Source: Anaerolineae bacterium (GTDB lineage Bacteria > Chloroflexota > Anaerolineae > Anaerolineales > DRMV01). Taken from it: a stretch of 49,494 bases of DNA. Below the pieces are notes generated by a model. The model did no database searches, was not told the DNA's origin, and worked only from the letters and a program-made list of their open reading frames with translations. The translations under genes were made by a program, and so were the position numbers. The stretch lies in NCBI GenBank assembly GCA_011176535.1, contig DUEP01000046.1, positions 1 to 49,494 of the forward strand. The letters run 5' to 3'. Of this stretch, positions 1-49,494 are shown one piece after another; position 1 is the stretch's first letter; every line of letters starts with the position of its first letter.

Positions 1-72
1 CATCGCGGGCCCGGGGCGGCCTATCAGCCGCCGCAGGGCACGGCGGGGGCGCCGAAAGCGTCGCCAGGCCAT
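1..72 (-). CDS. Start of an unidentified protein, cut by the window edge
   Basis: An ATG on the minus strand overlaps the stop codon of the methyltransferase gene (TGATG arrangement), and 24 codons stay open to the window edge. The visible N-terminus is very arginine-rich (MAWRRFRRPRRALRRL...), which would suit a cytoplasmic positively charged leader ahead of a membrane segment. The overlap suggests translational coupling to the upstream tRNA methyltransferase. Too little is visible to name a family, and the start itself is inferred from the overlap only. Confidence 0.4.
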   Translation of the reverse strand, partial: MAWRRFRRPRRALRRLIGRPGPAM

Positions 73-962
73 CACGCTTCCTCCTGCGGGGTGGAGAGGG
101 CATCCGGGGGCGTTGAGTCCTCTAAGGGTTCGGCCTCGGAAGCGGGTTCCAGGGGGCGGGCAAAGATGAGGTAGCCGGTGTGGGCCACCATGCGATCCGT
201 GGGGCGCAGGCGCTCGGGCACGGCTTTGTAGTAACGCAGCAGGATTTCCAGCACATCAATGAAGCCGAAGTGTTGGGCCTCCAGCGCCGTGATGAGGCGC
301 GTGACCTGATTGGTGGTGGGAACCAGGCTGCCGAAAAAGCCCCCCGGTTTGAGGGCGGCCCGCGCCTGGGTGATGTAGTCTTCGGGGTTGGGCACATCCA
401 GGAACACGGCGTCCATCATGGTCTCGTCGAAGCCCTGGGCGATGTCGCGCTGCTTGAAGATGACCCGGTCTTCCAGGCCCAGGCGGCGCAGGTTGCGCCG
501 GGCCAGGGCCTGCATTTCGGGCCGCCGTTCGTAGGAGTACACCCGCCCGGCGGGGCCGACGGTGAAGGCAAAGGCCGTGGTCAGGGCGCCTGAGCCGGTC
601 CCCGCCTCCAGCACCTGCTGCCCCGGCCCCACGCTGAGCCGCAGCAGCACAAAGCCGATGTCCTTGGGAAACATGATCTGCGTGTTGCGTTTGGTCTGAC
701 GCAACACCTCTTCCAGAGAGGGCGGCAGCAGATAGAACACCGCGCCCAGGTGAGAAGTCACCCGCCGCCCCCAGGTCTGGCCGATGAGGTCGTCGTGGCG
801 CAGAATGCCTTTGTGGGTGTGCAGTTCTTCGCCTGGGGTCAGGCGCACGAAGAAGGATTTGCGGCCCTCGGCGGCCACCAGTTGGGCTAGATCGCCGGGT
901 TGGGCCGTGGGTTCGCGCGTGGTCCACGGAGGGCGGAATGGGTTTTCGGGATGTTCGCTCAT
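72..962 (-). CDS. trmI: tRNA (adenine-N1)-methyltransferase, TrmI/Trm61 type
   Basis: This 296-residue protein is likely the SAM-dependent enzyme that makes 1-methyladenosine at position 58 of the tRNA T-loop. The N-terminal small beta domain (residues about 33-75, with HTHKGILRHDDLIG) and the following Rossmann methyltransferase domain match the bacterial TrmI layout. The SAM-binding motif EAGTGSG lies at residues 119-125, and an acidic strand end (VYSYERRPE) follows. The C-terminal 25 residues are an acidic, proline-rich tail that is not part of the fold. TrmI is common in thermophiles, actinobacteria and Chloroflexota. It is transcribed away from the exporter operon and overlaps a partial gene downstream. 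Confidence 0.85.
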   Translation of the reverse strand: MSEHPENPFRPPWTTREPTAQPGDLAQLVAAEGRKSFFVRLTPGEELHTHKGILRHDDLIGQTWGRRVTSHLGAVFYLLPPSLEEVLRQTKRNTQIMFPKDIGFVLLRLSVGPGQQVLEAGTGSGALTTAFAFTVGPAGRVYSYERRPEMQALARRNLRRLGLEDRVIFKQRDIAQGFDETMMDAVFLDVPNPEDYITQARAALKPGGFFGSLVPTTNQVTRLITALEAQHFGFIDVLEILLRYYKAVPERLRPTDRMVAHTGYLIFARPLEPASEAEPLEDSTPPDALSTPQEEA

Positions 963-1009
963 GAAAGGGGGTTACCTCGTCGCATGGGTTCGCTGTGGGT
1001 ATCGCCCCG

Positions 1010-1018
1010 ATTTTACCA
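1010..1018 (-). promoter_or_regulatory. Probable -10 of the trmI promoter
   Basis: On the minus strand TGG is followed by TAAAAT (1015 down to 1010), an extended -10 of the form repeated across this window. It would start transcription about 40 bases before the trmI ATG. I see no good -35. Confidence 0.45.
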
Positions 1019-1064
1019 GATGCCAGATGAGGCCGATGGCTGAGAGGAGCGCGTGGGCGTTTTG

Positions 1065-1073
1065 TGGTAAAAT
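1065..1073 (+). promoter_or_regulatory. Probable extended -10 for the TetR/exporter operon
   Basis: TGG followed by TAAAAT (1068-1073) lies 38 bp before the TetR start codon and directly upstream of a perfect inverted repeat that would act as operator. No convincing -35 is seen, as often with TGn extended -10 promoters. Confidence 0.5.
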
Positions 1074-1083
1074 GGCGCTAAAC

Positions 1084-1095
1084 GAACGACCGTTC
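1084..1095 (+). promoter_or_regulatory. Probable TetR-family operator
   Basis: The 12-mer GAACGACCGTTC is a perfect 5-bp inverted repeat (GAACG/CGTTC) with a 2-bp centre. This spacing and sequence style is common for TetR/AcrR operators. It sits at about +5 to +16 relative to the predicted start, so bound repressor would block RNA polymerase at its own operon. The assignment rests on position and symmetry only. Confidence 0.6.
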
Positions 1096-1111
1096 ATGTG
1101 GGAGAGCCGCG

Positions 1112-1708
1112 ATGAAAAACCCGCCCCCTGTCTCACTGCGGGAAACTTTGCTTCAGGTCGCCATGCGCCGCTTTGTGCAGCAAGGCTATCACGGCACATC
1201 CATGCGCCAGATCGCTCGCGACGCCGGGGTGAGCCTGAGCAACATCTACAACTATTTCCCCGGCAAAGAAGCCCTCTTTGCCGCCGTGCTGGAGGCGTAT
1301 CACCCCTATCACGACATTTTGCCGTTGCTGGAGCAAAGCAGCGGGGAGCGGCTGGAGGATTTCATCCGCCAGGCGGCGCAGCGCATTCACGAGGTGTTGC
1401 AACAACGCTCCGAGGTGTTGCATCTGATGCTCATCGAAATCGTAGAGTTTCAGGGCCGTCATACCCACGCCATCTATCAGGCCCTTTTGCCCCGCATCGA
1501 GGCCCTGACCCGTCGCCTGCGTGACTATCCCCGCCTGCGGTCCCTGCCGCCGATGACCATGGTGCGGGCCTTTCTCGGCCTTTTGTGGGCCGATTATCTG
1601 CTGACCCAGGGCGTGGGCGGCGCGGCGCGGGCCTCTCTGGACGATCTGGTGACCATTTTCCTCTACGGTGTGGTTCAGCGCGAGCCCGGTGACGAGGTGA
1701 CGCCATGA
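1112..1708 (+). CDS. TetR/AcrR family transcriptional regulator
   Basis: This 198-residue protein has a typical N-terminal TetR helix-turn-helix (residues about 8-54: TLLQVAMRRFVQQGYHGTSM, then QIARDAGVSLSNIYNYFPGK). A variable ligand-binding C-terminal domain follows. Its stop codon overlaps the permease ATG (ATGA), so it is the first gene of the exporter operon. With the palindrome just upstream, it most likely represses itself and the ABC exporter until an inducer binds. The ligand cannot be read from sequence. The position matches E. coli ybiH/cecR, which precedes ybhGFSR, but orthology is only suggested. Confidence 0.88.
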   Translation: MKNPPPVSLRETLLQVAMRRFVQQGYHGTSMRQIARDAGVSLSNIYNYFPGKEALFAAVLEAYHPYHDILPLLEQSSGERLEDFIRQAAQRIHEVLQQRSEVLHLMLIEIVEFQGRHTHAIYQALLPRIEALTRRLRDYPRLRSLPPMTMVRAFLGLLWADYLLTQGVGGAARASLDDLVTIFLYGVVQREPGDEVTP

Positions 1709-2835
1709 GTTTCTACCGGCTGCTTTCGCTCATTCGCAAAGAGGTGCTGCAAATTTTGCGCGATCCGAACACCCTCTTCATCGCGGTGATGATCCCTATT
1801 GTGGAGTTGTTCCTCCTGGGGTACGCGGCCACCAACGATGTGCGTAATGTGCCGCTGGCCGTGTGGGACCAGGACCGCGGCCCGGCCGCGCGGGCCTTGC
1901 TGGATGCCTTTCAGGCGGCCGATTATTTTCGCCTGGCCTATGTGGTGGACTCCGGGCAGGCGTTGCAGGACCTCTTGGATGCAGGCCGGGCCCGTGCCGG
2001 TCTGATCATCCCCCCGGATTACACCGATCAGATCCGCACCCAGGGGCGCGCTCAGGTGGCCTTTGTGCTGGATGGCTCGGACCCCACGGTGGCGGCCAAA
2101 TCCCTCTCGGCGGCCGAACTCATCGGCCAAGCCCACGCCACGCGCATTCAGAGCCAGCGCTGGCAGAGGATGCGGGGCGTCGTCCCCCAGCCGCCTCTGG
2201 AGGTTCGTACCCAGGTCTGGTACAACCCCGATTTGAAAGATGCCTATTTCATGGTGCCCGGCCTCATCGGTGTTATTCTCTCGGCCCTTTCCTCGGTGCT
2301 CACGGCCACCGCCGTGGTGCGCGAGCGGGAGCGGGGCACCATCGAGCAACTCATCGTCACCCCCATCCGCCCCTGGGAACTGGTGGTGGGGAAACTCATC
2401 CCCTATGTATTCATCGCCGTGGTGGACACACTGGAAGTTCTCTTCATCGGGTCGGTGTGGTTCAAGGTGCCCATCCGCAGCCCCTTGATGGACATTTTGC
2501 TCCTTTCGGGGCTGTTTTTGATTTCCGGGTTGGGGGTGGGCCTGCTGGCATCCACCCTGGCGAGCACGCAGCAGGAGGCCATCCTCATGGTCTGGATGAC
2601 CATTTTGCCGTCCATCTTTCTCTCGGGCTTTTTCTTCCCCATTGAGGCCATGCCCAAGGCCTTGCAGTGGCTGTCTTATCTGTTTCCTTTGCGCTATTAC
2701 CTGCGGATCATCCGGGCGCAGATGCTCAAAGGGGCGCCCCTGTCGTTGTTGCGGGGCGACATTGCCGCGCTGGCCCTGTTTGCCCTGGTCATCATGGGCG
2801 CGGCGGCGGTGCGGTTCCGCAAGCGTCTGGATTAG
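1705..2835 (+). CDS. ABC-2 type transporter permease, YbhS/YbhR-like
   Basis: This 376-residue membrane protein has the ABC-2 exporter plan. One transmembrane helix lies near residues 22-43, then a large extracytoplasmic loop (about 45-175), then about five helices in the C-terminal half. The cytoplasmic motif RERERGTIEQLIVTP between helices is a family signature that contacts the ATPase. The last helix ends in a short basic tail. It is the only permease in the operon, so the transporter would need a homodimer of it, whereas E. coli YbhSR uses two different permeases. The substrate is unknown; drugs or cations are usual guesses for this family. Confidence 0.85.
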   Translation: MSFYRLLSLIRKEVLQILRDPNTLFIAVMIPIVELFLLGYAATNDVRNVPLAVWDQDRGPAARALLDAFQAADYFRLAYVVDSGQALQDLLDAGRARAGLIIPPDYTDQIRTQGRAQVAFVLDGSDPTVAAKSLSAAELIGQAHATRIQSQRWQRMRGVVPQPPLEVRTQVWYNPDLKDAYFMVPGLIGVILSALSSVLTATAVVRERERGTIEQLIVTPIRPWELVVGKLIPYVFIAVVDTLEVLFIGSVWFKVPIRSPLMDILLLSGLFLISGLGVGLLASTLASTQQEAILMVWMTILPSIFLSGFFFPIEAMPKALQWLSYLFPLRYYLRIIRAQMLKGAPLSLLRGDIAALALFALVIMGAAAVRFRKRLD

Positions 2836-2853
2836 CCCCTGAGGAGGTGCGTG

Positions 2854-4197
2854 ATGCGAAAGACCCTGCGCATGGTGCTCATCGCCCTTATCGTGCTGGT
2901 GGGTGGGGGTGTGGTGGCGTATCTCGGCGTGGTGTCGGGAGGCAAGGGGGACGGCCACTTGAGGGCCACGGGGACGGTGGAGGCCCAGGAGGTGGCCGTT
3001 GGAGCCGAACTCACCGGTCGGGTGGCCGAGGTGCTGGTCAGCAAAGGCCAGCAGGTCCATGCTGGGGACCTGCTCTTTCGGCTGGACGACACCCTGCTTC
3101 AGGCCCAACGCCGGGAGGCCGAGGCGGCGTTGGGCACCGCCCGGGCTCAGGTGGAGGTGGCCCAAGCCAATCTGGAAGCGGCGCGCCTGCAGGCGCAGAT
3201 CGCCGAGCAGCAGGCGCACTTAGCGGAGCAACGGCAGCGGTTGGCCCCCTGGTTGGACAACGCGCCGGCCGATTTCGTCCAACCTTTGTGGTACTTCACG
3301 CAGGAAGAGCGGTTGGCCGCTGCTCAGCAGGAGGTGGAGGCGGCCCGGCAGGCCTGGGAGCAGGAGCAGCAAAGCTTGCAGGCCGTGCTCGATTTGGCCA
3401 GCAGCGCCAACCTCACCCAGGCCGAGGAGCGCCTGCAGCGGGCCCGGCAGGCCTATCTGGCCGCCAAGGCGGTGCTCGACCAGGCCAAAGCCAGCGGCGA
3501 CCCTTCCTTGCAGGATCAGGCGCAGGCCCAGTTCGATGCGGCGCTGGACGAACTGAAGGCGGCCCAGACGGCCTATGACCGTCTGCTCACCACCAAGGCG
3601 GCGCAGGATGTGCTGGAGGCCCGGGCGCGCCTGGCCGTGGCCCGGGAGCGGTATGACGCGGCGCTGGACCGGTGGTATGCCCTGCAAACGGGCGAGCACG
3701 CGTTGAGCGTGCAGGCCGCCCGCCTGGCCGTGCAACAGGCCGAAAAGGCGCTGGCCCAGGCCCAGGCTGCTGTGGCTCAGGCTCAGGCCCGGCTGGACCT
3801 CATTGACCGCCAGCTGGAGAAGACCAGGGTGTTGGCCCCCACCGATGGCGTGGTCACGGCGCTCAATGTGGATCCGGGTGAGGTGCTGCAGGCCGGCGCC
3901 ACGGCGCTTACCCTGGGGCGGCTGGACCGGCTGACCATCACCGTGTACATCCCCGAAGGCAAATACGGCACCCTGCGCTTAGGCGATAAGGCCACGGTCA
4001 CCGTGGATTCCTTCCCCGGCGAGACCTTCGAGGCGCAAGTGGTCTACATCGCTCAGCAGGCCGAGTACACGCCGCGCAATGTGCAGACCAAGGAGGGCCG
4101 CACCACCACGGTGTACGCCGTGGAACTGCAGGTGTACGACCCGGCGGGGAAACTGAAGCCCGGGATGCCGGCCGATGTGGATTTCGGCGTGCGCTGA
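2854..4197 (+). CDS. HlyD/YbhG-type membrane fusion (periplasmic adaptor) protein
   Basis: This 447-residue protein has one N-terminal membrane anchor (residues about 5-27) and a split biotinyl-lipoyl-like domain (GTVEAQEVAVGAELTGRV early, APTDGVVTALNVDPGEVL late). A long alanine/glutamine-rich coiled coil (about 75-320) lies between the halves, and a C-terminal beta-barrel closes the protein (ending KPGMPADVDF). I chose the ATG at 2854 over the GTG at 2851 because the GAGGAGG site at 2841-2847 is then 6 bp away. The protein couples the ABC pump to the outside. In a bacterium without a classical outer membrane and TolC partner it may instead hand substrate to the cell surface. Confidence 0.88.
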   Translation: MRKTLRMVLIALIVLVGGGVVAYLGVVSGGKGDGHLRATGTVEAQEVAVGAELTGRVAEVLVSKGQQVHAGDLLFRLDDTLLQAQRREAEAALGTARAQVEVAQANLEAARLQAQIAEQQAHLAEQRQRLAPWLDNAPADFVQPLWYFTQEERLAAAQQEVEAARQAWEQEQQSLQAVLDLASSANLTQAEERLQRARQAYLAAKAVLDQAKASGDPSLQDQAQAQFDAALDELKAAQTAYDRLLTTKAAQDVLEARARLAVARERYDAALDRWYALQTGEHALSVQAARLAVQQAEKALAQAQAAVAQAQARLDLIDRQLEKTRVLAPTDGVVTALNVDPGEVLQAGATALTLGRLDRLTITVYIPEGKYGTLRLGDKATVTVDSFPGETFEAQVVYIAQQAEYTPRNVQTKEGRTTTVYAVELQVYDPAGKLKPGMPADVDFGVR

Positions 4198-4211
4198 AGG
4201 GAAGGCTGACG

Positions 4212-5168
4212 ATGATCCAGGTGGAGGGGTTGTGCAAGACCTTTGGGCCGGTGCAGGCCGTGCGGGGTTTGTCCCTGACCGTGGGTCCGGGGGAGATTTA
4301 CGGCCTCATCGGGCCGGACGGCGCGGGCAAGACCACCACCATGCGCCTGATTTGCGGCGCGTTGCGCCCCGACGCCGGGCGGGTGGTGGTGGCCGGGCAT
4401 GATGTGGCCCGCCATCCCGACCGGGCGCGGGACGAAATCGGATACCTGCCCCAACGCTTCTCCCTGTACGAAGAACTGACCGTGTTGGAGAACCTGCACT
4501 TCTTCGCCGAGGTGCGGGGCATTCCCCGCCGGGCGTGGTATCGCCGCAGCATGGAGATCCTGGAGTTTGTGGGCCTGGCTCCGTTCGTCCACCGCCGGGC
4601 AGGCCACCTTTCGGGAGGGATGAAGCAGAAGTTGGGCCTGGCCGTGGCTCTGGTGCACCGCCCCCGGGTGCTGTTGCTGGACGAGCCCACCAATGGCGTG
4701 GACCCGGTCACCCGGCAGGAGTTCTGGCAGTTGCTCATCCGGCTCATGCGGGAGGAGGAGGTCGCCATTTTGTTGAGCACGCCTTACATGGACGAGGCGG
4801 CCCGCTGCACTCGGGTGGGGTTGATGCTGGAAGGCCGCCTGGTGGTGGAGGATGCGCCTGGGGCGCTGCGCGACCGCCTGGCCGGGCGGGTGCTGGAACT
4901 GCGAGGCGAACCGGTGCACCGCTGGCGCGAGGTGGTCCAGGCCCTGGCCGCCGTGGAGGCGGCTTACGCCTTTGGCGACTGGCTGCACCTGCGGCTGGCA
5001 CCGGGGGCCTCGGCGCGGCAGGTGCAACGTCAGGTGCGCGGCCTGGCGCGGCGGCACCCCGACCTCACCCTGACGCGCGTCCGGGAAATCCGCCCGGGCT
5101 TGGAAGATGTGTTCCTGCACCTGCTCATGCAGCGGGAGGTGGGCCGTGACCTGGAACGCAACGCCTGA
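4212..5168 (+). CDS. ABC transporter ATP-binding protein, like the YbhF N-terminal half
   Basis: This 318-residue ATPase has Walker A GPDGAGKT (residues 34-41), signature LSGG (133-136) and Walker B LLLDEP with D157/E158. The last 90 residues form the extension seen in ABC-2 drug exporters. The GPDGAGK variant of Walker A is what I recall for the first half of E. coli YbhF, while the next gene matches the second half. The two ATPase genes overlap (the next starts at 5146), so they are probably made in equal amounts and pair as a heterodimer under the single permease. Confidence 0.88.
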   Translation: MIQVEGLCKTFGPVQAVRGLSLTVGPGEIYGLIGPDGAGKTTTMRLICGALRPDAGRVVVAGHDVARHPDRARDEIGYLPQRFSLYEELTVLENLHFFAEVRGIPRRAWYRRSMEILEFVGLAPFVHRRAGHLSGGMKQKLGLAVALVHRPRVLLLDEPTNGVDPVTRQEFWQLLIRLMREEEVAILLSTPYMDEAARCTRVGLMLEGRLVVEDAPGALRDRLAGRVLELRGEPVHRWREVVQALAAVEAAYAFGDWLHLRLAPGASARQVQRQVRGLARRHPDLTLTRVREIRPGLEDVFLHLLMQREVGRDLERNA

Positions 5169-6078
5169 ATCCGCGGGACCTGTGGTGGTGGCCCGAGGGT
5201 TGACCCGCCGTTTTGGGGATTTTGTGGCGGTGGACCATGTGTCCTTTGAAGTCTACCCCGGCGAGGTGGTGGGCTATTTGGGGCCCAATGGGTCGGGAAA
5301 GACCACCACTATTCGTATGTTGCTGGGGTTGCTTCGCCCCAGCGAGGGAGAGGCCTGGGTGCTGGGGCATTCGGTGCGCACGGAGTCCGAGGCCATCCGC
5401 CAGAAAGTGGGGTACATGTCGCAGCGTTTTGCCCTCTACGATGAACTGACGGTGTACGAAAATCTGGCCTTTTACGCCGGGGTGTACGGTGTGCGGGAGT
5501 CTTCCCGTTTGCAGGAGGTGTGCCGCTGGTTGGGGTTGCACTCGCTGCGCGATACTCAGGCGCGCGCCTTGCCTGTGGGCTGGCGGCAGCGCCTGGCTCT
5601 GGCGGTGGCCATCATTCATCAGCCCCAGGTGCTCTTTCTGGATGAGCCCACCAGTGGCGTGGATCCTTCCGCCCGTCGGGCTTTCTGGGATTTGATTTAC
5701 GACCTGACCGCGCAAGGGATGACGGCCTTCGTGACCACCCACTACATGGATGAGGCCGAGTATTGCCATCGGGTGGGGATCATGCGTCAGGGGCGTCTGC
5801 TGGCCATGGACACCCCCGGCGCCCTCAAGGAGCAGGCGCTGCCCGGTCACGCCTGGGATGTGTTCGCCCACCCCCTTCTGGCTGCTCTGGCCACTCTGGA
5901 AAAGGTGCCCGGCGTGTTGCGCGTGGGTCTGGCGGGGGATCACCTGCGGGTAGTGTCCCGCTCCGAGGTTTCGGGGGGCGCGTTGCGCCGGGCGCTTCGT
6001 CAGGCCGGGCAGCGCGTTGAGCGGGTGCTCGAGGTGGAGCCCAGCCTGGAGGATGTGTTCCTCGCCCTGGCCGGTTGA
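5146..6078 (+). CDS. ABC transporter ATP-binding protein, like the YbhF C-terminal half
   Basis: This 310-residue ATPase has Walker A GPNGSGKTT, the Q-loop region GYMSQRFALYDELTVYENL, and Walker B with LFLDEPTSGVDP. The usual LSGG signature is replaced by PVGW (context ALPVGWRQRLALAVAI), which is also the less canonical of the pair. The GTG at 5146 is chosen as start because GGGAGG at 5134-5139 is correctly spaced. An upstream ATG at 5107 would add a cysteine-rich run that is clearly out-of-frame reading of the preceding gene. The gene ends the exporter operon. Confidence 0.87.
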   Translation: MTWNATPESAGPVVVARGLTRRFGDFVAVDHVSFEVYPGEVVGYLGPNGSGKTTTIRMLLGLLRPSEGEAWVLGHSVRTESEAIRQKVGYMSQRFALYDELTVYENLAFYAGVYGVRESSRLQEVCRWLGLHSLRDTQARALPVGWRQRLALAVAIIHQPQVLFLDEPTSGVDPSARRAFWDLIYDLTAQGMTAFVTTHYMDEAEYCHRVGIMRQGRLLAMDTPGALKEQALPGHAWDVFAHPLLAALATLEKVPGVLRVGLAGDHLRVVSRSEVSGGALRRALRQAGQRVERVLEVEPSLEDVFLALAG

Positions 6079-6100
6079 GGTTTGGAGTTGAGGTTTGGAA
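6075..6100 (+). repeat. Two tandem 13-bp copies at the end of the exporter operon
   Basis: The 13-mer TTGAGGTTTGGAG is followed directly by TTGAGGTTTGGAA. The first copy contains the TGA stop codon of the second ATPase gene. It looks like a slippage duplication. Confidence 0.7.
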
Positions 6101-6154
6101 TGCGGTGCCCGGGCCTGAGCCGCGTTGAAGGCCTGGCACCGCTTTGATTTGCCA

Positions 6155-6217
6155 GGGCCCCGGCGGGGCCATCCCGGAGCCAGAGCTCCGAAAACCAAAG
6201 CGGCACGAGCGTGCCGC
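6155..6217. repeat. Three consecutive short hairpins (REP-like cluster)
   Basis: Three short palindromes follow one another: a GGGCCCC/GGGGCC hairpin at about 6155-6170, CGGAGC-CAGA-GCTCCG at 6175-6190, and GCGGCACG-AG-CGTGCCGC at 6200-6217 (perfect 8-bp arms). None is followed by a T-run, so they are not classic terminators. The style suggests a repetitive extragenic palindrome. They could still slow polymerase or protect the 3' end of the exporter mRNA. Confidence 0.6.
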
Positions 6218-6247
6218 ACTTCAGAAAGACTTGTGAGGGCCTTGGGC

Positions 6248-6420
6248 ACCCTCTTCTCGCCCTTTGGGAGAGGAGGGGCTGGGGGGGAGAGCCTGCACCG
6301 AGCCTGGCGAGGTGTGAGGGCGTTCCCCAGGCTTCTTTGGTGCGTCTCTTGGCATCCGCCCTCACCGCCTCGGCCTTGCTCGGCGCAGGCCCAACCCCTC
6401 TCCCAGAGGGAGAGGGGCTG
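6248..6420. repeat. Long imperfect inverted repeat in a gene-free stretch
   Basis: The left arm (about 6248-6322) and right arm (about 6346-6420) are imperfect reverse complements of roughly 75 bp. Shared blocks include GGGAGAGG, GCCTGC.CCGAGC and GTGAGGGCG. Each arm also carries a local hairpin; the right one, CCCCTCTCCC-AGA-GGGAGAGGGG (6395-6417), has perfect 10-bp arms. I see no open reading frame of believable composition and no target-site duplication. The structure fits a small non-autonomous palindromic element or MITE relic. It accounts for most of the 519-bp gap at 6079-6597. Confidence 0.6.
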
Positions 6421-6496
6421 TCCAGCAGCGCGGGGGGAACCTGCAGAAGGGGTGATTGACCAACAACGTTTGCGTGCAACCAACTCCGGGTCGCGC

Positions 6497-6525
6497 TTGC
6501 CTGGAGCCGGTTTTTCTGGTACAAT
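6497..6525 (+). promoter_or_regulatory. Sigma-70-like promoter for the 6598-7767 gene pair
   Basis: TTGCCT (6497-6502) and TACAAT (6520-6525) are separated by exactly 17 bp, and TGG sits directly before the -10. The predicted transcript would start near 6532 and have a leader of about 65 bases. Confidence 0.75.
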
Positions 6526-6597
6526 GGAGCCGATGCAAGAACATTTGTTCTTATATCTTTTCTCTCTGAGTGTAGTCCGATGAGGAGGAGGTTTCCA

Positions 6598-7470
6598 ATG
6601 TTGTCCAAACTGTTTGCCCCGCTCCAGCCTGTGGTGGAAGAGGATGCGTTGGCGGCGCAGCGTCCGGGCCGGGTGAGCCTCGAAGAGTACCTGGGCACGC
6701 CCTGGGACAGGCGGAAGCACCGTTATCTGGTGGTGCCCCCCTATGCCGGGATCATGGGCGTGGTGGCGTTCGACGGCGAGCCGCTGTGGTACGAACTCTT
6801 CCGCCAGGACCTGCAGCCCATGCTCTACCTCGCCTCCCGCCCTGAATCCCTCTTTTGGGCCCTGGATGTGCTCATGGGTTCCTTCACCTACGGCAGCAGC
6901 CCCCGCCATACGGCCATGTATCTCATCTCCCGCCGCCCCCCCTACGCCTGGTGGATCACCCGCCGGGGACGCCACGGCCAACCCTGGTTCTCCCGCCGCC
7001 AACAGGCCCTGGCCCGACGCTACGGCCAGCCCACCCACTACTTCCACGCTTACGGCGGGCCGGGCACCGATGCGGCCAACGGCAGCGTGCTGGGCCTGGC
7101 CGGGCTCGCCGAGCAGCGGCAATGGGGCCGCCACACCGATGGGGCACACCTGCTGGTCATCGAGGACCTGGCCGACGCTTGGAAGTGGTGGAGCCGCGAC
7201 GCCAAAGCCATGCTGCCCTATCTGCTGCAGGTGGGCCAGTATTTCCACATCGGCGTGGTGGCCGGGCTGCGCTACCAAGACATCGGCCAGGTGCCGGATG
7301 AGATTTTATCCCTTTTCGGCTGGCATGTGTGGGGGCCGCTGGAAGGCCAGGACGGTGCTTTGGTGCCCGTGGCCTCCCGTGTCAACGACCTGCTCACCCT
7401 GGCCCCCGATGAGTTCTGGATGGACACCAGCAGCGATGGCTGGCTGAAATTCTATCTGCCCCAGACTTGA
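6598..7470 (+). CDS. Conserved-looking unknown; resembles the Walker-B half of FtsK/HerA ATPases
   Basis: This 290-residue protein is soluble by eye. The start at 6598 is preferred over ATG 6580 because GGAGGAGG lies about 7 bp before it. No Walker A motif is present. The segment HLLVIEDLADAWKWWSRDAK, then the stretch to PYLLQVGQYFHIGVVAGLRY and GWHVWGPLEG, follows the pattern after Walker B in FtsK/SpoIIIE ATPases (LVVIDE-LADLM, ring-type helices, then the beta strand with arginine and a glycine turn). I read it as a P-loop-less relative, but this is pattern resemblance only. It is followed 15 bp later by a small conserved-looking gene and probably forms a bicistronic unit with it. Confidence 0.6.
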   Translation: MLSKLFAPLQPVVEEDALAAQRPGRVSLEEYLGTPWDRRKHRYLVVPPYAGIMGVVAFDGEPLWYELFRQDLQPMLYLASRPESLFWALDVLMGSFTYGSSPRHTAMYLISRRPPYAWWITRRGRHGQPWFSRRQQALARRYGQPTHYFHAYGGPGTDAANGSVLGLAGLAEQRQWGRHTDGAHLLVIEDLADAWKWWSRDAKAMLPYLLQVGQYFHIGVVAGLRYQDIGQVPDEILSLFGWHVWGPLEGQDGALVPVASRVNDLLTLAPDEFWMDTSSDGWLKFYLPQT

Positions 7471-7485
7471 GCGGGAGACGGCTTG

Positions 7486-7767
7486 ATGAAAATCGGTATG
7501 TTGTGGTTCGACGACAGCCCAAAGAAATCGCTGGCCGCCAAAGTGACTGAGGCGGTGGCATACTACCGCCGCAAGTACGGCGAGCCCAATGTGTGCTATG
7601 TGGCTCAGGGGGCGTTTGGGGGAGGTGAGCCGCCGGAGGTAGAGGAGGTGCGGGTGCGGCCTTCACCCACGGTGCCGCCGCATCATTTCTGGGTAGGGCG
7701 GGAGGAGACGCTTGCGCCCGAGCCGGCATATCCGGGCCCTGCCCAGGAGGGTGCGGTGGAGCGATGA
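7486..7767 (+). CDS. Small unknown protein (93 aa)
   Basis: The protein begins MKIGMLWFDDSPKKSLAAKV, continues with a tyrosine-rich helix (AVAYYRRKYGEPNVCYV) and ends in a charged proline-rich tail (HHFWVGREE). ATG 7486 has GGGAG 8 bp upstream; a TTG at 7483 is possible. I recognise no named family, but the tidy composition and the position 15 bp behind the FtsK-like gene make it a real gene and a likely partner. It converges on the flavoprotein gene at 7775. Confidence 0.6.
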   Translation: MKIGMLWFDDSPKKSLAAKVTEAVAYYRRKYGEPNVCYVAQGAFGGGEPPEVEEVRVRPSPTVPPHHFWVGREETLAPEPAYPGPAQEGAVER

Positions 7768-7774
7768 AGGCCTG

Positions 7775-8967
7775 TCAGGCGAGCAGCCACCACCAGGTGG
7801 AGGGGGCCAGGACGGACATCGGCGAGGTGACCCCCAGCGTGATGCCCATAATGCGGCGCAACAGAGGGGGGTGACTTTGGGCCTTGCGCAGCAGCCGACG
7901 GAGCACCCTGGGCCGCATGACCAGGGGGCGCAGCAGGCGTAAGCCGTGCATGGCCAGGGCAAACCGTCGCCGGGCCAAGCGACGGTAGCGGGCCAGGGCG
8001 TCCTGGTCCGGCGCGCGCAGCGCCTCGGCGGCCAGGATGGCGCTTTCCAGCGCCAGGTCGATGCCCTCGCCGCTGACCGGGTTGACCAGCCCGGCCGCCT
8101 CACCGATGGTCAGCCAGCCCGGACCGCCTAAAGGGCCGTGAGGAAAGTCGCTGCGTAGCGGGTACGCCCGCACGGGTTCGCGTAGCCTTGCAGAGCGCAG
8201 CCTGGGGGCCAGCGCCGGGTGTTGGGTGGTCAGTGCCTTCAGCCAGCGGCGCACCGGCGGCGCGGGTTCCCCTGGGCGATGATAGAGGCCCAGGCCGATG
8301 TTGGCCACGCCGTCGCCTACGGGAAAGACCCAGGCGTAGCCGTGAGGGATTTCGGGCAGGAAGAAGAACTCCAGAGCGTCATCCAGGTCGGCCACGCTTT
8401 CCCAGTAGCCGCGGGCCGCGGCAATGTCGTGGGGGCTTGGGACAGAAAGCCCGAGCGGCGCAGTAGGCCGGTGGAAGCCCCGGTGGCGATCACCACCCAG
8501 CGGGCCCGCCAGGGGCGCCCCTGGCGCCCCCAGGCCACGCTGTGGGGGGCCTGGCGGTCGATGCGGGCAATGGGTTCGTTGGGGAAGAAATGGGCCCCGG
8601 CCTCGAGCGCCGCCTCGAGCAGGCGCTGGTCGAGGCGTTCCCGGGGCACCACCCAGCCGTAAGGCGGGAGTTCCTGGGGCAACGCGGTGAAGGGGGCGGT
8701 GACTTCCAAGTCGGGGCCGGCGTAAAGGCGGGCGCGGCGCACCTGATGCCCCCCTGCGGCGACCCGATGCTCCAGCCCTAAGTGGCGCAGGGTGCGCACG
8801 GCGCGGGGCGTCAGACCGTCGCCGCAGGTCTTGGGGCGGGGAAAGCGGGCTTTGTCCACCAGGGCCACGCGCTGTCCCTGGAGGGCCAGAAGCCGGGCCA
8901 GGGTGCTGCCCCCCGGCCCGGCGCCGACGATGAGGACATCGTAGACTGTCCGGTTCGCGTTCATCAT
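7775..8967 (-). CDS. Geranylgeranyl reductase-family FAD oxidoreductase, interrupted by a one-base frameshift
   Basis: Two frames together encode a complete protein of about 397 residues. The N-terminal part has the FAD-binding GAGPGG (residues 15-20) and the family motif RFPRPKTCGDGLTPRA. The C-terminal part has GEAAGLVNPVSGEGIDLALE, the second FAD-contacting motif. The frame must change at a run of five G (8431-8435 on the plus strand); one extra base there restores RRSGFLSQAP, then HDIAAARGYWESVADLDDA. Enzymes of this family saturate isoprenoid chains of lipids, quinones or chlorophyll precursors. It may be a sequence error in the homopolymer, a young pseudogene, or slippage. It is last in a minus-strand operon, 6 bp after holA. 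Confidence 0.8.
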
Positions 8968-8973
8968 GGGAAG

Positions 8974-9981
8974 TTACGGCCGCCGGGTGGCGGAGGCCGC
9001 GCGAGCACGCCCCGGCGCTCCTAAGGAGGCGAAGAGCGTATCCAGGGCGGTCACCAAGTCGGTTTCCCCGGTTTTCCGTTGGCGATCGATGTTCAGCAGG
9101 GCGCGGTGAATGCGCTTCAGGGTGGCCAGGTTGAAGCGGCCCACTTGCTGGGTGAGCTTGCGGGCCACGAAGGGGGGCACCCCCAGCGCTTTGGGCAGGT
9201 CACGCGGCGGGATGCCCTGATCCAGCGCTGCGCGGGTGAGCAGCAGCAAACGAAACTGGCGCACCACCATCCCCCAGAGCAACGGCGGTTCGGTGCGGGC
9301 CAGCAAATCGTGGAGTTCCCGCAGGGCCGTGCGGCTATCGCCGCGGCCCAGGGCGTCCACCATGCGGAAGATGTCGGGATGCGAGGCGGTGACGGCCACC
9401 TCCAGCACATCGTCCACATCCACAGGGCGGCTGTAGTTGACAAAGGCCAGCAGTTTGCGCAGTTCCTGGAGCGCTAAGGTGGTGTCGTCCCCCACCTGGT
9501 CGGCCAGCACCTGGGCGGCCTGGGGCGTCATCTGACCGCCCTCTTCCCGGGCCTGCTGCAGGATCCAGCGCGCCATGGCCGGCCCCTTGGGGCGTTCGGT
9601 GCGGCGCACCCAGGCTTTTTGGGGGTGTGCCGTGGCCCAGGCGAGCAGCCAGTGGCGCTCTTTCAAAGGATGCTCGAATTCGACGATCACCGCCGTGGTG
9701 GGGGGCAGGTTTTCGAGCAGGCGCAGCAGGGCCTGCTGTTGGTTTTTGCCCGGCCAGGCGGGGTTGACCAGGTGGACGATGCGCCGGGAGGCCAGGAAGG
9801 GGGCTGTCAGGGCGATGTCCCGCCAGGCGTCCAAGAGGGCGTCCTGCTTTTCCAGGCGCAGGTAGTTCATGGCGGCCACGGTGGCATCGCCTAAGCGGGC
9901 TTTCAGGCTTTGCACCACCTCGCGGCGCGCCTGCTCGTCTTCGCCGTGAAGGAGGTAGAGGACAGGGCGGGGTTCAGCCAC
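8974..9981 (-). CDS. holA: DNA polymerase III delta subunit
   Basis: This 335-residue protein is the clamp-loader subunit that opens the beta sliding clamp. The N-terminal strand VLYLLHGEDE replaces the P-loop as usual for HolA, which does not hydrolyse ATP. Conserved marks are SRRIVHLVNPAW, a TAVIVEFEHPLKERHWL strand, the VGDDTTLALQELRKLLAF helix of the lid domain, and VTASHPDIFRMVDALGRGD leading into the C-terminal collar helices. The start codon lies inside the end of the upstream membrane-protein gene (8-base overlap), so translation is probably coupled. Confidence 0.92.
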   Translation of the reverse strand: MAEPRPVLYLLHGEDEQARREVVQSLKARLGDATVAAMNYLRLEKQDALLDAWRDIALTAPFLASRRIVHLVNPAWPGKNQQQALLRLLENLPPTTAVIVEFEHPLKERHWLLAWATAHPQKAWVRRTERPKGPAMARWILQQAREEGGQMTPQAAQVLADQVGDDTTLALQELRKLLAFVNYSRPVDVDDVLEVAVTASHPDIFRMVDALGRGDSRTALRELHDLLARTEPPLLWGMVVRQFRLLLLTRAALDQGIPPRDLPKALGVPPFVARKLTQQVGRFNLATLKRIHRALLNIDRQRKTGETDLVTALDTLFASLGAPGRARAASATRRP

Positions 9982-10495
9982 GGGTCAGCACGCGGTAGGT
10001 GGGGAGTTGGCCCCGCTGGGAGGGGATGACTTCTACGATCTCCAGGCCGCCCGGGTCGCCCGAGGTGGTCAGGCGTTCCTGGAGCCACATGCCCACGGGT
10101 TGGGAGAAGATGAGGGCCACGGTGGCTGCCAGGACGACCAGGGGCAGCCGTTCGCGGCGGTCGCGACGGGTGCGGGCGCCGCTCATGGCCAGCGCACCGG
10201 CCAGCCCGGCCATGGCGCCCGAGGTCAGATAGTTGGTGCCGCAGCCGGGGTGCAGGGCCAGGTGGCGCTCGCCGCGGCGCAAGCGTTCCAGCGCCTCCTG
10301 GGCGGCCTGGGCCACGGCTTCCAGGGGCACCTGACCGAAAAGCCAGAACCCCTGGGTGTCGGAGTGCCCGGCTAGGAAGACGCCGGGAAAGCGTTGGGAC
10401 AGCAGATGGATGGTGGCGTGTTCTAGGCCGTGGTTACGGCGGATGCGATCAAGGTGTCCTGCCAGCAGATGAAACAGCGGTTCGATGAACGACAT
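9974..10495 (-). CDS. Predicted membrane protein, DUF6391-like
   Basis: This 173-residue protein has an N-terminal motif HGLEHATIH (residues 22-30), a central HPGCGTNY (82-89), and about two hydrophobic segments (NYLTSGAMAGLAGALAMSG and LPLVVLAATVALIFSQPVG). The HxxEH-like pattern with a later H..CGTN is what I associate with DUF6391 proteins of cyanobacteria and Chloroflexota. It looks like possible metal ligands, but no activity is established to my knowledge. It sits between the 10580 membrane protein and holA in the same direction. Confidence 0.7.
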   Translation of the reverse strand: MSFIEPLFHLLAGHLDRIRRNHGLEHATIHLLSQRFPGVFLAGHSDTQGFWLFGQVPLEAVAQAAQEALERLRRGERHLALHPGCGTNYLTSGAMAGLAGALAMSGARTRRDRRERLPLVVLAATVALIFSQPVGMWLQERLTTSGDPGGLEIVEVIPSQRGQLPTYRVLTRG

Positions 10496-10546
10496 GTTCT
10501 TCCCTCAGATGTGGTGCGGCTTTTTAGATCCGGAGGTGGGGCCGGA

Positions 10547-10578
10547 CCCAGGGGTGGGGTGGTGCCCCAGGGGTGGGG
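10547..10578. repeat. Two direct 13-bp copies in an intergenic gap
   Basis: CCCAGGGGTGGGG occurs at 10547-10559 and again at 10566-10578, a 19-bp period, just after the stop codon of the 10580-11584 gene. No clear terminator is formed. Confidence 0.6.
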
Positions 10579-10579
10579 A

Positions 10580-11584
10580 CTAATCCTCTTCATCCGGGGG
10601 CGTGGGGGCCTCCGGGGGTTCGGGCGTGGGCGTGGGGGGCGGCGGGGGTGGCAGTGGTTCGTCTGTCGTGATGGGGAGGGAGACCAATTCGCGGTAGGTC
10701 AACGCCCAGGCGCTCAGGCGGAAGGTTGCCAGCACTCCGCCCACCATCCAGGCCAGCAAGGTATAGAGCAAGAGCAGGCCCCCGAAGAGCCATCCGATAG
10801 GGGCGGTGCCCTGCATGAAGGCCATCACCGCGCCGAAGATGAGTGCCGCTGCCGGGATGAGCAAAATCAGCCTCACGATGAAGCCGATGAGCCCCAGAAG
10901 GAGGCCCATGATCAGCCATTCCCAAAAGCGCTCGCGGAGCCGTTCCCAGGCCAGGCGAAAAGCCTCGAGGATGCCCGCTTCCGGTTCGGCCACCAGCACC
11001 AGATGCACCAGGTGGAAGTACAATTTGAGGAGCAGGGCGGCCGGGGTGAGCAGGCACATCATCAACACGACACCCAGGCCCAGAGTGAAGATGCTGAGGA
11101 GGATGAAGAGCGGCACGAGGACGAGCATGAGGCCGAACATGGCCACCAGGACGACCAGGTCGGCGAGGATCAGCCGAGCGGCGAAGTCCAGCGTCTCGCG
11201 GGCCAAGACGTCAAACGTCGGGGGTTCGCCGCCCTCGGCGATCGCCAGGGCCCCGCGCAGCACGCCGGCCTTGCCGTAGCGCCCCAGCACCCAGAGCACC
11301 AGGCTAATGCCCAGGGCCAGGGCGATGATCGCCCCGGCGAGCAGCAGGATCTGGGTGTCGCTGAGGCGGCGGAAGAAGAGGTCTATCTGGGTGAACCACT
11401 GGGCCATGCGGGGCGGCAGGTCCGGAGGAATCCCAGCGGAGCCATGGGGGCGGAGGTTGAAATTGAAGTTGTTGCTCATCCCGCCGTGGTAGGTGCCGCA
11501 GGTGGCCAGCAGGCCGAAAAGCCAGAGGGCCTTGAAGCGCCTGGTGTAGTCCCAGGCCTGGGCGAGGATGCGGGCGTAGTCCAT
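10580..11584 (-). CDS. Polytopic membrane protein of unknown function
   Basis: This 334-residue protein starts with MDYARILAQAWDYTRRFKAL. I chose the start at 11584 because AAGGAGGA stands 7 bp upstream, where an upstream ATG in the same frame has none. About six hydrophobic helices are visible (for example TQILLLAGAIIALALGISLV and LADLVVLVAMFGLMLVLVPL). The tail from about residue 300 is proline-rich and acidic, ending PPDEED, and is probably cytoplasmic. The N-terminus resembles membrane domains found next to glycerophosphodiester phosphodiesterases, but I do not assign a function. It lies 26 bp downstream of guaA. Confidence 0.7.
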   Translation of the reverse strand: MDYARILAQAWDYTRRFKALWLFGLLATCGTYHGGMSNNFNFNLRPHGSAGIPPDLPPRMAQWFTQIDLFFRRLSDTQILLLAGAIIALALGISLVLWVLGRYGKAGVLRGALAIAEGGEPPTFDVLARETLDFAARLILADLVVLVAMFGLMLVLVPLFILLSIFTLGLGVVLMMCLLTPAALLLKLYFHLVHLVLVAEPEAGILEAFRLAWERLRERFWEWLIMGLLLGLIGFIVRLILLIPAAALIFGAVMAFMQGTAPIGWLFGGLLLLYTLLAWMVGGVLATFRLSAWALTYRELVSLPITTDEPLPPPPPPTPTPEPPEAPTPPDEED

Positions 11585-11610
11585 GGGCGTTCCTCCTTGA
11601 GGGTGGGGCG

Positions 11611-13176
11611 TCATTCCCATTCGATGGTGCCGGGGGGCTTGCTGGTGATATCGTACACCACCCGGTTCACGCCGTCAACTTCGTTGACGATGCGGGAGGC
11701 CACTTTGGCCAGCAGGTCATGGGGCAGGCGGGCCCAGTCGGCGGTCATGAAGTCGCTGGTGGTCACGGCGCGCAGGGCGATCACCTCGTCGTAGGTGCGG
11801 TAATCGCCCATCACCCCCACCGAGCGCACCGGGAGCAGCACGGCGAAGGCCTGGGCGACGAAGCTCTCTTCGGGGTCTTCGGCCCGCTGGCGGAAGAACC
11901 CGGCCTGTGCCAGTTCGGTGGTGAAGATGGCGTCGGCGGCGCGTAGTCTGGCCAGCCGCTGGGGGGTGATTTCACCCAGACAACGCACGGCCAGCCCCGG
12001 GCCAGGGAAGGGCTGCCGCCAGACCAGGCTTTTGGGCAGCCCCAGGGCTTCGCCGATGCGCCGCACTTCGTCTTTGAACAGGTAACGCAATGGCTCGACC
12101 AGTTCAAAGCGCATGTCCGGGGGCAGCCCCCCCACATTGTGGTGGCTTTTGATGTGGGCGGCCTGGGCGCGCTCCGGCGCGCGGGATTCGATGACATCGG
12201 GGTAGATGGTGCCCTGGACCAGAAAGGGCGGTTCGCCCACCTGGCGGGCGGTGCGCTCGAAAACGCGGATGAAGGTCTCGCCGATGATGCGCCGTTTTTC
12301 CTCCGGGTCGGTGACGCCGCGCAGGGCGGTGAAGAATTCCTCGGCGGCGTCCACCACCATCAGGCGGATGTGCATTTGCTCGCGCAGGGCCTGCTCCACC
12401 TGCTCCCGTTCGTTGGCGCGCAACAGGCCGGTATCCACGAACACGGCGGTGAGTTGGTCGCCCACGGCGCGGTGCACCAGGGCGGCGGCCACGGTGGAAT
12501 CCACCCCGCCGCTGACAGCGGCCAGCACCAGGGCGTCTCCCACCTGGGCCCGGATGGCTTCCACGCTCTCGGCGATGATGTTGGCCGGGGTCCAGGTGGG
12601 TTGGGCGCCGCAAATGTCCACGGCAAAGCGTCGCAGCATCTCGCGGCCGATGGGAGTGTGGTGCACTTCGGGGTGAAACTGCACGCCGAAGTAGCGGCGT
12701 TTCAGGTCGCCCATGGCGGCGATAGGGCTGTTGGCGGTGCGGGCCAGGGTCACGAAGCCCGGGGGCAGGGTCTCGATACGGTCGCCGTGGGACATCCAGA
12801 CGCGGTGCTCTCCCGGAGGGATGAGGGGGTTGGGCCGCAAGAGGTGCAGGGTGGCCGGGCCGTACTCCTTTTGAGGCGCCGGGGCCACTTTGCCGCCCAG
12901 GGCGTGGGTCAGGGCCTGCATCCCGTAGCAGATGCCCAGCACGGGCTGACCGCTTTCCCACACATACTTGGGCACCTGGGGCGCGCCGGGCTCGTACACC
13001 GAGGCCGGACCGCCGGAGAGCACGAAGCCTTTGGGCCGCAGCGCCAGCACTTCCTCGGCCGGGGCGTTCCAGGGGAAGAGTTCGGCGTACACCCCTGCCT
13101 CGCGCAGCCGCCGCGCGATGAGCTGGGCGTATTGGGAACCGAAATCCAGCACAATCAGGGTGTCGTGAGCAGGCAT
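11611..13176 (-). CDS. guaA: GMP synthase (glutamine-hydrolysing)
   Basis: This 521-residue enzyme converts XMP to GMP using glutamine and ATP, the last step of guanine nucleotide synthesis. The N-terminal class I amidotransferase has its catalytic triad C83 (GICYGMQ), H168 and E170 (FHPE). The ATP pyrophosphatase P-loop SGGVDS is at residues 222-227. The dimerisation domain ends in PPGTIEWE, the standard C-terminus of GuaA. All landmarks are in normal positions and the length is typical. It heads the minus-strand gene run down to 7775 and is divergent from the kinase gene. Confidence 0.97.
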
Positions 13177-13205
13177 GTTGACCTTCCGGGCAGGTGGTTG
13201 CTCCG

Positions 13206-13211
13206 ATTATA
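13206..13211 (-). promoter_or_regulatory. Probable -10 of the guaA promoter
   Basis: A perfect TATAAT reads on the minus strand from 13211 to 13206, about 30 bp before the guaA ATG, and a GGAAGG ribosome site lies between. No good -35 is visible at 17 bp. Confidence 0.6.
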
Positions 13212-13298
13212 CCCGCTGGTGGTGCGGATGGGTGCGTTTTGGGCTTGGCCAGCACAAGCCGCGAGCCCCCTTACCTGGAAGAAACGGCCACTTTCCGT

Positions 13299-13304
13299 TA
13301 CAAT
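13299..13304 (+). promoter_or_regulatory. Probable -10 of the kinase gene; close enough for a leaderless mRNA
   Basis: TACAAT ends 9 bp before the kinase ATG at 13314, and no ribosome-binding site is visible. Transcription would start within about three bases of the ATG. Confidence 0.5.
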
Positions 13305-13313
13305 CATCTTGCC

Positions 13314-14396
13314 ATGGACTGGACCGACGAACGTCCCATTCTGGCTCAACGTTACCGCCTGCTGCAGCGCCTGGGGCGCGGCGGGATGGCCGAGGTGTTT
13401 CGCGCCCACGATTTGACGCTGGAGCGCACGGTGGCGGTCAAGGTGTTGCGCGCCGAATATGCGCGCCGCCCGGCTTTTCGCCAGCGCTTTCATCAGGAGG
13501 CCAAGGCGGCGGCCAACTTGATCCACCCCAACATCGTCACGGTCTATGACTTTGGCTACGACGGCGAACGGTTGTTCATCGTGATGGAGTATGTGCCCGG
13601 AGGGACGCTGGCCCAGCGCATCCGGCAGGCGGGGCGGATTCCCGTCCAGGAGGCGCTGCGCCTGATGGTGCAGGCCTGCGCTGGGGTGGGGTTTGCCCAT
13701 CGGGCTGGGCTGGTGCATTGCGATATCAAGCCACAAAACTTCCTGGTGACCCCCAGCGGCCGGCTCAAGGTGGCCGACTTCGGCATCGCGCGGGCGTTGG
13801 CCTCGATTCACGAAGGGGAGCGCCAGGAGGTGGTCTGGGGTTCGCCGCAGTACATGGCCCCTGAGGTGACCAGGGGCATGCCGCCCACGGCGGCCGCGGA
13901 TGTCTACGGTCTGGGTGTGGTGCTGTATCAGATGTTGACCGGTCGGTTGCCTTTCATCGCCGACGAGCCCCGGGAATTGCTCCGGCAGCATCTGGAGACC
14001 CATCCCATCCCGCCGCAGGCCTTCAATCCCGATCTGCCGCCGGAACTGGAGCAGGTGATTTTGACGGTGTTGTCCAAGGAGCCTTCCCGGCGGTACCGTA
14101 CCGCCGACCAGATGGGCCGGGTGTTGCTGCGTTTTTTGCGCGAAGAGGATCGCCGGCGCAGCGAGCGCACCTTCGTGGCTCCCGCCGCCATGGGCCGGCT
14201 GGGGCGGGACCTGGCGGCCTCACTGAGCGAGGCGCAGGGACGCCTCGCGGGGCGGAGGGCGTCCCCGCAAGGGGGCGCTGGAGAAGAGCCCTGGTCCATT
14301 GACTGGCCTACCCTGGGATTGGCTTTGCTGGCCACCCTGGCCGTCGGTGGGCTGGTGCCCCTTTGGTTGTATGTCTATCTGCTCTATACCCGTTGA
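13314..14396 (+). CDS. Membrane-anchored Ser/Thr protein kinase (PrkC-like catalytic domain, non-RD)
   Basis: This 360-residue kinase has glycine-rich loop GRGGMAEV (21-28), catalytic lysine K43 (AVKVL), catalytic loop HCDIKPQN with D137, and DFG at 155-157. The activation loop ends in GSPQYMAPE. The usual HRD arginine is replaced by cysteine (C136), making it a non-RD kinase. A linker and one transmembrane helix (about 332-357) end the protein, and there are no extracellular PASTA repeats. The position before rpe matches Bacillus prkC. The lack of a sensor domain suggests regulation through its transmembrane end or by partners. Confidence 0.88.
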   Translation: MDWTDERPILAQRYRLLQRLGRGGMAEVFRAHDLTLERTVAVKVLRAEYARRPAFRQRFHQEAKAAANLIHPNIVTVYDFGYDGERLFIVMEYVPGGTLAQRIRQAGRIPVQEALRLMVQACAGVGFAHRAGLVHCDIKPQNFLVTPSGRLKVADFGIARALASIHEGERQEVVWGSPQYMAPEVTRGMPPTAAADVYGLGVVLYQMLTGRLPFIADEPRELLRQHLETHPIPPQAFNPDLPPELEQVILTVLSKEPSRRYRTADQMGRVLLRFLREEDRRRSERTFVAPAAMGRLGRDLAASLSEAQGRLAGRRASPQGGAGEEPWSIDWPTLGLALLATLAVGGLVPLWLYVYLLYTR

Positions 14397-14402
14397 GGTG
14401 TC

Positions 14403-15083
<681 letters not shown>

Positions 15084-15093
15084 CCAAAGCAAG

Positions 15094-15118
15094 AGGGCCA
15101 CGGGTTTCCCGTGGCCCT
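15094..15118. terminator. Hairpin between the converging rpe and rpmB genes
   Basis: Two perfect 11-bp arms (AGGGCCACGGG / CCCGTGGCCCT) flank a TTT loop. No long T-run follows on either side. It is best read as a bidirectional terminator for rpe and rpmB. Confidence 0.7.
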
Positions 15119-15146
15119 GCGATGCGACGGAGTGGAACGAATGCGG

Positions 15147-15341
15147 TTAGGCTTTGACTTTCGGGGTCTTGGACAGGGTTCGCAGGCAGCGGGTGCACAC
15201 GGTCTTGCGCACCTTGCGCCCGTTTTCCCAGAGCGTGACCTTCTGCAGGTTGGGGCGGAAGGTCCGCGGCGTGGATTTCTTGGACCAGGGGCGGTTCAGC
15301 CCGAAGGTGGTCTTCTTGCCACAAATCTCACACTTTGCCAT
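15147..15341 (-). CDS. rpmB: 50S ribosomal protein L28
   Basis: This 64-residue protein begins MAKCEICGKKTTFG and carries the zinc-binding CxxC pairs (C4/C7 and CTRC in the second half) of the C+ type of L28. NRPWSKKSTPRTFRPNLQKV is the conserved rRNA-binding core. It lies on the opposite strand to its neighbours, between rpe and asp23; in Bacillus rpmB is also found between rpe and the asp23 homologue yloU. Confidence 0.95.
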   Translation of the reverse strand: MAKCEICGKKTTFGLNRPWSKKSTPRTFRPNLQKVTLWENGRKVRKTVCTRCLRTLSKTPKVKA

Positions 15342-15408
15342 GGTTGCCGTCCTTTACCATGAGGATGAACACAGGAAAGCGGAGCCGCGGGCCCCGCCAG
15401 CGGGCGCA

Positions 15409-15437
15409 ATCTTACCACAGTTCGTATCTTCTTTCAA
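15409..15437 (-). promoter_or_regulatory. rpmB promoter
   Basis: On the minus strand TTGAAA (15437-15432) and TAAGAT (15414-15409) are 17 bp apart, with TGG directly before the -10. This is one of the best complete promoters in the window. Confidence 0.7.
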
Positions 15438-15448
15438 CCTTCCAGGGT

Positions 15449-15454
15449 TAAAAT
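15449..15454 (+). promoter_or_regulatory. Possible -10 for the asp23-fakA operon
   Basis: TAAAAT lies 41 bp before the asp23 ATG. Its upstream half overlaps the rpmB -35, so the two divergent promoters probably compete. Confidence 0.4.
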
Positions 15455-15495
15455 TCTTTGAGCATCTTGCCCGACGGTTTTCTACGGAGGCAAAA

Positions 15496-15870
15496 ATGAC
15501 GCGACAATCGGAAAAGACCCCTCTGGGCCACATTTACATCTCCCCGCGGGCCATTGCCACCATCGCCCATCGGGCGGTGTTGCGCTCGTACGGCGTGGTG
15601 GGCCTGGCCCCCAAGAATGTGGTGCAGGGCCTGGCGCAGGCCATCGTCCACGACCCCTTGCAGGGGGTGGATGTGCGGTATCAGGACGATGTCATTGAGA
15701 TCGATCTCTACATTGTGGTGCAGTACGGGACGCGCATCGCGGCCGTGGCCAACAGCGCGGCCAATGTGGTGCGGTATGAGGTGGAAAAGGCCACCGGACT
15801 GCCTGTGCGGGCGGTGAATGTCCACATTCGCGGGTTGAAGATTAACGGGGAGGAACAAGAGGAAAGGTAA
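15496..15870 (+). CDS. Asp23/Gls24 family envelope-stress protein (YloU-like)
   Basis: This 124-residue protein matches the short Asp23 (DUF322) fold: GHIYISPRAIATIAHRAVL, the middle VRYQDDVIEIDLYIVVQYGT, and the final VRAVNVHIRGLKIN. Members act at the membrane and in cell-wall stress, and the short form next to a FakA/YloV gene is widely conserved in Firmicutes. The ATG at 15496 has GGAGG 5 bp upstream. Nothing upstream in the frame looks coding. It is 46 bp before fakA and probably cotranscribed. Confidence 0.88.
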   Translation: MTRQSEKTPLGHIYISPRAIATIAHRAVLRSYGVVGLAPKNVVQGLAQAIVHDPLQGVDVRYQDDVIEIDLYIVVQYGTRIAAVANSAANVVRYEVEKATGLPVRAVNVHIRGLKINGEEQEER

Positions 15871-15916
15871 GGCGACGAACACATCATCCGTTTTGGTGAT
15901 TGGAGGAAACCGAAGC

Positions 15917-17560
15917 ATGGGAAACAAACCAATCGATGGGCAGACCCTCAAAAAGTTAGTGGAAGCCGGACTACGATGGTTGCGCACCCACCAGGAGGTG
16001 GTCAATGCGTTGAATGTCTTTCCCGTACCCGATGGAGATACGGGGACCAACATGGTGCTGACCATGCAGGCCGCTTACGATGAAATCGCCGATTTCCCGG
16101 AGCGGCATTTCGGACGCATGGCGCACGCTGTGGCCCAGGGCGCCCTGATGGGCGCACGAGGGAATTCCGGGGTGATTTTGTCGCAAATCTGGCGTGGCTT
16201 TGCCCGGGGCACCGAGCAGGTGGAGCAACTGGACGCGGCGACCTTTGTTCAGGCCATGGCCCAGGCCCGGGATACGGCATACAAAGGGGTGGTGCGACCA
16301 GTCGAAGGCACCATCCTAACGGTGATCAAAGAGGTGGCCGCGGCGGTGGCCGAGGCCGCCCAGGAAACGGATGAGGTGACGGCCCTGTTGCAACGCGCCG
16401 TGGAGGCCGCCGATGCCGCCGTGGCCCAAACCCCGGAACTGTTGCCCATCCTCAAAGAAGCCGGGGTGGTGGATTCGGGCGGCAAGGGGTTGTTTTTCAT
16501 TTTGGAAGGGATGTGGCGCTGGATCCAGGAGATGCCGCTGGACCAGCCGGTGGTGCAGGCGCAACCCCTGGCCAGTCTCGAGTTCGCTGAGGCTCATGAG
16601 CAAATCGAGCCGGGGCAGGATTTTGAGGTGGTGGTGGATTTCCGCCCGCAGGAACCTTTGGACCTCCAGTCCTTTTACGGTGAACTGGAGAAGATGGGTA
16701 CTTCGATTCAGGTAGGCGAGGGCGACGGGATGTACCGGATGCACATCCATGTGCCCACCGAGAAACTGTACGACCCCATTGAGTATGTGCGCACTTTGGG
16801 CACGGTGACCAAGGTGCAAATCGAAAACCTGCTGGCTCAAATGGAAGACATGGAAGCTGAAAGCGTTTCCCGCGCTTCCTACGAGGTGCAGAACATCAAG
16901 CCCGGTCAGATCGCCGTGGTGGCTGTGGCACCAGGGCCGGGGATCGCCCGGGTGTTCGCCAGCCTGGGGGCCGCCGCCATCGTGGAGGGCGGGCAGACGA
17001 TGAACCCCAGCACCCAGGATTTGCTCCGCGCCTTTGAGAACCTGCCCACGGAGCGGGTGATTCTTCTGCCGAACAATAAGAACATCATCCTGGCGGCTCA
17101 GGCGGCGGCCGAGGTCACGGTGAAGCAGACGCGTATCGTGCCCTCGCGCACCGTGCCTCAGGGGTTGGCGGCCATGCTTTCTTACGACCCCGATGGCGAC
17201 CTGGACGAAGTGGCGGCGGCCATGGAAGCGGCGATGGCCGATGTGGTCACGGGCGAGATTACCCGCGCCACCCGAACGGTAGAAATCGACGGGGTGCGGG
17301 TGCGCGAGGGGCAGTACATCGGCCTGGTGGACGGCAAGTTGCTCCTGGGTGGAGATTCGCTGGAAGAGGTGCTGCTTGATTTGCTGGCCCAGGCGGACAT
17401 CGAGGAGCGGGAGTTGGTCACCATGTTTTACGGCGGCGAATTGACCAAGGCCCAGGCCAATCGCCTGGGCGACGCCGTGCGTGAGCGTTTCCCCCATCTG
17501 GAAGTGGAGTTGCAGGAAGGCGGACAGCCGCACTACGCGCTGATTTTGTCCCTTGAGTAG
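15917..17560 (+). CDS. fakA: DAK2-domain fatty acid kinase, FakA/YloV family
   Basis: This 547-residue protein has an N-terminal DhaL-type ATP-binding domain with VPDGDTGTNM (residues 37-46) and GARGNSGVILSQ, then a middle domain (about 240-320) and a C-terminal domain that begins IAVVAVAPGPGIARVF. FakA phosphorylates fatty acids presented by a FakB/DegV protein to give acyl-phosphate for phospholipid synthesis. Two DegV-type genes follow within 10 and 6 bp, the expected substrate carriers. Start at 15917 is chosen because GGAGG lies 10 bp upstream. The gene pair asp23-fakA is also found in Bacillus as yloU-yloV. Confidence 0.92.
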   Translation: MGNKPIDGQTLKKLVEAGLRWLRTHQEVVNALNVFPVPDGDTGTNMVLTMQAAYDEIADFPERHFGRMAHAVAQGALMGARGNSGVILSQIWRGFARGTEQVEQLDAATFVQAMAQARDTAYKGVVRPVEGTILTVIKEVAAAVAEAAQETDEVTALLQRAVEAADAAVAQTPELLPILKEAGVVDSGGKGLFFILEGMWRWIQEMPLDQPVVQAQPLASLEFAEAHEQIEPGQDFEVVVDFRPQEPLDLQSFYGELEKMGTSIQVGEGDGMYRMHIHVPTEKLYDPIEYVRTLGTVTKVQIENLLAQMEDMEAESVSRASYEVQNIKPGQIAVVAVAPGPGIARVFASLGAAAIVEGGQTMNPSTQDLLRAFENLPTERVILLPNNKNIILAAQAAAEVTVKQTRIVPSRTVPQGLAAMLSYDPDGDLDEVAAAMEAAMADVVTGEITRATRTVEIDGVRVREGQYIGLVDGKLLLGGDSLEEVLLDLLAQADIEERELVTMFYGGELTKAQANRLGDAVRERFPHLEVELQEGGQPHYALILSLE

Positions 17561-17570
17561 GGAAGGGAGC

Positions 17571-18428
17571 ATGAGGGTGGCCCAGCCGCGAACGGTCATT
17601 CTTACCGATGGCACGGTGTTGTTCGACCGGGACGACTTCCCCGGGCGGGAGTTGGTGGAGATTTTGCCGCTGGATATCGTGATCGACGGCGAGGTGCAAA
17701 CGCCGGGCGATGACGAGGCCCTGTCCCTGAGGGTGCTGCCTGAGGTGGTGGGGCTGGCCCGACGGGTGCAGTTGCTTTCTCCGCCGCCGCAGGCCATCCG
17801 GATGCGTTTGCGCGCCCTGGCCCATCGTTACTGCGATGTGGTGGTGATGACCAGTGGGGACGGCTTGACCAGCGTGTTTTCCCATGCGTTGGAGGCCAGC
17901 GCCGGCACCCTGCATCGACTGCATCTTCAGGTGTGGGACAGTCAGACGATGGGCTTCTCGTTGGGATGGGCCGTGCAAGAGGCGGCGGCCATGGCCACCC
18001 AGGGGGCTAGTGCCCGGGAAATCATCACTCACCTGCGACGCATTCGGAACTCGTTCTACACGGTCATCGCCGTTCAGTCGCTCTCCTACCTTCACGAATC
18101 CCGTTTGCTGGACCCGGCGCAAGCCCTGGTAGGGGAGTTGTTGGGCATGACCCCTCTTTTCTTGCTGGAGGATGGGGGGCTGTTGCCGTTGTACAAGGCG
18201 CGGTCCTCGCGTCACCTCCTGGACCTGCTGGTGGAGTTTGCCGAGGAGTTTGCCCATGTGCGCCGGGTGGCGGTGATGGCCGGCGAGCCGATGTGCGACG
18301 AAGGGAAGGCCTTGCGCCAGCGACTGAGCGAGGTGTTCCCTGACCTGACCATACCCTGTTTGCCCCAGGCCGCTACCCTGCAGGCCCTGTTCGGCCCGCG
18401 GGTGTTGGCGTTGTTCATTCAGGAGTAG
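17571..18428 (+). CDS. Diverged DegV-family protein lacking the usual lipid-site motifs
   Basis: This 285-residue protein aligns by eye with the next gene over its whole length. It begins VILTDGTVLFD where DegV proteins have TDSTAD. Its second motif reads QLLSPPPQAI in place of the PTTAAPSS type, and the C-terminus (CLPQAATLQALFGPRVLALF) lacks the histidine found in IGAHVGARG of its neighbour. VWDSQTMGFSLGW keeps the central DS. The missing groups contact the fatty acid carboxylate in known FakB structures. So this copy probably binds another ligand, or modulates FakA without delivering a fatty acid. Its start has GGAAGGGAG upstream. Confidence 0.75.
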   Translation: MRVAQPRTVILTDGTVLFDRDDFPGRELVEILPLDIVIDGEVQTPGDDEALSLRVLPEVVGLARRVQLLSPPPQAIRMRLRALAHRYCDVVVMTSGDGLTSVFSHALEASAGTLHRLHLQVWDSQTMGFSLGWAVQEAAAMATQGASAREIITHLRRIRNSFYTVIAVQSLSYLHESRLLDPAQALVGELLGMTPLFLLEDGGLLPLYKARSSRHLLDLLVEFAEEFAHVRRVAVMAGEPMCDEGKALRQRLSEVFPDLTIPCLPQAATLQALFGPRVLALFIQE

Positions 18429-18434
18429 TGCACC

Positions 18435-19274
18435 TTGCCTTATGCTCTCGTGACCGATAGCACGGCTGACATTCCTCATGGGCTGGCCCGACACTGGAAC
18501 ATTGAGGTGGTGCCGGCCTTTCTGATCATTCAGGGGCAATCCTTCCGCGACCGGGTGGATATCACCCGCCAGGCGTTCTACCAACGGTTGCCGCAGTACG
18601 ATCCCCCGCCTACCACGGCGGCCCCTTCCAGCGGTGTTTTCGAGCAGGTGTACGCCCGCCTGCTGGAGGTGGGTTACGAGGGGGTGGTTTCGGTGCATTG
18701 TGCCGTGTCGTTGAGTGGGTTGTACAACGCGGCGCGGTTAGGGGCCGAACCGTTTGGCGGGCGGGTGACCGTGGTGGACAGCGGACAACTGTCTATGGGG
18801 TTGGGGTTTCAGGTCCTGGCCGCGGCCGAGGCGGCCGCCGAAGGGGCCTCTTTGAGCGAGATTTTGGTCCGCATGGCCTCCGTGCGGCAGCGGGTGTACC
18901 TGGTGGCCATGCTGGATACGCTGGAATATCTGCGGCGCAGCGGACGGGTTTCCTGGGCCCAGGCTGGCCTGGGAGCTTTGCTGCAGTTGAAGCCTTTTGT
19001 GGAGGTGCGTGAAGGCGAGGTGCGTCGTTTGCCGCCGGTGCGCACCCGACGTAAGGGCCTGGCGCGCCTGCGGGCGTTGCTGGAAGACTGCGGCCCGCTG
19101 GAACGCCTGGCCCTGCTCCATACCGGCGCCCGCGAGGACGCGGAAGCCCTGGGGCGGGATTTGCCCCAGGGGCCGGGGCAGCCCCCTTTGGTGGTCTATG
19201 TCACCCCTATCATCGGAGCCCATGTGGGCGCTCGGGGGGTGGGGTTTGCGGTGGTGAGAGGGGCCTCTTCGTGA
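18435..19274 (+). CDS. DegV-family fatty acid-binding protein (FakB-like)
   Basis: This 279-residue protein has the canonical DegV motifs: VTDSTADIP at the N-terminus, PTTAAPSSGVF (about 55-65), VSVHCAVSLSGLYNAA, VVDSGQLSMGLG, the DTLEYLRRSGRVS signature and TPIIGAHVGARGVGF at the end. FakB proteins bind a fatty acid in a deep tunnel and present it to FakA for phosphorylation. Translation appears to start at TTG (18435), as AGGAG lies 9 bp upstream and no in-frame ATG is near. It follows the diverged copy by 6 bp. Confidence 0.88.
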   Translation: MPYALVTDSTADIPHGLARHWNIEVVPAFLIIQGQSFRDRVDITRQAFYQRLPQYDPPPTTAAPSSGVFEQVYARLLEVGYEGVVSVHCAVSLSGLYNAARLGAEPFGGRVTVVDSGQLSMGLGFQVLAAAEAAAEGASLSEILVRMASVRQRVYLVAMLDTLEYLRRSGRVSWAQAGLGALLQLKPFVEVREGEVRRLPPVRTRRKGLARLRALLEDCGPLERLALLHTGAREDAEALGRDLPQGPGQPPLVVYVTPIIGAHVGARGVGFAVVRGASS

Positions 19275-19311
19275 CCACCGGCCCGAAGACGAAAACCTGC
19301 CTCAAGGAACT

Positions 19312-19348
19312 GCCGCTCGCCGACACGCGAGCGGCGGTCTGGTAAAAT
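19312..19348 (+). promoter_or_regulatory. Stem-loop plus recG promoter
   Basis: A perfect 9-bp stem (19312-19320 with 19327-19335, loop CGACAC) follows the degV stop and lacks a T-run. A promoter overlaps it: CCGACA (19320-19325), 17 bp, then TGG-TAAAAT with the -10 at 19343-19348. The recG ATG is only 8 bp after the -10, and no ribosome site is seen, so the mRNA is probably leaderless. Confidence 0.55.
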
Positions 19349-19356
19349 AGGCTCCC

Positions 19357-21882
19357 ATGGATATGAAACCGAGTTTGGCGAAACTGCACAAGTTCCTGGC
19401 TCTGGAAGCCCAGCGCGGCTTTGACAACGGCGCCGTGGTGGGCGGACTGGGGCGGATGCTTTCCCCCTGGGAAGCAGAAGCCCGTGTGGACGGGGTGCCA
19501 GAGGAGATCATTCAGGCGGTGGTGGCCCGGTTGCGGGATTACGACCGCCTTAGCCCCAAATCGCGGGCCGAGGTGCTGCAGGGCCTCTGGCGGCGCATTC
19601 GGCGGGCGTTCCCTGAAGCGCCGCCGTTGGAGGCCCGGTCCCCCACGAGCGAGCCTTCTCCCGGCGATCGGGTGGCGGAACCAGCCTCGGGGGGGCAGAA
19701 ACGCCCCCGGGAGGCGGCCCGACCCCAGCCGTCCCGACCCGCCCCCTCGGGGAAGAAGACCTCGCCGCGAGTGCGGGAGGCGCTTCCAGGGGGGGCGCCC
19801 GTGGCCCTCTCTGCCCCGGTCACCGTGATCCCCGGCATTGGCCCCCGGCGGGCCAGACGCTTAGAGCGCCTGGGCATCCGTACACTGGAGGATTTGCTCT
19901 ACCATTTCCCCCGGCGCTACGATGACTACGCCCAACTGAAGCCCATTCGCCAGTTGCGTTACGGCGAGCAGGCCACGGTGCTGGGGACGGTGGAGCGCGT
20001 GGGCGTGCGGGAGTTGAAGGGCGGCAAACTGAAGGTGGTCGAGGCCTTCATCGGCGATGGCAGTGGCGTCATTCGGGCCACTTGGTTCAACCAGCCCTGG
20101 ATCGCCGAGCAATTGAGCCCCGGCAAGGCGGTGGCGCTGGCCGGACGCATCGACCAGTACCTGGGCCGCCTGGTGCTTACCAACCCAGAGTGGGAGGAAC
20201 TGGACGAAGACCTGCTCCATACCGGGCGCATCGTACCGGTGTATCCGCTCACTGCCCAGATCACCCAGCGCTGGCTGCGAGCCCTGATGGCCCAGGTAAT
20301 CCCTGCCTGGACGCCGCGGGTGCCCGACCCGTTGCCGCCTGCAGTGCGGCAGGAAGTCGGGTTGCTCGACTTGTCCACGGCGCTGTTGCAGATGCATTTC
20401 CCCGATTCGTGGGAGATGTTGGAGGCGGCCCGCACCCGGCTGGCTTTTGAAGAGATTTTTTACCTCCAACTGGGCGTGTTGCAGCAAAAGCGCCGCTGGC
20501 AAAGCCGACCGGGACGGGTGTTTACGGTGAGCGATGCCTGGCTGGAGGAGCAAACGGCGCGCCTGCCGTTCCAATTGACCGGGGCACAGCAGCGGGCCCT
20601 GGCCGAGATTCGCCGCGATCTGGCCTCCGGGCACCCCATGAACCGGCTGTTGCAGGGGGATGTGGGCTCTGGCAAGACGGTGGTGGCCGCGCTGGCCATG
20701 GCCATGGTCACCCGGGAGGGGGCCCAGGCGGCGCTGATGGCCCCGACGGCTATCCTGGCCGAGCAGCATTACCGCAGCCTGTTGCGGCTGTTGACCGAGG
20801 GCGAGCAGGCTCCCCTGCGCCCCGAAGAAATTCGTTTGCTGGTGGGGAGCACCCCTAACGGGGAGCGACGGGCGATTTTGGAGGATCTGGCCGCCGGAAA
20901 GGTGAAGATTCTGGTGGGCACTCATGCCCTCATCGAGGAGCCGGTGCAGTTCGCTGACCTGCAACTGGCCGTGATCGACGAGCAGCATCGGTTCGGCGTG
21001 CGGCAGCGGGGCGCTTTGCGCCGCAAGGGCGAGAACCCCCACCTGCTGGTGATGACGGCCACGCCCATCCCGCGTTCGCTGGCGCTGACCGTGTACGGCG
21101 ACTTGGACCTCACGGTGATGGACGAGATGCCGCCGGGCCGCAAGCCGGTGCGCACTTACCTCCTGTTCCCCAAGGAGCGGGAGCGGGCCTATCGCCTCAT
21201 CCGGCGGGAGGTGGAGCGCGGCCACCAGGCGTTCATCATTTATCCGCTCATCGAGGAAAGCGAGGCCCTGACGCACACCCCCTCGGCGGTGGAGGCCCAT
21301 CGGCGTCTGCAGGAGGAAGTGTTCCCCGATTTGAAGATGGGCTTGCTGCATGGGAAGATGCGTGATGAAGAAAAGGACGAGGTCATGCGTCGTTTCCGCG
21401 ACGGGGAATACCACATCCTGGTCTCGACCGCGGTGGTGGAGGTTGGGGTAGACGTGCCCAACGCCACGGTGATGGTCATCGAAGGCGCCAATCGTTTCGG
21501 GCTGGCGCAGTTGCACCAGTTCCGCGGCCGCGTGGGTCGGGGCGGCGACGAGGCCTATTGTCTGCTGATCCCCGAGACGGAAAACGCGGCTGCGGAGAAC
21601 GAGCGCCTGCGGGCGATGGTGGAAATCAGCGACGGTTTCCGCCTGGCTGAAAAGGACCTGCAACAACGCGGGCCAGGTGAGTTTTTGGGCACTCGCCAGT
21701 CGGGCTATGATGTGAGTTTCTTGCGGCTGGCCAACATGCTGGATGTGCGCCTCATCGAGAAGGCGCGCACGCTGGCGCAGCGCCTGCTGGAGCAAGACCC
21801 CGATTTGCAGGCGCCGGAGCATCGCCTGTTGGCCGAGACCTTAGCACGACGCTGGAGCATCGCCGAAGGAGACATGAGTTAA
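19357..21882 (+). CDS. recG: ATP-dependent DNA helicase RecG
   Basis: This 841-residue helicase remodels stalled replication forks and Holliday junctions. An N-terminal extension of about 140 residues, rich in proline and basic residues, precedes the wedge domain (VIPGIGPRRARRLERLGIRT and an OB-fold with ATVLGTVERVGV). The motor has Walker A GDVGSGKT (434-441), the DEQH box (541-544), VMTATPIPRSLAL, and motif VI QLHQFRGRVGRGG. The C-terminal TRG motif region (RGPGEFLGTRQSG) is present. Total length exceeds E. coli RecG (693) because of the N-terminal part, as in other Chloroflexota-like RecG proteins. Confidence 0.95.
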   Translation: MDMKPSLAKLHKFLALEAQRGFDNGAVVGGLGRMLSPWEAEARVDGVPEEIIQAVVARLRDYDRLSPKSRAEVLQGLWRRIRRAFPEAPPLEARSPTSEPSPGDRVAEPASGGQKRPREAARPQPSRPAPSGKKTSPRVREALPGGAPVALSAPVTVIPGIGPRRARRLERLGIRTLEDLLYHFPRRYDDYAQLKPIRQLRYGEQATVLGTVERVGVRELKGGKLKVVEAFIGDGSGVIRATWFNQPWIAEQLSPGKAVALAGRIDQYLGRLVLTNPEWEELDEDLLHTGRIVPVYPLTAQITQRWLRALMAQVIPAWTPRVPDPLPPAVRQEVGLLDLSTALLQMHFPDSWEMLEAARTRLAFEEIFYLQLGVLQQKRRWQSRPGRVFTVSDAWLEEQTARLPFQLTGAQQRALAEIRRDLASGHPMNRLLQGDVGSGKTVVAALAMAMVTREGAQAALMAPTAILAEQHYRSLLRLLTEGEQAPLRPEEIRLLVGSTPNGERRAILEDLAAGKVKILVGTHALIEEPVQFADLQLAVIDEQHRFGVRQRGALRRKGENPHLLVMTATPIPRSLALTVYGDLDLTVMDEMPPGRKPVRTYLLFPKERERAYRLIRREVERGHQAFIIYPLIEESEALTHTPSAVEAHRRLQEEVFPDLKMGLLHGKMRDEEKDEVMRRFRDGEYHILVSTAVVEVGVDVPNATVMVIEGANRFGLAQLHQFRGRVGRGGDEAYCLLIPETENAAAENERLRAMVEISDGFRLAEKDLQQRGPGEFLGTRQSGYDVSFLRLANMLDVRLIEKARTLAQRLLEQDPDLQAPEHRLLAETLARRWSIAEGDMS

Positions 21883-22409
21883 TGAAAATCAAAGCCGTCT
21901 TCCCTGGCACCTTTGATCCGATTCATTACGGGCATATCGACATCGCCCTCCGGGCGGCGCGGTTGTTCGACCAGGTGGTGGTGGCGGTGTACGACAAACC
22001 TTTGAAAAATCTGCTTTTTTCGCCCGAGGAGCGCATCGCCCTGGTGCAGGAGACTTTCCAGGGCCACGACCGGATTACGGTGACCGGCTATAGTGGGCTG
22101 ACGGTGGAGTTTTGCCGTCGCGTGGGGGCCCAGGTCATCGTGCGGGGGCTGCGGGTGTTTTCGGATTTTGAGAACGAGTTTCGGATGGCTTTGGCGAACC
22201 ATCGTCTGGCCCCCGACATCGAGGTGGTGGCCCTCATCACCAGCGAGGAGCACACCTTTCTGTCTTCGACCACGGTGCGGGAAATCGCCTCCCTGGGCGG
22301 GGACATCAGCAGCATGGTGCCGCTGCATGTGGAAAAGGCCCTCCGGCGGCGCTTTTCCGAACTCAGCGAAGCCCAGCAAAACCGGCACATGACCTCACTG
22401 CGCGATTGA
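21882..22409 (+). CDS. coaD: Phosphopantetheine adenylyltransferase
   Basis: This 175-residue nucleotidyltransferase makes dephospho-CoA from phosphopantetheine and ATP, the fourth step of CoA synthesis. It has PGTFDPIHYGHID, with the HxGH motif at residues 15-18, the RGLR motif with the FENEFRMALANHRLAP helix, and FLSSTTVREIA in place of the usual FISSS. The start overlaps the recG stop by one base (TAATG), so translation is coupled. The order recG-coaD is common in Firmicutes-like genomes. Confidence 0.95.
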   Translation: MKIKAVFPGTFDPIHYGHIDIALRAARLFDQVVVAVYDKPLKNLLFSPEERIALVQETFQGHDRITVTGYSGLTVEFCRRVGAQVIVRGLRVFSDFENEFRMALANHRLAPDIEVVALITSEEHTFLSSTTVREIASLGGDISSMVPLHVEKALRRRFSELSEAQQNRHMTSLRD

Positions 22410-22415
22410 GGGCAG

Positions 22416-22444
22416 TTGACGATTTGAGGGTTTGCGTGTAATCT
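22416..22444 (+). promoter_or_regulatory. Promoter for the coiled-coil gene
   Basis: TTGACG (22416-22421) and TAATCT (22439-22444) are 17 bp apart, directly after coaD. The transcript leader would be about 57 bases. Confidence 0.6.
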
Positions 22445-22507
22445 ATTCTCAAGGATGGCGCGAACCTTGCACGGCAAGGCCGCACAACGAAGCGCGGGAG
22501 AGAGGCT

Positions 22508-22978
22508 ATGGATATCTTAGAACTGGTCGATCGCTTGGAAGAACTCTTCAACGAAAGCCGCGCCGTGCCTTTTACCCATAGCGTGATGGTGGACGAGGAT
22601 CGTTTTCTGGATCTCATTGACCAGATGCGGGTCACCATCCCTGAGGAGGTGCGCAAGGCCCAGCAGTTGTTGGCCCAACGGGAGCGCATTCTGGCCCAGG
22701 CCAAAGAAGAGGCCCAGCGCACCATTCAACTGGCTCAACAGAAGCGAGAGGAAATGCTCTCGGAGCACCGGCTGGTGGAAGAGGCGCAGCGCAAGGCGGC
22801 GCAAATCATCGCCCAGGCCGAGGCCGAAGCCGAACGCATTCGCCGCGAGGCCGACCGTTACGCGCTGGAATCTCTGGAGAAGTTGGCCGTCCAGTTGGAT
22901 CGCATGCTCACTGAGGTGCAAAACGGCATCCGGGTGCTCCAGGAGGTCCAACAGGAGCGCCCGCCGGAAGGGTTTTAG
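22508..22978 (+). CDS. Coiled-coil protein, DivIVA-like or ATP synthase b-like
   Basis: This 156-residue protein opens with MDILELVDRLEELFNESRAV, a short globular part (residues 20-55, with VMVDEDRFLDLIDQMRVTIPEEV). A continuous Ala/Glu/Arg-rich coiled coil then runs from about residue 56 to 145. The pattern of a small N-terminal module followed by a long coil is seen in DivIVA-related proteins and in the small proteins found beside coaD in some Clostridia and Chloroflexota. No membrane segment is visible. A role in cell-envelope organisation is a guess from the family resemblance. Confidence 0.7.
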   Translation: MDILELVDRLEELFNESRAVPFTHSVMVDEDRFLDLIDQMRVTIPEEVRKAQQLLAQRERILAQAKEEAQRTIQLAQQKREEMLSEHRLVEEAQRKAAQIIAQAEAEAERIRREADRYALESLEKLAVQLDRMLTEVQNGIRVLQEVQQERPPEGF

Positions 22979-23005
22979 CCCCTTGGGGTGGGGCAGGCTG
23001 CCGGG

Positions 23006-23042
23006 AAAAAACACGGGCAGGGAGACGTTTCCCTGCCCGTGT
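23006..23042 (-). terminator. Intrinsic terminator for the RNase Z gene
   Basis: Perfect 13-bp arms (23011-23023 and 23030-23042) flank a 6-base loop. On the minus strand they are followed by a run of six T (23011-23006). It terminates the rnz transcript and may also stop the converging coiled-coil gene. Confidence 0.88.
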
Positions 23043-23054
23043 CGGATTTAACCC

Positions 23055-24038
23055 TCATTGGGAGGCATTGTCGGCAGTGTAAAGGCTCTCTCGCTCGTTG
23101 CGGCGATGTACCACCTCTTTGTTGCGCTTGATTTGCAGGGCGTCGAAGTCGCGGGCCACGATGGTGTGGGGGAAGACGGCCTGGGCTTCGGCCAGCACAT
23201 CGCGCTCGCGGTACCGGCGGGAGATGTGGGTAAGCACCAGCAGGCCCACATGGGCTTCGGCGGCTAACTCGGCGGCCTGCCGGGCCGTCAGATGGCCGAA
23301 TTTGCGCGCCAGGTCGGCCTCCTCTTGCAGGTAAGTGGCCTCGATGACCAGGGCGTCGGCGTCGCGGCAGACCTCCACCAGGTCATGGGTGCGGCCTACA
23401 TCGCCCACATGGACATAGCGGGCGCCGCGCCGGGGCGGGCCCAGCACTTCGTCGGGATGGATGCGCCGCCCATCGGGCAAGGTGGCCACCTTGCCGGCCA
23501 CCAGGTCGCGCCGCCAGGGGCCGGGGGGGATGCCCAGGGCCTCGGCTTTTTCCACCAGGAAGGGCCGCCGGGCCTCCTCTTCAAAAACGAAGCCGTAGCT
23601 GTCCGAGCCTCGGTGCCACACGGGGAAGGCGGTGATGTGGAAATCCTCGGCCTGGAACACCACGCCCGGCTCGATGGGGTGAAATTGCAGTTCCACGGGT
23701 GGGGATGCCCCCCGCAGCACCACGCCGAAGAGTAGGTCGTGGATGCGGTCCAGGGCCCAACGGCTGCCGTAGAGTTCCAGGGGGCCTTCCAGCGTTTCCC
23801 AGCGCATAAAGGTGGAAAGCAGCCCCCCCAGGCCCAGGATGTGGTCCAGATGGCCGTGGGTGATGAGCACCCGGTTGAGGCGTCGGAAACCGACCCCGGC
23901 GCGCAGGATCTGCCGTTGGGTTCCTTCGCCGCAATCGAGCAGGAAACGGTATTCGTTGTGCATGACCACATGGGCCGAGAGCCCGCGCTGGATGGAAGGC
24001 GCCGACGCGGAAGTGCCCAGGAACAACACCTCAAACAC
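23055..24038 (-). CDS. rnz: Ribonuclease Z (tRNA 3' processing endonuclease)
   Basis: This 327-residue metallo-beta-lactamase-fold enzyme trims tRNA precursors after the discriminator base. The zinc motif HGHLDH is at residues 61-66, with further ligands in YVHVGDVGRTHDL and LTHISRRY. FEVLFLGTSASAPSIQRG is the typical start. I place the start at GTG 24038 because AGGAGG is 5 bp upstream; a longer version from 24125 reads through non-conserved sequence. A TGATACAAT promoter element lies ahead of it at 24072-24067, and a strong terminator follows. Confidence 0.92.
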   Translation of the reverse strand: MFEVLFLGTSASAPSIQRGLSAHVVMHNEYRFLLDCGEGTQRQILRAGVGFRRLNRVLITHGHLDHILGLGGLLSTFMRWETLEGPLELYGSRWALDRIHDLLFGVVLRGASPPVELQFHPIEPGVVFQAEDFHITAFPVWHRGSDSYGFVFEEEARRPFLVEKAEALGIPPGPWRRDLVAGKVATLPDGRRIHPDEVLGPPRRGARYVHVGDVGRTHDLVEVCRDADALVIEATYLQEEADLARKFGHLTARQAAELAAEAHVGLLVLTHISRRYRERDVLAEAQAVFPHTIVARDFDALQIKRNKEVVHRRNERESLYTADNASQ

Positions 24039-24066
24039 TTGGGCCTCCTGTGCGTAGGGTGGCGCA

Positions 24067-24075
24067 ATTGTATCA
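24067..24075 (-). promoter_or_regulatory. Extended -10 for rnz
   Basis: On the minus strand TGA-TACAAT ends at 24067, giving a leader of about 22 bases that holds the AGGAGG ribosome site. No clear -35 is present. Confidence 0.6.
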
Positions 24076-24139
24076 TGCCTGGCCCGGTTGGTCGGAAAGA
24101 CCTGCCGGAAGCCAAACCCCGGCAAAGGTAGGGCAAATG

Positions 24140-24148
24140 TGTTACACT
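24140..24148 (+). promoter_or_regulatory. Possible -10 for the FW-domain lipoprotein
   Basis: TGT-TACACT lies about 45 bp before the ATG at 24194, which has GAGGAGGAGG as a ribosome site. The -35 is weak. Confidence 0.4.
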
Positions 24149-24193
24149 GAAACTGGGGGTTATTCTTCCGTTCATTCCGCGAGGAGGAGGCTC

Positions 24194-25375
24194 ATGTTTA
24201 TCTCGATGATGCGTACGAGGGGCAAAGGCATTGCCCTGGCGCTTTTGTTGCTGGCCGTGTTTGCGTGCAACCTGCCTTCGGGGCAGGCCGGGGAGCAGCT
24301 GGCCACGGGCGTGCCACCGGAAATCGCCACCAGCGTGGCGCAGACCGCCCAGGCGATTTTACAAGGCACACAGGCGGCCACGGCGGTGGCGGCAGCGCCC
24401 ACCGATACTGCCGTCCCTCAAGCACCGACCGAAGCGCCAACGAGTGCGCCCTCGGATACGCCCGTCCCCTCGGTGCCCGCCACCCCAACCTGGACCCCTT
24501 CCCCCACGCCGTTGCCCTGTAATTGGGCCCAGTTTGTCGCCGATGTGACCTATCCCGATGGGACGGCGGTGGAGGCCGGGACGACTTTCGTCAAGACCTG
24601 GCGGTTGAAAAATGTGGGGTCGTGTGCCTGGACCACGGGGTACACGCTGATTTTCGACCACGGTGATCGCATGGGGGCGCCCGTGGATGTGGACTTCCCT
24701 CACACGGTGGCTCCGGGAGATACGGTGGACCTCTCCGTGGAGTTGACTGCCCCCGGTACGGCCGGCACTTACAAGGGACATTTCCGTCTGCGCTCGGATA
24801 CCGGTGAGGTGTTTGGCATCGGCGCAGATCACTTGGGCGCTTTTTGGGTGGAAGTGCAGGTAATGGCGCCTTCCCCCACGCCGCCTCCCACCTCGGCCAC
24901 CATGACGGTGACTCTTAACCGGAACGCGGCGAACAGCGGCACGATTTACCAGGATTACAGCGACACCATCGGTGGCACGGTGCTCGCAGGGGATACCGTT
25001 TCGGACCTCCAGGCCCGGGGGTACCTGACCTACGATCTGTCTAGTATCCATGGCACGGTGCTGGAGGCCCATTTGAACCTGACTTGTTCCCAGATGCGGA
25101 ATCCCCTGACCGACCTGCAGGGGATCTGGCTGGCGCAGGTGGAGTTTGCGTTGCCGCTGCGCCCCCTGCATTACGACCTTCCGGGCACGGCCATCACCCT
25201 GCTCACGGCGCCCTTGCCGGCCACGGTGGATGTGACTGCGCAGGTGCAGGCCGACCTGGCTGCAGGGGATCCCTACTTCCAGGTGCGGATGCACCCCAAG
25301 GCGCTGGACGACGACGGGCAGGCGGATTATTTGCAGTGCACGAACACCACTCTGACGATTACCTACCAGCCGTAG
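24194..25375 (+). CDS. Lipoprotein with an NBR1-type (FW) Ig-like domain
   Basis: This 393-residue protein has a signal peptide with lipobox AVFAC (C25), so it is likely a membrane-anchored lipoprotein. A Thr/Pro/Ala-rich linker (about 40-107) leads to an FW domain at about 109-215, recognisable by WAQFVADVTYPDGTAVEAGT, KTWRLKNVGSCAWTTGY, then GTAGTYKGHFRLRSDTGEVFG and FWVEV. The rest (about 230-393) is beta-rich, resembling DNRLRE-type domains (IYQDYSDTIGG, YLTYDLSSI, VTAQVQADLAAG). In animals the FW domain of NBR1 acts in selective autophagy; the bacterial role is not established. It stands between two minus-strand genes with its own ribosome site. Confidence 0.8.
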   Translation: MFISMMRTRGKGIALALLLLAVFACNLPSGQAGEQLATGVPPEIATSVAQTAQAILQGTQAATAVAAAPTDTAVPQAPTEAPTSAPSDTPVPSVPATPTWTPSPTPLPCNWAQFVADVTYPDGTAVEAGTTFVKTWRLKNVGSCAWTTGYTLIFDHGDRMGAPVDVDFPHTVAPGDTVDLSVELTAPGTAGTYKGHFRLRSDTGEVFGIGADHLGAFWVEVQVMAPSPTPPPTSATMTVTLNRNAANSGTIYQDYSDTIGGTVLAGDTVSDLQARGYLTYDLSSIHGTVLEAHLNLTCSQMRNPLTDLQGIWLAQVEFALPLRPLHYDLPGTAITLLTAPLPATVDVTAQVQADLAAGDPYFQVRMHPKALDDDGQADYLQCTNTTLTITYQP

Positions 25376-25393
25376 GGCGGTAGGCGGAGCGCC

Positions 25394-26812
25394 TTAGGGG
25401 CGTTGCAGCCAGGCGCGGGCCTGTCGGGCCACGAAAGAGTTTGCCGGAGCCAGCCGGGCCGCCCAGCGGAAGTGTTCCTGGGCGGCCCGGGTTTGGTTTT
25501 GCCGCAGCAGGGCCACGCCCAGGTATAGGTGGGCGGGGGCATAGCCGGGGTCTTGAGCCAGGGCGCGTTCCAACAACCGTTGGGCGGTGAGAGGGTCCTC
25601 GGCCTGCAGCAGGGCCTGGCCCAGCAGGGTCAGCGCGGCCGGGCTGTTTGGGGCCAGAGCCGCGGCGCGGCGGGCCAGAGGCAGGGTTTGGGCCGGAGGC
25701 AGGCTCAGGCCGAGGGCCAGTTGGGCGGCTTGCTGCCAGACCTGGGGGGCGTAAGGGGCCAGGGCGGTGGCGCGTTGGAGCGCACCGGTGGCCCGCGGCA
25801 GGTTGCGGGCGATTTGCCCCAGGGCCTGGGCCAGCAGCAGGTGCAGGCGAGGGTTTTTGGGATCGGCGTTCACGGCGGCCTGGAGCCAGGGCAGCGCCTG
25901 TTCGGGGTGCCCGCGGCGCAGCCAGTAGCGCCCCAAAAGCAGGTTGGGCAGGGCGGCGTGCGGGGCCAATCGCTGGGCGTGGCGGAGCATCTTCAGGCCA
26001 TCGTTGTCCCCCAGGGCCTCGAGGGCGGCGCCTAAGTAGGCCCAGGCGGTGGGGTCGTTGGGCGAGAGGGCGACGGCCCGGCGCAAGGCGGTCGCGGCCA
26101 GGGCGGGGTGGTTTTGGGCCAACAGGGCCTCTCCGGCCAGGGTGAGCCGTTGGGACGGGGTGGGCTGGCGCAGGGCCAGGTATAGTCGGTCGCGTAAGGC
26201 CCGCGCCGAGGGGCCGTACTCGGGGTGGGGGGCCAGGGCTTCCAGATGGGGCAGGGCGGCCTGCGGGTCGTGGGCGGTGAGCAAAAGGGCCAACCGCCAG
26301 CGCATTTCCGGCACAGATGGGCGCCGGGCCACCAGGTCCGTCAGGGCGGCGATGGCCAGGTCATCGTTGCCCTGGGCCTGGGCCAGCAGGGCCAGGCGAC
26401 GCAGCAGGTCGGGATGATGGGGGTGAACCCGGAGGCCCTCCTGCAAGGCGTCCAGGGCGGCCTGGGGCTGGCCTACGGCCATGTGGGCCGCGCTCAGACG
26501 GGCATAGGCCCAGGCCGGTAAGGGGGCTAGGGAGGCGGCGTGACGCAGCAGGGCCAGGGCCAGCGCCGGGCGTTGGGCTGCCCAGGCGGCTTCGGCGGCC
26601 TGCAAGGCGATATCGGCGCGTTCAGGCCAGGCGCGATGGGCGGCCAGCAAGTCGGGAAGGGCGGCCTCGGGTTGGCGGGCCAGCAGCGCCAGGCCGCGTC
26701 GATAGGCGGCCTCGGCCAGTAACGGGCGCGGGTGCAGCCCCAGGGCGAGCCACAGCCCCAAGAGCGCGGCGCGGACCCAATGGGTCCGGAGAAGGCCCCA
26801 GGCGTTTTCCAT
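25394..26812 (-). CDS. TPR-repeat protein with one N-terminal membrane helix
   Basis: This 472-residue protein starts MENAWGLLRTHW and has a hydrophobic helix at about residues 13-34. It then consists almost wholly of tetratricopeptide repeats (about ten), such as NDPTAWAYLGAALEALGDND, NPRLHLLLAQALGQIARN and SPAALTLLGQALLQAEDPLT. TPRs bind partner proteins; no enzymatic domain is visible. The ATG at 26812 is preferred because a perfect TATAAT lies 7 bp upstream on the minus strand, so the mRNA is likely leaderless. A longer start at 26896 would cross that promoter. It converges with the FW lipoprotein gene. Confidence 0.82.
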   Translation of the reverse strand: MENAWGLLRTHWVRAALLGLWLALGLHPRPLLAEAAYRRGLALLARQPEAALPDLLAAHRAWPERADIALQAAEAAWAAQRPALALALLRHAASLAPLPAWAYARLSAAHMAVGQPQAALDALQEGLRVHPHHPDLLRRLALLAQAQGNDDLAIAALTDLVARRPSVPEMRWRLALLLTAHDPQAALPHLEALAPHPEYGPSARALRDRLYLALRQPTPSQRLTLAGEALLAQNHPALAATALRRAVALSPNDPTAWAYLGAALEALGDNDGLKMLRHAQRLAPHAALPNLLLGRYWLRRGHPEQALPWLQAAVNADPKNPRLHLLLAQALGQIARNLPRATGALQRATALAPYAPQVWQQAAQLALGLSLPPAQTLPLARRAAALAPNSPAALTLLGQALLQAEDPLTAQRLLERALAQDPGYAPAHLYLGVALLRQNQTRAAQEHFRWAARLAPANSFVARQARAWLQRP

Positions 26813-26819
26813 GGAATGG

Positions 26820-26848
26820 ATTATACTTCGGGATGTTGATGGTATAAT
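26820..26848. promoter_or_regulatory. Back-to-back promoters with paired -10 boxes
   Basis: A minus-strand TATAAT (26825-26820) serves the TPR gene, and a plus-strand TGG-TATAAT (26843-26848) serves the acyl-CoA dehydrogenase. The boxes are 17 bp apart in opposite directions, so each occupies the -35 position of the other and only one polymerase can bind at a time. Confidence 0.65.
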
Positions 26849-26883
26849 AGCGAAAAGTTTCACCAATTCCCCCGGAGGCTGCC

Positions 26884-28086
26884 ATGGATTTTGCATTCAC
26901 CGATGAGCATCGTATGGTTCAGCAGATGGTGCGCGATTTCGCTTTGAAAGAGGTCGCGCCCATGGTGAAGGAGTACGACCGTAAGCACGAGCCGATGCCC
27001 GTGTTGGAACGGATGGCCGAGTTGGGCATCCTGGGGGTGGGCATCCCGGTGAAGTACGGCGGGCAGGGCATGGATTACATTTCGTTGGGTCTGGTGTGCG
27101 AGGAGTTGGAGTATGTGGATTCCACGCTGCGGGTGATCATGTCGGTGCACATGGGGTTGTGTGCCCAGACGGTATTTCACTGGGGCACCGAGGAGCAGAA
27201 GCAGAAGTTCCTGGTACCGCTGGCCAAAGGGGAGAAGATCGGATGCGGCGCGTTTACCGAGCCGGGGCATGGCTCGGATTTTGCGCATATTCAGATGACG
27301 GCCCGGCGGGAGGGGGATGTGTACATCCTCAACGGTGAGAAGATGTGGATTTCCCTGGCTTCGCTGGCCGATTATGCCATCGTGACGGCGCGCACGGACC
27401 CCAACGCCGAGCCGGCCTACCGAGGGTTGACTACCTTTATCGTGGGCCTCCGCAGCCCGGGGGTGACCCGGGGAGATATCAAGGGCAAACTGGGGGTGCG
27501 GGCTGGGTCCACCGGTTGGATCGCCTTCCAGAATGTGGAGGTGCCGGTGGAGAACCGCATCGGTGAGGAGGGCGAGGGCTTCAAAGTCACGATGAGCGCC
27601 TTCGACCGCGGGCGCTATACCGTGGCCGCCGGGGCCACGGGCCTGATCCGGGCGGCGCTGGATGCCAGCGTGCGCTATGCCAAGGAACGGCGCACTTTCG
27701 GGCAACCCATCGCCAATCATCAGTTGATCAAGCAGAAGATCGCCCAGATGGCGCAGGATTACGAGATGGCCCGCCTGCTTTACCTGGAGACGGGCTGGCT
27801 GATGAATCAGGGCAAACGCTTCACCCGCCTGGCTTCTATGGCCAAATGGTTCGCCACCGAGGCGTCCTTCCGCGCGGCCAGCGAGGCGGTGCAGATTCAC
27901 GGGGCTTACGGGTTCAGCGACGAGTACGATGTGGAGCGCTTCATGCGCAACGCCCGCGGGGCGATGATCTACGAAGGCAGCAGCGAGATTCACATGCTGA
28001 TTCAGGCCGATTACGCTCTGGGTTATCGGCACGACAAACCCTTGCGCAAGGAATTGCCGCCGTACGATCCGGAGGAGTGGCAGTAG
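26884..28086 (+). CDS. Acyl-CoA dehydrogenase
   Basis: This 400-residue FAD enzyme introduces the alpha-beta double bond in acyl-CoA thioesters and passes electrons to ETF. Landmarks are [20 protein letters not shown], the substrate-binding [49 protein letters not shown] and the catalytic-base region IYEGSSEIH near the C-terminus. Chain-length or substrate preference is not readable. Its RBS GGAGG is 5 bp upstream. The EtfB and EtfA genes directly after it give its electron acceptor. Confidence 0.93.
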
Positions 28087-28129
28087 GTTTGTTGTCAGGT
28101 TGCCTGGTGGGTGAAGTCGTTTTGAGTGC

Positions 28130-28152
28130 TGTGGCTTGATGGCCACATTTTT
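28130..28152 (+). terminator. Weak terminator after the acyl-CoA dehydrogenase
   Basis: A 6-bp stem (TGTGGC/GCCACA) with a 6-base loop is followed by five T. It would only partly separate the dehydrogenase from etfB. Confidence 0.5.
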
Positions 28153-28228
28153 CGGGTTCTACCTGCAAACCCGTTGACGAAGTAACCAGTTGACAAGTTG
28201 ACCAAAATTAGGATGGAGGAGGTGTCCC

Positions 28229-29014
28229 TTGAAGATCGTAGTAGCCGTCAAAGTGACGCCCGACACGGCCGCGACCATGCGGCTGGTGGACGGGCGGGCG
28301 GACTGGGGGGATGCACCCCTGGTGCTCAATCCCTGGGATGAGTTCGCCGTGGAGGCCGCCTTGCAACTCAAGGAGGCGTACGGCGGCTCGGTGACGGTGG
28401 TCAGTGTGGGCGATGCCAGCGCTGACGAGGCCATCCGTCAGGCCCTGGCCATGGGCTGCGATGAGGCGGTGCGTATCGAGGATGCGGCCCTGAGCCCCGA
28501 TGACACGCTGAGCACGGCTAAGGTGCTCGCCGCCGCCGTGCAGAAAATCGGCGATGTGGACCTGGTGCTCTTCGGGCGCCAAGCGGTGGACGGCGACACC
28601 GGCCTGACCCCCGCGCAGACGGCGCGGGGGTTGGGCTGGCCGTATGTGGGCCTGGTGGCGGCCTTCCCTGGCGCTGACCCCGGCGCTGGCACCATCCAGG
28701 CCGAGCGGGTCATCGAAGAGGGCCGCCAGGTGGTGGAGACCCGCTTCCCCGCCGTGATGAGTGTGGCCAAGGAGTACGGCGAGCCTCGCTATCCGTCCTT
28801 CATGGGCATTCGCAAGGCCACGCGTAAGATGAAGCAGATGCCGGTGTGGAGCCTGGCCGACCTGGGCATCGAAGCCCCGGCGGTTAAGGTGCACACGGTG
28901 GAACTGGCCGAGCCGCCCAAGAAGGAGGTGGTGTGCGAGTTCATCGAAGGCGGCTCGCCGGAAGAGATCGCGGAGAAGTTGCTGGACAAACTCATGGCGG
29001 AGAAGGTGCTGTGA
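28229..29014 (+). CDS. etfB: Electron transfer flavoprotein beta subunit
   Basis: This 261-residue protein is the AMP/adenine-binding half of ETF. It has KIVVAVKVTPD, NPWDEFAVEAALQLKE, the DEAIRQALAMGCDEAVRI strand and LFGRQAVDGDTGLTPAQTA. The latter carries a DGDT loop, which I recall as typical of bifurcating ETF groups but do not treat as proof. The start is TTG at 28229, with GGAGGAGG 6 bp upstream; no better ATG is in frame. The stop overlaps the etfA ATG. Confidence 0.93.
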   Translation: MKIVVAVKVTPDTAATMRLVDGRADWGDAPLVLNPWDEFAVEAALQLKEAYGGSVTVVSVGDASADEAIRQALAMGCDEAVRIEDAALSPDDTLSTAKVLAAAVQKIGDVDLVLFGRQAVDGDTGLTPAQTARGLGWPYVGLVAAFPGADPGAGTIQAERVIEEGRQVVETRFPAVMSVAKEYGEPRYPSFMGIRKATRKMKQMPVWSLADLGIEAPAVKVHTVELAEPPKKEVVCEFIEGGSPEEIAEKLLDKLMAEKVL

Positions 29015-30060
29015 TGGGCAACAAAGTATGGGTTTATATCGATCACTTCAAGGGTGAGGCGCTCAACCCCTCCTGGGAGGCCATGGGCGCCGCCCGGCTG
29101 GTGGCAGAGAAAATGGGCAGCGGGGTGACCGCTGTGGTGTTTGGCCAGGGTGTGGACGCGCTGGCGCAGCAGGCTTTCCATTACGGCGCCGATGAGGTGG
29201 TGGTTTCGGACGACGCGGTGTTCGCCGACTACCGCCCGGAGCCCTTTGCCGAAACGCTGGCTCAGGCGGTGAAGGAGCACGGCCCGGCGGTGGTGGTCTT
29301 CCCCAACAGCACCCGCGGACGGGAAATTGCGGCCATGGTTGGTGCTGCGCTGGACACGGGCGTGTTGGCCGATGTGGTGGAACTGGATGTCGAGGGCGAC
29401 CGCCTGATGGCCGTGCATCCGGTCTATGCCGGCAAGTTGCTCTCCAAGGTGAAGAGCGATGCGGACCCGCAACTGGTCACCGTGCGCGTGCGGGCCTTCG
29501 CCAGGCCCGAGCCCGACACCAGCCGCAGCGGTGAGATGGTCAAGGTGGCCCCCGCCATGGCCGAGGATGCGGTGGTGACCAAGGTGAAGGATTACGCCAC
29601 CACCGAGGGCGGCGTGAGCCTGACCGAGGCGGCCATCATCGTTTCCGGTGGGCGTGGTGTTTCGAACAACCCCAACCTGACCCCGCCGCCGGAGATCACC
29701 GACGACAAGGAGGCCGAGGTCTGGCGCGGCAAGCAGGGCTTCAAACTCATCTTCGAGTTGGCCGATGTGCTGGGCGCTGCGGTGGGCGCCAGCCGCGCCG
29801 CGGTGGACGCAGGTTACATCCCCTACGAGCATCAGGTGGGGCAGACGGGCAAGGTGGTGGCCCCCGACCTGTACATCGCCTGCGGCATTTCCGGTGCCAT
29901 CCAGCACCAGGCCGGGATGCGCAACAGCAAGGTCATCGTGGCCATCAACACCGACCCCGAAGCGCCTATCTTCAAACTGGCCCGCTACGGCGTGGTGGGC
30001 GACCTGTGGGAAATCGTCCCGGCGCTGACCAAGGTGACCAAGGAGAAGTTGGGCAAGTAA
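29014..30060 (+). CDS. etfA: Electron transfer flavoprotein alpha subunit
   Basis: This 348-residue protein binds FAD and, with EtfB, takes electrons from the acyl-CoA dehydrogenase. Conserved blocks are [60 protein letters not shown] and [10 protein letters not shown], with [10 protein letters not shown] near the end. Between GGRGVS and [13 protein letters not shown] there is an insertion of about 25 residues (217-241) rich in Pro/Asp/Glu, absent from the usual compact loop. The start (ATG 29014) overlaps the etfB stop. Confidence 0.94.
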
Positions 30061-30080
30061 GGTGGCACCGTGCCATCCAG

Positions 30081-30110
30081 CGGCGGGCTGCGCGACAGCC
30101 CGCCGTTTTT
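30081..30110 (+). terminator. Intrinsic terminator after etfA
   Basis: Perfect 10-bp arms (CGGCGGGCTG/CAGCCCGCCG) with a CGCGA loop are followed by TTTTT. Confidence 0.92.
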
Positions 30111-30180
30111 GTTACGCCCACGCACCGTCCCCTTTTTTAGAGGGCTGGGCGTTTGCGCCCGGCGCACCGTTGGCTGAGGA

Positions 30181-30193
30181 TACGGTATAATCA
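30181..30193 (+). promoter_or_regulatory. Promoter -10 of the AOR gene
   Basis: TACGGTATAATCA contains TATAAT at 30186-30191, 46 bp before the ATG. The same 13 bases recur upstream of the DUF4388 gene (32543-32555). A -35 is not evident. Confidence 0.55.
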
Positions 30194-30237
30194 AACCGCA
30201 GGTGTAACCCTACCCCTCATCAGTCAAGGAGGCTTTT

Positions 30238-32424
30238 ATGGCCACGATGTCGGTGCCGGTGGAACAACTCAAGGCAGCCCATCGCGTGTTGGCTGAATAT
30301 CACTACGAACTCCGCCCGGTCGAGCGGGGGTATGCCAATCGCACGCTGTATATCAATCTGGACGACAACACCATCCAGGAGAAGCCCGTCACCCAGCAGA
30401 TGAAAGATTTGTTCACGGGTGGCCGCGGCTTTGCGCTGTGGCTTTTGTGGAACGCGGTCAAGGATGACACCAAGTGGGACGACCCGGAGAACGAGTTGGT
30501 CATCGCCAACGGCCCCATCAACGGGATCACGGCCTATCCCGGGAGCGGGAAGTCCACCGTGGTGTTCATCTCGCCCCTCACCGGGCAGGTGGTGGACAGC
30601 AATGTGGGTGGCTATTTCGGCCCCTACCTCAAGTTCTCCGGGTTCGACGCCCTGGAGATCCAGGGGAAGGCCAAGGAAGAGGTCATCATCTTCATCGACG
30701 GGGACACGGGCAAGGTGACCATTGAGGCCGCGCCGCTGGAGCCCCTGGACACCTACGAACTCAAAGAGCAACTGGCCGAGATGTACAAGGGTGACAGCAA
30801 GCGCGGGAAGATGGCCATCTCCACCATCACGGCGGGTCCGGCGGCAGACTACAGTCGCTACGGCGTGCTGAACTTCAGTTGGTACGACGTCCGGCGCAAG
30901 GAGATGCGCGTCAAGCAGGCGGCGCGCGGTGGCGCCGGGCGGGTGTTCCGCGACAAGCACATCAAGGGCATCGTCATCCGCTTCAGCAACTTGCGGGGCG
31001 ACAACAACAACCCGGCCAAGCCTGAACTTATCCGCAAGGCGGGCACGCGCATCAACCGCGAAATTGCCCTGCTGGACGACAAGCAGAACCAGATGCGCCG
31101 GGTGGGGACGCCGTATCTGGTCGAGATCATGGACCACTTCGACCTGCTGCCGGTGCACAACTTCAAATTTGGCGCTCACCCGGACACGCACAAGATCGAC
31201 TCCACGGTCTGGAAGAAACTCTTCACCCAGGGGATGCCTGATGGGTGCTGGGCCGGATGCCAATTGTCCTGCTCCCACGGCGTCGATCACTTCCACCTGC
31301 GCACTGGCCCCTTCAAGGGTAAGGCGGTCCTGGTGGACGGCCCGGAGTACGAAAACGCGGCCGGTCTGGGGGCCAACATCGGCACCTTCGACCCCCTGTG
31401 GGTGCTGGAACTCAACTTCTACTGCGACACCTACGGCGTGGACACGATTTCCTTCGCTAACACGTTGGCCTTCTGTATGGAGTGCTGGGAGAACGGCATC
31501 CTCAACGCCGAGCGCACAGGTGGCCTGGAACTCACCTGGGGCAATGGCGAGGCGGCGGTGGAACTTCTGCATCAGATGGCCCGCGGCGAGGGCTTTGGTG
31601 TGCTGGTCGGCCAGGGCACCAAGTATCTGGTGGACTACTTCGTTGAGCACTACGGAGCGGACCGGCAATTCCTGGAAGACATCGCCATGCACAACAAGGG
31701 CATGGAGATTTCCGAGTATGTGACCAAAGAGTCCCTGGCCCAGCAAGGCGGGTACGGCATGACCCTCAAGGGCGGGCAACACGACGAGGCCTGGCTCATT
31801 TTCCTGGATCAGGTGAAGAAGTACCTGCCCACCTTCGAGGACAAGGCCGAGGCCTTGCACTGGTTCCCCATGTGGCGCACCTGGTTCAGCCTGCATGGGC
31901 TGTGCAAGTTGCCGTGGAACGACATCATCCCCGAGGGCAACGAGGACACCCCGGAGCCCCACAAGGTGCCCGAACACCTGGAGAACTACACCTGGCTCTA
32001 TGAGGGGATCACTGGCCAGAAGGTCACGGTGGACGACCTCATCCGTCAGTCGGAGCGGGTGTACAACTTCCAGCGGGTGTTCGCGTTGCGGTTGGGCTAC
32101 GGCACGCGGGAGTATGACTATGTGCCCTATCGCGCCATGGGCCCGGTCACCGTGGAAGAGTACGAGTCGCGCCAGGAGCGTTACGACCACCAGCTGCGCG
32201 AACTGGGCTTTGATGTGGACAACATGACCACCGAAGAAAAGGTGGCGGCTTTGCGCAGGCATCGCTACGAGCAATACGAGCAGTTGATGGACGCGGTGTA
32301 CAAGCGCCGTGGCTGGGATGAGCATGGCATCCCCACGGTGGAGAAACTGCGCGAACTGGGCATTGACCTGCCCGAGGTGGTCGCAGTGGTGGAGAAAGCA
32401 CGCCAGCGGTACGCTCAGAAGTAA
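30238..32424 (+). CDS. Tungsten-type aldehyde:ferredoxin oxidoreductase (AOR family)
   Basis: This 728-residue enzyme would oxidise an aldehyde to an acid (or reduce an activated acid) with ferredoxin as electron partner. Motifs are LFTGGRGFALWLLW, the pterin-binding stretch around PGSGK...SPLTGQVVDSNVGGYFG, and DGPEYENAAGLGANIG. The [4Fe-4S] ligands read C337-x3-C341-x3-C345 with a fourth at C556 (HGLCKLPW), whereas the P. furiosus enzyme I recall has x2 between the first two. It has a longer, rather acidic C-terminal domain (about 600-728). Placed after acyl-CoA dehydrogenase and ETF, it fits amino-acid or fatty-acid fermentation. RBS AAGGAGG. Confidence 0.88.
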   Translation: MATMSVPVEQLKAAHRVLAEYHYELRPVERGYANRTLYINLDDNTIQEKPVTQQMKDLFTGGRGFALWLLWNAVKDDTKWDDPENELVIANGPINGITAYPGSGKSTVVFISPLTGQVVDSNVGGYFGPYLKFSGFDALEIQGKAKEEVIIFIDGDTGKVTIEAAPLEPLDTYELKEQLAEMYKGDSKRGKMAISTITAGPAADYSRYGVLNFSWYDVRRKEMRVKQAARGGAGRVFRDKHIKGIVIRFSNLRGDNNNPAKPELIRKAGTRINREIALLDDKQNQMRRVGTPYLVEIMDHFDLLPVHNFKFGAHPDTHKIDSTVWKKLFTQGMPDGCWAGCQLSCSHGVDHFHLRTGPFKGKAVLVDGPEYENAAGLGANIGTFDPLWVLELNFYCDTYGVDTISFANTLAFCMECWENGILNAERTGGLELTWGNGEAAVELLHQMARGEGFGVLVGQGTKYLVDYFVEHYGADRQFLEDIAMHNKGMEISEYVTKESLAQQGGYGMTLKGGQHDEAWLIFLDQVKKYLPTFEDKAEALHWFPMWRTWFSLHGLCKLPWNDIIPEGNEDTPEPHKVPEHLENYTWLYEGITGQKVTVDDLIRQSERVYNFQRVFALRLGYGTREYDYVPYRAMGPVTVEEYESRQERYDHQLRELGFDVDNMTTEEKVAALRRHRYEQYEQLMDAVYKRRGWDEHGIPTVEKLRELGIDLPEVVAVVEKARQRYAQK

Positions 32425-32441
32425 CCTTTCGGAGGTGAGGC

Positions 32442-32477
32442 CGGTGTGGGCGGTTCAGCCGCCCACACCGACTTTTT
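32442..32477 (+). terminator. Intrinsic terminator after the AOR gene
   Basis: Perfect 12-bp arms (CGGTGTGGGCGG/CCGCCCACACCG), a 5-base loop, then AC and five T. Confidence 0.92.
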
Positions 32478-32542
32478 GTCCCTGCCCGGAGCCGGTGTTG
32501 GGGATACCAGGGCTTTTTGCGGCGACCGCTCTTAGGGCAAGG

Positions 32543-32555
32543 GTACGGTATAATC
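32543..32555 (+). promoter_or_regulatory. Promoter -10 for the 32603-49494 gene run
   Basis: The same TACGGTATAATCA block as before the AOR gene, with TATAAT at 32548-32553, gives a leader of about 40 bases. No strong promoter is seen further along the run, though internal ones were not excluded. Confidence 0.55.
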
Positions 32556-32602
32556 AGAAGACCCATGTGCCAGCGGTAATTTTTCTTTGTCGGGATAATG
32601 GT

Positions 32603-33421
32603 ATGGGCCTCAAAGGCAACCTGCGCGACTTCAGCATCACGCAACTATTGAACTTGATTAACCTGGCCCGGAAGACCGGCTTGCTTGTCATTCAGGGGCC
32701 CAACGAAAAAGCGGAGGTGTATTTCCGCGAGGGGCGTTTGGCCTATGCCGGGATCAGCGGTGAGGACAACAGTCTGGCCGGTATCCTGTATCGGGGTGGG
32801 AAATTGACCAGGGCGCAATACAATGTACTTCGTCAACGGGCGAGCAACCTCAGCGACAAAGAGTTGGGGTTGTTGCTGGTTAATGCTGGTTACCTGACCC
32901 AACAGGATGTGCTCGATGCGCTAAAAGAGCACTATGTGGCGGTGGTGCGGCGGCTGTTCACCTGGGCCGAAGGATTGTTCTCGTTTGAGCTCCAGGCTCC
33001 TTCGCCCAAAGGAAAGATCTTGACCCGCGTTAGTCTGGAGAATCTAATCATCGAGGGCTCCCGACAGATGCGGGAGTGGGAGCGCCTGCAAGACGAGATC
33101 CCCAGCTTGGAGATGGCGTTGAAGTTCACCGAGCGTCCGGGGACGAATCTGCGCAATCTCAACCTGAGTGTGGAAGAGTGGCGGGTGATTTCCCTGGTCA
33201 ACCCCAAGAACAGCCTGCGCCAGATTATGAGGGCCACGAAGATGAATGAATTGGAGATTCGGCGCATTGTGTACGGCTTGCTTCAGGCGGGCATCGTCGA
33301 ACTCGTCCGCCCGGAGGGTTATGCTCCCCCGAAGCCCATCAAACCGGCTTTGGCTGATGTAAAGCCCGAAGAACGGCGCTCGCTGGTGAATCGGCTCATT
33401 GAGCGCATTCGCAATCTGTAA
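32603..33421 (+). CDS. DUF4388 (PATAN-type) signalling protein
   Basis: This 272-residue protein begins with a DUF4388 domain: MGLKGNLRDFSITQLLNLIN, KTGLLVIQG, YFREGRLAYAGI, ELGLLLVNAGYLTQQDVLDAL and the closing VVRRLFTWAEGLFSFE (residues about 1-130). The C-terminal half carries a winged-helix-like segment (NPKNSLRQIMRATKMNELEI, then RRIVYGLLQAGIVELV). Such proteins work with MglA-like GTPases and two-component systems; the GTPase gene follows 15 bp downstream. A ribosome site at the ATG is weak, so the start has some uncertainty. Confidence 0.82.
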   Translation: MGLKGNLRDFSITQLLNLINLARKTGLLVIQGPNEKAEVYFREGRLAYAGISGEDNSLAGILYRGGKLTRAQYNVLRQRASNLSDKELGLLLVNAGYLTQQDVLDALKEHYVAVVRRLFTWAEGLFSFELQAPSPKGKILTRVSLENLIIEGSRQMREWERLQDEIPSLEMALKFTERPGTNLRNLNLSVEEWRVISLVNPKNSLRQIMRATKMNELEIRRIVYGLLQAGIVELVRPEGYAPPKPIKPALADVKPEERRSLVNRLIERIRNL

Positions 33422-33436
33422 AGGTGAGAGGTCCTT

Positions 33437-33970
33437 ATGCAGACGGTAAAAATTGTGATCACCGGGCCCTTTAACTCCGGCAAAACCTCGTTCATTCAGA
33501 CCGTGAGTGAAATCGATGTGGTCGCCACGGAGCGCAAAATCACAAGCGAGTCCGAGCGGGTCAAAGAAACCACCACCGTGGCCATGGATTTTGGCCGCAT
33601 CACTGTGGACGACGACCTGGTGCTCTACCTCTTCGGCACCCCTGGCCAGAAGCGGTTCGACTTCATGTGGGAGATTCTCTCCGAAGGGATGCTGGGCTTT
33701 GTGGTCATGGTGGACAGCACCCGGCCGGAGACCTTCTATGAGGCGCGGTCCATTTTGGAAACCTTCCGCGCTTATGCGCCCACGCCTTATGTGGTTGCGG
33801 CGAACAAGCAGGACATGCCCGACGCCTGGGATATCGACGACATGCGCATTGCCTTGCGCCTGTCCAAGGAGGTGAAACTCCTTCCTTGTGTGGCCACCGA
33901 CAAGGAATCGGTGAAGCGGGTGCTGTTGGAGTTGTTGTACAGCATTCTGGCCGAAATGGACGCCAGGTAA
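33437..33970 (+). CDS. MglA/CvnD-like small Ras-family GTPase
   Basis: This 177-residue GTPase has G1 GPFNSGKT (10-17), a Thr-rich switch I (KETTTVAMDFGRIT), G3 GTPGQ (67-71) and G4 NKQD (123-126). The P-loop glycine and switch residues match the bacterial family seen in gliding motility and in actinobacterial conservons, usually controlled by roadblock or DUF4388-type partners. Its length is that of the bare G domain. It likely acts with the DUF4388 gene before it as a molecular switch for the downstream kinase system. Confidence 0.9.
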   Translation: MQTVKIVITGPFNSGKTSFIQTVSEIDVVATERKITSESERVKETTTVAMDFGRITVDDDLVLYLFGTPGQKRFDFMWEILSEGMLGFVVMVDSTRPETFYEARSILETFRAYAPTPYVVAANKQDMPDAWDIDDMRIALRLSKEVKLLPCVATDKESVKRVLLELLYSILAEMDAR

Positions 33971-34002
33971 GCCGCATAGAAACCTTGCATCTGGGAGCAG
34001 CC

Positions 34003-34812
34003 GTGTCCTCCATCACCACCGATCAAGGCATTGTGCACTATGAAGTCTTCGGCCGCGGCCGACCAGTGATTTTGTTGCATGGTTGGCTGGGTTCGTGGGG
34101 GCTGTGGCAGGAGACCATGGCTTATTTGGGCCGCTATTATCGGACTTATGCGTTGGATTTTTGGGGCTTTGGCGAATCGGGCAAAAAGCGGGAATCCTAC
34201 CGGGTCTCCGATTTTGTGAGCCTGGTTCAGCAGTTTATGGATCAATTGGGCATTGTCCGGGCCCCCCTGGTCGGCCACAGCATGGGAGGGACGGTGGCCC
34301 TCAGCGTGGCCATTCAGTACCCCCAACTGGTGAGCCGGGTGGTGGTCATCGGTTCGCCCATCGTGGGCTCTTCCCTGGCATTGACCCTCAAACTGGCCGG
34401 GTATCGCCCTATTGCCTGGCTGGTGTACCATTGGATGTGGGTCCTGAAACAGGGCATCCGGCTTTTTGCGCCGATGATCACGCGAGATGAGCGCTGGCCG
34501 GAGATGATGGATCGGGACCTCTCCCAGGTCACCCTGGAATCCTTCTTGCACAGCATCGCTTCCCTGCGTCAGGTGGATTTGCGGCCCTTCCTCGCCCAGA
34601 TTCGGGTGCCCGTGATGGGCATGTACGGCGATCGGGATGTGATCGTCCATCCCCGGCAGTGGGTTTCTTTGAAAGCCGGTGTGCCCCATGCGCGCATCGA
34701 ACGCTTTCCCGATGCCGGACACTTCATCATGCTGGACGCTCCCAAACGCTTCATGCGCCTCCTGCACACCTTCCTCGATGAAACCCGAACCGTGCCGCGA
34801 TACACACGATGA
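34003..34812 (+). CDS. Alpha/beta hydrolase, active-site residues intact
   Basis: This 269-residue protein has the alpha/beta-hydrolase fold: oxyanion HGW (26-28), nucleophile elbow GHSMGG with S93, acid in YGDRDVIVHP and histidine in DAGHFIMLD. A cap region lies at about 130-190. The start is GTG 34003 (GGGAG 5 bp upstream). A clear paralogue at 45983 has the same first 100 residues in register, but with Gly for S93. The substrate is unknown; ester or epoxide cleavage is typical for such proteins. Confidence 0.87.
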   Translation: MSSITTDQGIVHYEVFGRGRPVILLHGWLGSWGLWQETMAYLGRYYRTYALDFWGFGESGKKRESYRVSDFVSLVQQFMDQLGIVRAPLVGHSMGGTVALSVAIQYPQLVSRVVVIGSPIVGSSLALTLKLAGYRPIAWLVYHWMWVLKQGIRLFAPMITRDERWPEMMDRDLSQVTLESFLHSIASLRQVDLRPFLAQIRVPVMGMYGDRDVIVHPRQWVSLKAGVPHARIERFPDAGHFIMLDAPKRFMRLLHTFLDETRTVPRYTR

Positions 34813-35357
34813 CCTCTTCCTCTTATGAGGCCTGTTGGGCTCAGGCCCTGGTCGAAACCTTAGGCGAAGAAGCCGCCCAGCGTTTCTGGTCCTCTCTGGC
34901 CCCTGTGGAGCCCCACGCCATTGCGGTCACATTGGGGCAGGCATTGGAACGGCATTTTGGCCGCCATGCCGGGCTGGGGGTGGCCGTGCGGGTGGGGCAG
35001 GCCTTGTTTCGCCACCTGCCGGCGTTGCACCCCCGCGCGGCCGATTTGCCGTGGCGGATGCTGCCGGTGCGGCAGCGGGTGCTCCAGGGGCTGACCTGGC
35101 TGCTCCGCGAGATCACCCCTGCGTTGGGGCTGGAGGCTCGGGTGGACGCCTCCGGAGCAGGGTGGTCGGTCGAGGCCCGTTGGCGTGTATCGGGAACCCC
35201 CTCGGCCACCGCGCCGCGTTGTCGCCTCTGGCAGGGCTTCTTTCAGGAGGCGCTCTACTGGCTGACGGGCCGGGTGTACCCTGTGTTTCTCCAGACCACC
35301 CAGGCGGAGGGCGAAGAACGGTGCACCTTTTTTGTCCCTGCTCAGCCTTTGTACTGA
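34809..35357 (+). CDS. Unknown protein (182 aa), V4R-like C-terminus suspected
   Basis: The ATG overlaps the hydrolase stop (ATGA), so the two are coupled. The protein is helical and hydrophobic/basic. The C-terminal stretch (FFQEALYWLTGRVYPVFLQT, then EGEERCTFFV) has the rhythm of the end of V4R/heme-NO-binding-like domains (a helix, then a strand with E and C). This is weak evidence and I do not assign a function. It may bind a hydrophobic ligand and report to the kinase system. Confidence 0.6.
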   Translation: MTSSSYEACWAQALVETLGEEAAQRFWSSLAPVEPHAIAVTLGQALERHFGRHAGLGVAVRVGQALFRHLPALHPRAADLPWRMLPVRQRVLQGLTWLLREITPALGLEARVDASGAGWSVEARWRVSGTPSATAPRCRLWQGFFQEALYWLTGRVYPVFLQTTQAEGEERCTFFVPAQPLY

Positions 35358-35370
35358 TTGAGAGCCGGAA

Positions 35371-36654
35371 ATGCTGAAGATCATCGTCCACGAACCGCGC
35401 CCCATCGCCCCCTTCAACGAGCCCGCGCGTGACCTGCGCATCCAGAATAAGCCCCTCTGGCTGGCCCAGCGGGACGCGCTCACGCCTTACACTGACCGAG
35501 AAATCGAGGTCACCGTCGGGTTGCCTCTGCCGGAAGTGCGGGACGAATGTCTGGTCTATCGCGACAACCTGTATTTCGACGAATTCTACATTGACGCGTT
35601 CATTCGAGAGGCGCGGCGGCGCAATTATCCGGTGCGGGCCGCGTTTGCGGCGAACGATCCGGCCTTCCGGGAACACGCACTGCCGCTCTCCATTTCCTAC
35701 ATCCCCTACGGTGACCTCTACCTGGCCGATCTGTGGTATTACCCCCGGGGGCTGGACCCCCATGTGGAGCCTGAACCCCTGGTCATCGACCTTCAGGCCC
35801 GGGAAATTGGCTACTACCATGTCCCTACCTACATGGCCACCGAGCAGGGCGACCTGGTGTTCCAGGTGCCCTTGCGCGCGTTGATTGCCATCGACTCCTG
35901 GGTGCACATTTTCATCGCCGATGTGGTCTTTGGCCTTTTCGCCCGGGGGGCGCGCTTTGAGGAGCGGCTGAACCGTGACCCATTTTTCAAGTTGAAAATT
36001 TTGGGAAAGGCCCTCTACGAGGGGAAGCAGGTTTTGGAAAGTTCGGAGTTGGTTAAGGTCGGGCGTAATGTGGTGATCGACCCCTCGGCGGTGATTCATG
36101 GGCCGACCATCATCGGCGACAATGTGACCATTGGCGCCGGGGCGGTGATTGACAACTGCGTCATCGGCAGCAATGTGAACATCTCGCAGGGTGTGCAGTT
36201 GATGCTTTCCGTGATCGGAGACGGCGCCTTTTTGCCCTTCCGTGCGGCGTTGTTCATGACCACCCTGATGGACAACAGTATGGTGGCGCAGAACACCTGC
36301 CTACAAATGTGTGTGGTGGGCCGCAATACCTTCATCGGCGCGGGTACCACTTTCACCGATTTCAATCTGGTCTCGGCGCCCATCAAAGCCCGGGATGGGT
36401 ATGGCCGATTGAAGGATGCCAATCGCCCGGTGCTGGGCGGATGCGTCGGGCACAATTGCCGGTTGGGGTCCGGCCTGGTGGTGTATCCGGCACGCATGAT
36501 CGAATCTGATGTGGTGTTGGTGGCATCGCCGGAGCGGCGGGTCATCATGAAGGATATTTCCTATGAGGAGAGCGATCACCATCGGCTGCGGGAGGGGCAT
36601 CGGCATCCGCGCCTTTATCCTCGTCCGGGCGAGGAAGGCGGCGAGACCTGGTGA
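35371..36654 (+). CDS. Left-handed beta-helix (hexapeptide repeat) protein
   Basis: The first 210 residues of this 427-residue protein resemble nothing I can name, though an enzyme-like layout with many aromatic residues is seen. From about residue 230 a hexapeptide repeat domain begins: VVIDPSAVIHGPTIIGDNVT, IGAGAVIDNCVIGSNVNISQ and later VGRNTFIGAGTTFTD. This is the fold of acyl- or nucleotidyltransferases such as GlmU, but the nucleotide-binding motif of GlmU is not present. A sugar or acyl transfer role is possible. The C-terminal tail is basic and low in structure. It lies 15 bp before the AAR-like gene. Confidence 0.7.
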   Translation: MLKIIVHEPRPIAPFNEPARDLRIQNKPLWLAQRDALTPYTDREIEVTVGLPLPEVRDECLVYRDNLYFDEFYIDAFIREARRRNYPVRAAFAANDPAFREHALPLSISYIPYGDLYLADLWYYPRGLDPHVEPEPLVIDLQAREIGYYHVPTYMATEQGDLVFQVPLRALIAIDSWVHIFIADVVFGLFARGARFEERLNRDPFFKLKILGKALYEGKQVLESSELVKVGRNVVIDPSAVIHGPTIIGDNVTIGAGAVIDNCVIGSNVNISQGVQLMLSVIGDGAFLPFRAALFMTTLMDNSMVAQNTCLQMCVVGRNTFIGAGTTFTDFNLVSAPIKARDGYGRLKDANRPVLGGCVGHNCRLGSGLVVYPARMIESDVVLVASPERRVIMKDISYEESDHHRLREGHRHPRLYPRPGEEGGETW

Positions 36655-36669
36655 GAGGCAGTACTGCCT

Positions 36670-37776
36670 ATGGACACCTTTGCCTTTATCATCCATCCCA
36701 TTGACCCGAAGCGAGATGTGAGCCGCAAGTTCCCTTTGTTGGGGAAGGTGCTCACCGAAAGGCAAATCGACTTTTTTTCCACCTTCTTCCCCCCGGTTTA
36801 CATTTCGGAGATCACCGGTATCGTCTCTCAGGCCACGGGCAAAGAGATCAAAGGATGGTTTGTGGCCTGCCCGCTGACGCCGCGGCGGATGCTGGAACTC
36901 CCGGAACGGGTGGTGTACCGCAAGATCATCCAGACGGGGCGCATGGCCGAGCGCCTGGGGGCGAAGATTTTGGGCCTGGGGGCCTTCACCTCGGTGGTGG
37001 GGGACGGCGGCGTGACCATTGCCCGGGCCCTGGACATCCCGGTCACCACGGGCGACGCTTACACCGTGGCCGTGGCCGTGGAGGCTCTCCTGGAGGCGGC
37101 CCGTCTGTTGGAGATCACGCTGGCCGAGGTCACGGCGGCGGTGGTGGGGGCCAGCGGCGCCATTGGCCGCGTGGTCGCCGAGATGCTCGCGGAGCGGGTG
37201 GGCGAGATAGTGCTCATTGGCCGCCGACGGGGTGCCCTGGAAGTGGAGCAGGCGCGGCTGCGTGACCTGGGCGTCCCGGCGAGGGTGCACATCAGCACCG
37301 ATATCGCCGACCTGCAGCGGGCGCATCTGGTGGTGACGGTGAGCAGCGCGCTGGACGCCATCGTGGAGCCCCAGCATCTGCGCCCCGGAAGCGTGGTCTG
37401 CGATGTGGCCCGGCCACGGGATGTGTCGGCTCAGGTGGCCGCGGCCCGTGATGATGTGCTGGTAATCGACGGCGGCATGGTGGAGGTGCCCGGCCCGGTG
37501 GACTTTCATTTCGATTTTGGCTTTCCGCCCCGCCACGCTTACGCCTGCATGGCTGAAACCATGGCTTTGGCGCTGGAGGGACGTTTCGAGGATTACACGG
37601 TGGGCAAGCACATCACCCGCGCCCAGGTGGAGGAAATTGTCCGCATTGCCCGCAAGCACGGCTTTCGCCTGAACGGTTTTCGCTCCTTTGAACAACCTGT
37701 TACAATGGAATATATCGCGCGAGTGCGTGAGCGCGCAAAACGCCAGCGCGCCACGCTCAAAAGGAGGCACCCATGA
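36670..37776 (+). CDS. Acyl-ACP reductase-like (AAR-type) NAD(P)-dependent enzyme
   Basis: This 368-residue protein resembles cyanobacterial long-chain acyl-ACP reductase from end to end. It has LGAFTSVVGDGG (near the ALGGFSSIV motif), TTGDAYTVAVAVEAL, the Rossmann turn GASGAIG (160-166), VIDGGMVEVPGPVDF and the active-site strand YACMAETMALALEG. The cysteine C293 falls where I recall the AAR catalytic Cys (294). AAR reduces acyl-ACP to fatty aldehyde with NADPH. I see no aldehyde decarbonylase gene nearby. The N-terminal 60 residues are more divergent. A shikimate-dehydrogenase-like function is the main alternative. Confidence 0.78.
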   Translation: MDTFAFIIHPIDPKRDVSRKFPLLGKVLTERQIDFFSTFFPPVYISEITGIVSQATGKEIKGWFVACPLTPRRMLELPERVVYRKIIQTGRMAERLGAKILGLGAFTSVVGDGGVTIARALDIPVTTGDAYTVAVAVEALLEAARLLEITLAEVTAAVVGASGAIGRVVAEMLAERVGEIVLIGRRRGALEVEQARLRDLGVPARVHISTDIADLQRAHLVVTVSSALDAIVEPQHLRPGSVVCDVARPRDVSAQVAAARDDVLVIDGGMVEVPGPVDFHFDFGFPPRHAYACMAETMALALEGRFEDYTVGKHITRAQVEEIVRIARKHGFRLNGFRSFEQPVTMEYIARVRERAKRQRATLKRRHP

Positions 37777-38669
37777 GTCAACCTCGATTGCTCATCGTGG
37801 AAGACGACCCCGATATCGCCGAATTGCTGAAACTCTACTTTTCCAGCCAGGGCTACGAGGTGGATGTGGCGCCCCGAGGGACGGTCGCTCTGGAGAAGAC
37901 GCGCCAGCAAATGCCGCACCTGATTGTGCTGGACATCATGTTGCCGGATATTGACGGCTATGAAGTGTGCGAGCAGTTGCGCACCAACGTGCGTACGGCG
38001 CACATCCCCATCATCTTTCTCACCCAGAAGGATGAGCGGAGTGACCGTTTGCGAGGGTTGGAGTTAGGCGCCGATGATTACATCACCAAGCCCTTTGACA
38101 TCGAGGAGTTGCGCCTGCGGGTGCAGAACGCCATCATGCGCGCCGAGCGCGAGCGGCTGACCGACCCGCGCTCGGGGTTGCCGGGTGGGCGGCTCATCGA
38201 GGATCACCTGCGACGCATCATCCGCGAGAGCGGCTGGGCCATGATGGACATCCGCATCCTTCACTACGACGCTTTTCGGGATGTCTATGGCTTTGTCGCC
38301 GCCAGCGATGTGCTGCGTTTCATGGCCATGTTGTTGAGTGAGGTGGTGGACGAGTTAGGGACGTCCAACGATTTTCTGGGGCACCCCAGCGAAGAGAATT
38401 TCATCGTCATCACCTCGGAAGAAGCCGCTCCGGCCGTCCGGGCGCGCCTCAAGGAGCGTTTCGACAAAGAGATTCTGACCCATTACAACTTCATCGACCG
38501 GGAGCGGGGATACCTGGTGTTGCCTGATGAATCAGGCGAGGAAACCCAGGTGCCGTTGATGAGCCTGGCCATTGGGGTTGTCTTTTCGTCGCAGTTCGAG
38601 TTTGCCGATATTCGCGAGATCACCGAGTTGGCTGCTGAGGCGCGACGCCGCGATATGGGCGAGGAGTAG
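37773..38669 (+). CDS. Response regulator with a degenerate GGDEF domain
   Basis: The N-terminal receiver of this 298-residue protein has the acidic cluster EDD (10-12), phospho-acceptor D54 (VLDIMLPD), T in FLTQK and the lysine of TKPF. The second half (about 130-298) has the GGDEF fold outline (LTDPRSGLPGGRLIEDHLRR, then FRDVYGF) but the signature loop reads GHPSEENF in place of GG[DE]EF, so it should not make cyclic di-GMP. It may serve as a binding or dimerisation domain. It overlaps the AAR-like gene by 4 bases (ATGA) and precedes the giant kinase by 3 bp. Confidence 0.87.
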   Translation: MSQPRLLIVEDDPDIAELLKLYFSSQGYEVDVAPRGTVALEKTRQQMPHLIVLDIMLPDIDGYEVCEQLRTNVRTAHIPIIFLTQKDERSDRLRGLELGADDYITKPFDIEELRLRVQNAIMRAERERLTDPRSGLPGGRLIEDHLRRIIRESGWAMMDIRILHYDAFRDVYGFVAASDVLRFMAMLLSEVVDELGTSNDFLGHPSEENFIVITSEEAAPAVRARLKERFDKEILTHYNFIDRERGYLVLPDESGEETQVPLMSLAIGVVFSSQFEFADIREITELAAEARRRDMGEE

Positions 38670-38672
38670 TGC

Positions 38673-41600
38673 ATGGGAGGGATGGTTCCCGCAGTTGTGG
38701 GTCTGTGGGTCACGGTGCTGGGAGTGGGGCTGAGCCTGGTGGCGTTGGGTTTGGTGGCGCTGGTGGGCGCCGGTCTGCGCACGGGAGGCGTGCGTTTGCC
38801 GCGTTTCCCGTTGGCCGAGCCTTTGGACCGGGAGGGCGGTTCCCCCTCAGGTGAGGCGGCCGCCGGGGTGCTCTTGCTGCGCCCTGGAGGGCAGGTGGTC
38901 TACGCCAGCACCCAGGCGCGCACCTGGTTTGGCCTGCAACCCGGCGAGCCTCCCCATTTGGAGAACCTGGCCCGCCGGGTTCGCCCTGTAGAGGAGTTTT
39001 TGCGCCTTTGCGCCGTGCCCGGCCAGGGCGAGGTGACCCTGGCCCGGCGGATGTTCACGGTGATTTCCTTCCCCCTGCCCACCGTGGAGGGGGCGGCCAT
39101 GGCCCTCCTCTTGCGCCCGGTTTCCTGGATGCCCGGCGCGTCCTCCGAAGCCTCGGACGGGGAAGCCGTGTTGGAGCGCCTGACCACCTTGAGCCGCGCC
39201 CTGACCGACACCCTGGGCGTGGAGGAGACCCTGCAGGCCATTTTCCAGGTGGTCGATCGTTTGCTCCCCACCGATTACATCGAAATTACGCTCTGGGATG
39301 AGGAAACCCAGACCCTGCGGCCTTATCGCTTTGTAGGGTTGGCCGGGATGGAGCATCATCTGGAGCGCCCTCAGGAACGGTATCCCAGGGGGGAGGGCTT
39401 GACGGGATACCTGATGACCCATCGCGAGCCTCTTCTGATCCCCGACATTCGCCACGCAGAGCATCCGGCCCTGGCGGTTTCGACCCACCGGCTCCCTGCG
39501 GGCGCACGGGCCTACCTGGGCGTGCCTTTGCTCGTGGGGGATACGGTGTTGGGCACTCTGGAGTTGGCCGCCGACGAGGCCGGGGCTTTCGATGTCGGTT
39601 CGTTGCGGCTCATGCAGTGGGTGGCCGAGCAGGCGGCCGCGGCGCTGCACCGCGCCCTGGCGTACACGAAAGTTCAGGCCCAGGTGGAGCAATTGCAGGC
39701 CCAGGTCACCGTGTTGCGCAGCGTGGCGGCCTTGCACGATGCCGAGGCCTTCGTGCGTCATCTGGTGGAAGGTATGCACACCCTGACCGGGGCCCGTTTG
39801 GTGGGGTTGCTGTTGTATCGTGAAGGGAGTCGGGTACTGGAGGCCCAGTGGCCTTTTTTAGGGGTGCCCCGGGCTTTTGTGGACTCGTACCGTGCCCCCC
39901 TCCCCGACGATCCCGCGGTGTGGGCGCCTCTGGAAAAGCCTTTTTGGACGCCGAATGCCGTGGAGGATGCCTGGTTCCAGCGGGTGGGGCTGGCCGACCT
40001 GGCGCGGGGAGCGGGGATTCACGACACCCTGGTCCTGCCCCTGCGCACCGAGGAGCGCTTCCTGGGCGTGTTGCAGTTGAGCAATCGCGCCGACAGGCCC
40101 TTTGGGAGCGAAGACCTGGCGCTGGCCGAGGCGATGGCTCGACAAATCGCGTCGGTGCTGGAGAACTTTGTGTTGCTTCAAGCGCAGCGTGAGCGGGCGT
40201 ACCGTGCCGAGGCCCTGCGCCGGATTGCCAATCTGGTGGCCTCCGAGGCTACCCTGGATGAGACCTTCCGCTTTGTGTTGCAGGAGTTGAGCCGTCTGTT
40301 GAAGGCCTCCTGGGCGGCCGTGTTTCTGCTGGATGAATCCCGCGGCGTGTTGGAGGTGCACCGCCCTTCGGTGGTCGGCGTGGCCCCCGAGGTGGTGACC
40401 CGACTGGGGCAATTGAGCGTGCAGGACCCTTCCTTTGCCTACACGGTCACGCGCACCCGGCGGCCTTTTCTCTCCCGCGACATCCAGGGAGACCCGCGCA
40501 TCGCGGCCTGGTATCGGCCTCTGGTGGAGGCCCTGCCCGAGGTGCGCTCGGTGCTGGTCGTGCCGCTCTCGGTGCGCGACCGGGGGGTGGGGGAGTTGTT
40601 GTTGGGATCGCCGTACCCCGGGGCCTTTCAGCGTAGCGATGTGCAGTTGGTGGCCAGCGTGGCCGGCCAACTGGCCCTGGCCATCGAGCAGGAGCGTTTG
40701 CTACACCAGAGCGACCACGCCCTGGCCGCGCGTGCTGAACAGATGCAGGCTTTGCTGCGCCTGAGCCGCGAGTTGACGCTGGCCCCCTCTCTGGAGCGGC
40801 TGCTGGAACATTTGCGCCGCGAGGTGGTCCACCTGACTGCGGCGGACTGTGCCACCCTGCGCCTGTTGACTCCCGAGGGTGAGGTGGCCGAGCAACATCA
40901 GTTGCTGTGTGCGCCGGAGCAGGACGCCGGGTTGAGCCCTCGCGAGCGGCAGGCGCTGGAGCAGGGCGAGGCGCTGGTGTTTGCCGCATTGACCGAAGAA
41001 GAACAACCCCATCCTGGCGTGCGTTCCGCTTTGGTGGTGCCCCTGGTGTATCGCCATCGCCCGATCGGGGTGCTGGACCTACACGCTCATACGGTGCAGG
41101 CCTTCGACGAGGAACAGATACGTTTTGCCCAGGGCGTGGGCTTGCAGGCAGCCCTGGCCGTGGGGCTTCACCGCGAGCGGGAGGCCCAGGTCCGGCAAAT
41201 GGCCCAATGGCAGCAAAGGCTGGCCGCCATTGGCCTGATTCGCGAGTTCCTGGCTTCCCACCCGGTCTCCGAGTCCCCCGAGGCCTTGTTGCTTGAATTG
41301 ACCGGCCTGGTCATGCAGGGCGTGGGGGCCTCCGGATGGGCGCTCTACGCTTATGACGAGACTTCGGGCATGCTGCTCCCTCTGGGGTCGTCGGAGCCAT
41401 GGGAGGTCCGGCCGGAGCCCCTGGTGTGGGATCGGTTGGCGGCGCATTTGGAGCCAGTGGGAGCCGAGGGAATCTATCGCCTGCCGCCCTCGTTCCGGGC
41501 CGAAGTGCCCTGGCTGGAGGACACATCCCAGGAGCAGACGGCGGCAGGGTGGGTGATGCCCATCCGTTCGGCCGAGAAGGCGTTGTTGGGCGTGGTGATG

Positions 41601-44600
41601 GTACGCCCTCCGGACGAAACGGCGGAGACCTTGGACGCCGTGGGGGCTTCGCTGAGCATGACAGCCCCCGTGTGGGGACTGCTCTTCCAGTGGGCACAGG
41701 TCCATCGCGCCCACCAGGACGCCACCCGCGGACTAGAAGAGGCCTTGCGCCAGACCGAGACGGCGCTCCAGGCGGCCGAGGCGGGCGTGCGGCGCTGGTT
41801 GCACAAGGACCTGGAGCAGATGGTCGATACCAACGCCCTGGCGCGCAGCAAGGAGCGCCTGGAGGTGGCCCTGGCCATCGCCACCATCGTCAACCGGCAG
41901 CCGGATCGCCAGGCAGTGTTCGATGCCCTGGGGCACGAGTTGTTGGAACGCCTGGCCATGGAAGTGGTGGTTGTGGTGGAGCAGGTGGGCGGGCAGTTGC
42001 GCCTGCGGCAGGTGTACGGCACGGTGCCCGAGGGGATCCGGTTGGAGAGCCTTTTGGGGCAGCGCAATCCCATCCCCGAAGCCTTGCGGATGCAACAGGC
42101 CATCTTGATCGGCGATTTGCAGCACGAGGCCACCCCCTGGCAGGACGCGCCTTTGTTGCGGCGTTTGCAGGCCCGCGCGGTGTTGACCCTTCCCATCGGC
42201 ATTGAGGAGCAACCCATGGCAGTGGCCCTGGCCGTTTCGGGCAACTCGCTGCCGCCCTTCTCCAACGAGGATGTGCAGGCGTTCACCTTGCTGGGACGCC
42301 AGGTGGGGATTGCCCTGCAAAACCTGCGCCTGCTCAACGAGGTCACCCGCCGCCTGGAAGAGGTGGATTTGCTGCTGGGCTTCAGCCGGCAACTGGGGGA
42401 ACTGGACCTGGAGCGGCTGTTGAACAATTTGCTGGAAAGCGCCCTGGCGGTCATCCACCGCGCCCACGCCGGGTTTGTCGCCTTGTGGGATGAGCAGCAT
42501 CGCGTGTTGCGCCTCCAGGCGGCCCAGGGCTACGGTTCGCCCGAGGCCTTGGTGGGCGTGGCGCTACCGGTGGAGGGTTTGCTGGGCGAAGCCTTTCGTA
42601 CGGGGCAGGTTCAACGCATCGACGAAGTGGATTTTGTGCGCACTTACCCCTTCGACCAGGAAGCCCTCTTGCGCTATCAGCAGGCCACCTTGAACCGGCT
42701 ACCGGTCTCGGCCTTGATGATCCCCATTGCTTCAGGCGAACAGGTGCTGGGTGTGGTGGTGGTGGAGAACTTCAACACCCTGGCCGCATTTCAGGAGAGC
42801 GACGAAAACCTGCTGCTGGCCCTGGCACGGCAGACGGGCCTGATGCTGGAAAACGCCCGCCTGTTGGAGGATGCGCAAACCCGTGCCGGTCAGTTGCAGG
42901 CCCTGACCAATGTGGCGGCCATCATCACCTCCACCCTGCAGACGGAAGAGGTGGTCGCGTCGCTTTTGCCACAATTGGCCACGGCGCTGCCTTACGATGC
43001 GGCCACGGTGTGGATGCGCGAAGCCGAGGATGTTTTTGTGGTGCAGAATGCCCGGGGCTTCCCCGATGAGGAAGAGCGGCGCGGGGTGCGTGTGGCGCTG
43101 AAGGACAGCGCCCTCTTGCAGGTCATTGTCACCACCGAAGAACCCTTGCTGGTCTCCGATACCCACGAAGACACCAGGTTCCCCTGGCCGGAAGCCTACC
43201 CCTATCGCTCCTGGCTGGGGCTGCCCCTGATTTCCCAAGGGGAAGTGATGGGGGTGATTGTGTTGGAGAAAGCCGAGCCGCGGTTCTTTACCGCGGAACG
43301 GGTGGAAATCGCCCGCACCTTTGCCGCGCAGGCGGCTGCGGCCCTGCAGAACGCCCGTCTGTACGAGGAGAGTTTACACCGCGCGCAGGAACTGCATGAG
43401 CGCACCGCCCGGCTGGAACTGGTGTACTCTTTCACTGCCGAACTGGGCGTCACCCTGAACCCCGAACACATTTTGTCGCTGACCCTGCGGCGCTTGCGCG
43501 AGGCCTTGCCCCTGGAACGCGTCGGGGTGGTGGTGGAGGATCGGGAAGGCCAGTTGACGCTGGTAATGGAGGAGCCAGCCTCGGGGCCGGTGCCGCGCCT
43601 GTTGCCGGCCCTGGAACTGGTGGAGCAGATGGCCGAATCCAAGGGCGTGGTGCTTTCCCTGGACCCTTTGCACGATGAGCGCTTGGCGCCCTGGAGGGAA
43701 GAACTGACCCGCGGTGGGTCGGCCCGGGCGGTGGTGTTGTTCCCGTTAGTGACGCGGGAGATTTTGCACGGCGTGGTGGTTGTCCAGGTGAAGGCGCAGG
43801 CGGCCTTGTCGCCCGCCGAACTGGACCTGGGCCGCACCCTGACGCAACAGGCCGCCGTGGCCTATCAAAACGCGCGCCTGTACGAGGAAATGCGCCGCCT
43901 GACTCAGGAACTGGAGCGTCGGGTGGCCGAGCGCACCCGCGAATTGACCCAGGAGCATCGCCGGGCGCAGATTCTGCTGCGCATCATCACCGAGTTGGCC
44001 AGCAGCCTGGACCTGGATCAGGTGCTCAACCGCACCCTTGATCTGATGAACGAGACCCTGGGCGCCGAACAAAGCACCATCTTGCTGCACCGGCCTGACG
44101 AACGTTACTTCTACCTGCGGGCGGCCCGAGGCTATACCGACTCGCCGCCTCCAGGAGGGCGTCCCACAGCCCTTTCGGTGGAGCAATCCCTGGCCGGATG
44201 GGTATTGCGCCATCGCGAGCCTGTGCTCGTGCCCGATTTACATGACGACCCCCGCTGGAAACCCGGCCCTGAGGGCCTGCCTCCCCATCGCGCGGCCATT
44301 GTGGTGCCTTTGCAGGTGGGCGAGGATGTGCTGGGCGCTTTTTGTCTCTTCCACCGCCAGCCGGGCTATTTCTCCCTGGACCATCTGGATTTGGCCATGG
44401 CCGCGGGGCGGCAGGTGGCCGTGGCCATCAACAACGCCGAGTTGTTCAACCTCATCCGGGATCAGTCCGAACGGTTGGGCCAGGAGGTGCGTCGTCGGGA
44501 GGTGGAGGCCAGCCGCGCCCGCGCCATCCTGGAATCAGTCGCTGACGGGATTGTGGTGACCGATGCCCGGGGCAAGGTCACGCTTTTTAACCCCTCGGCG

Positions 44601-45602
44601 GAGCGCCTGTTGGGGATTGCCGCCGAGCGCATTTTGGGCCAACCCCTGGAGCGGTTTTCCGGTCTCTTTGGTGCCGCGGCCGGGGAATGGCTTTCCAAGG
44701 TGAAGCAGTGGTCCGAGAACCCTGGCCTTTATCAGAGTGGCGAGGTTTACGAGCAGCGTCTGGATCTGGAAGACGGGCGGGTGCTCTCGGTGCGCCTGAC
44801 GCCGGTGTTGACCAGCCGGGAGTTTCTGGGGACGGTCTCGGTGTTTCGGGATATCACCCATCAGGTTGAAGTGGATCGGCTCAAGTCGGAGTTTGTGGCC
44901 ACGGTGAGCCACGAGTTGCGCACGCCCATGACGGCCATCAAGGGATATGTGGAGTTGCTCCTCAAAGGGGTGGCCGGGCCTTTGAACGAGCAGCAGTTGC
45001 GCTTCCTGGAAATCGTCCATACGAACACGGAGCGGCTGAGCAGCCTGGTGAGCGACCTGCTGGATATCTCCCGCATCGAGGCGGGGAAGATCACCTTCGT
45101 GCCCGAGGAGGTGGACCTGGCGGAACTGGTTTCTGAAGTGCTCACCGAAGCCCGACGCCTGGCTGAGGAGGATGGCCGCGCCGTGACCTTTGTCGCCGAG
45201 TTGCCCCCGGACCTGCCGCCGGTCTGGGCCGACCGGGAGCGCCTCTATCAGATTCTGGCCAATCTGGTGGACAACGGCTACCGGTACACGCCGGATGGGG
45301 GACGGGTGCTCGTCCGGGCCCGGCGACAGGGTGAAGAGGTCCAGGTTGATGTGGTGGACAACGGTATCGGTATTCCCCCCGATGAGCAGGAGCGGGTGTT
45401 CGAACGGTTTTACCGGGGTGAGCATCCGTTGGTCATGGCCAGCGCCGGGACGGGGCTAGGCCTGTCCATCGTGCGCACCCTGGTCGAGATGCACGGCGGC
45501 CAGATCTGGGTGGAGAGCGACGGTATCCCCGGAAAAGGAAGCACCTTCTCGTTCACTCTGCCGGTGGCCGAAGGGGGGCGTTTGCCAGCAGAAGGAGGCT
45601 AA
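38673..45602 (+). CDS. Giant hybrid-free histidine kinase with about ten GAF domains
   Basis: This 2309-residue protein has one N-terminal membrane helix (about 5-35) and a PAS-like domain (70-150). By eye ten GAF-type domains follow at roughly 166-330, 345-505, 515-680, 690-845, 850-1010, 1065-1220, 1228-1395, 1405-1570, 1580-1740 and 1765-1930. Then come a PAS (1945-2065), HisKA with the phosphorylated H2080 (VSHELRTP), and HATPase_c with N box NLVDNGYRYTPDGG, G1 DNGIGIP and GTGLGLS. Coiled linkers join the GAFs. It has no C-terminal receiver; the next gene supplies one. Individual ligands are not readable from sequence. Confidence 0.92.
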   Translation: MGGMVPAVVGLWVTVLGVGLSLVALGLVALVGAGLRTGGVRLPRFPLAEPLDREGGSPSGEAAAGVLLLRPGGQVVYASTQARTWFGLQPGEPPHLENLARRVRPVEEFLRLCAVPGQGEVTLARRMFTVISFPLPTVEGAAMALLLRPVSWMPGASSEASDGEAVLERLTTLSRALTDTLGVEETLQAIFQVVDRLLPTDYIEITLWDEETQTLRPYRFVGLAGMEHHLERPQERYPRGEGLTGYLMTHREPLLIPDIRHAEHPALAVSTHRLPAGARAYLGVPLLVGDTVLGTLELAADEAGAFDVGSLRLMQWVAEQAAAALHRALAYTKVQAQVEQLQAQVTVLRSVAALHDAEAFVRHLVEGMHTLTGARLVGLLLYREGSRVLEAQWPFLGVPRAFVDSYRAPLPDDPAVWAPLEKPFWTPNAVEDAWFQRVGLADLARGAGIHDTLVLPLRTEERFLGVLQLSNRADRPFGSEDLALAEAMARQIASVLENFVLLQAQRERAYRAEALRRIANLVASEATLDETFRFVLQELSRLLKASWAAVFLLDESRGVLEVHRPSVVGVAPEVVTRLGQLSVQDPSFAYTVTRTRRPFLSRDIQGDPRIAAWYRPLVEALPEVRSVLVVPLSVRDRGVGELLLGSPYPGAFQRSDVQLVASVAGQLALAIEQERLLHQSDHALAARAEQMQALLRLSRELTLAPSLERLLEHLRREVVHLTAADCATLRLLTPEGEVAEQHQLLCAPEQDAGLSPRERQALEQGEALVFAALTEEEQPHPGVRSALVVPLVYRHRPIGVLDLHAHTVQAFDEEQIRFAQGVGLQAALAVGLHREREAQVRQMAQWQQRLAAIGLIREFLASHPVSESPEALLLELTGLVMQGVGASGWALYAYDETSGMLLPLGSSEPWEVRPEPLVWDRLAAHLEPVGAEGIYRLPPSFRAEVPWLEDTSQEQTAAGWVMPIRSAEKALLGVVMVRPPDETAETLDAVGASLSMTAPVWGLLFQWAQVHRAHQDATRGLEEALRQTETALQAAEAGVRRWLHKDLEQMVDTNALARSKERLEVALAIATIVNRQPDRQAVFDALGHELLERLAMEVVVVVEQVGGQLRLRQVYGTVPEGIRLESLLGQRNPIPEALRMQQAILIGDLQHEATPWQDAPLLRRLQARAVLTLPIGIEEQPMAVALAVSGNSLPPFSNEDVQAFTLLGRQVGIALQNLRLLNEVTRRLEEVDLLLGFSRQLGELDLERLLNNLLESALAVIHRAHAGFVALWDEQHRVLRLQAAQGYGSPEALVGVALPVEGLLGEAFRTGQVQRIDEVDFVRTYPFDQEALLRYQQATLNRLPVSALMIPIASGEQVLGVVVVENFNTLAAFQESDENLLLALARQTGLMLENARLLEDAQTRAGQLQALTNVAAIITSTLQTEEVVASLLPQLATALPYDAATVWMREAEDVFVVQNARGFPDEEERRGVRVALKDSALLQVIVTTEEPLLVSDTHEDTRFPWPEAYPYRSWLGLPLISQGEVMGVIVLEKAEPRFFTAERVEIARTFAAQAAAALQNARLYEESLHRAQELHERTARLELVYSFTAELGVTLNPEHILSLTLRRLREALPLERVGVVVEDREGQLTLVMEEPASGPVPRLLPALELVEQMAESKGVVLSLDPLHDERLAPWREELTRGGSARAVVLFPLVTREILHGVVVVQVKAQAALSPAELDLGRTLTQQAAVAYQNARLYEEMRRLTQELERRVAERTRELTQEHRRAQILLRIITELASSLDLDQVLNRTLDLMNETLGAEQSTILLHRPDERYFYLRAARGYTDSPPPGGRPTALSVEQSLAGWVLRHREPVLVPDLHDDPRWKPGPEGLPPHRAAIVVPLQVGEDVLGAFCLFHRQPGYFSLDHLDLAMAAGRQVAVAINNAELFNLIRDQSERLGQEVRRREVEASRARAILESVADGIVVTDARGKVTLFNPSAERLLGIAAERILGQPLERFSGLFGAAAGEWLSKVKQWSENPGLYQSGEVYEQRLDLEDGRVLSVRLTPVLTSREFLGTVSVFRDITHQVEVDRLKSEFVATVSHELRTPMTAIKGYVELLLKGVAGPLNEQQLRFLEIVHTNTERLSSLVSDLLDISRIEAGKITFVPEEVDLAELVSEVLTEARRLAEEDGRAVTFVAELPPDLPPVWADRERLYQILANLVDNGYRYTPDGGRVLVRARRQGEEVQVDVVDNGIGIPPDEQERVFERFYRGEHPLVMASAGTGLGLSIVRTLVEMHGGQIWVESDGIPGKGSTFSFTLPVAEGGRLPAEGG

Positions 45603-45603
45603 C

Positions 45604-45981
45604 ATGGCGAAAATCGTGATCGCTGAGGACGAACGCGACATCCGCGAGTTGGTGACCTTTACCCTGCAGTTTGCCGGGCATCAGGTGGTGGCCACCAGCA
45701 ACGGCGAGGAGGCCGTCGAGGCGGTGCTGCGGGAACGCCCCGATTTGGTCATCATGGATGTGCGCATGCCGCGCATGACGGGCTACGAAGCCAGCCGCCG
45801 CCTCAAGACCATGCCGGAAACCAAAGATATTCCGGTGGTTTTCCTCTCGGCCAAAGGTCAGGAAGCCGAAGTGCGAGAGGGCTACGAGGCAGGGGCGGTG
45901 GCGTACATCCTCAAGCCGTTCTCGCCCGACGAATTGATCCAACAGGTGGCCGAGATTCTGGGCCAGTTGGGCAAAACATAG
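45604..45981 (+). CDS. CheY-like single-domain response regulator
   Basis: This 125-residue receiver has the acidic pocket ED (8-9), phospho-acceptor D52 (VIMDVRMP), S in FLSAK and K in LKPFSPDEL. It has no output domain, so it acts by protein binding. It starts 1 bp after the kinase stop, with AAGGAGG inside the kinase 3' end, and is the most likely partner of the kinase. Cognate pairing is inferred from adjacency. Confidence 0.93.
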   Translation: MAKIVIAEDERDIRELVTFTLQFAGHQVVATSNGEEAVEAVLRERPDLVIMDVRMPRMTGYEASRRLKTMPETKDIPVVFLSAKGQEAEVREGYEAGAVAYILKPFSPDELIQQVAEILGQLGKT

Positions 45982-45982
45982 C

Positions 45983-46771
45983 ATGAGCGCTATTCTGATC
46001 GAAGACGGTGTGGTGCATTATGAGGTGTTGGGCCGGGGCCGGCCGGTGCTGCTGTTGCACGGCTGGGTGGGCTCGTGGCGGTATTGGATCCCCTCGATGC
46101 AACATGCGGCCATGCGGTTCCGGGCGTATGCCCTGGATTTTTGGGGCTTCGGTGACACCGACCACCTGTCCGAGCGCTACACCGTCAACGCGCAGGTCAC
46201 CCTGGTGGCCCAATTCCTGGACAAACTGGGTATCGGGCGCATCGCCCTGGTGGGGCATGGTTTGGGCGCGCTGGTGGGCATGTTTTTCGCCCGGCGATGG
46301 CCGGAGCGGGTCGAGCGCCTGATGGCCATCGGCCTGCCGGAATCCTACGAGGCCATCTCCGCGCGCCTGCAGCGCGAGGACCTGAAAACGCTGTCCGACT
46401 GGCTGCTGACCCCCACTCCCAGCACCGAAGCCGCCCGAATGGAGGCCCCCAAAGCCGACCCTCAGGCCATCGTGGCCTCTTTAAAAGCCCTGCGCACCAT
46501 GGATGTGGCCGGAGCCTTCGCCAATTTGCAGGTGCCCACCCTGCTGGTTTACGGCTTGAAGGACCCCCTCATTCGTTTGCCTGAGCGCCTCTCGCCGGAG
46601 CAGTTGCCCGAGCATGTGCATGTGATTCCCTTTGAGGCTTCGGGCCATTTCCCCATGCTGGACGAGGGAAGCAAGTTTCATCGCCTGTTGTTCGACTTCC
46701 TCACCCTGGCCCCTGGGGAAAGTCCCCGCAAATTGCAACTCAAAGAAGAATGGAAACGCCGCGTTCGTTGA
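45983..46771 (+). CDS. Alpha/beta-hydrolase paralogue with the nucleophile lost
   Basis: This 262-residue protein aligns from residue 1 with the hydrolase at 34003 (shared VHYEV.GRGRPV.LLHGW.GSW and YALDFWGFG). Its elbow reads GHGLGA: Gly at position 93 where the relative has the catalytic Ser. The acid (YGLKDPL) and histidine (SGHFPMLD) are kept. I checked the codon (GGT at 46258-46260), so the change is in the DNA as given. It is unlikely to be an esterase by the normal mechanism. A ligand-binding or scaffold role for the two-component system is possible. Confidence 0.85.
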   Translation: MSAILIEDGVVHYEVLGRGRPVLLLHGWVGSWRYWIPSMQHAAMRFRAYALDFWGFGDTDHLSERYTVNAQVTLVAQFLDKLGIGRIALVGHGLGALVGMFFARRWPERVERLMAIGLPESYEAISARLQREDLKTLSDWLLTPTPSTEAARMEAPKADPQAIVASLKALRTMDVAGAFANLQVPTLLVYGLKDPLIRLPERLSPEQLPEHVHVIPFEASGHFPMLDEGSKFHRLLFDFLTLAPGESPRKLQLKEEWKRRVR

Positions 46772-47691
46772 GATGGGTCGGATGGGCGGGCCTTTTGTTC
46801 CTGGCCGCTTGCGGGATGCAGGTGGCCGAGCCTGTTTTACCCCCGGCCCCTACCCCCGCCGCCGAGCCTTACCCCTCGGTCACCCCATGGTTTGCGCCTC
46901 TGCTTCCCCTGGCGCCATCTCCCACACCCAGCCCCACGCCGCTCACCTGCTGGACCGCGGGGGGACGCATCGAGAAGCATCGTCTGAATCCCCCGGAGGA
47001 TGTCTGGTCGTTGGATTTTCGGGTGTATCTGCCCCCCTGTTACGACGCCCAACCCGAACGGGCCTACCCCGTCCTTTACCTGATCCACGGGCAGAACTTC
47101 ACCGACGAGCAATGGGACCGCCTGGGCGTGGACGAGACGCTGGATCGGCTCATCCCCACGGGGCAACTGCCCCCGTTTCTGGTGGTCATGCCCCGGGATC
47201 AGGGATGGGATCAGCCCGAAGAGGATGGCTTCGACGAGGCCTTTCTGCACACTCTGATGGCGTGGGTCGAGAGCCACTATCGCACCTTGCCCCAGCGGAA
47301 GTACCGCGCCATCGGTGGGCTTTCGCGGGGGGCGGCCTGGGCCTTGCACATCGGCCTGACCCATTGGGCGTTGTTCGGCGCCATCGGCGGCCATAGCCCG
47401 CCCGTGTTCTGGCGCGACGGCCCGTATGTGGCCGCCTGGCTGGATGCCATTCCGCAGGGCCAGTGGCCGCGCATCTGGCTGGATGTGGGTGACATGGACC
47501 GACAGGAAATCCTCGAATCGGCCCGTTGGTTGGAATCGCTGCTCACGGCCCGGGGCATCCCCCACGAGTGGCACCTTTACACCGGGCGTCACGATGAGGC
47601 GTACTGGTCGGCCCGTGTGGAGGAGTACCTTTTGTGGTATGCTGCTCCCTGGCAGGAGGGATCCCTTCCCGAGGGCGCGATGACGCCGTAG
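46750..47691 (+). CDS. Secreted lipoprotein esterase, enterochelin/feruloyl-esterase-like
   Basis: This 313-residue protein has a signal peptide with lipobox LAAC (C21), a Pro/Thr-rich spacer (25-60), then an esterase D-type hydrolase: YPVLYLIHGQNFTDEQW, the nucleophile GGLSRGAA with S192, an acid in WLDVGDMD and a histidine in YTGRHDEAYW. It is expected to hydrolyse esters outside the membrane. Its start overlaps the preceding gene by 22 bases. The cell-surface location links it to the FW lipoprotein that follows. Confidence 0.85.
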   Translation: METPRSLRWVGWAGLLFLAACGMQVAEPVLPPAPTPAAEPYPSVTPWFAPLLPLAPSPTPSPTPLTCWTAGGRIEKHRLNPPEDVWSLDFRVYLPPCYDAQPERAYPVLYLIHGQNFTDEQWDRLGVDETLDRLIPTGQLPPFLVVMPRDQGWDQPEEDGFDEAFLHTLMAWVESHYRTLPQRKYRAIGGLSRGAAWALHIGLTHWALFGAIGGHSPPVFWRDGPYVAAWLDAIPQGQWPRIWLDVGDMDRQEILESARWLESLLTARGIPHEWHLYTGRHDEAYWSARVEEYLLWYAAPWQEGSLPEGAMTP

Positions 47692-47704
47692 GAAAGGTGT
47701 ACCG

Positions 47705-48364
47705 ATGAGGCAAAGGATGTTCGTGCTGAGCGGGCTTTTCGCCCTGGTGGGGATGGCGGCGTGTGCGGTTTTCAACCCCGCGGCCACGCCTACCCCGGCG
47801 CTGGAGGCGGTCTATACCGCGGCGGCGCAAACGGTGGTGGCGGTGTTGACCCAAAGCGCGCCGGTCGCCACCTTCACACCGCCCGTCACGCCCACGCCTC
47901 TGCTGGCTAGGACGCCTTCGGCCGCCCCCACGGGAGCGCAAACCGCGACGCCCGCCTCCGAAACGGGAGAGGCCACCCTAAGCCCCACCCCGGCGCCGTG
48001 CCTTCAGGCGGCCTTCGTGCGGGATGTTACCCTGCCCGATGGCACGGTGGTGCAGCCCGGCGGGAAGTTGACCAAAACCTGGCGCCTGCGCAACATCGGT
48101 TCCTGTGCCTGGACGCCGGATTTCCACCTGATTTTCGTCCAGGGCGCTCTGATGAACGCGCCTCTGGAAGTGCCCCTCGGCGTGGTGGTGTTCCCCGGCG
48201 AGGAGGCGGACCTGTCGGTGCCCCTGGTCGCTCCCACCACGCCCGGCACTTACCGCGGGTACTGGCGCTTGCGCAGCGCCGGTGGTGAGGTTTTCGGTGT
48301 GGGGCCGGGGCAACAGCCCTTTTGGGTCGAAATCCGGGTGGTCGCCCCCTCGGCCACACCTTGA
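47705..48364 (+). CDS. Second FW (NBR1-type) domain lipoprotein
   Basis: This 219-residue protein has lipobox GMAAC (C20), a Thr/Pro/Ala linker to about residue 98, and an FW domain to the end (FVRDVTLPDGTVVQPGGKLT, then KTWRLRNIGSCAW and YRGYWRLRSAGGEVFGV). It is shorter than the one at 24194, which has an extra beta-rich C-terminal domain. A surface-binding or structural role is plausible but unproven. It is 13 bp after the esterase, and queG begins 11 bp later. Confidence 0.8.
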   Translation: MRQRMFVLSGLFALVGMAACAVFNPAATPTPALEAVYTAAAQTVVAVLTQSAPVATFTPPVTPTPLLARTPSAAPTGAQTATPASETGEATLSPTPAPCLQAAFVRDVTLPDGTVVQPGGKLTKTWRLRNIGSCAWTPDFHLIFVQGALMNAPLEVPLGVVVFPGEEADLSVPLVAPTTPGTYRGYWRLRSAGGEVFGVGPGQQPFWVEIRVVAPSATP

Positions 48365-48375
48365 GGAAGGGGGCC

Positions 48376-49494
48376 ATGACGCTCGCGGTGCTCACGCAGC
48401 GCATCAAGGCCCAGGCCCACCGCCTGGGGTTCGATTTGGTCGGCGTCACGGACTGCGCTCCTCCGGCCTCCTACCCACACTATGAAGCGTGGCTGGCGGC
48501 TGGCTACCACGCCGGCATGGCCTACATGGCCCGGCAGCGGAACCGGGAGCGCCGGGCGGACCCGCGGCGTATTTTGCCCGAATGCCAGAGCATCGTGGTG
48601 CTGGCCGTGCGCTATTTTGCCCCTCCGCCTCTCCCCGCAGCCTGGGGCAGGCGCACTTCTGCGGGCGGTTCTCCCTCGTCGGGCGCGGCGCCCCCCGGCG
48701 AGATCCGGAAGAAAGACAATCCCACGGCATCCCTCACCGGCCGGGTGGCGGCTTATGCCTGGGGAGCGGATTATCACGATGTGCTGGTGGAGCGCCTGCA
48801 GGCCCTGGTCGCCTTCATCGAGGAGCAGGTCGGGTATCCCGTCCCTCACCGCCTGTACACGGATACCGGCCCGGTTTTGGAGCGAGATCTGGCGCAACGG
48901 GCCGGTTTGGGCTGGATCGGCAAGAACGCCATGCTCATCCACCCCCGTTTGGGATCGTATCTGCTCCTGGCCGAGATCCTGCTGGGGTTGCCGCTGGAAG
49001 CGGATGCGCCCTTCCCGACGGACCATTGCGGCTCCTGTACCCGGTGTGTGGAGGCCTGTCCTACGCAGGCCATTCGACCAGGGCGCACGGTGGATGCCAA
49101 CCGCTGCCTTTCGTACCTGACCATCGAACATCGTGGGCCCATCCCCGAGACGCTGCGTCCCGGCATGGGCGATTGGGTGTTTGGCTGTGATGTGTGCCAG
49201 CAGGTGTGCCCGTGGAACCGGCGGGCCCCCCAGGCAGGCGACGCGGCTTTTGCCCCGCGCCCCGATGTGCCCTGGCCCGATTTGCTGGCCGACCTGCAGC
49301 TGACGCCCGAGGCGTTCAGCCGCAAGTTTCGCGGCAGCCCGGTCAAGCGGGCCAAGCGGCGGGGCTACCTGCGGAACATCGCCGTGGCCTTGGGCAACCT
49401 GGCCGATCCTGAGGCCGTGCCCGCCCTGCGGCAGGCTCTGCAGGACCCCGAGCCCTTGGTGCGCGGCCACGCCGCCTGGGCCCTGGGCCGCATC
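48376..49494 (+). CDS. queG: Epoxyqueuosine reductase, C-terminus beyond the window
   Basis: The open frame from ATG 48376 runs 373 codons to the window end without a stop. It matches QueG, which makes the last step of queuosine at the tRNA wobble position by reducing epoxyqueuosine with cobalamin. The [4Fe-4S] cysteines are C218/C221/C224/C228 and C271/C274/C278 (CxxCxxxC, CDVCQQVC), and the early WLAAGYHAGMAYM is typical. An unusual Pro/Ala/Gly-rich insertion of about 39 residues lies at 83-121, before GRVAAYAWG. The end LGRI looks like the start of HEAT-type repeats seen in longer QueG. Confidence 0.92.
   Translation, partial: MTLAVLTQRIKAQAHRLGFDLVGVTDCAPPASYPHYEAWLAAGYHAGMAYMARQRNRERRADPRRILPECQSIVVLAVRYFAPPPLPAAWGRRTSAGGSPSSGAAPPGEIRKKDNPTASLTGRVAAYAWGADYHDVLVERLQALVAFIEEQVGYPVPHRLYTDTGPVLERDLAQRAGLGWIGKNAMLIHPRLGSYLLLAEILLGLPLEADAPFPTDHCGSCTRCVEACPTQAIRPGRTVDANRCLSYLTIEHRGPIPETLRPGMGDWVFGCDVCQQVCPWNRRAPQAGDAAFAPRPDVPWPDLLADLQLTPEAFSRKFRGSPVKRAKRRGYLRNIAVALGNLADPEAVPALRQALQDPEPLVRGHAAWALGRI

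Follow-up and report, generated by a model that had tools for sequence, protein, structure and literature searches.

Positions 32603-46771 of the window, by which we mean the whole stretch of 49,494 nucleotides from an Anaerolineae bacterium that was analysed, contain ten consecutive plus-strand genes that, judged from their sequences, very probably constitute one functional unit. The genes encode a multi-GAF histidine kinase, two receiver proteins, an MglA-like small GTPase with a DUF4388 (PATAN-type) protein, a V4R-like protein and several enzyme-like proteins, and together they appear to represent an undescribed signalling system. Support for the unit is good, whereas its function is inferred. 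The features of the region are as follows.

32442..32470, plus strand: intrinsic terminator after the upstream aldehyde:ferredoxin oxidoreductase (AFOR) gene, a 13-pair stem, 10 of the pairs being G-C, with ACTTTTTGTC directly after it; marks the upstream limit of the unit
32549..32554, plus strand: −10 box TATAAT of the unit promoter, exact in the sequence; the −35 box is poor in the window
32603..33421, plus strand: DUF4388 (PATAN-type) protein, 272 aa (PF14332, 3.7e-28)
33437..33970, plus strand: MglA-like small GTPase, 177 aa (HMM, Ras/Arf type; motifs GPFNSGKT, GTPGQ and NKQD)
34003..34812, plus strand: ABH1, alpha/beta hydrolase with GTG start (Abhydrolase_1, 1.1e-34; intact GHSMG elbow)
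34809..35357, plus strand: V4R-like protein (V4R/H-NOX/TRAPP fold), 182 aa (weak Pfam V4R match, orthologue matches, AF2 model)
35371..36654, plus strand: LbH protein, 427 aa, hexapeptide left-handed beta-helix; N-terminal part like a degenerate sugar nucleotidyltransferase (fold tentative)
36670..37776, plus strand: AAR/PigE-type acyl-thioester reductase, 368 aa (HMM, AcACP_reductase/PigE-like; catalytic Cys293)
37773..38669, plus strand: REC/ggdef, receiver with degenerate GGDEF domain (HMM, alignment)
38673..45602, plus strand: GAFHK histidine kinase, 2309 aa, with a single hydrophobic stretch in its N-terminal part, GAF domains (nine matched), PAS, HisKA and HATPase
45604..45981, plus strand: stand-alone CheY-like receiver (HMM, alignment)
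45983..46771, plus strand: ABH2, alpha/beta hydrolase fold without the nucleophilic Ser (GHGLG; HMM, motif)
46750..47691, plus strand: putative lipoprotein esterase (ORF; 22-bp overlap with ABH2)
47705..48364, plus strand: NBR1-Ig-domain protein (ORF following the lipoprotein esterase)

The ORF check confirmed the packing described in an earlier sequence-only reading, namely ten co-directional genes with gaps of at most 32 bp and two 4-base overlaps. With the GTG start at 34003 for ABH1, the intergenic gaps are, in order, 15, 32, −4, 13, 15, −4, 3, 1 and 1 bp. Its family calls are backed by HMM matches, with the exception of a "small unknown" that is now V4R-like. The terminator and the TATAAT box separate the run from the upstream AFOR gene. 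Membership of the AFOR/Etf genes in the unit was rejected, given the intervening terminator and an adjacency that is not conserved. We note that the co-directional run extends beyond position 46771 with the lipoprotein esterase and the NBR1-Ig-domain protein; in the loci examined, it is almost exclusively members of the window's family that have these two genes next to the cluster.

A near-consensus sigma-70 promoter (TTGAC-N16-18-TATAAT; at least 11 of 12 positions matched within 200 bp upstream of the gene) stands before DUF4388 in 59 of the 67 related loci, versus 0-2 loci for each of the seven internal genes tested. Strong internal promoters had been named in the sequence-only reading as evidence that would separate the genes; no conserved one was found. 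The same reading had named scattered orthologues as contrary evidence. Instead, the order DUF4388-MglA-ABH1-V4R-LbH-[AAR]-REC/ggdef-GAFHK-CheY-ABH2 recurs throughout the Anaerolineales in a sample of 53 long named loci from GTDB species, including the cultured Bellilinea and Levilinea, and is the same in the Anaerolineales loci that carry LbH with its flanks. Ornatilinea is a further cultured carrier. Each cluster gene occurs in 42-53 of the 53 loci (AAR in 32), always on the same strand, whereas the genes flanking the cluster in the window recur in 0 or 1; the conservation of the run is therefore not due to chance. A hydrolase-fold gene follows CheY in all 47 testable loci, and in one genus the block is divided over two contigs with its parts kept (loci L058 plus L099). 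Families lacking ABH1, LbH, AAR and ABH2 retain DUF4388-MglA-V4R-(REC)-HK-CheY, which points to these genes as the signalling core. A shorter core, V4R-LbH-REC-HK, is kept in other families of the phylum, with a GHGLG hydrolase behind it in four distant loci that were read.

The GTPase carries the motifs that define the MglA family (GxxxxGK[ST], GQ and [NT]KxD) as GPFNSGKT in G1, GTPGQ in G3 and NKQD in G4. Among 21 orthologues, G3 and G4 are strictly conserved and 107 of the 177 residues are invariant. MglA group 1, the M. xanthus type, is defined by TVPGQ in G3 and an Arg next to the G2 Thr (PMC4316618). The window protein has GTPGQ and TTT, so group 1 was rejected, and by its motifs the protein is of the groups 2-5 type in that definition. 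A roadblock partner, as in MglA/MglB pairs, was not found in the window's cluster. Two roadblock genes are located elsewhere in the genome, and an adjacent one occurs only in a distant locus (L229), between the V4R and GTPase genes. In the phosphorelay proteins, the kinase H-box and the receiver aspartates are intact. The GG[DE]EF motif expected of a diguanylate cyclase is absent, with GHPSEENF at the aligned position, and is degenerate in all orthologues, as the earlier term "dead GGDEF" implied. The output of a receiver with such a domain is not obvious, which counts against the mechanism proposed below.

The fold of the "small unknown" had been missed: by its predicted structure, it is a divergent V4R/H-NOX/TRAPP-fold protein. 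The window protein matches Pfam V4R (PF02830) with 17.1 bits (E 0.0059), below the gathering score of 31 bits; among 29 orthologues, 20 reach E ≤ 0.01, with 2e-13 as the best value. For its AF2 model (pLDDT 88.7), Foldseek returned H-NOX (E 5e-6), MopR (2.9e-3) and TRAPPC3 (5.3e-3), so that H-NOX and the V4R sensors PoxR/MopR are the closest folds. The assignment rests on this fold and the Pfam matches of the orthologues because a PDB profile search with the V4R alignment gave chance-level matches only. A haem-binding H-NOX identity was rejected, as the 29 orthologues share no invariant or nearly invariant His.

Among the enzyme-like members, LbH is one of the most conserved in the cluster. 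Its helix part resembles GlmU/LpxA-type enzymes, and its predicted structure is poor (pLDDT 56; weak nucleotidyltransferase matches only in Foldseek). The reductase has the catalytic Cys and the nucleotide-binding glycine motif of the AAR/PigE superfamily of acyl-thioester reductases: Cys293 aligns with AAR and PigE and is invariant in 29 of 29 orthologues, and G160, G163 and G166 are invariant in the 16 aligned ones. It scores 112 bits against TIGR04058 (equivalog cut-off 449.7) and 213.8 of 850 against the PigE model. ABH1 retains its GHSMG elbow in 21 of 22 orthologues (no elbow was found in the remaining one), and by their sequences both it and the reductase are competent-looking catalysts. 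ABH2 lacks the G-x-Ser-x-G motif, the nucleophile position being occupied by Gly (20), Asp (2) or Ala (1) and by Ser in none of the 23 orthologues, which bears out its description as a dead hydrolase. The reductase is the most dispensable member, with 7-11 gains or losses on the LbH tree; in the cultured Anaerolineaceae that lack it, such as Bellilinea, LbH is joined cleanly to REC. The V4R fold tells more about mechanism than the reductase does.

We propose that the ten genes make up a single operon and a single signalling system. That they act as one unit is very probable; in the whole scheme that follows we have slightly less than even confidence. The kinase, with its single hydrophobic stretch and multiple GAF domains, would sense an internal small-molecule signal and phosphorylate CheY and the REC/degenerate-GGDEF protein. 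The phosphorylated receivers, together with the DUF4388 protein, would control the nucleotide state of the GTPase, the presumed switch driving the output, or else its location. The V4R protein may bind a hydrophobic (acyl or aldehyde) ligand that tunes this switch; ABH1, and the reductase where present, may make or destroy the ligand, and ABH2 is perhaps a second receptor for it. The ligand part cannot be needed at every locus, since no V4R gene is detectable in some of them and many lack the reductase. The output is probably polarity, or surface or type IV pilus motility; that the motility output is an analogy taken from other phyla counts against it. The genome encodes two T2SSE-family ATPases above cut-off, and in cyanobacteria the type IV pilus motor is a target of PATAN response regulators (PMC7690835). 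A stricter, TRAPP-like version, in which the V4R (Bet3-fold) protein would bind an acyl or aldehyde ligand from the operon's own enzymes and directly control the nucleotide state of the adjacent GTPase, under the multi-GAF phosphorelay and with the dead hydrolase as second ligand receptor, is in our view unlikely.

The most serious competitor, possible but clearly less probable than the switch, is an operon for envelope-lipid or glycolipid biosynthesis and quality control, in which LbH (acyltransferase or nucleotidyltransferase-like), AAR and the hydrolases would synthesise or remodel a membrane lipid, with the kinase, receivers and GTPase serving only to control or position these enzymes. The conservation and GlmU/LpxA-like helix of LbH, Cys293 and the ABH1 nucleophile fit this explanation; yet AAR is dispensable, a canonical nucleotidyltransferase signature was not found in the N-terminal part of LbH, and in two families (f2 and f5) that retain GTPase, V4R, kinase and CheY, LbH, AAR and both hydrolases are missing. 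The genes might also be mere neighbours, kept together by vertical descent in a lineage that rearranges slowly, and belonging to at least two independent modules (DUF4388-MglA-ABH1, LbH-AAR and REC-HK-CheY-ABH2) with no common pathway. This is improbable: the block is split in one genus (g2) and one family (f10), and MglA lies elsewhere, unlinked to LbH-REC-HK, in most Chloroflexia-type genomes read, but flanks are shuffled where the block is not, a single promoter is conserved, and the cluster-type AAR occurs only in LbH-positive genomes (29/38 vs 0/23; Fisher p 8e-10, the genomes not being independent).

Least likely is a pathway for fatty aldehydes or alkanes together with its dedicated regulation, towards which the sequence-only reading leaned, with AAR as core enzyme and, as aldehyde sink, the AFOR, whose gene in the window lies some 180 bp upstream. 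The conserved catalytic Cys would suit such a role, but many loci with this operon have no AAR, and AFOR lies behind a terminator and has the cluster as its neighbour in just 1 of the 53 long loci. An aldehyde-deformylating oxygenase (ADO) was not found in the genome, and alkane synthesis by AAR plus ADO was rejected. Of the proposal that one pathway couples fatty aldehyde chemistry to sensing, the conserved unit stands, while the aldehyde part is weakened.

Prokaryotic Ras-like GTPases are widespread, and few have a known pathway. The operon surrounds one of them with a large set of parts that is fixed and has long been conserved, and it offers natural controls: a dead hydrolase that is conserved and a reductase that can be lost. 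The Chloroflexota are filamentous, often gliding bacteria, the control of whose motility is, to our knowledge, largely unknown. With a V4R/Bet3-fold protein beside a bacterial small GTPase, a role of this fold in GTPase regulation before the eukaryotic TRAPP becomes directly testable.

No paper on this cluster was found in the open-access literature, in agreement with the earlier statement that no described system with this set was known; nor was an RsbQ/karrikin-type precedent for hydrolase-fold receptors found there. Neighbouring PATAN and MglA genes have been reported before (Wuichet and Sogaard-Andersen 2014, PMC4316618), and the GTPGQ-type MglA (groups 2-5) adjoining a PATAN/DUF4388 gene is shared with the window. 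The survey lists Chloroflexi among the carriers of MglA groups 1 and 5 and reports that the neighbourhoods of groups 1, 4 and 5 vary; a search of its text gave no hit for V4R, and it does not describe a ten-gene operon of fixed composition that includes V4R, LbH, AAR, a dead hydrolase and a multi-GAF kinase. The actinobacterial conservon (CvnA kinase, CvnB roadblock, CvnC, CvnD GTPase) is likewise a conserved module in which an MglA-family GTPase is encoded with a histidine kinase. Identity with it was rejected, as the window's cluster lacks the roadblock protein and has in addition V4R, LbH, reductase, hydrolases and in-operon phosphorelay receivers. With the cyanobacterial acyl-ACP reductase and the PigE reductase domain, the window reductase shares the aligned catalytic Cys and the nucleotide-binding region, but it scores far below both curated cut-offs and is accompanied by neither ADO nor a PigE-type aminotransferase domain. 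In TRAPP, Bet3-fold and roadblock/longin-related subunits act on Rab GTPases; the homology of V4R and Bet3 is the subject of PMC2253512, and Asgard proteins are treated in PMC10933270. The window V4R is closest to H-NOX and PoxR/MopR, with TRAPPC3 weaker, and the likeness lies in genes and predicted fold: a V4R-fold gene beside a Ras-like GTPase gene, to which the distant locus L229 adds roadblock genes in between.

The ten co-directional genes that the sequence-only reading had described are borne out in full, and HMM searches confirm the gene families it named. In order, they encode a DUF4388 protein (PATAN type), the Ras-like small GTPase MglA, an alpha/beta hydrolase (ABH1), a V4R protein, a left-handed beta-helix protein (LbH), an acyl-thioester reductase (AAR), a receiver with degenerate GGDEF (REC/ggdef), a multi-GAF histidine kinase, a CheY-like receiver and a second hydrolase-fold protein (ABH2). 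The claimed tight packing with two 4-base overlaps also holds: assuming a GTG start at 34003 for ABH1, the junctions are 15, 32, -4, 13, 15, -4, 3, 1 and 1 bp. The unit and its borders comprise:

28229-32424: EtfB, EtfA and a tungsten-type aldehyde:ferredoxin oxidoreductase (AFOR), directly upstream of the unit, with a terminator at their end
32549-32554: exact TATAAT at the start of the unit
32603-46771, plus strand: the ten-gene unit
46750-48364: a lipoprotein esterase and an NBR1-type Ig-domain protein, extending the run beyond ABH2

The 13-pair terminator behind the AFOR gene forms the upstream border. An AFOR gene adjoins the cluster also in a second genome of the family. Downstream there is no clear end: the run continues past ABH2, which the esterase gene overlaps by 22 bp, an overlap constant in much of the window's family.

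The search for conserved adjacency in other Chloroflexota shows that the order recurs. With the reductase as query, 32 of 61 genomes gave strong matches, and the surrounding DNA holds the full ten-gene order in most matched loci on long enough contigs; V4R is undetectable in some. The block is split in one other family and, within the window's family, in one genus, which keeps the parts, though spread across two contigs. Scanning GTDB with LbH gave 414 confirmed relatives; the 80 loci kept belong without exception to Chloroflexota. Cultured carriers include Bellilinea caldifistulae, Anaerolinea thermolimosa, Levilinea saccharolytica, Ornatilinea apprima and Thermanaerothrix daxensis; the genes after LbH were not found within the stretch read for A. 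thermolimosa and Thermanaerothrix. L. saccharolytica carries two identical (100%), inverted copies on one contig (L123 and L124), possibly an assembly artefact. Among 53 long loci, each cluster gene occurs in 49-53 (ABH2 including cross-matches to ABH1), except V4R (42) and AAR (32), always on the same strand; other neighbours of the window occur in 0-1. A hydrolase-fold gene follows CheY in 47 of 47 loci of sufficient length. Median junctions are 5-36 bp, except the 22-bp overlap into the esterase.

A TTGACA/TATAAT promoter (at least 11 of 12 positions matched, at most 200 bp upstream) precedes DUF4388 in 59 of 67 loci, most commonly as TTGACGC...CTTGCATGTATAAT; shuffled sequence gave no match at this criterion. 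Internal promoters, which would separate the genes, are not conserved across the loci, since the same promoter precedes MglA in 2 of 72 and ABH1, LbH, AAR, REC, the kinase and CheY in none. Because the -35 in the window itself is poor, the promoter argument draws mainly on relatives. In their spacers (e.g. L155, L176), CTTGCATG/CTTACATG recurs beside TATAAT upstream of DUF4388; it may be a regulator site or a promoter feature of the lineage.

Variants occur across the phylum. Two families of the window's taxonomic order (f2 and f5) share the arrangement DUF4388-MglA-V4R-(REC)-HK-CheY, without ABH1, LbH, AAR and ABH2; in the full form, ABH1, LbH and ABH2 are added to such a set. Other families of the phylum keep V4R-LbH-REC-HK as a block, with MglA elsewhere; a GHGLG hydrolase follows this block in four of the loci read. 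The distant locus L229 (5703-11563, oriented) reads DUF4388-MglA-roadblock-roadblock-V4R-LbH-ABH-roadblock, a bacterial neighbourhood uniting GTPase, roadblock and Bet3-related folds. In L140, L152 and L184, DUF4388 is preceded by an additional V4R gene and an additional REC/ggdef homologue, apparently a duplicated mini-module.

AAR, located between LbH and REC, is the most dispensable part. The cluster type is present in 29 of 38 LbH-positive vs 0 of 23 LbH-negative genomes, which are not phylogenetically independent. Its presence changes 11 times on the LbH tree, at least 7 of them on starred branches; repeated loss is the simpler reading, because other families of the class carry AAR at the same position. 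The reductase aligns with PigE (4ppm, 1.1e-37) and cyanobacterial AAR (6jzq, 4e-27), and Cys293 is invariant in 29 orthologues. Chloroflexia-type genomes hold a homologue (~44%) unlinked to the cluster (e.g. G174:C1:4438956-4440044), where it lies within long open frames (about 690-770 codons), possibly fusions.

The MglA G3 motif, GTPGQ, is the type of groups 2-5. ABH1 keeps GHSMG; ABH2 is about 35% identical to ABH1, yet its nucleophilic Ser is replaced by Gly, Asp or Ala in 23 of 23 orthologues, suggesting that it is an old copy that became a pseudoenzyme. Receiver aspartates are kept, the GGDEF motif of REC/ggdef is lost throughout, and the kinase H-box is present in every complete orthologue (911 to 2668 aa; 3 to 10 Pfam GAF matches in three kinases examined). 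LbH yielded no good structural model. The V4R model is good (pLDDT 88.7); the Pfam model for V4R recognises 20 of 29 orthologues, but the window's copy only weakly. The nearest solved structures are H-NOX domains, followed by V4R sensors and TRAPPC3; a haem H-NOX identity was rejected because no His is conserved.

The block is conserved and single-promoter, and its kinase, receivers and GTPase motifs are intact; it holds two conserved pseudo-enzymes, and the reductase and one hydrolase are apparently competent. Signals from the kinase would reach the MglA/DUF4388 pair via CheY and REC/ggdef, while V4R and ABH2 may bind a hydrophobic ligand, and ABH1 and AAR could turn it over. Precedents for MglA and PATAN (PMC4316618, PMC7690835), together with two T2SSE-family ATPases in the genome, point to motility or polarity as the putative output.

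MglA adjoining PATAN genes (PMC4316618) and V4R-Bet3 homology (PMC2253512) were already known. The earlier statement that no described system with this set is known stands, as far as the open-access literature goes: we found no description there of the ten genes and their order. The unit is rated here as a small-GTPase signalling module whose set of parts is unusual and strongly conserved. Modules of kinase plus GTPase are known from the conservon, which the unit resembles in this combination.
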